Assembly: GCA_018857735.1 (NCBI GenBank)
Contig: JABMCL010001124.1
Location: 470,001-534,000 of the forward strand
Origin: Alviniconcha marisindica
Taxonomy: Eukaryota; Mollusca; Gastropoda; Provannidae
Length of the DNA: 64,000 nt
Reading direction: 5' to 3'
The position numbers were made by a program, and so were the translations under genes. Numbering within the stretch: position 1 is the first letter of the stretch; each line of letters opens with the position of its first letter. Shown in pieces: positions 1 through 64,000 of this stretch. The notes beneath the pieces are model-generated. The model was not told where the DNA came from. It worked only from the letters and a program-made list of their open reading frames with translations, and searched no databases.

Positions 1-157
1 CGTTACAAAGAGTTGGCGACACTTAAAAAAAGCCAACAAAAATCACTAGCATTACTTGACTGAATTAACGACGGTGCTATCTCACCACCACTGGTTGCCG
101 GTAGCTAAGCCCATTTACTGGCACGACTTATTGAATTATCCACACGGTGTTGTTCAG

Positions 158-1059
<902 letters not shown>

Positions 1060-2570
1060 GGTGGCAGTGAACAGCTGACACCGTGTCATCGCAACCCGTT
1101 TAGCTGTGCGCTGTCTCTGTACCCAGAACTATCCACCATATTCTTTTATTCATCTGCAACTATCAAGTCATAAATTTCGTCAGCAATAACTTTGTATATT
1201 TTAAGTCAAAACAAAAAGATTATGCAGAGATAAACTATTGGACTTGCTTGAATGCAGTGTTTGTCCGTGAGTCAATGTTGTTGTTTCGTTTCTGTTTGTT
1301 TGTTTTTGTTGTTGCTGTTTTTTAACCTTGCGTTATTTATTGTCATTTGTCACTGCAAACTTTGAAGAAGAAGAAAAACAACATGTCCTGTGGTATGGTA
1401 TAATCCAATAATTGTGCAATGATATTCGAATGGATTTCCACGATTCCATAAACACTCCTGTCCATTTTCTAGTTACTCATACTTCACTTCAAATAAATGT
1501 TCAGTCAGTTGTCAAGTATAGTACCCGACGGGTTCATATACCAACAAACTTAACTGCAAATGTTACTTGAAAATCATGTTACATTTAATGCCACAGGGCC
1601 GCTAATATCAGTTGAAAATCGGTGATTAAATCGACCTGGCTTTATATATATATATATTTCCGTCACTGCCAATGCCAAATGCTTCCAAATGAGAAGAAAG
1701 AAAGGGGGGGAAATGACCTCAATTCTGCAGTGACCGAGCGAGTAAGAAGCACAGATCTACGATTGTGGAAATTCCAAGATGTCACCTCCTAAACCTTTTT
1801 AACACCGCTAACCGAAGCCTTGTCTGGCTATGCCCAAACAAAATACGGACTGAACATTTTCACCGATAAAAACTGAACAAAAATATAGAAATACCTGAAG
1901 GACTACTGCATTGATACACATCCCAAACCCACAGTGACTGCCTGCACGACTTTGGACACGAGGGAGATGGTAGGCCGGAAATCATTGTTTTGAGCGTGGC
2001 CTTGACATTCAAGGCCTGACGACTCCATGCCTGGAGCCAGAGGAGAGGACGCAGTGACCCAGATGCACGTGCTGTTGGATCAATGCTTTGGCGGCTCCGG
2101 AGTGTGCAAAACACAGGACATGGTTGTCGATGGCTAACTGCTGACCAGAAAGAACTTCGAAAGCGTCTGTAAGAGAAATAATCTCGCTAACGTAAACCAT
2201 AGCACTGAAATAGAGCACCTTCTTGTTGCTGAACCAGTGTTCCCTCAAGGTCTGATTGCTGTGTGAACAGGAAGTGGTATCTGGTGCTTACACACGGTTT
2301 GCACATTCGACACATTACCTGTCCACAGACAACGCAACCGTAGCCCTGTCGTCAGTTTGGCCGGGTGGCTCCCGCGTGTGTGAACGAAAGGTGCTATGAC
2401 TGGAGACATGCCACTGTCATTAATGTTCTTTTTTGGCTACGTACCACTGCCACTTAACTGTTTTCTCTATCGTCTTTGAATGCTTGTGCGACTGTCACGC
2501 GCAGTAGTTCTGTTAACAGGATTCAGCTAAATGCATTGTTTGATACCAAAATAAAGTTGTTTTTGTCTTT
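1060..2570 (+). other. SPARC 3' UTR and downstream sequence with candidate poly(A) signals
   Basis: No splice-consistent coding sequence is seen here. AATAAA hexamers on the SPARC strand occur at 1492-1497 and 2550-2555, so the 3' UTR is either about 0.45 or about 1.5 kb. Short open frames on the opposite strand (about 1860-2250) resemble no family I recognise and are not called. Confidence 0.5.
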
Positions 2571-2689
2571 AAACGTGTGCAGTTTATTTCTGTATGGTAC
2601 AAATATTGCTGACTCAGTCTCAGTGACTGACATTATGACATAATGCCTGACAGCTACATGTATGTGACTGACATTATGACACGATGCCT

Positions 2690-3190
2690 GACAGCTACAT
2701 GTACAATCTTTAGCTGTGGTTATAATTATTCTCTTCATGTGCTCATACATTTACCGCTACATGTACAATCTTTAGCTGTGGTTATAATTATTTTCTTCAT
2801 GTGATCATACGCTAACAGCTACATGCAGCCCCGTGGTTAAAATTATTCTCTTCATGTGATCATACGCTAACAGCTACATGCAGCTCTAACTGTGGATACA
2901 ATTATTTTCTTCATATGATCCTCCATTTACAGCTACATGCAGCTCTAGCTGTGGTTATAATTGTTCTCTTCATGTGATCATACGCTAACAGCTACATGCA
3001 GCTCTAGCTTTGGTTGTAATTATTTTCTTCATGTGATCCTACATTTACAGCTACATGCAGCTCTAGCTGAGGTTATAATTATTCTCTTTATGCGACTATA
3101 GGCTAACAGCTACATGTACTATCTTTAGCTGCAGTTACAATTATTCTCTTCATGTGACCATACATTTACAGCTGTGTGCACAAAATTTGT
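2690..3190. repeat. Minisatellite, unit about 62 bp, about 8 copies
   Basis: Tandem units share the cores ACAGCTACATG, AGCTGTGGTTATAATTATT and CTCTTCATGTGATCATAC with about 10-15 percent divergence between copies. The array lies between the convergent 3' ends of SPARC and eIF4E. Confidence 0.85.
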
Positions 3191-3600
3191 AGCTGCATTT
3201 AGCCACTAAACACTATACCCCTTGCCAAACCAGCTGTGCGGCTAGTGAACACATCTAATGTTTAATGCATAGATCAAACCAGTAATCTTTTCAGCGTATT
3301 TATGGAAAGTAGCAGTAGTAGCAGTGATTGGATTTTAGCATCCCGACAACCATACAGTCATATCAGGATGATTATGGGCATGGAATCCTGTCAACTGTGT
3401 GTAAATGCTACAAATGACCATGGATGCGTGCCAGAGATTTATTCTTGACCATGCAATCACTGCAGTGTACTGTGGTAGCACTTGATTAAAGCCATACAGG
3501 CTAAAACATTTGATTAAAGCAGCTGCTACACTACATAGCTTCTTGTTTTCCACTCAAATTCATATAAAAAGTGAAATCAGCACTCCAAACTGAAACCCGT
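3190..3600. other. Intergenic gap between convergent SPARC and eIF4E
   Basis: AT-rich sequence beyond the minisatellite with no convincing coding or RNA gene signal. Confidence 0.4.
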
Positions 3601-3622
3601 GTGAAAGCATGAAATGACAAAT

Positions 3623-6300
3623 TTTATTTCCATATGTAAAATGCACTGACAAGAAACAGACGCATGATCAAAAGAACAGTTCCAAATATAATTTTTTGTA
3701 CACCAACATTTGATGACAATCATAAAATGCATGCACAGCATATTCTTTGAAAATCATGCATGCAAAACTCAACTACTGATGAAACAAACGCATCAGGTTC
3801 AAGATTAAAACAGGCTGTAGTGCAAAGCAGGTTCTTCACCAACAGTCACAGAGCAAACGAGAAAGGGAGAAGAAAAAAAAAAGAGGTTTTCTTTCTAACT
3901 TGTAAGGAGGGGAAAGCAACTCAACAAACCTGTCATATTCTTAACAGAATACTACAATTTCAAACTGAAACTCATGCCACCTTTACAATGATGGCAATTT
4001 TGAAACCCTACTGAATCAATATTCACTGCAAATGTAAACTTTATATACATTTGACCTGTATTTCTTCTCTGGGAAAACTAGGAAAGTCTGCCATGCAATG
4101 AACCACACACACACACTCAAAACTGAATTCATACAAATTTTTCAAACTTTCAACATTATATGGCACCATCCCAGACATGGCTGGAACAGTATCCAAAGTT
4201 CAAAAATACATCATTCGCATTAATTTACCTTTATTCTTGTAATTTATGCCAACATGGAAAAAGTGGAAATAAAATTTTAAAATAATGCAATGGTCAGACG
4301 GGTCCACTGCTACCGCACGACAAATATTTACACCAGCTAGAAGCCATTCACAAGTTTCAGCTCACATCCAGAAACTAAAGACACTGAATTTAAATCAACA
4401 ACTATTTCTGTAAACTAACTCATCACGGGTTACTAAGACAAAAACACCTATTTCTTTCCGACTTGGTGACATATGAACAAATATTTTGGACTACTACTCA
4501 CAGCATTCACTTATTTATGACAGAAAAAGATCGCCATTTGAGCCAAGCTGCATTAAAACTCTCTGTGAAGTAGTCAATTAAAATGCTCTAGTCACTGTCC
4601 ACTTGCAGTCTCTGCCCTCAAGGGAGCAATTTCATTCAGGCATGGGAACCGTCTCACAGAACAAAATGTTAAAAATTGCTGAAAGAATGGAAAAGACATT
4701 GTTTCTCAAAGTTCAAAAGCTGGAGCAGTGGAGGCTGGGGGATTCTCTCCTACCACCAGAAGTAAACCTCAAAATTTTCGCTGGCTGTTGCATTTTCAAT
4801 ATCACACTCCAATGCAATCTTTTTAAACCCAATTTCATTTTCACAGGAAGGATTTTTTAACAGTTTTTGTTGTTGTTTTTAGTGGAACATAAGCTACTTT
4901 GTAGAGGAATTCTACCTATTGGCTGACTAATCCGGTGCCTATTCATTGGCTGTTTCTTTCCAGTTGGACACCCATCCAACACCAAATACCAGCCAGACTG
5001 CAAAACACTGAAAACCAGTCCTATTATACTACACTGGGTCTGACCTTTTCACACTGAACTTTGTTATCTCTATTTGACTACTCCTGTTGCCCAGTAAGAA
5101 CAAAACTAAACATTACTTCATTAAAAAAAAAAAAAAATCAATCAGTGAGTTGAAGGCTGCAGTACACAGTCATACAGACACAAAAGCAACACCATTGTAC
5201 CACATATTGATCTATGTAACACAATCATAACAATCACATTTGTTTGTACAAAAACAATCCAAAGGCTGTGTACATATTCTGAACTGGTGCACATCATCGG
5301 TTTCTGACAGTGCCAATGTCCAAAGCCAATAATTTCACACTATATCAGCTCCTGAACACCCACAAGGACATCATCTTTTGTACAAGTTTAAATAGAGGTC
5401 AGTCTGTCTGTACATAGAGCAAGGGCATGTCACACATCAAAGCCCAATCTACAAGCAGCACACATCCACAGCAAGGAAGATGACCAACTAAACAATGCAG
5501 TCAGTGTGAAACAAATGAACAAACAAAAGACCAGTCTTCCATCACCCCCCCCCCCCAAAAAAGGCAAAGAAAAGACAATTCTGAATCAAACAGAATAACC
5601 CTTACGAAAACACTAAATGTTTTTCACTAGATGCATTAAAAACAAAAACCTCTGAAGAAAGACAACTGAAACAAAAATGCTTATGAGAAAGTAACTGCTT
5701 CTTAACACCCAGTCCACTGCGTAGGTAACATCACGGTGAAATTTGTGATAAGAAAATTTCATCTGATACAAAATGGACAGCATTAAGGAGGCACGAGATA
5801 AATTAGCTTGTAAGACGCCATGCAAACCTTTTCATACCGAGTACAATAAATTTCAAAGTAACTCGTCATCTGGCAAAGAAAGGTGATAGATTTCTACTCG
5901 GTACATCAATCGTAACACTTTAACTGCGCAGAGAATGTGAAAAAGGTTACTAAAAAAAATTAATCAACAAACACGTAATGGTACTGAATCAAACCCAAAA
6001 CATTCCTAACAAGAAGGGAAGACAGATCAGCTATGAGCGAGTGACACAAACTCTAGAAGTACAGCTGCAGAGAGCAAGTGGTTAGCCAGTCAAGTCAGGC
6101 AGGCTGAGGCAATAACAAGGTGAAGTAATGACATCCTTGACAAGTCTCAAACTCCAGAAGCAGCCGCGACGATTCACTCATAAATCCACAGAACAGACAC
6201 ACGGCCACATCCTTGCAGGACGCGAACCCCCATCCACTCGCAGTTGACAGGGCCGAGAACTGGGATTCACTCACTCTCAGTCCTTGGCCCCTGACAGTCA
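3623..6300 (-). other. Probable long 3' UTR of the distal eIF4E isoform, ending at a poly(A) signal near 3623-3628
   Basis: The 2.7 kb downstream (minus strand) of the distal stop codon is AT-rich and lacks a recognisable gene. TTTATT at 3623-3628 reads AATAAA on the minus strand, and another minus-strand AATAAA lies near 4231. A long AU-rich 3' UTR is common for eIF4E, but the true cleavage site cannot be fixed from sequence alone. Confidence 0.45.
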
Positions 6301-6360
6301 TTACAGCTGGTAGCGGTTTTTCACTGTCGAGCCCGTTTTGGAGATGGTGTCAGTGTGGGC
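6301..6360 (-). CDS. EIF4E: eIF4E distal alternative terminal exon (Ser-containing tail)
   Basis: After acceptor GTCTGCAG the exon reads AHTDTISKTGSTVKNRYQL and stops (TAA at 6301-6303). It joins exon 6 (ending GYQ, phase 0) without frameshift. The GST motif matches the vertebrate SGSTTKNRF tail, where the Ser is the Mnk1/2 site. Its 3' UTR would be long. Confidence 0.9.
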   Translation of the reverse strand, partial: AHTDTISKTGSTVKNRYQL

Positions 6361-9300
6361 CTGCAGACACACAAACAGTCAGGCTGGTCAGTTACCTGAA
6401 CCCCATCACACTGGCCACCGATGCAACCGAGCGGGCCCCAGAGACCAAGGCGGAGGCCACTAAGCACAAGCACTGCCTGCACCCATGGGGTGCCTGCACT
6501 CCAACAAAGCAGCGAGTGAATCCGTTTTGGCTGCCTCCAGTGCTGAGGGAGACCAAGTCACAAACAACAAATGCTTCCCATAACCCACAACAGCCTGCAA
6601 AAAGAAGGCATACCATTATTTCAGCCAGCACAGGTGACTTCACTTTTAAGATCACTTTGCTCATGTAAGTACGTGCCTGTGAAAACACAATACAAAAAAA
6701 CAAAAAAGCAGTGAAACCTGCTATGATGGACACCCCTCAAGGCAACAACAAAGTGAAGTTTCTTCACAGGAGGACTGACAATGTCCATAACCTCTGCATC
6801 CAGGAGAAAAACAATGGTTCAAATGTCTTGTCATTTCAGAGGATGTTCAGAACAGGTTCTCTTGTATGGTGCAATCATAAACTGAGTTCGTGAATTTAAC
6901 CCATGATACTGTTCACCATTAAATGGACCTAGCACTTTTCTTCGGTGAAACCCAACGAAGACAAATTTTCTTGACATGAAGTTATGCCTCAACATGATGA
7001 AAATATCCCATTCCACGTTACATTTGCATTACAGCTGTTTTAGAACGTGGTTTCCTTCAGAGAAAGTCATTTAGATGCTGCCATCTGCTTGGTTTGTACA
7101 TAAGAGGGCTTGGTTCCACTATATCACATGCTTCTCAGAAGAATTTGTAGGACTCTCCCCACAGCACATCAGGCTCAGTTGCCCCTGGCAGCAAGGGGAT
7201 GGTTTGACAAGCACTCAAAAACAAACTGGAGCTATCAACCCAAAAAAGACAGGACATATCCATAACCACCAATGGGATGTAGTCCACAGACAGACTGATC
7301 AGGTTTCTTCCAACAGGCTAAATAAAGACAATATTTTCTTGTCTGTTGCACACACACACAAAAACAAAAAGCAAACAAAAACACCAATGGCAAAACAGGA
7401 TTATGAAAACTTAGCTTTCTGATTACTATTTATCAAAGAGAAAAAGATGAGGTGATCTAGTCCATCATGAGCAAGGTTTGTGATGACTGTATGATGGATG
7501 GAATCAACACAGCTTGTAAGGCTTTCTGTACAGCTGCCTTCCCCTTTGGGTAGCTTAGCCTTTTTGGTAGGGTCCACTGCAGAAAATGTTCATCCGTATT
7601 TGTTACCGTTAGTCACCCTGGTGGGGAAGCGGCCATGCATCAATTTGACATAACTGGTTGTTGTAGTTGGTAGCACTGCGCTGCCGCCCTGTCCACTGGA
7701 TAGGTAGTGGTGTGTTTTTATGGCCTTCTTTGGGTCTTTTGTACAGTCCATTAGGGGCACATTCATCTACAGTTGCTGAGGCATTTACCATGTATCAACT
7801 TCAACACAAACTGTCGTTAAAGCTCGTAGCGGTTCTGCACTTGTGCCCTCCCATTGGTCATAGCGTCAGTGTGGGCCTGTGAAAAAACAAACACATATAT
7901 GGTCATTACAGCTGCTCATAACCATTCCCCGCTGCCATGGCTGTCTAAAAACGGCATCAGTACAGGATGGTGAAACACACAACATGCAATCACTCAAACT
8001 GGAAATCAACAGTTCTTTAATGTTGAGGTTGTCCAGAGACAGGACTGCACGCACCACTGTACAACACCCATCACCCTGCTCACACAAATGGGCACAACTG
8101 AAAAACAAACTACATCATTTCTGTCCAACCTGCCTTGAGATGGCATCAGTTCAGGCCTCTGAAAACAGGAGTTCAGTAGAGTCAGTTACTCCAGGTTCAT
8201 ATGCGTTTCTTTAAGCTTACACCAAATGGGACCTATGAAAACATACTTCTTTCAGACGTCCCAAAGAGATGAACAGGTACTGTGCATCCAGCATTGAATG
8301 AGCTAATGGTTTAATCTTACGGTCAGTTTTAACTGCACATTCAATTCATTGTTTTCTCCACCTTCTTGATTGTAAAATGACTACCTGGTATGGACAGTGA
8401 TGTCTATGAAGCCTGATGTAATGCAAGCTTTGTGAAGTGGGCAACCATGACACTGACTATCACAGTGAATGAAAGGAAAACTTCATGCTTTGCATCAGCA
8501 ATGCTAATGCAAGCAACTCCTTTACCCAATTTCTTCCCAAAGGTGAGAGCCAAAGAATCCCAAGAAACCCATGGGCCCTTTACAGATGGCAATCAAATGT
8601 CACATATACTCTGACAAAATGAGCCCAGACCTTCAATCAGGAAACTACACTGCCTGTTGTGACTCCTGTGAGCACAGGGGATAACAAGTTTGATTTAATA
8701 ACCTTGCAATTTGAGCTACCCACTGAAAATGAATTGTGAACAGGAAGATGAAATGCTAACTATGTAATGATGCACCTACTAAGAGTAGAGCCTGCACAGC
8801 CCTGGTCTGAGCAAAATGCAGGTTTATCTTCAATTATGTCATGAAAGGGTGCAAAGGCAACATTAACAAACTAGTAAGTAGTATGCATCTACTTCCTAAT
8901 TACACTGGTGAAATGAAAATAAAGTTACATAACAGGCACAGTGCTGTACAACTACAACTGCTCACAGTAGTAATGACTATGGCTACAACATTAAAAAGAT
9001 GTCTTACCTGGTATCCCATGATGCAACTTTTGGGCATGTTTAATCGTTCTCTCAATGTCCTCCTGGGGGAGAAAAGAAACAGCAGAATGTGAAACAGTCT
9101 GGATGGATGGATGGATAACTGATCTTTTGCCCAATAAACCATTATGGTTACACCAGGGCAAATGTCTGGATGGGTGGGATACGAATGGCAGAATGTGAAA
9201 CTGTGTCAACTGTCATGTTGACAGGAGAGACAAAAACAAAACAAACAGCAGAATAAGAAAGTGTCATGTCTGCATGAGAGGGACAAAAACCAGTTAGGCA

Positions 9301-12300
9301 GATCCAGCAAAAAGCTACAACTCCTGAGAACAGGTAAAACAGAAAATTTATGATCTGCAGGGCAGGAAATTACAGGTTAGCCAAGGCAACACAATCAGAT
9401 CACACAAACAAGTCCAACACAAGAAAGCCCACTAAAAACCTACCCAATTTTTAAGATGGAGTCTTGTCTGTTGAAATCTCTTGTCCAGATCCCCAGCTTA
9501 TCTCCCTTGTTTCGGATGTTGACAACTGCACCACAGATATCATCGCTCTGCTCGTCGAATGCTTCACCAATCAGGCACAGTAACTGTGGATAAACACAAT
9601 AATTTTATGTGGAAAATTCTCTTTGGATCAATTGCAAGTGCTGAGGCTGGAGGTGTGTGTGATACACAACTTACAACACTAACACTCCATCCAATCACTC
9701 CCAAAGGAGACAAATACAAATAAATTCAAATGCCAGATCACTCAAGCAAACTGTTACACATGAAGTATTTTGCTTTAAAACATTTCAGAATTGGGAATAA
9801 TGTGTGACAAGTGCACATGACTGGAAAGTAAAGACTAAAGGAGACTGAAACAGGAACCACACTGTCAGTTGCAGCTTGTCTGGAAAATAAAGTTGTGATG
9901 GATAAATGTACTTATTTACATTTTCAAAACAGTTTGAATGGGTACTTGCCATTCAAGAAGGAACCACACTGCTTTGCTCTAAACAAGGTGTATCACCCAG
10001 AACACTTGTGCATATTGCTAACAGAAACTGTAAGTATGGGCTTTGTTTTATCAGTTTCCTCACCAAACCTCTTGCATTTCAATTCAATGTGAAACATGTG
10101 GAAGAACCAACAGCCCGGTAAATTCCAAGGCATCAGGTGAGCCAGCCAGTTAGCTTTTAGGATCCCCTCTCACAGATCACTGGGTAGTAGGAAACTTCAG
10201 GTGGTTTCCATTTCTAGCAAACCCTATTTGTGCCCACAGGCCATTATATTTATACCTGTCTGCGTGCACATGTATACATGCATGCTTGTGTGTAATGCAG
10301 CATGTCCGCATTTCAATTTTTTTTCACTTTGCATTTCTTCATTTTCAAACAGTCTGTCATTTTTAATCAGGAACTAGTAAAGAACTGACAGCAGGGCAAC
10401 AATAGTCTGTCACAGCTGGCATTTCTTTGGGTAAAAGCAATGTGGATTTCCCTATGTGATTAATTCTGAACTAGGACATGAAAGTATACAAAAATCATCA
10501 AATCAAAGATGGCCAGCACACCCATGTCCCTACATACTAACAGCAGCACACAGAAATACTGGGCTGCAGCTAAATGACCAGGTACTTACGATTTCCTGCC
10601 AGACATTGTCGAGGTCATGATGCCTCTGGTTCTTGTTCATGTTGACCAGCCAGCGGCCCCCCTTCTTGTTCTGCTCATCCTCCCACATAGGCTGGATTCC
10701 ATCCTGACAAACACAACATCACATCACTAGTCAGACCATGGTGACTCAGTTCTTGACAGGACACAGTGAAAGGCAACAGTCAATGCACATCAAGAAGACA
10801 TTTTAGTCACTAATTCGTAACACATTTGACACTGCATGTGACATAGCTGTTTGTGCCACTGCAGCTTTAAAAATATGTTGCATTGTTTATACCAAGTTGT
10901 TTGTATTGGTAAAAAAAACTGCTGATAAGTGATCCTTATCACCAACTTGACAGACTTTTAAGGAGTATTTTAATTCCTTACTAGTATAATACTACAGATT
11001 TTTAAGCATAATTTTCATGCAGAAAGTGAATTTTAGTCACGCAAAGAGTGTATGAAATAGTTAATTATGACTACAATTTGTGTGCTGAATGCATTCCTAG
11101 AGCTTCTAATACTAAACTGTCTGGGTGAAAACAAGAATTAAATGTTTACTCTGCCATCCTGTGAAAGCTGAACTTGAATACACATGACAGTCATAGTACA
11201 TTAGTAGTGTTATGTGGGCATCTTTGACAGACATAAAATAAACTGGACAGAATTAATAGTAATACGAATTCAGCAAGGTAAATCAGAGAACTTGCTAAGT
11301 AAACACATTTGCTAGCTGTTACTGTTAGTGTCCCATTACTAAAACCCTGAAATACTGCCCAGTTTACCTGCATTACCAACAGAGACATTTGCTCAAGTGA
11401 GCAAAAAATAAGTAACAGACAAGGTAACATGCAACTACTGTAATGCTAAAAAATGATGAAACAGGACCAAAAAAAGGTCAATAAGCAGAAATGATCTTCA
11501 GCTATTGGGCGATTCAGCAAAGCTGGTTTGCTAGAGTGAATGCGCTTTGTAATCTTTCGCGCAGGAGGTCGCAGCGCAATTCCAGGCCGATTTCTGAGTA
11601 GGTGTTGCTTCATGCTGTGTATAACAGTGGAAGTTAAACCTAGAATGGCGAAGCAGTACAAATGCCAATACTGTTGCAGTTGCAAAAACTACCATGGAAA
11701 GGGGATGGAGGGTGGAAAAAAAGTGTCTTTGCGTTGTTTTTTGGCTGAAGATTGTGAGTTCATAGAAAAAATGCGTTTTGGGGCATCCTATAGCACGAAC
11801 AACAAGTTATTGCTTATTGGCAGACACATTATGAATACGGGCCTCCAAAAATGCCTTTAAAGCTGGCAGTGTAAAATTCGCAAATTCACTGTCAACGCCT
11901 TCCATTGTAAAGAAAGTACGCACCGGAAGTAAAAGCAGCCAAGGGACTTAAGCGATGCTGGGCAAAAGTCAAGGGAGTTAACAACCCCACCTGAATCACC
12001 CAATAAACACTGACTTTTCTAACATACCAATTTTAAATTCAATATTTCTGGGATTTAGAAAAAGAAAAATTCAGCTGATAGTGATACAAATCTTTTCAAT
12101 GCTGATATATAGTAATATACCTTGAAAACTGAGTAGTCACATCCAGATGGCAATTTGCTGGCTTTCTGTATGTGGTTGTACAGCCTGAAACACAAGCAGC
12201 AATGCACATCACTGGACAGCATGAGACAAACCAAAGTCAAAAATATATCAATTATCATTACAATTGTATACAAATGAACTGTTCCAATTCTGATCTAAAC

Positions 12301-15300
12301 CCTGGGTTTAAAAAGATTACAATCTGCCTTTTTTTCCTCTCTTTTTTTTAACAGCATTTAAAACCATGAGTCACTCTGAGTCTGACACAACAGCCCAAGC
12401 TGAAATCTTCAGGTTGGTCCTTCTATGAAATCCAAGTGTCAAGAATAATATGACTGAAGCAGGTAAAAAAATAAAATATAAAAAATATAAAAAGTTTTCA
12501 CTACTGACCACACACACACACAAACAACCCTGACTGACACAATTTTAAAAGCTGCTATACACTGTATCTAATTTGCATTAGCTGGATACAGGCCAGATCT
12601 AATGTGTGCAAACCAGACAGCTGATACTCACTGGATCTAACTTGTGCAGCTGCTGGACTTAACTGTCCTTGCAGGATCCATCTTGCTCCAAGCCTGACAG
12701 CTGCCCCACCAGGTAGTTGATCCCCCCACCCCCACCCCCCATTGCAAGTCTCTTTCTCTGCTGCATCATGTTGATCAGCCAATGAGAAAATTGTTGCTCA
12801 CACTGTGGTGAGGTCCAGAAAGGTTTTTACTACTGAGTAGGGCAGTTGTGGCCAGGGTTGTTTTCACACACTGGGTTGCTTTTCTTTCAGGAGTCATTTG
12901 ATTCCCACACAAATAAATCCTACAATCAAAACTAACAATATTATAATAGCTGTTGATTTTTATTATAATTAATAATATAAACCATACATTTAACAATTAA
13001 CAATCACTAAAAAAAATCTCAACTTCATCAGTCACAAACTTACTGAACTCGCAGTTTTCAGTTTTGGCTGTCTGACTTGCTATGACCTTAAATAACATCA
13101 GGGTCACTAAAACAGGCTAAACATAACACAGGGTTCATACAGAAAAATCCCTTCAGAATTCACAAACCTTTGTGATAAACTGATAAAGTGATATGGCGCA
13201 GAAAATCAACATGAAGGTACGCAACTCTTCCACACATCTAGTAAAGGAGTGCAACCCTTACTGTAGCTGATGGCCGACACTCTGAACTGATAGGAAGTGC
13301 GTTCTTTTTGATTTTGCACGGCAATTTCTTTTTTGTTTAAATTGCTGTTCAGTCTTGGGAAATGCAGTTTCTGAGTCAGAATCTGACTGATAAGCTGATA
13401 GTTTTTCCCTAGCACTCTGAAGACCACAAAATTCACAAACTTTCACAGACCCCACTCAGTTTTCACACACTTTCAAGGCCTTGAAAAGCGTATCCCATTT
13501 TCCCAAACTTTCAAAGACCTTCAAAGACCATGCGAACCCTGTAACAGTCCCACCAATTAAGCAAATCTGGCATGGTTCACAATGACATTTTTACTATTTT
13601 AGTGTCAAACTAAATCCTAACAAGTCAATAAAAATAATAATAGTTTTTAATACACAATAACACTTACCCCCAGAAGTCTTCAACTGTAGCAAAAGTTGTA
13701 ACAAGACGAAGGTTGTCACACCAGTCACGGGCTTTGTCGTTCTTGAAGAACCACATGGCCCATCTGTTCTGCAGGGGATGTTTGATTAATTCCTCTGGAG
13801 CAATAAGTGCTGTCTCCTGCTCTACCTCCTCCACCTCCTGATTGAATCCAAAAAATATATATATAAAATAATACAGTAATACAAATAATATGCTTTGATA
13901 AAATACATCATTTATCATTATAATTTCATATTCATATGTCTGACACTGTCAGTGACTAGTCACTTAATATACTGTATCAAATCAACAGATTAAAATTCAG
14001 CTATTGTTATAGTAATAAAATTTCATGGTATCAACTGTCAGAATTTATTAGTTCAAATACATAGAAGAACACTGCCCACATCGTTGTTTCCTGGGTTCAA
14101 GCTTTTAACTAAAAAACAATACATTACCCTTTAAACAGCTTTTATAAATTATATAAATGATTTTATGAATTGTATTCTCCAAAGTTTATTCAGCTATAAT
14201 AACACCAGCAGATCAGTCAAAACCCCTATGTTGACAACTATCAAACATGTATAGTTTTTACAGTATATAATGCACTAAGCTGAGACCTGACAAAAAAATG
14301 AAATATTAAATCTAACCCTTCTGCTGGTGTTACACTGTACAGGCAGTACCACTACTAGTACTAGTACTATTATAAGTCCATCAGTCACATGGTTGTGTCA
14401 CTCCCATTTAGTTGTGTGCATGTATTTGTGCATATTAACTGCCTCAGTGTATATCACAGGACTAATATCAGTCATAATTAATGTCCATGGTTGAGTTTGT
14501 AAAACTAAAAGTTGTGACCCTTTGAAGTTACAGTGTGACCCTCTGGGATTTCAGTGACCAAGCTTACAGACTGAGTCTGACCCCCTAAGCCTGAACGTGT
14601 GATCAACACTGAAAAGTGAAAGCGATTTCATTATGTCATATGTCATTATGTGTGAATAGTAATACTAATAGTTATACTACAGTATGGGGAAAATACATAT
14701 AATTACAATGAAAAGAAAAGGCAATACGTTTGACCAACATTTTACTACCCCCTTCATTTTTTTTACAATGTCCTAAGATTTGCATAGCATCTTGGGTGAT
14801 AATGTCTTTAAAAGATTTTTCTGGATGGATCACAATCAGGAACCATTGTACACTGTACTGTGTAATATTACATCACACTCACAGCAGGCGAGCACTTTCA
14901 CTGTGGAGTATTGCACACTTTGGTCACTCATCACTGGCAGTCACATAATTAAGGATTGGATCAACTATCACTGAGGGTCAATCTAAATGTTAACTAGTAG
15001 TAGTGGTACTACTGTACTACTACTAGTGTCTAGTAGTAGTATCGTATACGCAGATCTCAGATTCGTGGTCTCCACGCGAGTACGAACAGAAAGAATTAAA
15101 AACGACATCGTACTCGTAGTCAGTCACCTCAAACAGAACCCATTTTTGCTACTCCGTTCAAAAATATGTTAACTAGGCTAGGGAATCACACATCACTACT
15201 CAGATTCATACTGTACCGCAGATGTTTGCTCTACGTGGAAAAAAGAGTATCTAGAGCTACCGTTCATCTATTTCATCGCCGTGGGTCTAATGTGGCCATA

Positions 15301-15479
15301 CTGACGACAATTAAACGAGAAATTCGAACTTACATCGAAATCAAACCAAGCTCTCGATGGTTTTTGAAGCAAGAAAAAGCAAAACTGTTTCATACAATTA
15401 CAAAAAGAGCATAACATGTAATTGTTTTTGATCAGTATTTTTTTACCTCTTTCGTTGTATCGTCAGCGTTCGAAGCCAT
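6301..15479 (-). CDS. EIF4E: Eukaryotic translation initiation factor 4E (cap-binding protein), distal-last-exon isoform
   Basis: Seven coding exons (minus): 15447-15479, 13668-13837, 12121-12184, 10590-10703, 9444-9583, 9008-9062, 6301-6360; 636 nt, 211 aa, all joined in frame at GT/AG. The product binds the m7G cap of mRNA within eIF4F. Recognisable blocks: MASNADDTTKE; KHPLQNRWAMWFFKND (first cap-stacking Trp of the family and the eIF4G face); VEDFWGLYNHIQ (Trp73-type residue of the eIF4G/4E-BP contact); DGIQPMWEDEQNKKGGRW (Trp102-Glu103 equivalents); LLCLIGEAFDE, CGAVVNIRNKGDKLGIWT (cap phosphate-binding basic residues); RTLRERLNMP; tail AHTDTISKTGSTVKNRYQL. Length is close to the vertebrate 217 aa. 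The tail keeps the Ser equivalent to Ser209. An alternative last exon is listed separately. Confidence 0.95.
7817..7876 (-). CDS. EIF4E: eIF4E proximal alternative terminal exon (tail without the Mnk-type serine)
   Basis: A strong acceptor (TTGTTTTTTCACAG) precedes an exon encoding AHTDAMTNGRAQVQNRYEL and a TAA at 7817-7819. It has the same length (60 nt), phase (0) and flanking residues (AHTD...NRY-L) as the distal exon, so exon 6 can splice to either. The position of the regulatory Ser is Ala, and the conserved Lys of VKNR is Gln. This is a mutually exclusive last exon by structure; its use in transcripts is inferred. No clear AATAAA on the minus strand was noticed shortly downstream. Confidence 0.8.
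   Translation of the reverse strand, partial: AHTDAMTNGRAQVQNRYEL
7906..7966 (-). pseudogene. Decayed copy of the eIF4E terminal exon (copy 2)
   Basis: The minus strand reads TGTACTGATGCCG at its start and ends GAGCAGCTGTAATGACC, matching the start (ACTGACACC) and the end (CCAGCTGTAATGACT) of the distal exon. It has a 2-nt length excess (frameshift) and no AG acceptor at the expected place. It lies about 30 bp upstream (minus sense) of the proximal functional exon. Confidence 0.65.
8100..8161 (-). pseudogene. Decayed copy of the eIF4E terminal exon (copy 1)
   Basis: The acceptor CTGTTTTCAG is followed by AG and then GCCTGAACTGATGCCATCTC, which aligns with GCCCACACTGACACCATCTC of the distal exon and GCCCACACTGACGCTATG of the proximal exon. 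In the family frame the second codon is TGA, and a frameshift follows further on, so it cannot give the normal tail. Confidence 0.65.
11503..12005. mobile_element. Small inverted-repeat DNA transposon with a THAP-like ORF fragment (eIF4E intron 3)
   Basis: TATTGGGCGATTCAG at 11503-11517 is mirrored by CTGAATCACCCAATA at 11991-12005, a 15-bp terminal inverted repeat with one mismatch enclosing about 500 bp. Inside, on the plus strand (ORF 11540-11860), is MAKQYKCQYCCSCKNY followed by KKVSLRCFLAEDCEFIEKMR. The Cys cluster, the basic hydrophobic run and the acid-FI-K pattern recall a THAP zinc-binding domain, the DNA-binding head of P-element-type transposases. The downstream C-x2-H half is not evident and no transposase core is present. 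It is therefore a non-autonomous or eroded element; the THAP assignment is tentative. No clear target-site duplication was found. Confidence 0.5.
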
Positions 15480-15507
15480 GTTTCCAAATCCAGTAATGGC
15501 AGGATGT

Positions 15508-15513
15508 CACGTG
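15508..15513. promoter_or_regulatory. Canonical E-box CACGTG upstream of the eIF4E start codon
   Basis: CACGTG lies about 30 bp upstream of the eIF4E ATG (minus strand). Vertebrate EIF4E is a known MYC target through CACGTG boxes; here the function is inferred from motif and position only. Confidence 0.4.
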
Positions 15514-15622
15514 GTACCGGCAAATTGTAACGAGGCTTTTCCGGACAGCTTCGGGTCTTTTCGTGAATGGGTCCCCATTGGCTCATCGTACAGAGAAAAA
15601 TGTCGAAAGTTCTTGATAACGA

Positions 15623-15683
15623 ATCAACAAGCAGGGGAGTTAATTAGCGCTTTCGATCATTAATTAACTCCCTTCTTGTTGAT
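15623..15683. repeat. Perfect-type hairpin carrying GGGAGTTAATTA arms
   Basis: ATCAACAAGCAGGGGAGTTA and its near-perfect reverse complement TTAACTCCCTTCTTGTTGAT flank a short loop including GCGCTTTCGATC. The same GAGTTAATTAGCGCT core terminates the foldback element at 61.2-61.5 kb and recurs near 23.1 kb, so this looks like a minimal deletion derivative of that family. Confidence 0.65.
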
Positions 15684-17395
15684 TATGTACAGCTGCTCTG
15701 GGCCTCGTTCAGTTTCAGATTGTCACGTTCTTGATTGCAAATCGGTTTGACCTGGTGGATAGCAGTCGTAGGGAACTAACAAAAATCTGAAACAGAATGA
15801 CTGCTAGCGTTCTAAAAAACGTTCTAAATCAGATTTTAGAACGCTGGTGGATAGGCTTTTAGGTGACAGGCCATCCGAGCTCAGGAGCTGTGTGGAAGTC
15901 TAGGTGGTCGCCGTCCTGGGCTTCCCGTCGTTACTGAACAGTCCTTATGGTGTCTGTGGACGCCGTAAGCAAGTTGTGAATAATAGTAACAGTAATGGAT
16001 CAGTGTTCTCTCAGTAATACTGACAACTAACTCAGTACGCGGCTGTGCAAACACAACTTGACAAAAACCACATTTACATGCCATTTCCGAACTGACAAAC
16101 TTCACTATTCACGTCGATGTACAGCCCATAAGTTGCCACAGCGGAAATGCATGGTCTGATAGGCGGCCTGTGAAAAGACGCCGGACCGCTGTCCAAAGAC
16201 TGAGACGCCCGGCTGGGCCAAGTCCCGAGCGGCCGAAGAAGAACATCTCGTTGTCACAGTCAGGGCTCAGGACTGTCAGTGAAAGACTGAGTCGAGGTCC
16301 GACAATGAATGAGCGGCCGGCAGCGTGTCCCGGCTTGGGCGTCAGTACGGCCCCGTCACTGCTAACTGAATCGTCCGGCTTCAGTATGGTCTTCGCGGTG
16401 GACGTTACTGAAGAGTGAAGAAGAACAGTCGTTGCGGTCCAGAGCCCAGGAACCCTTCGAGTCAGTCATAACCGATTAAAGTTAAGTGGCACCCAAGCCA
16501 CAACAGAGACCACCACCACCAGAGTCAGTAAAAAGGAGTGGACCGAGGACTGTTCAAGTTCCATGCGGGGACTGAGGTGGCCGAGCCGAGGCCGGGAATC
16601 GCTGGGGCCTGTAGGGGCGGGGACTGAGGTGGCCGGGGGGGGGGGGGGGGGGGGGGGGGGCGGGGGGGGGGGGAGGCTCGGAGACGCCGGAGCCGTCAAC
16701 CGTGGTTTCGTCTCAGTGATGAATAACTGAGTCGATCACGACTCAGGCCGGCTTCCGTTGCTGCGTCAAGAAGTTGGAGAGCCGGCAGAAGGGGCCGGGG
16801 GGCTTCGCCGGATTCCGGCATATTCGTAGTCGGAGTTTGTGAAGGGTTGGTGGGCCGGCGACAGTATCAGTTGAACACCTTGGATTTGGCGACGTCTCAG
16901 TATCTTCTGTTTCTTGTTGTCACTGAGTAGAGTGGAATAGGTCATGTGCTGTGGCGGGAAGTTCCGGCATGTGCTGTGGTGGAGAGCTGTTTGACAGAAA
17001 CAGCCGGCTCGGAAGCCATGGTTGACTGACTAAGGATGCGGTGTTTCTCAGTCGAAGCGCCGGTGTTCATGATCATACTTTCAAACAGAATGTCTACCCA
17101 GAGTCCTTTGCCATCTGTCATTCACAGTCGGAGACGTCGACGGATGTCAGTCCGTTTGTATCCTCTGTCCGACAGAAACCTCGTTGTAACCCTGGATTTA
17201 AATCTCTGCATGCCACAAAAACGGTTATTCAAGTAATAAGCAACACGTGTAAAGCTGCAGTACATACAAATCAGGCATTCCATGCACTTTCTCACAACTC
17301 AAGGAACCCGGCTTTGTTTGCACTCTTATCTTCTCTCGTTTCGACTTCTAGTGTAACTGTCTACTTTCAGATTGCCCTCAGTACTTACTAGACTA
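15684..17395. other. GC-rich spacer with repeat remnants
   Basis: No gene is supported. It contains one copy of the dispersed GAGCTGTG repeat (15886-15985), a poly-G run near 16636-16672, and many TCAG/CTGA tetramers. The open frames here are not protein-like. Confidence 0.5.
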
Positions 17396-17921
17396 ACAAA
17401 ATCTTTGTTCAGAATGCAACAGCTAGGCTTGTGTGTAAAGCTAAGAAATCTGACCCCATCCATCTTATTCTTCAAACTCTGCATTGACTACCAGTAACAC
17501 ATCGCATCAAATACAAAAGTTTAACTACCTGCTTCAATTCCATCTCTGGCACATCCCCTTAGTATCTCAGTGTCCGATTTCCTTCAACCTTACACTCCAA
17601 CAAGACAATTACGATCCGCCTCGTGTACACGCGAAAACATTTGGCAAAAGATCGTTTTCTCAAGTTACGCTGGACCAACTGTTTGGAACAGTTTGCCTCA
17701 AACACTCCGCCACTCTGATTCTTCCTCTTCTTTCAAGGCCACCCTCAAGACGCACCTGTTTAATACTGACTTTACTTTTTTTCTCATAAATTCCCCCTTT
17801 GGAGCCGTAACTTTTCCTCGTCCGACAGAGTGTGTGCGTGTGTAGTGTGGTGGTATTGTAATGCGCCCCGTGCTCCCACCTTGTGTAGTAGCTGGGCGCT
17901 ATAGAAATTCCCTTTATTATT
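17396..17921 (+). mobile_element. 3' end of a decayed non-LTR retrotransposon (LINE)
   Basis: Translation shows VQNATARLVCKAKKSDPIHL, then a stop where the family usually has LHW, then SDFLQPYTPTRQLRS and GPTVWNSLPQTLRHSDSSSS FKATLKTHLF in another frame. This is the typical C-terminal segment of L2/CR1/jockey-like reverse transcriptase ORFs. Two in-frame stops and at least one frameshift make it inactive. The 3' tail GGGCGCTATAGAAATTCCC then TTTATTATTT is the usual LINE end. A 5' extension toward about 17.2 kb is possible but unclear. Confidence 0.8.
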
Positions 17922-18840
17922 TCAGTGAACGGTTATGGCAAATAATGTGTTAAATGTTTTTGCATGTGACTGAAGTGAAATGGGTCGGTACTGAGTTTTT
18001 AGCGCCAGGCGTTTGTCTCCCTTGTGTGCGCTGGAAGATCTGTACATTACGGCAGTACTCTGGAAGGTCTTCTGTGTTTAGGGACGGTTGTTTGTGTGGT
18101 CTGTCGTGCGCGCTTTGTTCTTGCTGGCACTGTACAGGTGCCCTTTCTCCTTCAACGGTGCCACGCCGATGTTGTCCTGGTTTCTGGCCTTGGTGTAACG
18201 CCAGAAGGGCTTGTTGTTCTTCAATCCATCCTCTATTGTAGACGGTGTTGATGCAGTCTTGTTCAGCTCCTCTCTGCATCTTGCGCCAACATTCATTCGG
18301 GTGGAATAGGTAGGCAGACCAGCTGTTGCTATTTCTGGGCAAGCAAACAACTGTTTTTACATTTGCAACACTGCTTTACCGATTGAAATAGACTGCGAGT
18401 GTTGAGTAAACACAAAAGCAACTACAGTAAAAAGTTGCATTGTTCTTCTTTTGTACGTGCGTATTTTTGTTGTTGTTGTTTTGTGTGTGTGTGTGTGTCA
18501 CTCTCTCTCCTTTCACAAAACCGGCAATATGAGGAAACAGAAAGTCGCTGTTATGACAGTAGTTCTAACATGGATTCTGACATTTTGTTGCTGCATAATA
18601 ATTATATGCAACTAGTCGGTAATGAGACTAGAATGAAAAAGTATACAAAGTTTAAGACACATAAACACCCACACCAGAGAGAGAGAGAGAGACTGAGAGA
18701 GAATCAGCATCACTGGATATTTTGCAGTGGTACTGGTCAGCAAATGTTGCTGGTTACCATTTGCTTTGAGTCGCCGTGTGAATGGAGCTTCAAGATCAGT
18801 GGGTGCGTTATTAGATCTAGACTCCGGGACACTCACTCAT
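17922..18840. other. Spacer without a supported gene
   Basis: Short overlapping open frames occur on both strands but none shows family motifs. A GT tract (about 18483-18499) and a GA tract (about 18676-18705) are present. Confidence 0.4.
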
Positions 18841-18844
18841 GGTT

Positions 18845-19020
18845 CAGGAGCTGTGTGAGAGTCGAGGTGGACGTCCTGGACTGTCCGTCCTAACGATCCT
18901 TCTGGTTTCCGTGGACGTAAAGATTTATTGCACCGTGCTTCGGCATTGGTCACAACTTGTCCCTAATATGTCAACTGACATCTGAGGACATTAAGCATCA
19001 CTTCATCAACACTCACTCAG
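18845..19020 (+). repeat. Dispersed repeat (GAGCTGTG family), long form
   Basis: GGAGCTGTG...GTCGAGGTGG...CTGGTTTCCGTGGACGTAAAG...TGCTTCGGCATTGGTCACAA...GACATCTGAGGACATTAAGC. Nearly identical to 34851-35010; shorter relatives are at 15886-15985, 40118-40212 and 58777-58873 (+), and 37148-37195 and 37262-37345 (-). Confidence 0.8.
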
Positions 19021-19344
19021 TGGCGGGGAGGGACCGCCTGTGGAGGGGACAGCAGCACGTCATTCGGAGGGCACTTTGGGAGCTGTGGAGCCGGTCCGAT
19101 CGCCACTTTGCAAGTTTTACATGGACTGACGAATATGCGGTTTTTATTGTAGTTGACACGTTTGCACGCGCCGTACGCAGTTTTTGTGTGTGTGTGTGTG
19201 CATTTGTATGTGTTCAAACACCGAACGGCACGTCATAGCAGCGAATCACCTTTACTAGTGATAATAATGTTGTTGAATTATGTTCAGCTCTGTTGATCTT
19301 CACAATTGGCCAGGCATTTAATGTCAAGTAACTGATTGTCAGGG

Positions 19345-19623
19345 CCATATGACTTTACAATACATGTCCTTTTAGTTTTAGGTGACTTTACAAGACACAT
19401 GTCCTTTTAGGTTTAGGTGACTTTACAATATGCATCCTTTTGGGATTAGGTAACTGCAATACATGACCTCTCAGGTTTAGGTGACTTTACAATACATGTG
19501 TGTCCTTTTAGGTTTAGGTGACTTTACAATACATGTGTCCTTTTAGGTTTAGGTGACTTTACCACAATACATGTGTCCTTTTAGGTTTAGGTGACTTTAC
19601 AATACACATGTCCTTTTAGGTTT
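19345..19623. repeat. Minisatellite, unit about 36 bp
   Basis: About eight copies of TTTAGGTGACTTTACAATAC followed by ATGTGTCCTTTTAGG, with small indels between copies. Confidence 0.9.
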
Positions 19624-20698
19624 TGTTCCCTCTCCCTTTGAACACAGGCACAAACAAATGTAACCCATGCACTCCATTTATTCATGACATGATACACAAT
19701 TTCACTGAAATATTGACAGAAGCAATGCCTCATAGCATATATAATACATGTATAAAATGTGATAGACTATACATGTACCATCAAATGAACACACTGTGAC
19801 AATGGATCCTGCTGATTTTTGTATACATGTGGCCATATGACTGTTCAAAAGAGCCACTCCTACTCCTACTTATAAATGCCCAAAAGATAATTTTGTTATA
19901 AAAACAGACTGGGCACAATACACCCCGACAGACACTGACTCATATAAATGAAAGTTATATCTAATAATGTATTCTCTTATGTGCTATTTCTCCAAACTGG
20001 AGCACATAGCCCATTACAAAGCAAAGATGGAAGAAAAAAAAGGTCAAAACAAAATACCTTGCTGGTGCAGGCACTAGTAAGAGTTAAATAAATAAAACAA
20101 TTAAAAGAAAAGAGAGAGAAAAGAAAAAAAGACAGGAGAGAATCCGCTTCTATAAATACGTAAAATAGTTAAACAAACATTTAATCTATCCCTGCTGAAC
20201 TGTTTTTTGTTTAAAAACAGACCTGGCATGATACACCACAACAAACAATGACTCAGATAAAAGAGTGCAATGAGCCTAAGAAAAGTCTGTGAAGAATTGT
20301 CTATCCCCATTGAACAGTTTCGCAAATTATGTGAACATCATTCACCATCTGTAGTGATCATGTGACTGGTCCCCAGGCACCACAGCACATTTACACCACT
20401 GACAAACACAACCCAAAGCACCATTCACAAACAAACTGACACAAATCCATTTCACAGAATTTCTATTTTCTCCAGGTAAGTGTTTTTATATATATATATA
20501 TATAATTTATTTATTTTTAAAGTAAGTAATGAAACAGTCAAGAAGATGTATCTCAACAGTCACAGTAACCTAAAATTCAACACTAAAAAGCTTTAAAATA
20601 CAACAACAGACAAATCATTTCATCAGCCAAATCAGCTGCAGAAAGCAATGAAAAAGAAAAGAAGTACGTTTGTTATTGCAAAAAAAGAAAAGACAAGT
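19624..20698 (-). other. Downstream/3' UTR region of the nucleolin-like gene
   Basis: AT-rich sequence without a gene. Minus-strand AATAAA signals lie at 20506-20511 and 20510-20515 (TTTATT on plus), about 190 bp past the stop codon, giving a plausible short 3' UTR; another is at about 19677. Confidence 0.5.
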
Positions 20699-23600
20699 CT
20701 ATTCATCATCACTGTCATCATCATCATCATCTTCTTCTTCATCATCGTCATCATCATCATCTTCTTCGTCATCTTCACCACTGTCATCATCTTCATCATC
20801 CTGGAAAAAAAGAAGTCGCAATCACAAACAAATGTACTATCAAACAAATGTTTCATCAATACATGTAAAAGCAAAAATAAATTCTTTATTACAGTGCCAC
20901 TACCCATTTATGCATGAAACATACCATAGGCTATCTGAACCGACCTCTCAAAACAGGATTAAAATATCAATTTGCTAATGAAACCCCCAAGTAAAAGCAA
21001 AATAATATCAGTAGGTACCCCTCCAAATTAAACCAAAAAAATCATCATAGTTTTTTGTAACAGATAGATTCCAAGTTATCATTTTTGACAAAAAAATCAT
21101 GTTGGCCCCCCCCCCCCCCCCAATAAATAAATTAAATAAACAAACACCAACAACACAACCCTAAATAAAAGAAAACAGCCCTAAATAGTGATGCACTTTG
21201 TACTTTTCTCTCTTCTAAACAAATACCCTTGCTGCTCCTCAGTTGATGGAATTCTGTCTACTGACAAAAAAAATCTGATGTCTGCCTTTCAAGTTTCAAT
21301 TTGACACAGCATTTTTATTGTCCACGCAGAAGACACTTTAGAATTGTGCTCACTAGGTCAATTCCTAATTTTCATATTTCACACTTACGTCATCTTCGTC
21401 ATCATCATCTTCGTCATCATCATCTTCTTCCTTCTTCTTGACCTCTAACTTGGCTTTTTTCGCAGGTGGTTCACTTTTCTCTGGTTAAAGCAAAAGTACA
21501 AAAGAAGTTGGTCACATGTTACCAAAAGATATCAAGAGTGTTAACCCCACATGCAAACAACCATAAAAAAAAAGAGATATAAAACAATTAAAAGTAAACA
21601 CTGCTTATAATTATTTTTTATGTTAAATCTAGCAGTACCAAAACAGATCCATACCTGTTTAAAACCCATCAACACCCATTTCCCAAAATAAACAACTCTG
21701 CCTCTAACAACTCTGCTCCCCAAAAATGCTCTAAACACCACAATAATCTGCACTGGTACCCACCATCTGATACCATCTTTGAAATCTCACCCTGGTACCC
21801 TATCCTATTGACTGCATATGTGTACGTGTGTGTCTGCACGCATGCTCGAGTGAGATTGTTTTGACTGTGTTTTGGTTCTTTGCTTTGTAATGGGCTATGT
21901 ATTCCAGTTTGGAGAAATAGCACATAAAAGAGATTTTTATTATTATCATCAGTCTGTTTTTCCAAATGAAAGCAAAGAATAAAACAAAAACAACCAATTC
22001 AACCCCCCACCCCCCCCCCCCCCCCCCCCCCCCAACAACCAACAGAATAAATATGTCACTAAACCAACAGCACCCCCCCCCCCCCCCCAAACAAAAGAAA
22101 AGTTCTTACTTGCAGGTTCTTGGTTCTTCTGGGACAGCTTCTGGTCTTTCTTATGTTGCTCTGCACTGCGTTTCTTTGCATACAGCACCACCAGTCGGTG
22201 CCCATGAACGCTGGCCCCTTGACACTTGTCGTGTGCAGCTTTGCACTGCTCTGGAGTGGCGAAAGCAGCAAAGGCATATCTGTTGGGGAGGAAAAACAGA
22301 AACAAATTGCTGAAACTGACAGCACGGTTCCAAAACAACATAGTAACAACTAAACTGGTATCATGACTTTGTCTTTATGAGTGCACTGGTTTAACAAACA
22401 AAAACCACAAATCTACCGTAACAAATGAGCCTGTTACTTTATGAAGCTGTAGTTTGGAGGCACGGTGCTGGAAAGTGTGGCTTGGAGGATGGGGTAACAC
22501 AGCATCTGTTTGTATGATGGTCTGTACAAGTGTGAGGGAAGGGGGCCCACACGCTACCTTCTGACTCAGCACAGTGACACTTCTCTTTTAAGACCACCCT
22601 AAGAAACAAGTATGTCAAATGCATGGTTTGAATGGTTGGTGCTGAAACTCCCATGACGTCTGAACATTTTACATTCTACATGTCACTCAGTCTCCTCTCT
22701 CAAAGGCATGCCCTTCCCTGCCCCTCTACATCTTGAGCAACCTGTCTGCGCATGCAAGATTTGCAACTCAATGGGAGCTCCTTGGAAGTCCAGGTTTAAT
22801 TCCACGCTGCTTCCAGCCTTGTGCCCAGCTTACCCGACAGGGGTGTTGTCTTTCTTCCTCATGGGCAGCGTCACCTCCTGTGCCTTGGGGAACAGCTTGT
22901 GCAGGTCTGCCTCCTTCGCAGTGCTGCCAAACCCAGTGATGTACAGGCGCAGTGGGTCAGGGTCCGCTGGGAAAAAGCAGACAAAGGGTCAAGTTCACAT
23001 CCTGAATATATATATAAAAAATTAACATTAAGATGTAACTCTGGTGGAGTTTACGTACCTCGTATTTATACACATGCCAGATGAGAGTTACTGTAGGCGA
23101 CTCAGGTCTTTGTTGTTGTATGTGTAATGTATTTTGAGTGCTAATTAACTCCCTTGCGTGTTTTTATGTTCTAAATGTTCTCAAGGCAAAGTGGATTTAA
23201 ACCATAACTGACTAAATAGCACTCCACAGATGTCACAGGTATATAACATGGAAATGGACAGCAGAGACCTGAATTGCATATGATAACTACCACCGGAGGT
23301 GATTAGAGGATGTACTTTTGGTAGAGTTTACATACCTTGTATTTACTCTCATGCAAGGTGATAGCTACCCTAGGTGATTAGCGTCTCTCTTGTGTCCATT
23401 GTCATGCATGTGACATCCATTGAATGCTATTAATTCCATTTGTTTGTTGATTCAACACAAGCACTCTACAGGCCTCATTCTGTTTCTGCTAATTACCAGC
23501 CTCTCTTGTGACATCTGTCAGTTTGGTGACTCTCCTTTTTAGGACCATGTACATGCATTTTACATTTCGCACTTGAATGCAAACCTTCAGTGAAACTAAT

Positions 23601-26600
23601 GGAAAACATGCCTTTCAGGCCACTTGTTGAGCCGTTGCATAGGTTAGCTTTTGAGCCGTTGCACAGGTTAGCTTTTGAGCTGTTGCATAGGTTAGGTAAG
23701 GACTTGCTTGAAGCAACAGTTTCCACAGTGAATATCACACGAGTCAGAACCTGCAGTGCTATTACAGTAGAGTGAGTGAGTTAGTTCTTGGATATGAATG
23801 TCCCTCAAACCACATAGAGTCACTGCAGGATGAATCAGACATTAAAATTCATTTTTTTACACCAGCTCAAAACAAACAAAATCAACAAGTGGTTGTCTAA
23901 TTCACTGCAACAACATCAAAAACCAACCATCTCTCTATCCATCAATCTGATCAAAGCACAATAACACAGGTGGTCTAGGATCACTTTAACTTCATCTCTG
24001 GGGTGGTCCTTCCTCAGGGGTTTAACTACACATGGTATTCGCTCTTTGGATTAGCTGAATTTCTTCTTGGCATTTTTTCTTTCTTTCTCAAATGGTGTCC
24101 ACAACTAAGATACAGTTCAGCAACAACTGTCCTGTGATAAATACAAGAAGAAACGTAGTGTATCAAAGAAAGTGTAATGGTCGAAAAGGAGGAGCAGAGG
24201 GAAGGAAAACTGTCCCAATCTCCGAAGACAGACCACGTTATTGTCCCACTGTTGTATTCACATCCAGGCACTGTCAGCCAGGACATGCCAAGAATAGTGG
24301 TGTCATAGCGTAAACCTTCATGAACTTGTGCAGTCGGATGCTAACCACCACAACCATCTCCACCTACCCCTCATCAGCCTTCCCCCACAACACAACCCCA
24401 CCACTGAACCATCCTCCTCTTAAGTAACCTATGGCAGAACACCTCTCACCCATCTTCACCTACCCCTTATCAGCAACAACTGTCCTGTGATAAGTACCAG
24501 AAGAAAAGCAGTGTATCAAAGAAAGTGTGGTGGTCAAAAAGGAGGAGCAGAAGGAAGGAAAATTGTCCCAATCTCCGAAGACAGACCACGTTACTGTCCC
24601 ACTGTTGTATTCACATCCAGGCACTGTCAGCCAGGACATGCCAAGAATAGTGGTGTCATAGCGTAAACCACCTTCGTGAACTTGTGCAGGCGGTTGCTAA
24701 CCACTACAACTATCTCCACCTACCCCAACCACTGAACCATCCTCCTCCTCTTCAGAAACCTATGGCAGAACACCTCTCATCCACCTTCACCTACCCCTCA
24801 TCAGACACCGCACCCCACCCCCCCCTACCCCCCCCCACTCACTGAACCATCCTCCTCCTCTTCAGAAACCTATGGCAGAACACTTCTCACCCATCTAGGA
24901 TGCATGCAAGGTACTGAACCTGGTTCTGAGTAATCTGCTTCTCTCATTAGGGTGGCAAGTCTAAGACAAGAGAAAACAGTTGTCTCTCTGCAAATGTACC
25001 TTAACACTAACACTGCAGGCTAACTTTGGAAAAACTCCCACCCACCCCACCTCTTTCCCCTTTTAATAAACTCTGAACACACAATTTACAGCCAAAACCT
25101 GAACAAGGACAGCTAGCATGTGATGTGGTTTCCCAACCCACTGCATCATGCAAGCTCAGTTTTTTTTAAACTGGTAGTCTGGTTGGAACAATATGTTTTA
25201 GTGTTACATTCTCTCGTGCAAAGATACACACACCAAGTGGGCCGGAATAGCTTGTTTTGGTTCAGCATTATCATCAAATTATCGATTATTTCTAATAATA
25301 TTAATAACCACACAAAACAAGGTGAGCTGCCCCACTCAGTGTGGTTTATCTTAATATGTTTTATTCAATGTGTGTAAAAGTGTTGATGAGAGCTGACTAG
25401 CACTAACAATTTTGTTTGTCAGCAATCTCTCACTAGTCTTGTTAGTATGTCACACTAAAGAAGTACAAGTTATAATAAGCATTAACTGCAGAACCACCCC
25501 GCTGAATAACCTTCAGAAACCACAAAGACAAGTTTTGTAATTCGTCAGCCCAAACCAGCCATGCTGTGCAAAATACAGTGTAGTCTGATCAAGTTATTGA
25601 CATGAAAACGTATGTCCAGCAGCACATATAAATGCATCAGTCAATCAATACTAACCACATTTTTTTTTTTGATTTTTTAAAAACATGGTTATCAAATATT
25701 GCTGTCTGTAAATATAATGCACAGCCATGATCAAGAGAACATGCTCAGTTTCTGAGCTGTCACCATTCATTTCTAGTTTAACAATGCTTGTCAACATCAA
25801 TACTGACTGCACTGACCACAGCAATGTCTGACACTTTATGCAAAAAACTGTAGTGGCCAAAAAGGAGGAGCAGAGGGAATGAACATCGTCCCAATCTCCG
25901 AAGACAGACCACATTTCTGTCCCACCGATGTATTCACATCCAGACACAGTCAGCCAGGACATGCCAAGAAAAGTGGGGATGAGCGCGAATGCATTACAAG
26001 GAAAGTGTACGGAGGTGTATGAGTGCTGTCAAAATACTGCACACCATGCTTGTGCATGACACTCGTTACTGTCTTATCCCTCTTTTGTTATTCTCTCCCC
26101 AATGCACACCTCAAGCCTTGCTCTCTTGCACCCTTCTACCATAACTGGATATACCAATTACCATTAAAAGAACACATGCTCAATTACCATTAAAAGAACA
26201 CATGCTATCTCCACGCATCTACCATCTGAAATTGCAAGTGGTCTTAAAGAGGCTGGTCCTTTGGTCAACAGGTCACTTACACAGAAACATGAAGGGAAAG
26301 ATTTTAGTATAAAAAAAAAGTCTTTAAAGAGAAAGGTCATAAGCGTTTCCAATTTTTACTGTATTTTCAAAAGTCAATTTTTGGGGGCAGTATTTTTATG
26401 TGTCCAGACAATGGTATGGCTACCAGTGTGCTTGGGATGTTCAGTGTGTGCACAGATGCTGATGCATGTGATCACACAAGCACTGTAAGAGAGTTCGCAC
26501 TGAAGGTTTTCTAGGAGAAAATTCCCTTTTCTTGCACTGGGGAACTGAATCCACATCAGTATTGCGCTTTGCTTTTCAGTCCGACACTCTATCCACTGAA

Positions 26601-29600
26601 CAGTCCCACCCAAGCTGAGCCTGACAAAGACATCAATGAGTTATACAGCATTTTATCCTCGGCATGACCAGAAGCACACAAAGCGACACTCAATACCTGT
26701 CAGTACTGCTTGCTGAAAGCTGCCAAACCCCTCACCTATTTCTTTCTTCTGCGGCCGGTAGCTGCTCTTCTCTCCCACATAGTCCACCACTATCTCATTG
26801 TCGTTGATCTTTGCTCCCTGGAGCACTTTAAAATTCTTGTCCGCCAGAGCTTCTGATGCAAACTCCACGTACGCAAAACTAGAACAGACACCCAAAGAGG
26901 CTTAGATAGACAACAATCTGACAATATATAACCATGACAATAAACACAGTATTCTGAATCTCTGACACATGTGTGATGCTCAAACTTGTCAAAGCACTAC
27001 ACATGAAACATTACAAAAGCACATAACCTAATTAACTGTATTACATAGCTCTCTCTCGATTCTTTCACACACACACGCACACAGAAACACGTAACGCATT
27101 CTCCACCCATCACCTCTCTACTCATTGATCGAGAACTCTGAAACTTAGCAGCACACATCAATAATTGCTTACATATGAAGTTGCAGAACGCACACATATA
27201 TTATACAAACATTATATTATGCACACATGAACACATGTGTTTATGCACACCTACATCCATATTCTGGTACCACTAAATCTCACATACACACTATATAAAA
27301 TGGATCAATAACAACACACACATGTACAGGCTGGATTCTAACTGGCATCAAATGGCAAGCTGATACACCAGATGGAACTTGTACCACCCAGACAGCTGAC
27401 ACATGCCAGATCTAACCTGCTAGTTAGTTAGTAACTAGAGTTTAACTTCCTGTCAACCACAGAAGCTCAGGACAATCAAACTCGTAAGCAAATGCACACT
27501 TCAAAACTCTTCTCATATATATAAACCCTTTTTCAAGTCCAACCACAAAACCAATCCCCACGCATAAGTAAGTAAGCTGGTGTTTTATGCTCAGTCAACC
27601 AGTGTGGTTACATCAGGGTGATCCAATCCCCACACAAACATGAAAAAAAACATACATGATACACAAACATCCAACACAAATTTCTAAAGAGTTAGTCCCT
27701 TTAATATTACCCTGCTAAAAGATCACATAAGGCAAAGACATGCTGGTATCGTCAACCTTTGCCTCTAATTTATTGATACCAGATTAAGAAAAATATAAGG
27801 AATGAATGGACAAAAACAGAAACAAACAAACCAAAAATGTTGTATACCACTGCCAAATACCATTACCAGTGCCATATATATGGCAGCAAGCTGCACATAC
27901 CACCAGGCATGGTACTGTCAAAAAATGACTGAGGTGATGGAGGACTTCTTCACCAAGTGGGCCTCTGCTACATGAAGAGCAGTGTTAATGATTAACACTT
28001 GCAACCAATCGGTTTCTGCTACATGAAGAGCAGTGTTAATGATTAACACTTGCAACCAATCGGTTTCTGCTACATGAAGAGCAGTGTTAATGATTAACAC
28101 TTGCAACCAATCGGCTTCTGCTATATGAAGAGCAGCATTAATGATTAACACTTGCAACCAATCTGCCAGCCATCTGGCCAACCTTCCATCCCATCAACCA
28201 CCTCCTCCTCACAACCAGGACGTCGGCAATGTACCTCAGTTTTTTCTTCTGGCGATTCTTGGCCCGCACTGTGATGCGTAGCCGCACCTCTCTGATGTCC
28301 TTGGACAGAGCCTTGATGTCCTTGACGCTGACTGTGGGTGGCAGATTCTTCACGAACAGCGTGCACCTGTCACGTTCCTCTGAAACACCCAACGCATGCA
28401 TGAACACAAATGATTTCTGCCACTGTGGTCTCTTTTGAATTTTCTGTTTAATCATGGACAGTCCTGATAAACACCAGCTGCAATGGTTTAAATGGATCCT
28501 GCCTGTAAATTTGCGACTTGAAATCAAGGCAGATTTTAAAAGAAAATGAGAGGTGTGTGGGTCTGACTCTTTCAGGCCATTATTTGCAAGGGGAGGAGGG
28601 TAAACAAGGGAGGGAAATGAAAAACTGACGTCTTGATTTTTCATGTGTGTGTGTGTGTGCCCACATGCATGCCAAGCTGCCATGTAAAACTGAATATTCT
28701 TAAAGTTTTAGTAATTTTACAGCTGCATGTATAAATTACAGTCCCTGTATTGATCAAACTCACCCTGGCGCTGTGCATCTCCACTGGCATCTGAAAAACA
28801 AGAAAAAATAAAAATCAACTTAACTTCTGAACTACTTTTGAAGAGGGACTGTAGCAAACTGGCACAGGAAAGAGTTCATTTTTACAGCACCCTTGCCAGC
28901 TGGAGCTAGACTGACAAATGCATAAACCAAGCATACACAAAACAACTAGTGAGTCACCAAAACTCACATAAAAGCCACCATCAAAGTCCATAGAAAACCA
29001 CCACCCAGGCTACCAGAAAGAAAACTATCAGTACCAACCAAGTCCACAGGAAAGAGAAAAATTGCCTAAAGTTCACACACATGAAGATCACATAATCTCA
29101 TACTAGTCATAGTAAAAAAAAAAAACTGTTTACTCAAACGCAGAAAAACTGTAACACAAGTCCACACAAAAAACTATCATCCAGACTACAGAAAGAAAGA
29201 AAAAAAACTGTTACCCAAGGTCACTAAAAAAAAAAAACTTACGTCAAGCTAACTGTCATGGAAAAACAAATCAGAAGCAACTCTAACAAACCTGAAGCAC
29301 AACAAAAAAAACAGACAGAGAGACACACACACACAGAAAGGGCAGAAGGCATGGGTAGGTTACTGGCTCATTAAATGAGAATGCTGATAATCTGAGTGAA
29401 CAGTACAAAATGTGACACTCACCGGGTGGAGCTAACCTGCCGGCCTGTTCAGCTTTCTTATCCTGTTTCCCCTTTTGCTGAGGCTGCTTCTGAGCTTTGT
29501 CATCAGCCTGTTGTTTCTGCTTTCCAGCTGCCGCTGGCTGTTTCTGCTGCTTCTGAGCTTCCTTCTGCTGCTTCTGCTTTTCAGCTGCTGTTGGCTGTTT

Positions 29601-32600
29601 TTGCTGCTTCTGAGCTTCCTTCTGTTGCTTCTGCTTGTCAGCTGCTGTTGGCTGTTTCTGCTGCTTCTGCTTGTCAGTTGCCGTTGGCTGTTTCTGCTGC
29701 TTCTGGCCTGGCGTTACAGATTCTTTCCTCAGGGCTTTGATGTTCCTCAAAACAGCATCTGGGGAGGAGAAAGGTAAAAAAAAAAAAAATACTCCAGACT
29801 GTCACTGACTTTATTGTAGGGGGTTGGTACGTGTACGCATTAAAATAAAAGGAAAATAGGTTAGGTAACACTCTTTGAACTACACAGAGAACAAGCATAC
29901 CACTTAGCTGTTACTTGTTACGCTCAGTGAGAAGAAGCAGGCAGTTGTTGCCAATCGCAGTCCCCAAAACTCTTTGAACTACACAAAGAACTAGCATACT
30001 ACCAGGGTGTTACTCATCATGCTTACTCAGAAACAGTTGCCAATGCTAGTCCCCTTGAACTAACTTAAGAGTTATGGTGGCTGTTTCAGTGTTTGGCAGG
30101 CACACAAACAAGTTACACGACAGAAATCCAAAATACAAGCCACCTGAATGATCAACTAAAAAAAAAAAAGCCCATTCCAGCAAAACAGTGGATTCAAAGC
30201 AGTCTGAGTGCTGCAAAGTACATAACGGTAGAAGAAATCCAACAAATGCTCTTACACATGCTGTCCACCAATAGTCTTTTAAATGCTGCGCAGTTTGGAC
30301 CAATGTATAAACTTGTGGTTGCAAAACGTTTTTTACCTTCATCATCCTCCTCTTCGTCATCGTCTTCTTCATCATCATCATCCTCACTGTCATCTTCCTC
30401 ATCATCCTCACTGTCATCTTCCTCATCATCCTCACTGTCATCCTCCACCAGCTCCATCATGGCCTTGGCACCCTTCTTGGCATCACCACCAGCAGCTTTC
30501 TTGGGTGCTGGTGCTGGGGAACAGAAGTTCATGTCATACACTTCCAGAATGTGGTCAGTACTTCTAAGAATAACTGTAACTTAAGTGTAAGCTAAATGTA
30601 ACAGGACTTGAGCAACTCACTTCTCTTCCAAAAAAAAAAACTTTCAGAGATCAGGTATATGATTTACAATGAAGAACTGAACGTAAAATTAAAAGCATAC
30701 AAAGCAGAAAGTTTACAGAATTGTTGAATTGCATCTGCTTTTTTTCCTTTCTTATTGGGGAGGAGGGTAGTGGTGCTTGATGTATAGTTGGATATTACCA
30801 ATCTTTGGTTTTAACACAAAAAAGTATGTATCGCTTGATATAAATCACACTTAAGATACTTTGGCTGTCTTGAAAATAGGCGAGAACATTTTGAGACAGC
30901 AGACATATTTGGACAAACACAAACAGCCAAGACTCAAATAAGATTTTAGATCATATCTATACAGGAGCAATAGGGAGGATCTTCATGCACAAAATGGCTT
31001 TGAAGGGGGATAGCGGATGGGGATAGGGCAAGAGAACAGTGCAATATATGAAAGTAAAGGTTCTCCATTTGCAACTTTCAGCATGTACAGTACAAAATGT
31101 ATCACCTTCATCTTCATCGTCGTCATCATCATCCATGTCCTCTTCCAAACTGTCATCATCATCATCATCATCACTGTCCATTTCAAGCTCTGCAAAATCA
31201 TCATCCTCATCATCATCCTCATCATCCTCTGCTGGTTTCTGAGGAGTCTTCTTCCCACCCTTGCCAGACGAAGCAGGCGTTTTTGCCTGGGGAGTTTTCT
31301 TCATTTGTGGTGTCTTCTTTCCCTGGGGTGTCTGTGCTTTGACCAGCTGCGGAGTTTTGGGTGTCTGGGTGGGGGTGGGTTTTCCCTTGGCCAGGGATGC
31401 GGCAGGTGTGCCAGGCTTGCTGCCCATGGCCTTCTTGTTGCCTTTGCTTGGTGTCTGGTTGGCTGGGCTGCTGTCCAGCTTCCGCTTCTCCCCAGCTTTG
31501 GGTGTGCCTGTGGAAATAAAACAAGCATCCTCTATTGAATTAACCCATTCCCTGATTTTGTCGGATTTTTTTTTCTGCTGAATTTTGTTTCCAAGAACTA
31601 GTCCTAGAATATAAACTACTAAGAAACATTCACTTTGAGAATTCTGAGCCCTATTACTTTATAATAATGCATAAAAGGGAGGACTACAGCAGGACATTAT
31701 TTGGAGTCCTTTTGACCAGTGAGAAGCCTTTTACAAAGGATGGCATATTATTATAACAGTGAAAGGGCAGGGAAGGGGTCAAATGATAAATCAGTGGATG
31801 ACAGAAATAAAGACCAAAAAAAACAATCTCCCTGAAGATCTCTGAAAATAGCTATAGTGGAAAAGATGCTAACATAACAGTGGATGTAGGTGGCAAAGAG
31901 TATCAGCTAAAGAAAAATGATGAACAGAAACATGACATTCACAAGAAAAGCTTCCGGGACTGGGGAGTCAGGAAACATGTTCCACACTGACAACATTCTT
32001 TTCAAATCAAAAGACTGCTACTTCACTCAACTTGATTGTCGTCTACACATGTGTAGTGCTGTAGACTTAATTATAGTTACTGCCAAACAGATACTGAGTC
32101 ATCTAATAATTAGTAGCTGTTCTGCTACTATTAGTATTACTTAGAGATTGCAGAACTGTTTTTATACGAGTAGAATTTGCAGATACTTACCACGTCCTTT
32201 TCCTGGTGTAGCCTAGACGAAAACAAGAACACATAATATTAACAACCATTAATTTCACAGGAAACTGGCACAAACATATTGACATGATGTGTGTATATTT
32301 TATATAATATGTATGTTTGTGGTGTGTGTGTGTGTGTGTGTTGTATACGTGTATGCATGCATGTGAATGTATGCACTGTTTCAAATAATTCATTCTGCTT
32401 CACAAAACTACCTTTCACCTCTCTTAACATCAATCATTCAGTCAAAAGTCTTAATCTCCAACCTCATTATTGATGATTATGATGCATAACTTAAAAGTTC
32501 TACAAAGAAACAAACTTGCATCATAGCCCATTGAAAGCACATTGCATATTTAACAGATTATCTTTCTTTTAAAATTAAAACCCTAAATACAAACACTACA

Positions 32601-34718
32601 GCCAGTTAATAAATTGTTCGTTTTTAATTTTAAAAAATAGCATAAAAGGCCCAGTGAGTAAAACTGAGAAATACCAAAATTAACATCACCAAAACTGGTA
32701 TTTTGTTGGACCACATGGCATGTGGTCATAGATTAAAAATTAATGATCTACAATTCATGGTGGGACTGGTAGAAACAAAATACTTACCCCTCCATTTTGG
32801 AACAGTTTTTTTGTAACTGCCTTTGCAGAAACCTGAAACATTCCATTTCCAGCCTAAGTGAGAAAAAAAAAACATTTTCAGCTGCACATCCTATATATCA
32901 GTACATGTGAAACGTTTCCTCTCTCTTTTGTTTAAAACAGACATTAATACAGTTTACACTTTTTACATCTTACTCTTCATCAGTTCATGTCAAAAAGTTC
33001 AGCCACATGCAGTTCTACTTGTAACTTACTTACCAAACAGCCTGAGTCTGTGACAGTGTGAGAATGTCACAAACAAGTGCTGAGTGATTGACATTTTTGG
33101 CCCAGTAACTGAATAAGCAAACACTACTACTAGTAAATAGTAATATTTGAAAACAAAATCTTTAAACTAAGTAATGGAATGCCTTTGCTGATGATGACTG
33201 CTCACTTCAGATGAGACTGAGAGATATCAACGCAGTCAAATGAGGTAAATAACATTCATCTGATTTTGAATGCTGAATCAGTTCAAATTATTGTGTATTT
33301 CACTGGTCAGTTCAGCATGGTGGTCAGATCAAAGTTTCTGGACTGGAAATGTAACCATCAGTTACATTTACAAGATCTAGTGATTTCACAACTTCAGTGG
33401 CCAGATGTGGGAATAAAAACTACACATGAATTTAAACTAAAGGAACAGCAAGTGCAATACAACTACATGACTATTACTATATCAAACTTCAAAGTACAGT
33501 TTAAAGTAAACATCATCATTTTGATGCTCAAGTTTAACAATAATAAAAAGAGGTGTAACACTAACAGATATAAACAGAATAAATTATATTAATAATTTTA
33601 AAAAGTTAATCTTATATTATAATAACATTAATAATGCATGTATTTTATGCTCTGACACCCCTGTCCCCTCCACACAAGCCACATCACTGCAAGTGCAATG
33701 TGATTAAATAAGTCAAAATAATTAAATACAGGTGAATTACTGACACAGTGACAGACATTATCTTCCTCACGTTCTTGCTCAGCACGACTGCATTCACAAA
33801 CACATTCATGTCTCTTTGGTCCTTTTTCAGATTTCATTCCTATAGAAATTCATATCAAATCCCCAAACTGTTCACTGTTTGCTTACCTCATTGTCAACGG
33901 CACCCTTCTTGCCTTGTGCAAGTTGTGGCTTTTTCCCTACAGGTGCACTCTGTGGCGTCTTCTTACCCTGTGGCTTTGGTCTTTGCTGAGGCTGAGGAGT
34001 CTGTAATTTAAAAAGAAAAAAAGTGATTTGTGCGCAAATTTTTATTTTAATTATTAACATTATAACAATAACATGTAATACTTAATAACTAATACCATGA
34101 GCATGCACTAGAATTTCAGGCAACACTAATTTAAAGCCAGTAAAGCGTACTAAAGGCTCTCAGTCTCAATCTCATACTACAGCAGTACTGGTGTTTGCGC
34201 CGTTATGGCTCAGATCTCATAATGGCGCAAGACCTATCCATCCTTAGCCCCCAGACATTTTGGGTGTCGAATTTACTAGAATAAGAAAGTGGGGTGAGGT
34301 ACGAGTCGCCACCAGAGGCAACAGCAGACAGTACTACTGATCTCTTTGTGTCGAGACTCAAGCGGTCAGGGGCTTGGTAAAGAAGCAGTTTTACGCAAAC
34401 CGTGACAACATAATCAACCTGATGATTGTGGTAATTGTACAGGAGAAAAAGCGCAAACCGATAGAGAGACTGGTTGACTGGGCGCAAAAAAAGCCAAGTT
34501 ACTAGAGACTAGAGGGCCTGGAATTGTACATTTGGCCTGTTATTGTACATTTGCAGTGGTACTATGGGTGCATTTCGGAAATGCACAGTTCAACTTAGTT
34601 CAAGATTGCACGATTAAGACTGCCATGAAAAAAACATTCACATGATAACACATAATAAGTAATACATACATTCTTAAAAGAAACCACATCATACCTTGGA
34701 TTTTTGTTTGTTGGCCAT
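20699..34718 (-). CDS. Nucleolin-like protein with two RRMs and an acidic tail
   Basis: Fourteen exons (minus): 34695-34718, 33887-34000, 32788-32853, 32191-32212, 31106-31507, 30337-30513, 29423-29758, 28764-28790, 28235-28379, 26736-26878, 22834-22966, 22110-22279, 21389-21480, 20699-20800; 1953 nt, 650 aa, frame kept at each GT/AG junction. Order: MANKQKSK; basic KKTPQ/KTPQ motifs like the TPxKK repeats of vertebrate nucleolin; long Asp/Glu runs with SEDD (CK2-like sites); a K/Q-rich repeat (KQQKEAQKQQKQPTAA); RRM1 with RNP2 LFVKNL and RNP1 FAYVEF; RRM2 with RNP2 LYITGF and RNP1 YAFAAF; a KKAKLEVKKK basic patch; acidic C terminus ending DDSDDE. It is expected to be a nucleolar RNA/chromatin binding protein. 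There is no RGG tail and only two RRMs, so it is a divergent paralogue of the neighbouring nucleolin rather than its orthologue. Ortholog name uncertain. Confidence 0.85.
22005..22090. repeat. Two C-rich homopolymer tracts in an intron
   Basis: Poly-C stretches at about 22005-22033 and 22073-22088, just downstream (minus sense) of the exon whose donor is at 22109; assembly lengths here are unreliable. Confidence 0.8.
23034..23480. repeat. Degenerate foldback-element copies
   Basis: GTTACTGTAGGCGACTCAGG and GAGTGCTAATTAACTCCCTTG match one arm of the foldback element at 61169-61511. A second diverged unit at 23330-23480 has TTTACATACCTTGTATTTAC and GCTATTAATTCC. They lie in an intron of the nucleolin-like gene. 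Confidence 0.6.
23622..23698. repeat. Short tandem repeat, 27-bp unit, 3 copies
   Basis: Three adjacent copies of GAGCCGTTGCATAGGTTAGC plus TTTT, with few substitutions. Confidence 0.85.
24118..24900. repeat. Duplicated intronic repeat block (two long copies plus short CACC-rich units)
   Basis: CAGCAACAACTGTCCTGTGA...GGAGGAGCAGA...CCCAATCTCCGAAGACAGAC...CCAGGACATGCCAAGAATAG occurs at about 24118-24380 and again at 24470-24726. A shorter third copy is at 25851-25976. CCTATGGCAGAACAC units recur at about 24426, 24760 and 24868. On the minus strand each copy keeps an open stretch starting MSWLTV, but no known family matches. Confidence 0.8.
25851..25976. repeat. Third copy of the 24.1-24.7 kb repeat
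   Basis: GGCCAAAAAGGAGGAGCAGA through CAGCCAGGACATGCCAAGAA, diverged by several substitutions from the two tandem copies. Confidence 0.75.
26531..26614 (-). mobile_element. tRNA-derived SINE fragment
   Basis: On the minus strand: GGTGGGACTGTTCAGTGGAT then AGAGTGTCGGACTGAAAAG, resembling a tRNA D-arm/box A and anticodon arm, followed by GTGGATTCAGTTCCCC, a weak box B. Located in the intron between the two halves of the RRM region of the nucleolin-like gene. Confidence 0.6.
27965..28165. repeat. Minisatellite, unit about 51 bp, about 4 copies
   Basis: CTGCTACATGAAGAGCAGTG TTAATGATTAACACTTGCAACCAATCGGTT repeats nearly perfectly. The 51-bp period is a multiple of three, which explains the repetitive open frame on the minus strand; it lies in an intron and lacks other coding signs. 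Confidence 0.9.
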
Positions 34719-34758
34719 TTTGGGGCTTTTAACTAGTGTGATTGTGCTTGCGTTCAAA

Positions 34759-34764
34759 CACGTG
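34759..34764. promoter_or_regulatory. E-box CACGTG just upstream of the nucleolin-like start codon
   Basis: CACGTG sits about 41 bp upstream of the minus-strand ATG. Position is suggestive of a MYC/MAX-type site; function not shown. Confidence 0.35.
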
Positions 34765-34850
34765 GGGGACCTAAAGAAGCTGCCGGAAGTGCGTTCGCAA
34801 ATGGAATATCTCTATAGGGCACAAGTACTCGGCAGCCCCACTCATAGTTC

Positions 34851-35010
34851 AGGAGCTGTGTGAGAGTCGAGGTGGCCGACCTGGGCTGTCCGTTCTAACG
34901 AGCCTTCTGGTTTCCGTGGACGTAAAGAATTACTGAACCGTGCTTCGGCATTGGTCACAACTTGTCCCTAATATGACAACTGACATCTGAGGACATTAAG
35001 CATCACTTCA
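34851..35010 (+). repeat. Dispersed repeat (GAGCTGTG family), long form
   Basis: Matches 18845-19020 over its length, including CTGGTTTCCGTGGACGTAAAG and TGACATCTGAGGACATTAAG. Located just upstream of the nucleolin-like promoter. Confidence 0.8.
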
Positions 35011-35339
35011 ACAACAACAAGCAGCCCCACTCAGTCGAGCGACTTAGTAGGAACGGACAGTCGTTTCGTCGTCTGTTGGAGAGGGGAAGAATGGTAACTG
35101 AGACCACTCGCGATAACGTCACACGCATACTGGCTGAGCCACGACGCACCACGCTTCGAATTTTATGGTCGTTTACGTTCTGGAGTGATAACTTTACCAA
35201 TGAGAATAACGGCTCAGGTTATACTACGTTTCAGTTTCCCGGCTAGTTCTGCAGTCAGTCAGTCTTCATTTCAGTTTTCTTTCTCATTTTTTTACGCTTT
35301 AATTTCACTACACCGAAATCATATCCGGCTCCTATGTCA

Positions 35340-36145
35340 GTCATGCAAAATATTTGATATTTTTTACCTAAATCAAACTGAAACCAGTTCAGTGGGAAAC
35401 CGCAAAACTGAGGGGCTGTCTACCTCAGTGAAAATAAAGTTCTCACGGTACGGCAACCGACTATCAGTAGCTGACTCAGTCGAGACTGGCTTCGACCTGT
35501 CAGTTGTCGGAAACTGATCGAGTCACGGTCAAAGCTCAGGGGCAAAATAAAAAATAAAAAAATATGCAAAATGTTTGATATTTTTACCTAAATCAAACTG
35601 AAACCAGTTGGGGAACCGCACTGAAAAGGGGCTGTCAGTACCTCAGTGAAAATATGTGTTCTGCCGGTACGGCAACCCGGCCGACTGTCACTGAGTAGCC
35701 GGCTGACTCGAGACTGACTTTGACCTGTTGAAACTGATCAGTCAGATTTCAGGGGCAAAATATAGGCAAAATATTTGATATTTTTACCTAAGCCAAACTA
35801 AAACTAGTTGCGGGGGAACCACGAAAGGGGCGGTCTACCCGCAGTGAAAATATCATACGGTGTTCTATACGGTAACCCGGCGACTCAGTGGCAGTAGCCG
35901 GCTGACTGACCTAAAACTGATCGAGTCAGTCGGAGCTCAGGGGAAAAACGTATGCAAAATATTTGATATTTTTAACTAAATCAAACTTAAATCAGTTGGG
36001 GTGCCGCCGCCGCAAAAGGGGCTGTCTACCTCAGTGAAGTATCGTGTGTTCAGTGTACGGCAAACCGGCGACTGTCCGTAGCTGACTCGAGGCCGACCGA
36101 CCTGTTCGGAAACTGATCGAGTCAGAGCTCAGGGGCTTGACCGCA
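35340..36145. repeat. Satellite-like array, unit about 190 bp, 4 copies
   Basis: Each unit has GCAAAATATTTGATATTTTT, ACCTAAATCAAACTGAAACC, a GGGAACCGC..GGGGCTGTCTACC segment, ACGGCAACCCGG and AAACTGATCGAGTCAG. Copies differ largely by inserted TCAG/CTGA tetramers (see findings). No ORF. Confidence 0.85.
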
Positions 36146-36357
36146 TAGTCAGAGAGCTTGTTCCTGGCTGTAGCCGTGTAAACTGAAGAGGGAAAAAATC
36201 TGGACTCCCTGCAGTATATATTTCAGACTAGGCGGCCAGACACAGTCCCGGCCGGCTAGCGAAGCGCTCCGTGGGGCACAACCGTGGAAGCCGACACGTG
36301 CCGACCGCCGGCACAGCCCGTTAGCCCCTCAACAACTACCTACCTTGAAAATAGCAG

Positions 36358-36423
<66 letters not shown>

Positions 36424-38700
36424 GTGTGTGTGTGTTTTTAATATATATATAAGAAAAAGTATATTGTCAAGTTGTTGCCGGCTTTATCAGAGGTATCTCT
36501 GAACTCTGATTTCACTGGAGGCCAGAGATGATGGCCAAAGGAGGCCACAGACGAAGACTGTGGCAACAGTATCAGGGAGGCTGTTCCACTCACAGGATGG
36601 CCCGAGTGCTGGGAGGGTATGTTGCCGGTAGATGATCACTCTGTAGGATCGGTTGCCCGCGGACGACGGTTTGCCCACTGAGGCTTTGCACAAACGCGGA
36701 CACTAGTGATTTTTGCCCATACGGTGCTGAAAGGCTAAGACCAGAAGCTACTACTAGGCTTTACCAAAGATCTTCCCTTCAGTGCAAAGATTTTATGGTC
36801 AGAATTATCAGCTCAGTCCCTTCTTACATCTATCCGGCCGCACCCAACCCCCGTCCATCCCAACCGCCCTTCCCCTCTCTCATCCCCGTTCGTACATCTA
36901 CATTCCTCAGTTCTCAGTGTGTGGCAGTGTGTGTGTGTGTGTGTGCGAGGAATACATATTATGCTTGGCCGTATTATATATATATTTTTGTACTTGATCT
37001 TGCAAAGAACGGTATCACGGCGCTCGCGGCCCTTGTCAGTCGGCGCCGAGACCATAATACCACGCCATATAAACTAACCGCCAAGTTATTCGCGCGATTT
37101 AGTTGTTGTTGAAGTGTTGCTTTACGTCAACACTGAAAAAGCGTAGGCTTATTAGGGACGGGAGTCCAGGACTTTCACACAGCTCCTGAGCTCTCAGCGC
37201 GATTTAGCCTCCTGGCCGCAGTGAGATGACTCGTTCAGTTCAGCCTTGTCATGCTTTACGTCCTCAGAAACCGAAGGTTTATTAGGGACGGGAGCCCAGG
37301 ACGGCCACCTCGACTTTCGCACAGCCGGTTCCTGAGCTCTGGGATACTCGTGAGAGTTCCCTCTCTTATTAACAGCCCCATATGCCACCTCTGACGCAAC
37401 TGACGAGCCTGAACGACGCTTTTTCGTGGCCGGTGTTTAAACCAGGTATTTAACGAGCTTTCCCATTGTCCCTAATATCAGTGCTTTTAGCGGCATCTGA
37501 GGACATTAAACAAAAACAGAACGAGCTTTCCTCCCCGTCCCTAATAAGCCGTACGTGGCGTGGCTTCTGTGGAAGTAAAGCACCGTGAAAAGAAAAAGAG
37601 CCTTCGGCCGATGTGTGCGCGGCACATCGTTTACAGTCTCACATGAATCTGGTAATGTTTAGCACTTCTATTATAGTTTTACTTGTCTCAATCACACCTA
37701 CAGTTAGTGCCGCCACACGGTTTGATTCCACATCAGTCTAGCTCTTCTGTGGTATTTTGTTTCTGTGTTACTGATTTGCCTTCATGACCATCTGTGACCA
37801 AAAATCATCAAAGCCCACGCTGTGGTTGGGGGGGGGGGGGGGGGGGGGGGGAGAGTGTTTTGCCTTTAGTGTGGCCGGGGATGAAAAATGATGGTGTTTT
37901 GAGTGGCTGTGGAGAGGCGTCTAGGCCGGTGGGATGCGTACGTGTCACTGAGTGGCGGTGTGGCCGTGTCATCACAGCAGTGTCACAGTGTGCGTGTGTG
38001 TGTGACTGTGAGGCCGCCCGCCCCCCCCCCCCCCCCCCCAACTTTGGGGGGGGGGGGGGGGGGCAAAAGGCAGAGACTGATTTTTTTTTTTTTACCCAAC
38101 AACAAACAAAAACTTGAAAACCTCGACTCGAAACGCTACTGTGACAAAATTTGACTGAAAGCAACAGGGTATTTTACTGACTATACTGACCGGTCCTAGC
38201 GGTCTTGAGCGCGGTCACGGTTTTGTGGCCGTTTTCCGCGGCTTGTCCTGCGGAGTGACCGCGGAGCAGTGTGCGCGCGTCAGTGCCGGCCGAAAAACTA
38301 ACTGAAACTCAGTCAGTGACGCCGGGGAGTGACTGAGTCCATGTTAAACCGCAGCAACATGAATCAAGAAGACCTGCAAACCGGAAAACTTGTGACATGA
38401 ATTTCCAGCCAAGTGTGGTCACTTCTCAGCGGCGGCTACTGCCGGGCAGTTGCCGTAGGCCTAACAGTCGGTAGAGCATATCAGTTTATCATGCGAGTAG
38501 TCACACCGAGGTACTGACTGAGACTGGCAGAGTCAGTCCTTTTAACTAGCCTCTTTTGTGTCACTGTAGACTGTTAGTGTATATCAATATAAATGCGATC
38601 AACAACGAAAACAAATATTGCCTAAGAGTAATGCCGACGAGATAGTCACTCAGAGCGCCGGACTAGTAGGCGACTTTTCAGTAACTTGAATTTGATTAAA
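36146..38700. other. Bidirectional spacer between the two nucleolin genes
   Basis: No gene is supported. It holds a (GA)n tract at 36362-36419, a short GT tract at about 36932-36945, two minus-strand copies of the dispersed repeat (37148-37195 and 37262-37345), a related GTCCCTAATA fragment near 37545, and poly-G/poly-C runs at about 37829-37851 and 38021-38063. A canonical CACGTG is at 36295-36300. Confidence 0.5.
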
Positions 38701-38723
38701 AACACTGAAAAACTGAAAAATCA

Positions 38724-39585
<862 letters not shown>

Positions 39586-39927
39586 GCCGCGGAGAGAACC
39601 TGACGGCGTTGAGAGTCAGTATAAGCCGCCGTAAAGGCCCTAGGCTATTCGGATCTGCTTCAGTTTTTTTGTCAATCAGTGCAACTACCCACCAGCAGAA
39701 GAACTGAACGTAGGAAGGTCGTATTTTGGTCAGGTCAGTTTTGACCGCCAGCCATAGCAAGAGTTAGCACACCGAGGTTTAGGAGATCAGCACAATGTAT
39801 ACAAAATGAAAACTCAAAAAATATGATAAACATTGTATTGTACCCCTCGCACACTACACCTACCCACCCACACATGCGCGCGCATACAAACACGCACCCG
39901 CCACACTTGTTGTTGTTGTGTTGTTGT

Positions 39928-39978
39928 TGTTGGTGGTGGTGGTGGTGGTGGTGGTGGTGTGTGTGTGTGTGTGTGTGT

Positions 39979-40010
<32 letters not shown>
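39928..40010. repeat. (TGG)n then (GT)n microsatellite
   Basis: TTGTTG units grade into TGG units and then GT units just upstream of the nucleolin promoter side of the spacer. Confidence 0.9.
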
Positions 40011-40012
<2 letters not shown>

Positions 40013-40117
40013 GGAGGTTGTTTGTGCTCAAATGGAGGAAGGGTGCCGGAAAGCGAGATTTGCAGAGTAAGTGAAAGCAACAAAAGTGATAACTGAAGAG
40101 GTGGCCCGGCCGGGTCA

Positions 40118-40212
40118 GAGTTCAGGAGCTGTGCGAAAGTCGAGGTGGCCGTTTTAGGCTCCCGTCCCTAATAAGCCTACGGTTTCTGTGGACGTAAAGC
40201 AACACTGAAGCA
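40118..40212 (+). repeat. Dispersed repeat (GAGCTGTG family), short form
   Basis: GGAGCTGTGCGAAAGTCGAG ... CCCGTCCCTAATAAGCCTAC ... TTCTGTGGACGTAAAGCAAC; highly similar to 58777-58873. Confidence 0.85.
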
Positions 40213-40974
40213 ACCAAAAAGTAGCCCTGGGTATTCAGGCTCTTGGAAATGACTTGATAGTCGTCAGTCACTCCCAAACGACCACTCCGGCTAAAATTCA
40301 GTCTTGCATCGTGTTTCCTGGCTCCAACTGAGGACAGATCGAGTGTTTGGTTCCTAATTTAAGTCTCTCAGTATTATTATTACCAAAGATAGTAAGCTAG
40401 CAGCGTAGCTCACTATCTTTGTTATTACCGAGAGCCCGCAAGGGAAAGTCTTTGGCTTCTCCCGCGCCCGCCGTCGTTCCCCTCCCTGAATTGTATGAAT
40501 TCCCAAATGGTTTCTATTAATAATACATGTTTTTTTATCTTGGATTTTCGAACATTCATTCTTTTGCGTTCCCCAAAAGAAAACAACAACAAACAAACCC
40601 ACAGGCGATCGAGTGTTGCCAAAATGCGAAAAAGACGGGAAAATAAATTTGTTTAAATTAAGGCATCGTTTTGCCCCGGCCATAGCCTCTAACAGACTTG
40701 TCCGAATCACCATAGTCATATATTCCTCCCTTTTCTTGACTTCCCTTTGTTATGCTGATGCAAATGCAGCGACCAGATAAAATATGGTTAGAAACGCATG
40801 TGCATCTCGTATATTTCTGAAGGTCTGATTTTTATACGAAAACATAATTTATTTTTGGCTTCGAGCTGACCTCCTTCTGTTGCGTCCATTTTGCGCGAGA
40901 ATTCATCAGGCTGAGGACGTGGAGACCAAGCTGCTAAATTCTTTTTTCACGAACAGTCGCATCTACACGATATT

Positions 40975-43900
40975 ATGCCTACTAAGAGCGCCAAGAAAAG
41001 CAAGGTATGCCTGGAATATAATACTGTGCCAGTTTCGTTGAATAATCGTACCAACATTCGTTAAAATAGACGCAAAATGAAACTTAAGCGAACGTGTACG
41101 ATTCCCTGATTCGACCACGTGGTCCGTCACCCTCTTCGATTTCACCACATGGTCGCAAACGTACATTTGTTTGCGTGATAAATTGGTCACACATAGTAAA
41201 CGTTTTGACCCACAGATCCACTCATCCAGTAAATGTACAAGTTTCGCATTGCTACCTTAAAAAAAAAAAGGGTTTTTCTTTCAAGAAGACTTAGAAGCTT
41301 GTCCACCACGTGGTCGATCAGTGAGTCAGTGGAACTAGAAATTTTAAAAGGTGAAACTAAGTTGCCCATGCCATGACTGATGCGGGCGCTCACCCGAATT
41401 TAGTTATTAGCCAACCGTGCAAATGCTGCTAGTTTGTGATGAAAAAAATTGGTGCCATCTTATTCTTAGTTCTTACATGTAATTTTTTTCAAATGATCTA
41501 CGTGCAAATTAATGTAGATTGTGTATGTAAGGACGGCCAGGAAAAGTCGCATTTGGGGTCTTTTTTCATTGTTGGTTACCTTTGAAAGGTAATTTACTAT
41601 TTATATGTGTCCAAAATTATTGCTTCTATTTCAGTGATATTCATGTCCAATTTTTCGGCTGCTCTTAGTAGTCTTTACTGTTTGAAATGCCATTCAGTGT
41701 GGTTCACTGATTCAGTCTTTGGGAGCAGTGCTGTTCCTGTTTCAGACTGACTTTGCAGAATGATGCATTTTTTCAACACAGTATCCTTCAATCTGTATAA
41801 AACACCAAGTTACTACTTATTCTTCAATGTGCTCAAACATGCGCACATTGCTGATTCAGGACTGACAGCGCTCGTAAAATGTGTGTTCAAACTTACAATA
41901 CGGCCATAAATTTAGAAAAGCACTGCTTCATTATTCATAAAGCTGAATGGCTTTCCAAACAGCAAGTCAACCCCAAAATGAACAATGCAAAAAATCAAGT
42001 GAGGCAATAGTTTAAGACACTAAAATAGGAGATTACCGCTTTATAAATTTGATTCGTCCAGCCAAATCCACAAATTAATCAATGATTGCAATCTTTCTCT
42101 TGTAGGAAAAGAACTCTACTGTATCAGTGTTGGCTGTTTACTGTGAAGAGTACACAGACAGATTAATTTTGGCAGATCTTCACCTGGGGTGTGCTGTTTG
42201 GAACAACTCAGCTGGATGGCGACCGTATCTTGGTGACCAGATAACCTTGTCTGGGGTGCCAAGGTCCTCACCTCTTTCACATGCCAGACTGATGGCCATC
42301 TGAGGGGGAGGGGAATTAACGTGGTTGGGCTCTGCTGCGTGGCAGAGCAATTTGATTAGAAACAAATTGAGCACAGCAGCTGCATGGCTGAGGAAAACGT
42401 GGGTGAATTGACCCTGGAGTTGGGGTGCATAGAATGTGGATATGTCTCTGGCGTCAGAGTCATCAAAAAAGGTGGTATTTGGTAAAAGTCCTGGGCGCAG
42501 GACTGGCACAGAGAGAGATTGGCAATGTCCCTGGCGGCAGGGACAGAAATGACACAAAGGCAAACTGCAGTCAGAGATGTGACTATATGAGTAGAGGCAG
42601 CGGCCGTGTGCCGACCTTGGTGATCTTGCATGGGTATTGTGCACACTTGTCACAGGCGGACTAAATGCCTGCTCGTGTGCAAAGGCAGCGGCTTTGTGCC
42701 GACCTGGTTGGTGATGTGCAGGCTTCTGTGCGCTCACAACAGGGGGGACTGAATGCCTTGTCACCGTGCAGAGGCAGCAGCTTTGTGCCAGCCTTGGTGA
42801 TTGTGTCGGTATTCCGTGCACTCACCACAGGGGGACTGAATGCCTGGTAACCGTGCAAAGGCAGTGGCTTCATGCCAACCTTGGTGACGTTGCATCAGAT
42901 TTTTGGGCACTCACCACAGGGGGACTGAATGCCTGGTAACCGTGCAAAGGTAGCGGCTTTATGCCGACCTGGGTGATGTTGCATCAGATTTCTGGGCACT
43001 CGCCACAGGGGGACTATATGCCTGGTAACTGTGCAAAGGCAGTGGCCTTGTGCTGACCTGGGTGACGTGCATCAGATTTCTGGGCACTCGCCACAGGGGG
43101 ACTAAATGCCTGCACATGTGCGCACCTCTTGCAGCCAGCTGTGATTGGTTGGTGTGTCCGCCTGCCTGCCGCCCTGGTCTCTTCACATCTCCAATTTGGT
43201 AAGATGCACATCACATCAGACTTAAGAATAAGAGCATGAGCTTGCATTGTTGAACTTCTTGATTAAATGATGTGCAAGTTTGGTACAAAGTCTGGATGGT
43301 TGAATGGTTTATTTTACATGTATACAGCTGTGCTATGTGCAACTACTCTTTAAAGCTGAATTCTATTTCTAACAAAGCTATCAGCCCTATCTTGCTTTTT
43401 ACCCAGTTCATACAGTGCTCCTGCATTTGGTTTTATAGTACAGGAACTATACTATGAAACCAAATGCAGTTAACTTGTTTTTAAGATCTTTTGTGCCCAA
43501 AGAGTAGATGCCAAAAGCAGGGTCAGCTGTGGCATAAATCTGTCTTGGTACCAGACTTGTGTAACCACTTAATCAATGAAGCATCATCAATTGACAATTG
43601 TCCAGGAACTTTTCTCTTTGTCACAGTTTTTATCTTTGTTGCGATACATTCGTTTTGATCAGCTGTGTACCATTTTTATGGCCCTCGCCTACAGTGGTCA
43701 TTTTACCTACCACCAAGGGGAAAACTGACAATGATAAAATTGGTCATCACATTTGAATTTCCACATCTAACTTAGACAAATGCTTCATGTGCCCTTAGTC
43801 CAAATATGGAGAGTGCTTTTCAAGATTTAACCATTCTCTGCAAGAATGCCAGATTTCATGACCATATCTCAGGGAGTCTCATTAGTTGCAAGAACAGCTT

Positions 43901-46900
43901 GTTTATTTTATGGCTTTTTTCCAGGGAGGTCTAGTGGCCAGCCCACCCAAGGCCAAAGTTGCCAAGGTCGTTCAGCCTGAGTCTGAGGAATCAAGCTCTG
44001 AGTCTTCAGAAAGTGAGGAAGAGGTAATAAAAAAGTATTAATAACAATAATGGTGCTTTTTCTCACCCGAGTCCTAGGAAAAAAGATTGACTGAGTAGCA
44101 GTCCAGCTTCTTTTTGTACTGAGTATATGCAGCTGTACTGGTGAAGATTGACCACCTGACATTCCATCTTCTATCTATTAGGTCCCAGTGAAGGCTGTTG
44201 CCAAGGCCACGGCTGCATCAATCAAAAAGACTGCTCCACCAAAGGATTCTGATGATGATGACGACAGCAGTGATGATAGTGGTGCGTCTTTGGTTGTTTG
44301 AAGTTTGTATTTTCTAGGATTACAGAAAAAATCAGCAAAAGTGTGTTTAATAATGAAATAATCACATGTAGTTGTAGTGCGATTACTATGCTGCTAATGT
44401 GTGGTATGTTTTCAGGACAGCGTCATGGCTGGTAGTGAGGTAATGTTGGTCTATGATGAGCAAAGATGACGAGCCATACATTACATGATGGTGACAAATC
44501 GAGGCATTTGCCTGAGACCAAATTACCCATGTGTAGCAAACATGTTTCATACAACGGCAGAATTTCCAAAGGCATCAACTATGTTGTTCTGCATCAAACA
44601 TGACTTCATAAAGATAGGTCAACAGGTATGCATTTAGCAGTAAAAAATTCTGAAGTCAAACAAGCATTTTGTGCAAATTTGCCCATTAGTTACACCATAT
44701 ACTGCTTTTACAGATGTTTTCAGAAAATTGGCAAGGAAAGGTATAGATTAAAATGTGCCTCTGCTGCGAAGTCTATAAAGGGTAACGGAATATGAGAGGT
44801 GCTTTAAAAGAAGAATAAATGAATCAGATTTTCTTGTCTCTAAAGTTTGAAAAAGAAGGTACAGTAACTTGAAGCAGGATATCCAAGGTATAGAATTTCC
44901 ACTTTTTTTTCTTACCTAGATGTTCCCAATGGGAAGGCAACCAATGGGAAGGTTGCCCCTGCTGGTGGAGTGAAAGTGGCAAAGAAAGGTATACATAATA
45001 ATTACTGTCTTAAGAAGTGTTTACAAATGATTTCTTAGGCTTGTGAAATTGTTCCTGGTGTGGATGTTACTTCTATTGTGGAAAATTTGAAGGGACAAAA
45101 AAAAAAAAAATTGGAAAGGGAAAAAGAAACTGCTTGACTGCTCCAAAAAATTAAAAATAAGGTTGTAAAATTTGAAGGGAAAAAAACTAAAACTTTTTGC
45201 AACAAGAAATTAATCTGTGTGCTTTGGACAGCCTAGGAACTGCTATTTGCGCCAGCATTCTGAAAGTCAAATCCAGAGATTTCTGACACCTGTATACATC
45301 ATTGCACATAATAAGTGCAGTGTTGCACAGCATTCTGCCAACTGTACTCAGAGTTTTGGGGATTTCCAAGTTTTGAAACTGGAAGTAATCCCAATAGGGA
45401 GTCTCAAAACAAACATTTTGTTTTCCACTACATCTTACGTTGGTAAGATGCCCATAACGGTGTCGTTGATCTCAGGTCCGGGTAAGCAGTTTTTATTGAT
45501 CTTTTGGCCAATCTTTGTCCTGCGTGGGGGAACTCATTTTGTTTGCTATACTGGGTAAGTGGTCTCTAAAATGCTTCAATACCACTGTCATCTCTTTGTT
45601 GATTTTGATCTGTTTTTACAAGTTTAAAGCATTGTGGCTGACCACATATTGCACTTTTATTGTGGTAACGATTTGTTGTAGTTTCTGTAGTCTTGCGTTT
45701 TATGCTACTCATGACTAAGAAATTCTGTCCAACAAAGATCTTTGTGTGACAAAGTGCAGCACAGATCTCATCTATACTCCTACAGTGATGAAAATGGGTT
45801 GGGATGTTAGGTACTAGGGGTTGTGGGTAAGGGCTAACTTGTATCACCAAGAGGTGTGAAAAAATGGGTAGGCCATGGTAACTGAGGGCACGGCTTTACA
45901 AGGTATGGGTTGTGGTGTCAATCACCTTTCACACCACCCCTCCCACCACCCCAAAAATGACACGCACACCAAGAAAACAACATTGATGGTCATATTAGAG
46001 GGGGAATGTTTTATTAAATTATTGTGACAAATTTGAATGGACAAAATATTAGACTACTAGAAGTTTTGGTACTTGTATGCATTGGACAGTGTAGGTTTTT
46101 TTAAATGTCTCTTAACATTGCTATCACATGTTCATCTGAGTTTGTTGCTTATTTCAGAGGAGAGTAGTAGTGAGGAAGACAGCAGTGAAGATGAAAAGCC
46201 TGCAGTCAAAGGTAAATAACTGCTAGTTCTGTGTTTTCAGTCTTCCCATGTGAATGCACTGGCCTTCTGTTTGAGCTGGTCTTAAAAATGAACAAGAGTG
46301 GTCCATGAAAAATCTGTGTAATGAGCATTCAGGTATCCAGTTCAGAGAGTTAAAAAAAAATAATATCAGGTTTGTGTAGGGCTGTTTTTTTTGGCACTAC
46401 CAGACTAGATGGAGTTGACCCACTTTGTTGTTTGTGTCACAGCATCCATATGTCTGCCTTGTTCATAGGCAGGGGTTTGATGCTGGACACCACATTAAAA
46501 TGGAGTCGTGAGACCTCCGGGCAACAGTGAAGCTGGGGGGTTCGAACTCCTCCAGACATTTTGGCCCCCACACCCAAGATCTACATTCATGTTGATTTAG
46601 TTGTGGCAAGAATATGACATATCTGGTGTGTTTCTTTTCCACTGCTAGCTAATAGGGTTAATTGACAGGATGTGATTAGTTTGGGTGAAGATTTTACTTT
46701 GTATATTGCAGCTCCTGCTAAGACAGCTGTCCAGAAGAAGCCTGCCCCGAAAGGTATGTGGTGGTTTGGGCACAGTTCAGATGTACCTGTTAAATCTTTT
46801 GGACTTTCTGAGGTTACAGTGTTGTTTTGGGTTTTTGTTGTTGGTTGGTTTGTCCTATCATCTACACAAACTGATTTGGCCTAATGTTTTTGTGAACTGG

Positions 46901-49900
46901 GTGCAGCATTAATAAACTTTTTTTTAACTGCTTATGTTTACTATTTTCAGAGCGAAATCACTGACTTAGGGGTTTTGAAATAAGAGAAAAATCAAGTAAC
47001 AACAGGTGGACCCCAACAGACTATATGTACACCACTATTGAAGATTACTTGTCCCAGAGGGAAATAGTAATCCATTCTTACCTGGTTGGCATTACACCTA
47101 GTGGTAGTGTGGTTGCAAGTAGGTACTTAACCCACTTGGCCCCAGACCGCCCGTCACCGCCCGCTCTTTTTCCTTACTGCGAAACCCCAGACCGCCCAGT
47201 AACGGCCGGCTAGCAGACGCTCCATATTAGCATCTCGGCTTATGCAAATAGGAATGGGATTCTCGCGAGACGTGTAGCCTTGTTTCCGCTCATATTTACT
47301 ACTTCCGGCGATGTCATTTGTTAGAAGTTCGGCGAAGTTTGAGAGACACTGTGAATTTTCAAAGTTGTGAGGTGGACGCGTGATAGCTGGCCAAAAATAA
47401 ACAAAAGCCCTACTGTTAGCAGTGGTGTCGGAGCTTCATCCTTTGAGATTTTAACTGCAAATTTGGCTTGGTTGCTTACCGTGGGCACCCTAACAAACTC
47501 ACGGAGCTTCATCTTTGGAGATTCAAACTGGAAATTTTGCAAAGTTGGTTACCCCGTAGACCCCCAAAACCCGACATTCAGATGCGATATTTCTGACTTG
47601 GGATTTTTTTTTTTATGCTTTTATTTTTTAGTGAAAAAAATCAAAACCTGTTGGATATACAAGAACACTGTATTCGTAACTGGGGAAAATATGAAGTGAG
47701 CTGAAACTTTTGTTTGGTGTTTATTATTGATTTTTAAAGTTGTATACCAGGATCATTTGACACAGTTACTTCCCTTCGCGAGGGATTTTGTAGCGAAAGG
47801 GCAGTGGCTGGTCTGGGACCTTGTGGGTTAAACTCAGTATTTGACATAAACCAAAGTCGTCCTCTGGAGACCAGTATTTCTGTTGTTATTTCCAAGCCTT
47901 TTTTCTTTCAGTTTGCTTTATGTAGCACCTTTTTCTAAAACAGATGAGAGCAGTGAGGAAAGTGATGATGATAGTGAAGATGAAAAGCCTGTTGCAAAGA
48001 AAGCAGCTGCACCCAAAGCTGCTCCTGCCAAGAAAGCGGCTGCCGACAGTGATGATTCCAGCGAGGAGGATGACAGTGAAGATGAAAAGCCAGTTGCAAA
48101 GAAAGCTACACCCAAAGCCGCCCCAGCAAAGAAAGCTGTCCCTGCTAAGAAAGCTGCTGCTGACAGTGATGATTCTAGTGAGGAGGATGACAGTGAAGAT
48201 GAAAAGCCAGTTGCAAAGAAAGCTACACCCAAAGCTGCCCCAGCAAAGAAAGCTGTCCCTGCCAAGAAAGCTGCTGCTGGCAGTGATGATGACAGTGAGG
48301 AGGACGATAGTGAGGACGACAGCGAAGAAGAGGAACCCAAAGCTAAGCCTGTGGCAAAGAAGACTACCCCTGTGAAAGCTGCCCAGAGCGACAGTGATGA
48401 AAGTGGTAAGGGTTCTTAGTTTTCCACAGATTTCCACTATGATTGTTTTTGCATTTTGTGTGTGGCTTAGCTGCTGCTTCAGTTGATAGACTATTGCCCC
48501 ATGATTATGTAAATTTTGGGAGTGTGGCTGTTTGCTGTGAGATCTTTTAGGAATTTTGTTAGGAGAGTTTGAATTCTATGGCAGTTTGTAGTGGAACATG
48601 TTCTGAAGTGGCCGGGAAGAACTTTGAACTTTATGCAAGTCAGTGTTGTGGTGTTACTGACTGGTTCTAATGACTGATTTACTATCATTTGCCTGCCTGT
48701 TACAGACAGTGATGAAGATGAGAGTGAAGAGGAAGAACCACCCAAGCCTCCAGGTAGGCGTGAGTTCATTAGGTTTACATGTATTGTTTTGGTTGGCCTA
48801 GTTTGTGCAAGGTGTGCTTTGTTTAGACCAAGAGGTAGTGGGTTTAGATCAAGCTGTGCTGATCATTTTGGTTGGCTTAGCCACAAGATAAGCCGTCTGT
48901 AAGAGTTTGTGCACAAGATGGAAGGCCTGAAGCACAAGCCATAATCGCAGATCATCTCAGATTCATTTTTGGATGTTGAAAGTAAAGGAAAAATGTGAAT
49001 TTCCTTTAGCATCTTGCTAGTAAAATGTATGGGGCTAAGTGTGGAGGTGTGTTCAGATGAGATTCTGTTCAACAAGGTGCTGTGTTGTTTCAGTGCTGAC
49101 TGCCACAGTTTCCAATGCCAAGGGAGTGACAGAGAAACAGCTGAAAAAGTTCTTCAAAACCAAGGGCATCAAGGTGAAGCAGATCGTGAAGGCTAACAAA
49201 AAGTGAGTCACATTCCTTCATGTTTGCTTCATGACAGTCTGGGCTGTCTCGGGAAGAAGAAAGAAAAATCGTAAGCAATGTCAAGAGTAGATTGTCTTGC
49301 AGAATATGGAACTGTTTCAGTCTTATTTGAATGGCTTTTTGTAGCTGAGTGCAGTAAAAACATTACCAATCTGTTGTTTTGGGTCAATCCTTAATGTGAA
49401 CAGAGCTCAACGATTGCCCCGATTCAGCTTGCTGTAGTTGATGTCTTGCGAGTTTGGAGGTGAGTTTTCAGTAAATTGTTTCTTCTTTCAGGTCTTTTAC
49501 AGTGGACTTTCAGTCTGCTGGCGACACTCTGAAAGCTGTGGATCTTTCTGGTCAGGAAGTTGGGGGTCGTTCTGTGAAGATTGAGGCTGAAGCTCCCCCT
49601 GCACCTGCCAGCCCAAAGAAAGCAGGTAACCCCATCTTCAGGAGCTGGTGGTTTAAACTTCTTGTCCGTGTGGCCATGATGAACGGAACTTGCCCTCTCT
49701 GACCTCTCACTTTGCTGAGACAAGTTTTCCTGTTTGTGTACTCAAGTTCTGAGCCATTGAAGTGACCCTTTAGTATATAAAGGTTAACTGTGTGAATAGA
49801 CGGGACATAAACTGAAAGGACAGAAAAATGGTAATCAATGAAAAGAAGGGGGAAATTCCATGATTTTTCTTTGTGCTGAAAGTGATGCTCTGAAAGTTTG

Positions 49901-52900
49901 AATTTGTTTTATTGTGTTGGTAAGCCAGAGAGCAAAAACAGAAATAAACAAAAGGGGAGATTCCAAGATTTTGCTTTGCTGGAAGTGATGTTCTAAAAGG
50001 TTGAATTTGTTTGCTTGTTTTTCAGAAAAGAAAGCTGCCAAGAGACCCGCACCTGCTGGTGAGTGATTTTCTTTTAATTTAACCAGTTTGATCACTAATG
50101 TTTATCTGATGTAAGATGGAAGCGACTGCTGTTTTTTTAATTTTTGGCTTGTATAAATGTCTGATCAATTCCAAAGCTTGGCCAACTGCAGCTTGTCACA
50201 AGCAGGGCTACAAAACTTCATGTAGCTTGCTTTTTGTCATAGCAGTGCTTTTGTCTTTTCTTAGTTGATAGGAAGGTCATTGAGTGTGCTCCTTTTGTCA
50301 TGTTACATTTGTCCTTTTCAGATGATGAGGAGGAGGAGGAGGAAGAATCTGAGGAAGAGGAGGAAGAATCTGAGGAAGAGGAGGTGGCAGGCAAGCGCAA
50401 GAAGGGAGGAGATGCAGGAGCAGTAGCTAAGAAACAGAAAGTGGACACCAGTGCCACTGAAGGTATGACTGAGCATGTGGAGATGGTTTTCAGAAGAATG
50501 TACTTCTTGAATGCATTTTGTATGAAAAGAAAAATGCTTCTATCAGTTCAGTGATGTCAGTTTTTTTTAGTTTAGTTTTTTACCTTGCCTGCTCCCCCGA
50601 AGGGAGGCCGGGGATGTCTGATGTCGCCCTCCTGTTTGGAATCTTAGGGCTGTCATTTGATTCCCCTTTCCTATATCCTCTCTTGTTTTTTCTGCCTAGA
50701 CCGCTAATGGTCCATTCTCCTGACTTTTTTCCAGAAAATTCTCAAATATTTTTTATTAGGGGTTAGGCTTTTTTTATATATATGGCTCTTGTTGAGCAGC
50801 TAGGAGATGATAGTTGGTAGGTGGTATGTGCAGCTTGCTGCCATATGGCACTGTCATTATGCATTTATATAATATTTTTTAATTTTATATTGTGTCTGTC
50901 CATTCCTTTTTATATTTTTCTTTAACCTGGTGTTGATAAATTAGACGGAATGGTCGATGATACCAGCATGTCCTAGCCTTATGTGCTCTTTTAACATGGG
51001 TAATATTGAAGGGACTAACTCTTCGAAAATTTGTGTCTGATGTTTGTGTATGTGCGTTTCATATTTGCGAAGTGATTGGTTTTGTAGATTGACTTGACAG
51101 ATGGTTGATAGATATGTGAGAAGAGTTTAGAAATGTTTATTTGCTTATGACCTGAGTTTGACTGTCCTGAGGTGACCCTGTGTGGTTGACAGGACATTAA
51201 AATCCAATTACTACTACTACTACCACCTTGCCTGCTTGTGGGCCTCTTCACAGGCTTTGTTAGGCTTGGATTGTGTTCTTTGTTAAATGTACCCCTGTCA
51301 TGTGTTCTGCTTAACGTGCACATGGTGGTTTTGTTACAGAAGTGGTCACACTGTTTGTTGGTCGCCTGAACAATGACACAACTGCTGAGGCTGTCAAGAA
51401 GTTATTCAAGAAGAATGGCATCAAGTGCAAAGATGTTCGCAAAATGGACAGAAAGAGGTAAGCAACTTAGCATGGTCACACTAAAAGGATTTGTGACCTG
51501 CACAGGTAAACGCTGCTCTTTCAGCTGCTAGTTTTATTCGACAGTTCAACTTCCTTTCCTGTGAGGGAGCCAGGCTGACTACGTTGGTGAGAAATACGTT
51601 CCAGTAAACCTTTTTAAATTCATGGATGCGGGAACACTTGTTGGACCTTATGTTAGTGGGCAGAGCATCCTCTCTTATGGCTACGCATCAGAGGTTGGTT
51701 TTGTCTTATTTACTTATTTGTGATTGTGGCATAATTGAAAAGTACAGGCATTGCCGTGACAGTCACTTGTAGTGGGATGGACTTGGTGGTTGTCCCTCGC
51801 TTCTTTGTAGCTTGTGTCTGCCCATGTGGCTTGTGACATATTTCATGTTCCATACATCAGCATTGATGCAATCCCTCCTCAGCAATAATTGAGATACAGG
51901 GTTGTGTCACAATGAAGGCATGTCAGGCTGCCTGACCCGTTAAGCTGCTTTTTCCTTTTCTGCAACATGTTTTTGGGTGATCTTGAACAACCTGTTTCTT
52001 CACTTTATAAACTCTGCATTATTTTCTGTTCAAGGTTTGGCTATGTTGACCTTGCCAATGCTGAAGACCTGGACAAAGCTATTGCTCTGAGCGGCCAGGA
52101 ACTGGACGGGAGTGAAATCACAGTGGAGCGTGCTAAGCCCAAAAACCAGTCCTTCAGTGAGCCGAAAGGGCAAACCCAGCAGTATGCAGGCAGACAAGAG
52201 CGCGACACCTCTGGTAAGACTGTTTCAGAATGTATGTTGGTATCCTTTTACACAAAAGTGAACCTCAGGTCTCTGGGTGGTGGTTTCTGTTCTGTAATTA
52301 TCTCAGAGGATAAAAAGGCAGATTTTCATGAATAGGATGAAAAATCGGAACATATTCCTTTGATGTTAATATACACGAAGATTGTGATCTGAGCACGCTT
52401 CTGGCAGTGATGAATGGAACTTGCCCTCTCTGACCTCACATTGTGCTGAGACAAGTTTTCCTTTCTGTGTACTCGAAAGTTCTGAGCCAGTTTCAGTGCA
52501 AGGTTCTTAGGGTCCTTACAGGTGTTCACAAGTACTTACAAATTGAATTTACCAAGGAAGGCCTTATAAGTCCTTATATTTGCATCATGGTCCTTACAAG
52601 TCTAGCTAATACTAAAAACGCACATGGGTAGTTGTAAAGGCCTCTCATTTTTCCAAGTCAGCAACACTGGATCAACACACATTTACTGCACTTTGAAATC
52701 GTTCAGACATAGGTTGAGAGTCATGAAATAACCAGACCCCACCTGGTTCTCTCCCTGCTTGGCTCTCTTGTGCTTGTATTTCATGCAGAGGTGTATCTAT
52801 TGAATTTTGTGTTTTTGTTTCAGCTGATGACCGCACATTGTTTGTAAAGGGTCTTGCTGATTCAGTTGATGAAGGAAAACTCCAGGCTTTCTTCTCTGAA

Positions 52901-55475
52901 GCCTCAGAGGTCCGTCTGCCCCAGAAGGAAGGCTACCACAGAGGGTATGATATACAGTACTATTTTGTTGAGATTGATGTGTGAAGTGCTACTGCATCAC
53001 CGTGCATGTAGAAAGGGAAAGCAAAGTCCAGGAATGTGTGTTTGAGCAACCAAACTTTGGGTATACGGAAAATAAGTCTTGCCAATTGTGCAGGTGAGGA
53101 AATCAGCAAATCCTTTTCTGCAGTGCCAGTGCCAATTGTTTACGTGATTATTTCTTGGCATTGTCTTTGTACGTTTGTTTCTCTGATGCATTAAACATCA
53201 TCATGAGTCTTCTGTAGCAAACATTTGTAAGATGTGAGAGACTGTGAGATGAACAGGACTGCCATTGAGCTGCTTGTTGTGATTGTGATCATTTTTTATT
53301 CTACTTACAGTTAAGTTTTGATGTATGCTCAATATTTTTTTCAGGTTTGCCTACATTGTTTTCCCTGACAAAGAGACAGCAGCCACCGTCCTGTCGGAGA
53401 AGCAGGGGGCAGACTTGGAGGGTAACGCCTTGTACCTGGACTACACGGGCTCCAAGAGCTCCTTCAAACCCCGCGAACGCTCATTCAATGACAGTTATGG
53501 CAGTCGGGATGGTGGTGATCGCCGCAAGTCAACAGGTGTGTGCTTTGTGGTGACAATAGAAATGCCTGATGAGAAAGAACACCCCTCTTTTTAACTATTC
53601 ATGTCCTCTACCGCTTGTAACTGCTAGCCTAACTGGACCATTTTATGAAATGTCTGATGTTCATGGGGATGACTCCAACACTGACCGAGAACCCCCACCC
53701 CTTTAAGGGCAACCTGTACTTTTTAGGATGTTTTTACAAGTGGGAGGTTTCTTGTTTCGCAACTGTATGTTGCACACTTTTAAAGGGGAAACTAATGTGT
53801 GATGCTTTTGTGTATCGTGCTTTACTTCAATAATGTCTGTATTTGTGGTGTTCATGTGTGTGTGCAAATGCTCATGTAAAAATTTGTAGGCCTTTGTAAC
53901 ACTCCAGGCTCTTATGATATGGGGTGCCATAAATAATGTATTCTTTTGTTATACTTCACTAATTTTGGGTTGTTTGCTTTTTATTTTACAGGAGAGCGTG
54001 GTTCAAGCAATGTGCTGTTTGTGAAAAACCTCAGTTTTCATCTGGATGAGGAGGGATTGAAAGATGCTTTTCCCAATGCAACAACAGCTCGCATTGCTAA
54101 ATTCCCAGACACACAGAAACCGAAAGGGTAAGCAAGCTGAGGACATGTCTTTGAATTGACCCTGCCTCCAGATTATTGAGGCAACTGTAGTTGGGTTGTT
54201 ATGGCAGTTGTTATCTGACCCACTTTGTGATTGCAAAAGCGTGCAAGTCACACTTGTGTTGCGGTTTATTAAAAAGGAACTTTAGACCCTAAAGTGCTGC
54301 CATTTGATTACTGATCTTGTTGAAGTTTTGAGCGTACAATATTGGTTGGCCAGTGACCTTAGTTGTGGCTTGTGATGAATGGAACTTGCCCACTGACATT
54401 CCATTGTGCTGAGACGAGTTTGTTCTTTTTGTGTACTGGGGTTTGAGCCGTGATCATGACACACCTGAGATAGAATTGGCTATTATGTATTTTTAACTGT
54501 CCTTTATATTCCATGAGGTCATTAGTCACAGGGCATGTAGTTTCTCATTGCTGTATATAAACTGTGGCAGGTTTGGCTTTGTGGAGTTCAGCAGCCCCGA
54601 CGATGCAGCCAGCGCGTACGATACAATGCAGAACGCAGAAATTGATGGCAGACAGGTGTTCCTGGACTTTGCCTCTCCAGGTATGTTTCTGTGGTCTGAT
54701 ACTGCCTTTCTGGTACATGTGGACATGGTCCCAACTCTTGCTTTTGTTCCTTGGTAAACAAGTTGGTCTATGATGAGCAAGATGACGAGTCTTAAAGAAA
54801 ATAATGGTGACAATCGAGGCATTTGCCTGAGACCGATTAACTAGAGATGTTTTTTCTGTGTTGTGTGTTTTGGTGACCAGTGTTTGCAAGTTTCTTCCAC
54901 TCCTTTGAAACCATGATGTTTGAGATTCTTTTTTCCCGCCACTTAAATTGTCTCCAAAATTAACATAAAGTTGAATAAAAGGCTTGAATGATGCCAGGCA
55001 TAATTGCTGATTTTGTAGAACTGTTGCCTCAGGCATGTTTTGTATGCTGTCTTGTTCATGTGTTTTAATTCTGTTGCAGGTGGTGGTCGTGGCCGAGGAG
55101 GTCGTGGTGGCTTCGGTGACCGCGGAGGTAGAGGTGGTCGTGGGGGTTTTGGTGGAAGAGGCGGCTATGGTGACCGTGGTGGCTTCAGAGGTGGTCGTGG
55201 TGGCTTCAGAGGTGGTCGAGGTAGGTAGTGCAGGATTGTATCTGATTTGAATGTTGAAGTTCAGTACCTTGGTTCCAGTTTATGAGTAATTTTTAAAACA
55301 ATTTTTTTTCTTTTTTTCTTACAAGTTAGTGAGCTGTTTTTGAGAACATTTACTGTCAATGCACATTGCTCTTTTTGTTAGTGCACTTACAATTTTCTCT
55401 TTTTTGCTCCCAACAGGTGGCGGTTTTGGAGGGGAACCACAGAACAAGAGGAAGAAGTTTGATGACAGCGACTAA
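40975..55475 (+). CDS. NCL: Nucleolin (four RRMs, RGG tail)
   Basis: Twenty exons: 40975-41004, 43925-44023, 44182-44281, 44920-44988, 46158-46211, 46712-46753, 47944-48405, 48706-48753, 49094-49202, 49492-49625, 50026-50058, 50322-50462, 51340-51457, 52035-52213, 52824-52944, 53345-53535, 53992-54127, 54571-54680, 55080-55220, 55417-55475; 2376 nt, 791 aa, in frame at all junctions. Nucleolin acts in rDNA transcription, pre-rRNA processing and ribosome assembly in the nucleolus. Seen: N-terminal Ser/Asp/Glu blocks (CK2-like SEED sites) alternating with KPVAKKATPKAAPAKKA basic repeats; KRKKGG..KKQK nuclear signal; RRM1 (degenerate RNP1 FTVDF), RRM2 (TLFVGRL / FGYVDL), RRM3 (TLFVKGL / FAYIVF), RRM4 (VLFVKNL / FGFVEF); a C-terminal GRGGRGG tail ending KKFDDSD. 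The start at 40975 gives MPTKSAKKSK and a clean GT donor. It is longer than vertebrate nucleolin (about 710 aa), owing to the expanded N-terminal repeats. Confidence 0.93.
41113..41124. promoter_or_regulatory. Palindromic E-box GACCACGTGGTC in nucleolin intron 1
   Basis: A 12-bp perfect palindrome containing CACGTG lies 109 bp after exon 1. A second ACCACGTGGT is at 41305-41314 and a degenerate CACCACATGGTCG lies between them. Nucleolin is a MYC target in vertebrates; here this is motif-based inference. Confidence 0.4.
42600..43115. repeat. Minisatellite, unit about 90 bp, 5-6 copies (nucleolin intron 1)
   Basis: Units contain CACCACAGGGGGACTGAATG, CCTGGTAACCGTGCAAAGGC, AGTGGCTTTGTGCCGACCTG and GATGTTGCATCAGATTTCTG with substitutions and indels. 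Confidence 0.85.
44446..44521 (+). ncRNA. Box C/D snoRNA candidate, family A copy 1 (nucleolin intron 3)
   Basis: Terminal stem TTGGTCT / GACCAA brackets box C ATGATGA (44453-44459) and box D CTGA (44512-44515). The guide next to box D, CGAGGCATTTG, is complementary to CAAATGCCTCG, a conserved segment of large-subunit (28S-type) rRNA as I remember it. Internal GATGG is a possible C' box. The intron location in a ribosome-biogenesis host gene fits snoRNA biology. Confidence 0.75.
47131..47827. mobile_element. TTAA-flanked inverted-repeat element (piggyBac-type MITE candidate), nucleolin intron 6
   Basis: The left end TTAA|CCCACTTGGCCCCAGACC and right end GGTCTGGGACCTTGTGGG|TTAA are imperfect inverted repeats of about 18 bp directly bounded by TTAA (47127-47130 and 47828-47831). 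TTAA target duplication and a CCC start are hallmarks of piggyBac-type elements. About 700 bp with no transposase, so non-autonomous. Confidence 0.75.
49670..49756 (+). ncRNA. Box C/D snoRNA candidate, family B copy 1 (nucleolin intron 10)
   Basis: Stem TGGC / GCCA; box C ATGATGA (49676-49682); box D CTGA (49749-49752); internal D' CTGA after ACTTGCCCTCT. The D' guide matches GAGGGCAAGT, a conserved 18S rRNA segment just 5' of GTGCCAGCAGCC (from memory of rRNA sequence). Confidence 0.75.
52401..52490 (+). ncRNA. Box C/D snoRNA candidate, family B copy 2 (nucleolin intron 14)
   Basis: Stem CTGGC / GCCAG; box C GTGATGA (52407-52413); box D CTGA (52482-52485). The D' guide ACTTGCCCTCT before CTGA is identical to copy 1 at 49.7 kb, and the overall sequence is very similar. 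Confidence 0.78.
54367..54450 (+). ncRNA. Box C/D snoRNA-like copy 3 of family B, possibly degenerate (nucleolin intron 17)
   Basis: Stem GGCT / AGCC; box C GTGATGA (54372-54378); GGAACTTGCC is shared with copies 1 and 2. Box D is TTGA instead of CTGA, and the guide next to D' is shortened (GCCCACTGA rather than GCCCTCTCTGA), which would shift or abolish the target position. Confidence 0.5.
54763..54835 (+). ncRNA. Box C/D snoRNA candidate, family A copy 2 (nucleolin intron 18)
   Basis: Stem TTGGTCT / GACCGA; box C ATGATGA (54770-54776); box D CTGA (54827-54830). The guide ATCGAGGCATTTGC is the same as in family A copy 1, and the 5' half GAGCAAGATGACGAG is also shared, while the middle has diverged. 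Confidence 0.75.
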
Positions 55476-55800
55476 AGTTGTGGACTGGGTGCAAGTGTGT
55501 GTGATTAATGAGTGCTAGGTGTATATGAATGAACCAGTATGTGCGTGGGTATGGTTGTGAAGGTGTGTATGTAATGATAGATTCATGTGGTACGTTTGGA
55601 ACGACAAATGGTGTGCAATGTACATGTGGATTTATGGCAAATGTCTACATTAGCTGGACTTGCAAATGTCTACATTGGCTAGACTTAAGTGTGAAGAATG
55701 CGTGTTCACAAAACCTTTGATGATGTGCTTTCTCTGATGATTTTATTGTCGATGGCTACAATGCTTGTGATTTCATAATGAATAATAAATAAATAAAATC
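55476..55800 (+). other. Nucleolin 3' UTR with tandem poly(A) signals
   Basis: AATAAA hexamers overlap at 55784-55789, 55788-55793 and 55792-55797, about 310 bp after the stop, giving a compact 3' UTR. Confidence 0.75.
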
Positions 55801-56930
55801 ATGGCATCAGAATGGTTGTGTGCTTAATTTTTCTTGGTCTCCAACATAGTCCCCTTAAATACGGTTGTAGGTATTCATGGTAAATTTCTCTGAGGAACCC
55901 AGTTTGTTTTTTTGTCTGTCGAGAATACACTGACAGCTGCTGTTAAATAATAATCTGGGGGTGGTCAGGTTGCTGGTTATTTCTTTAACTTTTAAGGTTG
56001 ACTGCTAGCCTAGAACAAGACTGAAACGCACAAACCGTTGAAAAGAACAGTAATTGTAATAGGACAATGCAAAATGTTTTTCGGGGTAATCCCTTTTTTC
56101 AAATGATAAATGGAAATGATTATTATACTCACCCAGTTACGTTTTGGGGAATGTCTGGAAAAAGTTGGCTTTACCTGAGTTTTGCGTTTTGTACTGTCCC
56201 ATTAGAATTCGCGTTCTTTTTAACCGTTTGTGTGTTTTCAACCGTTTCTTGAAGCTCTTTCTTCACTTCACATTTAATATTGCAAGCAAGTCATTTGTAC
56301 AAAAAAAACGTGAAGTTTGGCAACTTCTTTGGGACAGTTCACTGTGGTAGTGACTGTCGAACGTGAAACGCAACACTCGCATGCACGCACACACTGACGC
56401 AAACGCACCTTAGGCATTTTGTATAGTTCATAATAACTTTATGAACTGGAAAAGTACTGAACGTTCGTAGTGACGGATTATGCACGCACCAGCCGATAAG
56501 GCTCGAGATGATTCAAAGGAAAGCTGTACCGTTTTCCTTCGTGATTCTGAACTTGCTTCAAGCAAAAATCGTGTAGCTATACGTATACTATCTTTGCTTT
56601 TAAGTAGTTTAAGCGTTTACGACACTGGCCCAATCGTCAACGTGCTTAATGCAGCCGTCAAGACGGGGCCCATATGCATGAGGAGCAACTAGACCCCTTA
56701 ATCGTGTTTATCTTCTAAATGGTGAAGACGATGAACAGATCGGCATGTGTGGAACGCTAATAGGACTATCCATCCGGCCTAAACTCGTTATAATCTCGTG
56801 TCTCTACCTGGAACAAGAACCGGCACTCTGTCGAATGGGATTAGAGGCTGTCCGCTTTGAACTATTTGCTTTTATACACATGGGCCCTGATCTCCATCAC
56901 GAATGTGTTTCTTCTCCAATAGCCTGCCCT
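55801..56930. other. Intergenic sequence without a supported gene
   Basis: Unique-looking AT-moderate sequence; short open frames without homology that I can recognise. Confidence 0.4.
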
Positions 56931-56934
56931 CTCT

Positions 56935-57410
56935 CTCATCCCTTCATGGATTGCCTTGGTCTCAGTCGGTTGGATAGGGGCTCCTTCATGAGCGGGATGG
57001 CTAGGGGCTCTTTCATGGATTGCCTTGGTCTCAGTCGGTTGGCTAGGGGCTCCTTCATGGGCTGGATGGCTAGGGGCTCTTTCATGAGCGGGATGGCTAG
57101 GGGCTCCTTCATGGATTGCCTTCGTCTCAGCCGGCTGGCTAGGGGCTCCTTCATGGGCTGGATGGCTAGGGGCCCTTTCATGGGCTGGATAGCTAGGGGC
57201 TCTTTCATGAGCGGGATGGCTAGGGGCTCTTTTATGGACAGGATGGCTAGGGGCTCTTTCATGAGCGGGATGGCTAGGGGCTCCTTCATGGACTGCCTTT
57301 GTCTCAGTCGGCTGACATGGGGCAATTTCATGGGTTCCTTCGTGGGCTGGCAGGCTAGGGGCTCCATCGTGGGCTGGCTTGGTCTCGACGCGGGCTAGGG
57401 GCTGGCAGAC
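56935..57410. repeat. Minisatellite, unit about 27-30 bp (GGCTAGGGGCTCYTTCATG)
   Basis: Repeats of GGCTAGGGGCTCYTTCATG followed by GGCTGGAT, GAGCGGGAT or GATTGCCTTGGTCTCAGTCG. Because the period is often a multiple of three, both strands stay open (GSFMSGMAR on plus, APSHPAHER on minus). Repeat DNA is the simpler explanation than a gene. Confidence 0.85.
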
Positions 57411-57534
57411 TATTGGTTCTGTGATGCTCATGAAGGCTTTCGTGTGGTTCACGTGCTGCCTGAAAAACAGCAATCGACAACACGGCCTTCCAGTGTCAGA
57501 AAAACTGCCAGTTGACAACACTAATAATAACACA

Positions 57535-58575
57535 TCCCGCCAGTGTCAGCTGACAGCATAGTAGGACAGTCTGCCAGTGCAGCTGACAGCATGGTAGGAC
57601 AGCCATCGATGCCAGCTGACAACAAAATAAAGTCCACCGATGCCAGTTGAGAACATACATGACAGTCCGCCGATGCCAGCTGACAAGTAGGACAGTCCTC
57701 CGGTGCCAGCTCACAACATAGTACGACAGTCATCCGGTATCAGCTGACAACATAGGACAGTCCTCCGATGCCATGTCAGCTGACAGCACTACGTTCAGAC
57801 AGTCCGCTAGTGTCAGCTGACAGCACATTGAGACTGCTTGTGTCAGCTAACAACAACACATTTAACCAGCACGCTAGTGTCAGCTGACAACACTACGTTC
57901 AGACAGTCCGCTAGAGTCCGTTGACAACGCTACGTTCAGACAGCCCGTTGGTGTCAGCTGACAACACTACCTTCAGGCAGTCCGCTAGTGTCAGCTGAAA
58001 CAGCCTGCTGGTGTCAGCTAACAACGCTCCCGTTAGTGTCAGCCGAACACTACGTTCAGGTAGTCCGCTAGTGTCAGCTGACACTGTAGAAGCAGCCTGC
58101 TGATGTCAGGTAACAACATTACGTTCAGACAGCCCGTTAGTGTCAGCTGACAACTACGTTGAGGTAGTCTGCTAGTGTCAGCTGACACTATGTAGAAACA
58201 GCCTGCTGATGTCAGCTGACAACACTACGTTCAGACAGCCCGTTAGTGTCAGCTGACACTACGTTGGGTAGTCCGCTAGTGTTAGCTGACGACTGTAGAA
58301 ACAGCCTGTTGGTGCCAGCTAACAACACTACGTTCAGGCAGTCCGCTAGTATCAGCTGACAACACTGTAGAAACAGCCTGCTGGTGTCAGCTAACAACGC
58401 TCCCGTTAGTGTCAGCTGACAACACTACGTGCAGACAATCCGTTAGTGTCAGCTGACAGAACAAGGCCGAACAGTCCACTGGTGTCAGCTGACAATACAT
58501 GGGGTTGTGCACCAGTTGTACTGACAGCACAAAGGACAATGCACTAATATCAGTTGACAGCACGCTGAACACTGC
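57535..58575. repeat. Minisatellite built on the palindrome TGTCAGCTGACA
   Basis: About 1 kb of irregular units (roughly 35-50 bp) such as GTCAGCTGACAACACTACG then TTCAGACAGTCCGCTAGT. The 12-bp palindrome TGTCAGCTGACA or close variants occurs around twenty times. Confidence 0.9.
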
Positions 58576-58776
58576 TAAATAAAGACCAAATTAGGCGCCC
58601 AACAAATAAGCACACAATATCCAAATCTCTCTCTCTCTCTATATATATATACACACATTTGTACACAAAAACTCACAACGATACATTCAAACCCAGACCT
58701 GCGGCATAATAGCTAGGCAAACGGCCATCAGTCCGATGGCTCCAACAAAAGGCGCAGTCATCTTCAGTCGGTAGCA

Positions 58777-58873
58777 GAGCTCAGGAGCTGTGTGAAAGTC
58801 GCGGTGGCCGTCCTGGGCTCCCGTCCCTAATAAGCCTACGGCTTCTGTGGATGTAAAGCAACACTCAGCCAAC
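58777..58873 (+). repeat. Dispersed repeat (GAGCTGTG family), short form
   Basis: CAGGAGCTGTGTGAAAGTCG...CCCGTCCCTAATAAGCCTAC...TGTAAAGCAACACT, nearly the same as 40118-40212. Confidence 0.85.
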
Positions 58874-59051
58874 CAACTGTCGGTAGCTCGGTGCAGTGAG
58901 CTTGTGCTACAGTTGGGAACAGTGTAAGTTACTCTCACTTTGGACGCCAGTAGTCGATGTCGATCACTAAAAGCCTGGCACGGTCTCTTGGAGATGTGTG
59001 TGCGCATGCGCATGCGATAGAGAAGAAGGGGTGCGTGTGTATACGCGCAAC

Positions 59052-59053
<2 letters not shown>

Positions 59054-59099
<46 letters not shown>

Positions 59100-59120
59100 G
59101 GGGGGGGGGGGGGGGGGGGT
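59054..59120. repeat. (GT)n(GA)n(G)n microsatellite
   Basis: GT tract, then GA tract, then poly-G. Confidence 0.95.
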
Positions 59121-59369
59121 ATTACTGCCGACGTCAGATAAGTTTTGGAACATTACACTTTACAGTGTATGACTTCAATTTCACTTGGTAAGGATTAAAA
59201 CACAAAAGGCCCCTCTGGATCTGTTTTCTGAACACTGCACGTCTTTTTTGATTGTTTTCAAGAGTCAACCAAAATGAGCTTACCTTTCTGTTTAAATCAG
59301 TCTGAACTGCAGAGCACTACGTCTACTGAAGTACTGAGACACTGAATCCTCTTCCATGTCTGCATTAAT

Positions 59370-60000
59370 CCTATACCGTCTCTTCATTAATTTTCTTCCA
59401 TCTCTGTTAATCTCTTTGTTAGTCATCGTTTTTTCTCTTCATTAGTCCTCTTCTCTCTCATTAATATCTTCATTAATCCTCTTCCATCTCTTCTTTAATC
59501 CTCTTCTATCTCCTTGTTAATTCTCTTCATTAATCATGTTCCATCACTTCATTAATTTTCTTCTGTCTCTATTAATCTCTTTGTCATCTTCTTTCTTTTC
59601 ATTAATCCTCTTCTATCCGTCTCTTCATTAGTCATCTTCTATCTCCTTATTAATCCTGTCTTTATTACTCCTCTAAAGTCTACTGTTTTTCATTAAGCCT
59701 CTTCCATCTCCCTGGTCTCTCGTCATTAATCCTCCTCTCTTTACCAATCCTCTTTCATCACTCTCACTTTTTTTGTTAATCCTCCTTCTGTCTTTTCCTT
59801 AATCCTCTTCCATCTCTTCATTAATCCTTTTCAATCTGTCCCCTTAATCCTCTTCCATCTCTTCATTAATCCTTTTCAATCTGTCCCCTTAATCCTCTTC
59901 CATCTCTTCATTAATCCTTTTCAATCTGTCCCCTTAATCCTCTTCCATCTCTTCACAGATCCTCTTCCATCTCTTCATCAAACCGCTTTGATCTCTTCAA
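59370..60000. repeat. Degenerate pyrimidine-rich minisatellite (CTTCATTAATCCTCTTCCAT)
   Basis: Many units of TTAATCCTCTTCCATCTCTTC with variants; the last part (about 59815-59960) is a near-perfect 3-copy array including CTTTTCAATCTGTCCCC. Confidence 0.85.
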
Positions 60001-60299
60001 TCTCCTTTGGTCTCAATGCCAAGGTACTGCAGATCATTAAACTCATCGATTACCTCAAGGCGCTCACAGCGTGGAAAACGATAAACCTGTCAGGATTCTC
60101 AAGACGAGCTAAAAATAAAACGTATACCTGGTAACCTATGCCCACAGAAACTGCAGATACAATAAAGCACAACATGATTTTACAGTTGCTTTCAAACCTG
60201 CAGGAAATACAGAGAATAAGGCACATGTGGTGCCCCCCCCCCCCCCACACACACACACACAACACACACACTGAGCCAAACTCCAAGCACTGATTGATG

Positions 60300-60670
60300 A
60301 CATCCTTCCTCCACCTACTGCTGTAATTGGTTACGCCATTAGATCTTCCTCGCTCTTTTGTTGGCACTCGTGTACATGGGTAGCAAGTTTGTAATGTAAC
60401 CGTCAACACAGACTATATTTATTTTTATAACTGTCCACATTGCTTACACCTTCACAAATAAAACCAAAATTGTTTGAATAGAGATGGAACTATTTTTGTT
60501 AATGTGGGGCGGGATGTGCCTAATGTTAACATGTGTGCTTTGACACTACGCTGCTACCACACAAACACAACCCTTTCAGAGGGCACTGAAAACATGGAGA
60601 CGAAGAGTGCCCCTTCAGTAGTGTAACCAATTATGGCAGAGTTTGGAGGAAGGTGCTGGAGAGCGATGCT
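60300..60670. repeat. Inverted repeat pair
   Basis: CCTTCCTCCACCTACTGCTG TAATTGGTTACGCC (about 60304-60337) is the reverse complement, with mismatches, of GTAACCAATTATGGCAGAGT TTGGAGGAAGGTGCTGG (about 60623-60659). The intervening sequence has no gene. Confidence 0.55.
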
Positions 60671-60867
60671 TGAGTGCGACACAGAGCCACTGCTAATTTA
60701 CAAAAAGCACGAACGCCAGACTGCTATTTTGTTGCAGTCAAGTTTAATCTAACACATTTTTCAATGCACAATACTTTCACAACAGACACAGAAAAAAGGA
60801 AAGGAGACATTCACAGTTTTAAAACTACACAGTGGAAATCTGATAGTGCATAAAGCACTTGAATTTG

Positions 60868-61400
60868 ACAGTTCCAGTTTTAAAATTCTCTCCCCTCCTC
60901 TCTTTCTACAAACACATTTTAACATTCTCTCCCCTCCTCTCTTTCTACATACATAAACACACAGTTGCATGTACATACCATTCAGTTCAACAAACGGCTT
61001 AAAAGATACAAATCTGCTCATCCTTTTTTTCCACTTGTTCATATGGGTTATTTTTGTGAGCCTGATTTGTTCTTTTACTCTCGCTCTGCACACAACTGCC
61101 ACAATTTATAAAGTGACACAATCTAAAATGGAATGAGGCCCAGACTGCGGGTGCAGAATCAACACACAAAGGAGTTAATTAGCGCTTGAAAGACATCGTT
61201 TGTGTGACAACAACACAACAGATTTGAGTTGCCTACAGTAGCTCTCACCTGGCAGGCGAGTAAATACAAGGTACATAAACTCCACCAGAGGTACAAAGTC
61301 CTCTTTTCGATTAGAGGATGTACCTCTGCTGGAAATCTGATAGTACATAAAGCATTTGAATTTGACAGTTCCAGTTTTAAAATTCTCTCCCCTCCTCTCT
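60868..61400. repeat. Direct repeats of a 3' UTR segment
   Basis: TTTGACAGTTCCAGTTTTAA AATTCTCTCCCCTCCTCTCTTTCTACA occurs at about 60864-60910 and again at about 61362-61408, with a partial copy at about 60920-60948. Confidence 0.85.
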
Positions 61401-61511
61401 TTCTACACACACCTTTTAACTTGCATACCAGGTGGTGGGAGTTACTGTAGGCGACTTGGGTCTTTGTTGTTGCGTTTGTGTGACGTCCCTCGAGCGCTAA
61501 GTAACTCCCTT
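61169..61511. mobile_element. Foldback/MITE-like element with about 100-bp inverted arms
   Basis: The left arm GGAGTTAATTAGCGCTTGAA, TTTGTGTGACAACAACACAA, GCCTACAGTAGCTCTCACCTGG is mirrored at the right end by CCAGGTGGTGGGAGTTACTG TAGGCGAC...GTTTGTGTGACG...GAGCGCTAAGTAACTCCC. Related copies are at 15623-15683 and 23034-23480. It lies in the probable PRPF31 3' UTR or downstream region. Confidence 0.7.
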
Positions 61512-61693
61512 GCATGTTGGCAATTGATGAAGATTAAAATTCCTCTCAGAAAAACACAAAGCAGCAAATAAAGTCAGCTGTTTGCTTGCTTCTTTGGGTT
61601 TTTTCCCCTCTGATGTTCTTTTCTGCTGCATGGTCTGCACCTCTGTCACTTTCATCACTTTTAGTCCGCTGCAGTTTGGAAACACAGAAACTT

Positions 61694-61873
61694 TTATTTC
61701 TTGACTTTGAGGAAGCCTGCTGTGGACGAGAAGTATTTCTGGTTGGCTTCTTGTGCTTTCTTTTCTGCTGCCTGTGGGTTGACAATCTCCAGACCCTGCA
61801 ATGAGAAAAAAAGGGGAAAAGTATGACAAACTAAAATTTCACCATCCAGCCAACTCCATATCTATCTCACCAT

Positions 61874-61911
<38 letters not shown>

Positions 61912-63129
61912 CCACACACACACACACACACAAACACATGTAATTATGCATATCAGTCTCAACACACACAGATTTACACACACAAGCATACACACATACA
62001 GACAGACAGACACAGATAGGTCTACACACATATATTCATACATACAGTCACATACACAGACAGAGGCACACAGAGAGACACAGGCAGAGAGACAGACAGG
62101 CAGAGAGAGAGAGAGAGAGAGACAGGCAGGCAAAGAGAGAGAGAGAGAGGGGTGGACAAACCTGCAGCGGAGTGAAGGCAACACTGGACGCTGTGCCAGC
62201 CACTTGCTTCTTCACTGTCGTGCTGCCTCCCCACGTCTGGTTCTGTTTGCTCAGCTTTTGCTGAAGACAAAAAAATCAACCAAACCGTCATGTCTACTGG
62301 ACAGGACAGAAAATATCTGACACTTGATATATATTTTTTCATGCACATTGTTTTCACTTGAACACAAAACAGTTCCAAGATGGTGTTAAAATATACTGTT
62401 AAAAATTCTATTCATATATATACATATTGCTGCAAAGAAAGAAGACAGATACAACCAAGCAACCCATCATGCTCCAACATTTTTTCCCTCATCAACCTAA
62501 ACACACACAAAAGAGGAGTAAAGGATGCCCCCCCCACCAAAAGAAAAAAAGAAAGACAACCGCTTTGCCATGGAAAGATCATCTCCAATACCTGCAGTGT
62601 TTTGGAGATTCGAGCCTTAGTCTTTGAGTCCACAGGTGGTCCTCGCACTTTGCCAGACTTCCCTTTACCCATGGTCCCGAGGGAGAAGCCGAGGTCCTCC
62701 TGGTATGCGTCCTCCTCAATCTGCAATGCAAAGAAACACACATGAGCAAAGAATTTGCACCAAACAAGCCACACTTTACGCAATGTGTTCACCTGCCTTC
62801 ACTCACCACAACAGCAGGCATTTTCTCACACTGTGCAATTTCAAACAGTGGAAACCCCCGACGTGGATGAAGTGTGTGTTGGAAGTGATGAGAAAGATGT
62901 TGAATGAAGTGTTGTAGTGCATTTATGTAATTAGTACGGTTCAGTGTGCTCTTGGTTGTGTATATATATTTTGTTGACCGTATTGTTTTTGTATTGTGTG
63001 CTTTGAGCTCATGTTAAGTGTAAGCATCTTATAAATACTCTTTTACATTACATTACCTCTCCAAAGTTCATCCTGTTGGCTTGTTTTCTCAGCTCTGTCA
63101 GCCCAAGACGCTCCTTCATCTTCCTCGCT
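61694..63129 (-). CDS. PRPF31: PRPF31 (U4/U6 snRNP protein Prp31), last four coding exons
   Basis: Exons (minus): 63057-63129, 62592-62720, 62162-62260, 61694-61795 (stop 61694-61696). Translation: ARKMKERLGLTELRKQANRM NFGE; EEDAYQEDLGFSLGTMGKGK and KARISKTLQ; QKLSKQNQTWGG with GTASSVAFTPLQ; GLEIVNPQAAEKKAQEANQK YFSSTAGFLKVKK. These match the conserved Prp31 C-terminal domain almost residue for residue (KMKERLGLTE-RKQANRM-FGEIEEDAYQEDLGFSLG; GTASSVAFTPLQGLEIVNP). PRPF31 binds the 15.5K-U4 snRNA complex and is needed to assemble the U4/U6.U5 tri-snRNP; the Nop domain lies upstream, beyond the right edge. All junctions keep frame. The C terminus is a few residues shorter than vertebrate PRPF31. 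Confidence 0.95.
61878..62150. repeat. (CA)n and (GACA)/(GA)n microsatellites in the last PRPF31 intron
   Basis: CA tracts at about 61875-61932, then CACA/GACA and GA tracts to about 62150; the intron is mostly simple repeat. Confidence 0.9.
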
Positions 63130-63384
63130 CTGTAAACACAGAAACAATCATCATAAAATCACAGCAGGCATGAACTTTTTACAACTTGGATCTGCGGTCA
63201 CATCACTGATGATCAAAATGTCATCATGACCGATGCTAACTAACACACTTCGCAAGACATCCTGTTGTCAACACTGATCATCACAACAAAGTTACTCACC
63301 CAAATACGTTTTAAGTACATAAATGTGTTGTCACCCTAGAACTCATCTGCCTCTACCATCTGCCCCCTAACAGGAAGAATAACT

Positions 63385-63806
63385 TACTGAGTGAAGTGTT
63401 GTAGTGTGTTTATGTAATACAATAATAGGGTTCACTGTGCTCTCGGTGCATGCGTGTGTGCATTGTGCACATAGTTATGCTTGAACCCTTGTTGATGTCT
63501 ACATTATGTGTTAGTTTTTGTTAAATTGCTGATAACATTTTCCATCTTGACATACCTTATGCATGTTACATTATGTTTGTTCAGCGCTTTGAGCCTAACT
63601 TACTCAATGAAGTGTTGTGTGTTTATGTAATGAATAGGGTTCACTGTGCTCTTGGTGTGTGTGTGCATGCGTGCGTCGTGCACATACTTATGCTTGAACC
63701 CTTGTGATGTCTACATTATGTGTTAGTTTTTGTTGAATTGCTGATAACATTTTCCATCTGACATACGTTATGCGTGTTACATTATGTTTGTTCAGCGCTT
63801 TGAGCC
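63385..63806. repeat. Direct duplication of a ~205-bp repeat
   Basis: GAAGTGTTGTAGTGTGTTTA TGTAAT...AGGGTTCACTGTGCTC...TATGCTTGAACCCTTG...CAGCGCTTTGAGCC occurs at 63385-63595 and 63601-63806. A truncated relative is near 62890-63015. The second copy continues into GCGCTTTACAAATTTCGATG ATTATTATTA, like a LINE/SINE 3' tail. Confidence 0.85.
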
Positions 63807-63952
63807 ACGGGGTACGCGCTTTACAAATTTCGATGATTATTATTACAGCCTTTCTGCAATTAGTGAAGCATGTTAACTACCTCTCATGACTTCGGAAACA
63901 TACAATACTAAACAAGAGAATCCACCTTTACTGCCCCTTAAAGGCCTGGGCC

Positions 63953-64000
63953 CCTGAGTGGGGACAGCTCAGTGGTAGAGTATCGGACTCATGATCGAAA
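63953..64000 (+). mobile_element. tRNA-like SINE head, truncated by the window end
   Basis: GGGGACAGCTCAGTGGTAGA GTATCGGACTCATGATCGAAA resembles a tRNA 5' half: a D-arm with box A (AGCTCAGTGGTAGAG) and an anticodon arm with a CAT loop. The anticodon stem is imperfect, which favours a SINE over a functional tRNA. The 3' half is outside the window. Confidence 0.55.

What the first reader, a model, noticed from the sequence alone, without database searches (positions are those of the whole stretch)
6301..7876. eIF4E has two alternative last exons that swap the Mnk-site serine for alanine
Exon 6 ends in phase 0 (GYQ) and can join either the 60-nt distal exon (AHTDTISKTGSTVKNRYQL) or the 60-nt proximal exon (AHTDAMTNGRAQVQNRYEL). 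Both have good acceptors, equal length and in-frame stops. Aligned to the vertebrate tail (SGSTTKNRFVV), the distal exon keeps the serine equivalent to Ser209 and the following Lys; the proximal exon has Ala and Gln there. Established: Mnk1/2 phosphorylate Ser209 of vertebrate eIF4E. Inference: splicing or polyadenylation choice could make a phospho-insensitive eIF4E and also select a different 3' UTR.
Basis: partly seen in the sequence, partly recalled or inferred. Interest (0 to 1): 0.85.

Follow-up and report, generated by a model that had tools for sequence, protein, structure and literature searches.

The report
Snail eIF4E with swappable phosphorylation tail
A snail gene for eIF4E, a protein that starts protein synthesis, carries two interchangeable last coding exons, one with the regulatory phosphorylation site and one without it, so alternative splicing could make an eIF4E that ignores its usual signal; a periwinkle record shows the same siteless kind of tail.

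Summary
Confirmed as sequence. The only class I eIF4E gene found in this genome (probably a caenogastropod) has six shared coding exons and two homologous 60-nt terminal exons (7817-7876, 6301-6360, minus strand). Both join exon 6 in phase 0 and end in TAA. Their match far exceeds chance: BLOSUM score 50, next best 29 among about 128,000 positions; 43 of 60 bases identical. The distal tail has Ser and Thr at human Ser209/Thr210; the proximal has Ala and Gln. A Littorina saxatilis record, "eIF4E-1A-like isoform X2", has a tail of the same class (AHVDAIAGGRAPLKNRFEM, shared Gly-Arg-Ala). Among the best 120 of 710 relatives, 118 have a readable tail: 116 Ser, 1 Thr, and only Littorina Ala at that column. 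So the proximal exon is probably conserved and real. Best explanation: a splice switch making an eIF4E that cannot be phosphorylated there, a natural counterpart of S209A/T210A. Splicing in this species, effect on Mnk signalling and the proximal transcript's end are untested; no AATAAA/ATTAAA precedes the distal exon, and a donor-like site 28 nt after the proximal stop allows a cassette alternative. Novelty: new variant of a known kind.

The parts
15447..15479 (-). eIF4E coding exon 1 (start codon to donor)
   Evidence: ATG..GAG|GTAAAA
13668..13837 (-). eIF4E coding exon 2
   Evidence: splice sites AG..GT
12121..12184 (-). eIF4E coding exon 3
10590..10703 (-). eIF4E coding exon 4
9444..9583 (-). 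eIF4E coding exon 5 (holds RNKGDK, equivalent of human R157/K159/K162)
   Evidence: residues named in PMC12410004 (passages)
9008..9062 (-). eIF4E coding exon 6, ends GYQ in phase 0, strong donor CAG|GTAAGA
7817..7876 (-). proximal terminal exon, AHTDAMTNGRAQVQNRYEL*, Ala at the Ser209 position and Gln at the Thr210 position
   Evidence: Littorina isoform X2 tail
6301..6360 (-). distal terminal exon, AHTDTISKTGSTVKNRYQL*, canonical Ser/Thr tail
   Evidence: Nucella tail differs by one residue
7783..7788 (-). donor-like site ATG|GTAAAT, exon end would be 7789, 28 nt after the proximal stop; would make the proximal exon a cassette
   Evidence: score 5.99 against 5.0-11.1 for the gene's own six donors; not shown to be used
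3623..3628 (-). AATAAA, one of three candidate poly(A) signals of the distal transcript (others start at 4235 and 3443)
   Evidence: signal match only
8121..8156 (-). possible decayed third copy of the terminal exon behind an AG, with an in-frame TGA at codon 2 (A*TDAISR..)
   Evidence: suggestive only, controls mixed

Best explanation
The gene carries a tandemly duplicated terminal coding exon. Joining exon 6 to the distal copy makes ordinary eIF4E with the phosphorylatable Ser209/Thr210-type loop. Joining it to the proximal copy makes a full-length eIF4E whose cap-binding core is unchanged and whose C-terminal anchor is nearly so, but whose regulatory loop has no phosphate acceptor at either position (Ala, Gln), so that it should not be phosphorylated there by Mnk. 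Splice choice would thus set what share of the eIF4E pool answers to MAP kinase/Mnk signalling. Shown: the exons, frame, splice-site matches, residues, and a tail of the proximal class in a Littorina record. Inferred: use of both exons in this species, loss of Mnk response, physiological role.
For: Exon homology far above chance. Equal length, phase and stop; good acceptors. An independent Littorina saxatilis protein named isoform X2 has the same tail class, with Gly-Arg-Ala at human positions 207-209 and no Ser or Thr anywhere in the tail. Of the best 120 of 710 relatives, 118 have a readable tail; the Ser209 column is 116 Ser, 1 Thr and 1 Ala (Littorina X2), and Gly, Arg or Ala at the three positions 207, 208 and 209 respectively occur in no other row. 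Among these 118 only Littorina X2 lacks Ser/Thr at both 209 and 210, as does the window's proximal tail. Nonsynonymous differences between the exons sit in codons 5-14 (11.5 of 12.5) rather than the ends (1.0). In the AlphaFold model of Littorina X2 that stretch includes the low-confidence residues 198-200, while a final strand 204-207 is kept. Only one class I eIF4E gene was found in the genome.
Against: No transcript evidence for this species. The Littorina record is a database protein; its isoform X1 and its DNA were not seen, because the protein collection is clustered at 90% identity. dN/dS between the two exons is not above 1 (dN 0.36, dS 0.45, 19 codons), and synonymous changes too are fewer in the ends (1.0 of 5.8 sites) than in the middle (3.5 of 7.5), so the conserved ends may partly reflect DNA-level causes such as splicing signals or gene conversion. 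Two Thr remain elsewhere in the window's proximal tail. The effect of Ser209 phosphorylation on translation is itself disputed (PMC7215568 and PMC3418764, passages). Presence of Mnk in this genome was not tested.
Confidence: 0.66

Rival explanations
1. Cassette instead of alternative last exon: the proximal exon ends at a donor 28 nt after its stop (7789) and is spliced onto the distal exon, which becomes 3' UTR. The protein outcome is the same, but both mRNAs share one poly(A) site; by the recalled 50-55 nt rule the junction is too near the stop to trigger nonsense-mediated decay.
For: Donor ATG|GTAAAT scores 5.99, within the range of the gene's own donors (5.0-11.1). No AATAAA/ATTAAA between the proximal stop and the distal acceptor, three AATAAA after the distal exon.
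Against: 166 minus-strand GT sites in 64 kb score 6 or more, so one such site nearby is weak evidence; absence of both signals is seen in 49% of 1000 simulated sequences of this composition; weaker signal variants (GATAAA, CATAAA, AAGAAA) are present.
Confidence: 0.4
2. The proximal exon is a dead or barely used duplicate: an old exon copy that still looks intact but is not spliced at a meaningful level.
For: It matches its Littorina counterpart less well (10 of 19) than the distal tail matches Nucella's (18 of 19), though these are different species pairs; and a possible decayed third copy lies next to it.
Against: Frame, stop position, acceptor and anchoring residues are all kept, and the unusual Gly-Arg-Ala is shared with a named Littorina isoform.
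Confidence: 0.2
3. The two tails are both used, but the point is not Mnk insensitivity: the loop swap changes another property (binding partners, lysine modification, granule localisation or protein turnover), with loss of the phosphosite as a by-product.
For: Two lysines of the loop (human 206 and 212) are also lost in the window's proximal tail, and one of them in Littorina; sumoylation linked to Ser209 phosphorylation is described in PMC12410004 (passages). That Lys206 and Lys212 are SUMO sites is recalled only; the passages found in PMC4558139 do not say so.
Against: The residues that the two species' proximal tails share, and that no other of 118 readable tails has, centre on the phosphosite itself (Gly-Arg-Ala), and Lys212 is kept in Littorina.
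Confidence: 0.3
4. Assembly artefact or misplaced paralogous sequence.
For: The window lies on one contig of an assembly of 2806 contigs; no reads were seen.
Against: The exons differ at 17 of 60 bases and their flanks are dissimilar (25 of 60 and 20 of 60 bases), so this is not a collapsed or repeated copy; a tail of the proximal class occurs in another species; no other class I gene was found to supply it.
Confidence: 0.02

Closest known systems
eIF4E-1A-like isoform X2 of Littorina saxatilis (database record P0001)
   Same: Same tail class, Ala at the Ser209 position, Gly-Arg-Ala, tail of the same length; 143 of 154 core residues identical to the window's protein
   Different: Tail is 10 of 19 identical; Littorina keeps Lys at human 212 and has no Ser or Thr in the tail at all; its gene structure was not seen
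Human/vertebrate eIF4E1 with the Ser209 Mnk site, and the engineered S209A and S209A/T210A mutants (PMC12410004, passages)
   Same: Distal tail is the Ser209/Thr210 type; the proximal tail has the same two acceptor positions changed as the engineered double mutant
   Different: Natural, encoded by a second exon, with other loop residues changed too. The human eIF4E1 variant described in PMC5006505 (passages) differs at the N-terminus
Human eIF4E2 isoforms A and C with different 3'-distal exons (PMC5006505, passages)
   Same: Alternative C-terminal exons in an eIF4E-family gene
   Different: Class II protein, one variant shorter; not described there as a homologous exon pair that swaps the Mnk site
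MNK1a/b and MNK2a/b splice isoforms (PMC7215568, passages)
   Same: Alternative splicing of the C-terminus tunes the Mnk-eIF4E axis
   Different: There the kinase is spliced, here the substrate
U2AF1 tandem duplicated exons (PMC6821156, start of abstract in a search listing)
   Same: Tandemly duplicated exons used alternatively in a basic gene-expression factor
   Different: Another gene; no phosphosite swap is mentioned in what I saw

Membership tests
eIF4E class I (eIF4E1) | IF4E domain over the curated cut-off | tested here: met
   PF01652 207.6 bits, cut-off 28.7 (proximal isoform; the domain match covers residues 32-190, which both isoforms share)
eIF4E class I (eIF4E1) | closest to eIF4E1, not 4E2 or 4E3, and cap-binding tryptophans present | tested here: met
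   best solved match eIF4E 291 bits against 133 for type 2 and 84 for type 3; W at the W56 and W102 positions in the printed alignment
eIF4E class I (eIF4E1) | phosphorylatable Ser at human 209 (stated for metazoan eIF4Es in PMC1260017, passage) | tested here: inconclusive
   met by the distal isoform, not met by the proximal one
Tandem duplicated alternative exon pair | homologous neighbouring exons, same phase, each with its own acceptor | tested here: met
Tandem duplicated alternative exon pair | transcripts using one or the other exon | not testable with these tools
   no RNA data; a Littorina record named isoform X2 carries the proximal tail class, its X1 was not seen
Alternative last exon with its own poly(A) site | poly(A) signal after the proximal stop and before the distal exon | tested here: inconclusive
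   no AATAAA/ATTAAA, weaker variants only; 49% of 1000 simulated sequences also have none
Phospho-insensitive eIF4E | no tail phosphorylation by Mnk | not testable with these tools
   residues at 209 and 210 are Ala and Gln; needs a kinase assay

The most novel reading that the evidence does not exclude
A lineage of caenogastropod snails has kept, at least since the split from Littorina, a built-in splice switch in its only class I eIF4E gene. It produces a natural equivalent of the S209A/T210A double mutant, so that part of the cap-binding pool is permanently uncoupled from Mnk signalling, perhaps by tissue or by neuronal state.
Probability: 0.42. Interest if true: 0.8.

Novelty: new variant of a known kind. 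Interest (0 to 1): 0.62.

Why it matters
Why eIF4E is phosphorylated at Ser209 is an old and still disputed question (passages of PMC12410004, PMC7215568 and PMC3418764), often attacked with engineered mutants. A gene that makes both a phosphorylatable and a non-phosphorylatable eIF4E from the same core would be a natural experiment: where and when each form is made would tell what the phosphate is for. It would also put control of the Mnk-eIF4E axis in the splicing of the substrate rather than of the kinase.

Tried and rejected
(1) Chance ORF in an intron: rejected, score 50 against 29 for the next best position. (2) Positive selection on the loop: Nei-Gojobori gives dN 0.36 and dS 0.45 over 19 codons, Fisher p 1.0, so not shown; synonymous changes also cluster in the middle codons (3.5 of 7.5 sites, against 1.0 of 5.8 in the ends). 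(3) Third exon copy at 8121-8156: only suggestive. It is the only place in the window, both strands, besides the two exons themselves, that follows AG and has 16 or more of 24 matches to the start of either exon. Its gapped score of 27 against the distal exon is reached in 0.6% of 1000 simulations, but also by 2 of 96 control pieces of the window, and the stretch between the two exons reaches 27 against the proximal exon; against the proximal exon the exon 6 side scores 17, no better than chance (83% of simulations). Ungapped over 60 nt it matches 22 of 60. (4) More proximal-type tails: region searches with the window's and with Littorina's tail each returned only P0001 and P0002. The collection is clustered at 90% identity, so isoforms that differ only in the tail are hidden, and absence elsewhere means little. 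(6) Literature: eight searches listed no paper whose title or abstract start describes such an eIF4E exon pair; the library holds open-licence papers only and most listings were capped. Aplysia work on eIF4E phosphorylation is recalled, not found. (7) Mnk in this genome: not tested. (9) On checking, one row first counted as Ser at the Ser209 column (P0110, a model that runs into intron) was dropped; the count is now 116 of 118, not 117 of 120.

Full report
What is there. The minus strand of the window carries a complete eIF4E gene: coding exons at 15447-15479, 13668-13837, 12121-12184, 10590-10703, 9444-9583 and 9008-9062, with GT donors and AG acceptors, followed by two possible terminal coding exons, proximal 7817-7876 and distal 6301-6360. 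Exon 6 ends with GYQ in phase 0. Either terminal exon completes a 211-residue protein. The spliced proximal form matches Pfam IF4E with 207.6 bits against a cut-off of 28.7, and its best solved relatives are eIF4E chains (up to 291 bits), well above type 2 (133) and type 3 (84). It is therefore class I eIF4E. In the window's own genome (817.6 Mb, 2806 contigs) the searches, which scored only 10 and 11 candidates, found one class I gene, a type 2-like gene on contig C839 and a type 3-like exon on C2530; the last two labels rest on sequence resemblance as I recall those types.

Is the exon pair more than chance? A scan of all 19-codon positions of the window on both strands with the distal tail gives 97 for itself, 50 for the proximal tail and 29 for the next best. 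The two exons agree at 43 of 60 bases, while 60 bases upstream and downstream agree at only 25 and 20, so the unit of similarity is the exon.

What differs. Aligned to human eIF4E, the proximal tail has Ala at Ser209, Gln at Thr210, Gly at Ser207 and Gln at Lys212; the distal tail has Ser, Thr, Thr and Lys there. The Thr210 change matters, because a recent review says that mutation to S209A results in phosphorylation of neighbouring Thr210 and that a double S209A/T210A mutant was made for that reason (PMC12410004, passages). The proximal exon changes both positions. Nonsynonymous differences between the exons lie mostly in codons 5-14 (11.5 of 12.5) and hardly in the ends (1.0); synonymous ones lean the same way (3.5 of 7.5 sites in the middle, 1.0 of 5.8 in the ends). 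Over all 19 codons dN is 0.36 and dS 0.45, so there is no sign of positive selection, and part of the likeness of the ends may have a DNA-level cause.

Conservation. Searching with the last 47 residues of the proximal form returned two proteins. One, from Littorina saxatilis, is named eukaryotic translation initiation factor 4E-1A-like isoform X2 and ends AHVDAIAGGRAPLKNRFEM; the other, from Nucella lapillus, ends with the distal type of tail, one residue different from the window's. The Littorina tail is closer to the window's proximal tail (10 of 19, score 60) than to its distal tail (7 of 19, score 41). A full-length search with the distal form found 710 proteins and listed the best 120; I aligned all 120. 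Two rows have no readable tail: one truncated (P0038) and one running into intron (P0110). Of the other 118, 116 have Ser at the Ser209 column, one (Protopterus) Thr and one (Littorina X2) Ala; Gly and Arg at the two columns before it, as in the proximal tail, occur only in Littorina X2. Three consecutive residues in common that no other row has make independent origin unlikely: the proximal exon probably predates the split of the two lineages. The compared part of the window's protein is 143 of 154 identical to Littorina, 139 of 154 to Nucella, 117 of 136 to Batillaria and 126 of 154 to Pomacea, so the species is most likely a caenogastropod; its name is not known.

Limits of that evidence. 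The protein collection keeps one representative per 90% identity cluster. The Littorina cluster has three members, and I could see only the representative; that isoform X1 has the canonical tail is inferred from the naming. For the same reason the absence of the proximal tail in other snails is little informative.

Structure. An AlphaFold model of Littorina X2, made on an alignment of 41 sequences (41 of the 120 retrieved, chosen by me for spread), has mean pLDDT 87.7, a helix at 191-195, an uncertain stretch whose lowest part is residues 198-200 (Gly-Arg-Ala), and a final strand at 204-207. The conserved ends of the tail are thus the structured ones, and the exchanged part is the loop that carries the phosphosite. 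No model of the window's own protein was made.

How the proximal transcript ends. Between the proximal stop and the distal exon (1,456 nt) there is no AATAAA or ATTAAA; the distal side has AATAAA starting at 4235, 3628 and 3443. Of 1000 simulated sequences of similar dinucleotide make-up 49% lack both signals, so this does not decide. A donor-like ATG|GTAAAT lies 28 nt after the proximal stop with a score of 5.99; the gene's own donors score 5.0 to 11.1, but 166 minus-strand GT sites of the window score 6 or more. The proximal exon may thus be an alternative last exon or a cassette spliced to the distal exon; the protein is the same.

A possible third copy. At 8121-8156, behind an AG, lies a stretch reading A-stop-TDAISR. 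Besides the two exons it is the only AG-preceded place in the window, both strands, with at least 16 of 24 matches to the start of either exon. Its gapped score of 27 against the distal exon is also reached by 2 of 96 control pieces, and by the stretch between the exons against the proximal exon. I treat it as suggestive.

Mechanism and rivals. The best-supported reading is a splice switch that makes an eIF4E without the Mnk acceptor residues. The steps shown are the exons, their frame and sites, the residues, and the presence of the tail class in a record of a second species. The steps inferred are use in this species, insensitivity to Mnk and physiological purpose. The main rivals are a cassette arrangement (same protein), a little-used exon, and a loop swap selected for another property such as lysine modification.

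Known or new. Passages read in PMC5006505 describe a human eIF4E1 variant that differs at the N-terminus and eIF4E2 variants with different C-terminal exons. Passages of PMC7215568 describe splice isoforms of the kinases MNK1 and MNK2. A passage of PMC1260017 states that bona fide eIF4Es of Metazoa possess the phosphorylatable serine. Eight literature searches listed no description of an eIF4E exon pair that swaps Ser209; the library holds open-licence papers only, and most listings were capped. Alternative tandem exons are a known kind of device, and a Littorina record of the tail already exists in a public database, so I rate this a new variant of a known kind.

Noticed in passing
window 8121-8156, minus strand: Possible decayed third copy of the terminal exon with an in-frame TGA at its second codon, behind an AG.
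   Followed up: partly
window 6397-6594, minus strand: The strongest acceptor-like site of the exon 6 to distal region (13.5 at 6594) and a good donor-like site (CAGGTAACT, 8.6 at 6396) frame a 198-nt stretch only 36 nt before the distal exon; unexplained, could be a 3' UTR exon or chance.
   Followed up: no
window 135-350, plus strand: Part of a SPARC gene (PF10591, 41 bits, cut-off 22); eIF4E lies beyond it in convergent orientation.
   Followed up: no
window 21949-22374 (minus), 51916-52335 and 53322-53594 (plus): Partial RRM matches just under the Pfam cut-off (17-19 bits against 20.7) in 3 of 4 open frames tested outside eIF4E and SPARC (28138-28707 gave none), with long acidic and lysine-rich open frames nearby on both strands; they look like two nucleolin-like genes (resemblance recalled).
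   Followed up: no
L016 (G000:C839:858001-868000) and L017 (G000:C2530:121001-131000): The genome's other eIF4E-family genes: a type 2-like gene with no Ser209-type motif in the tail stretch seen, and a type 3-like exon (types by recalled resemblance).
   Followed up: partly
P0110, Pinctada imbricata: A bivalve eIF4E model runs past GFQ into what looks like intron, suggesting that the exon boundary before the tail is also present in bivalves.
   Followed up: no
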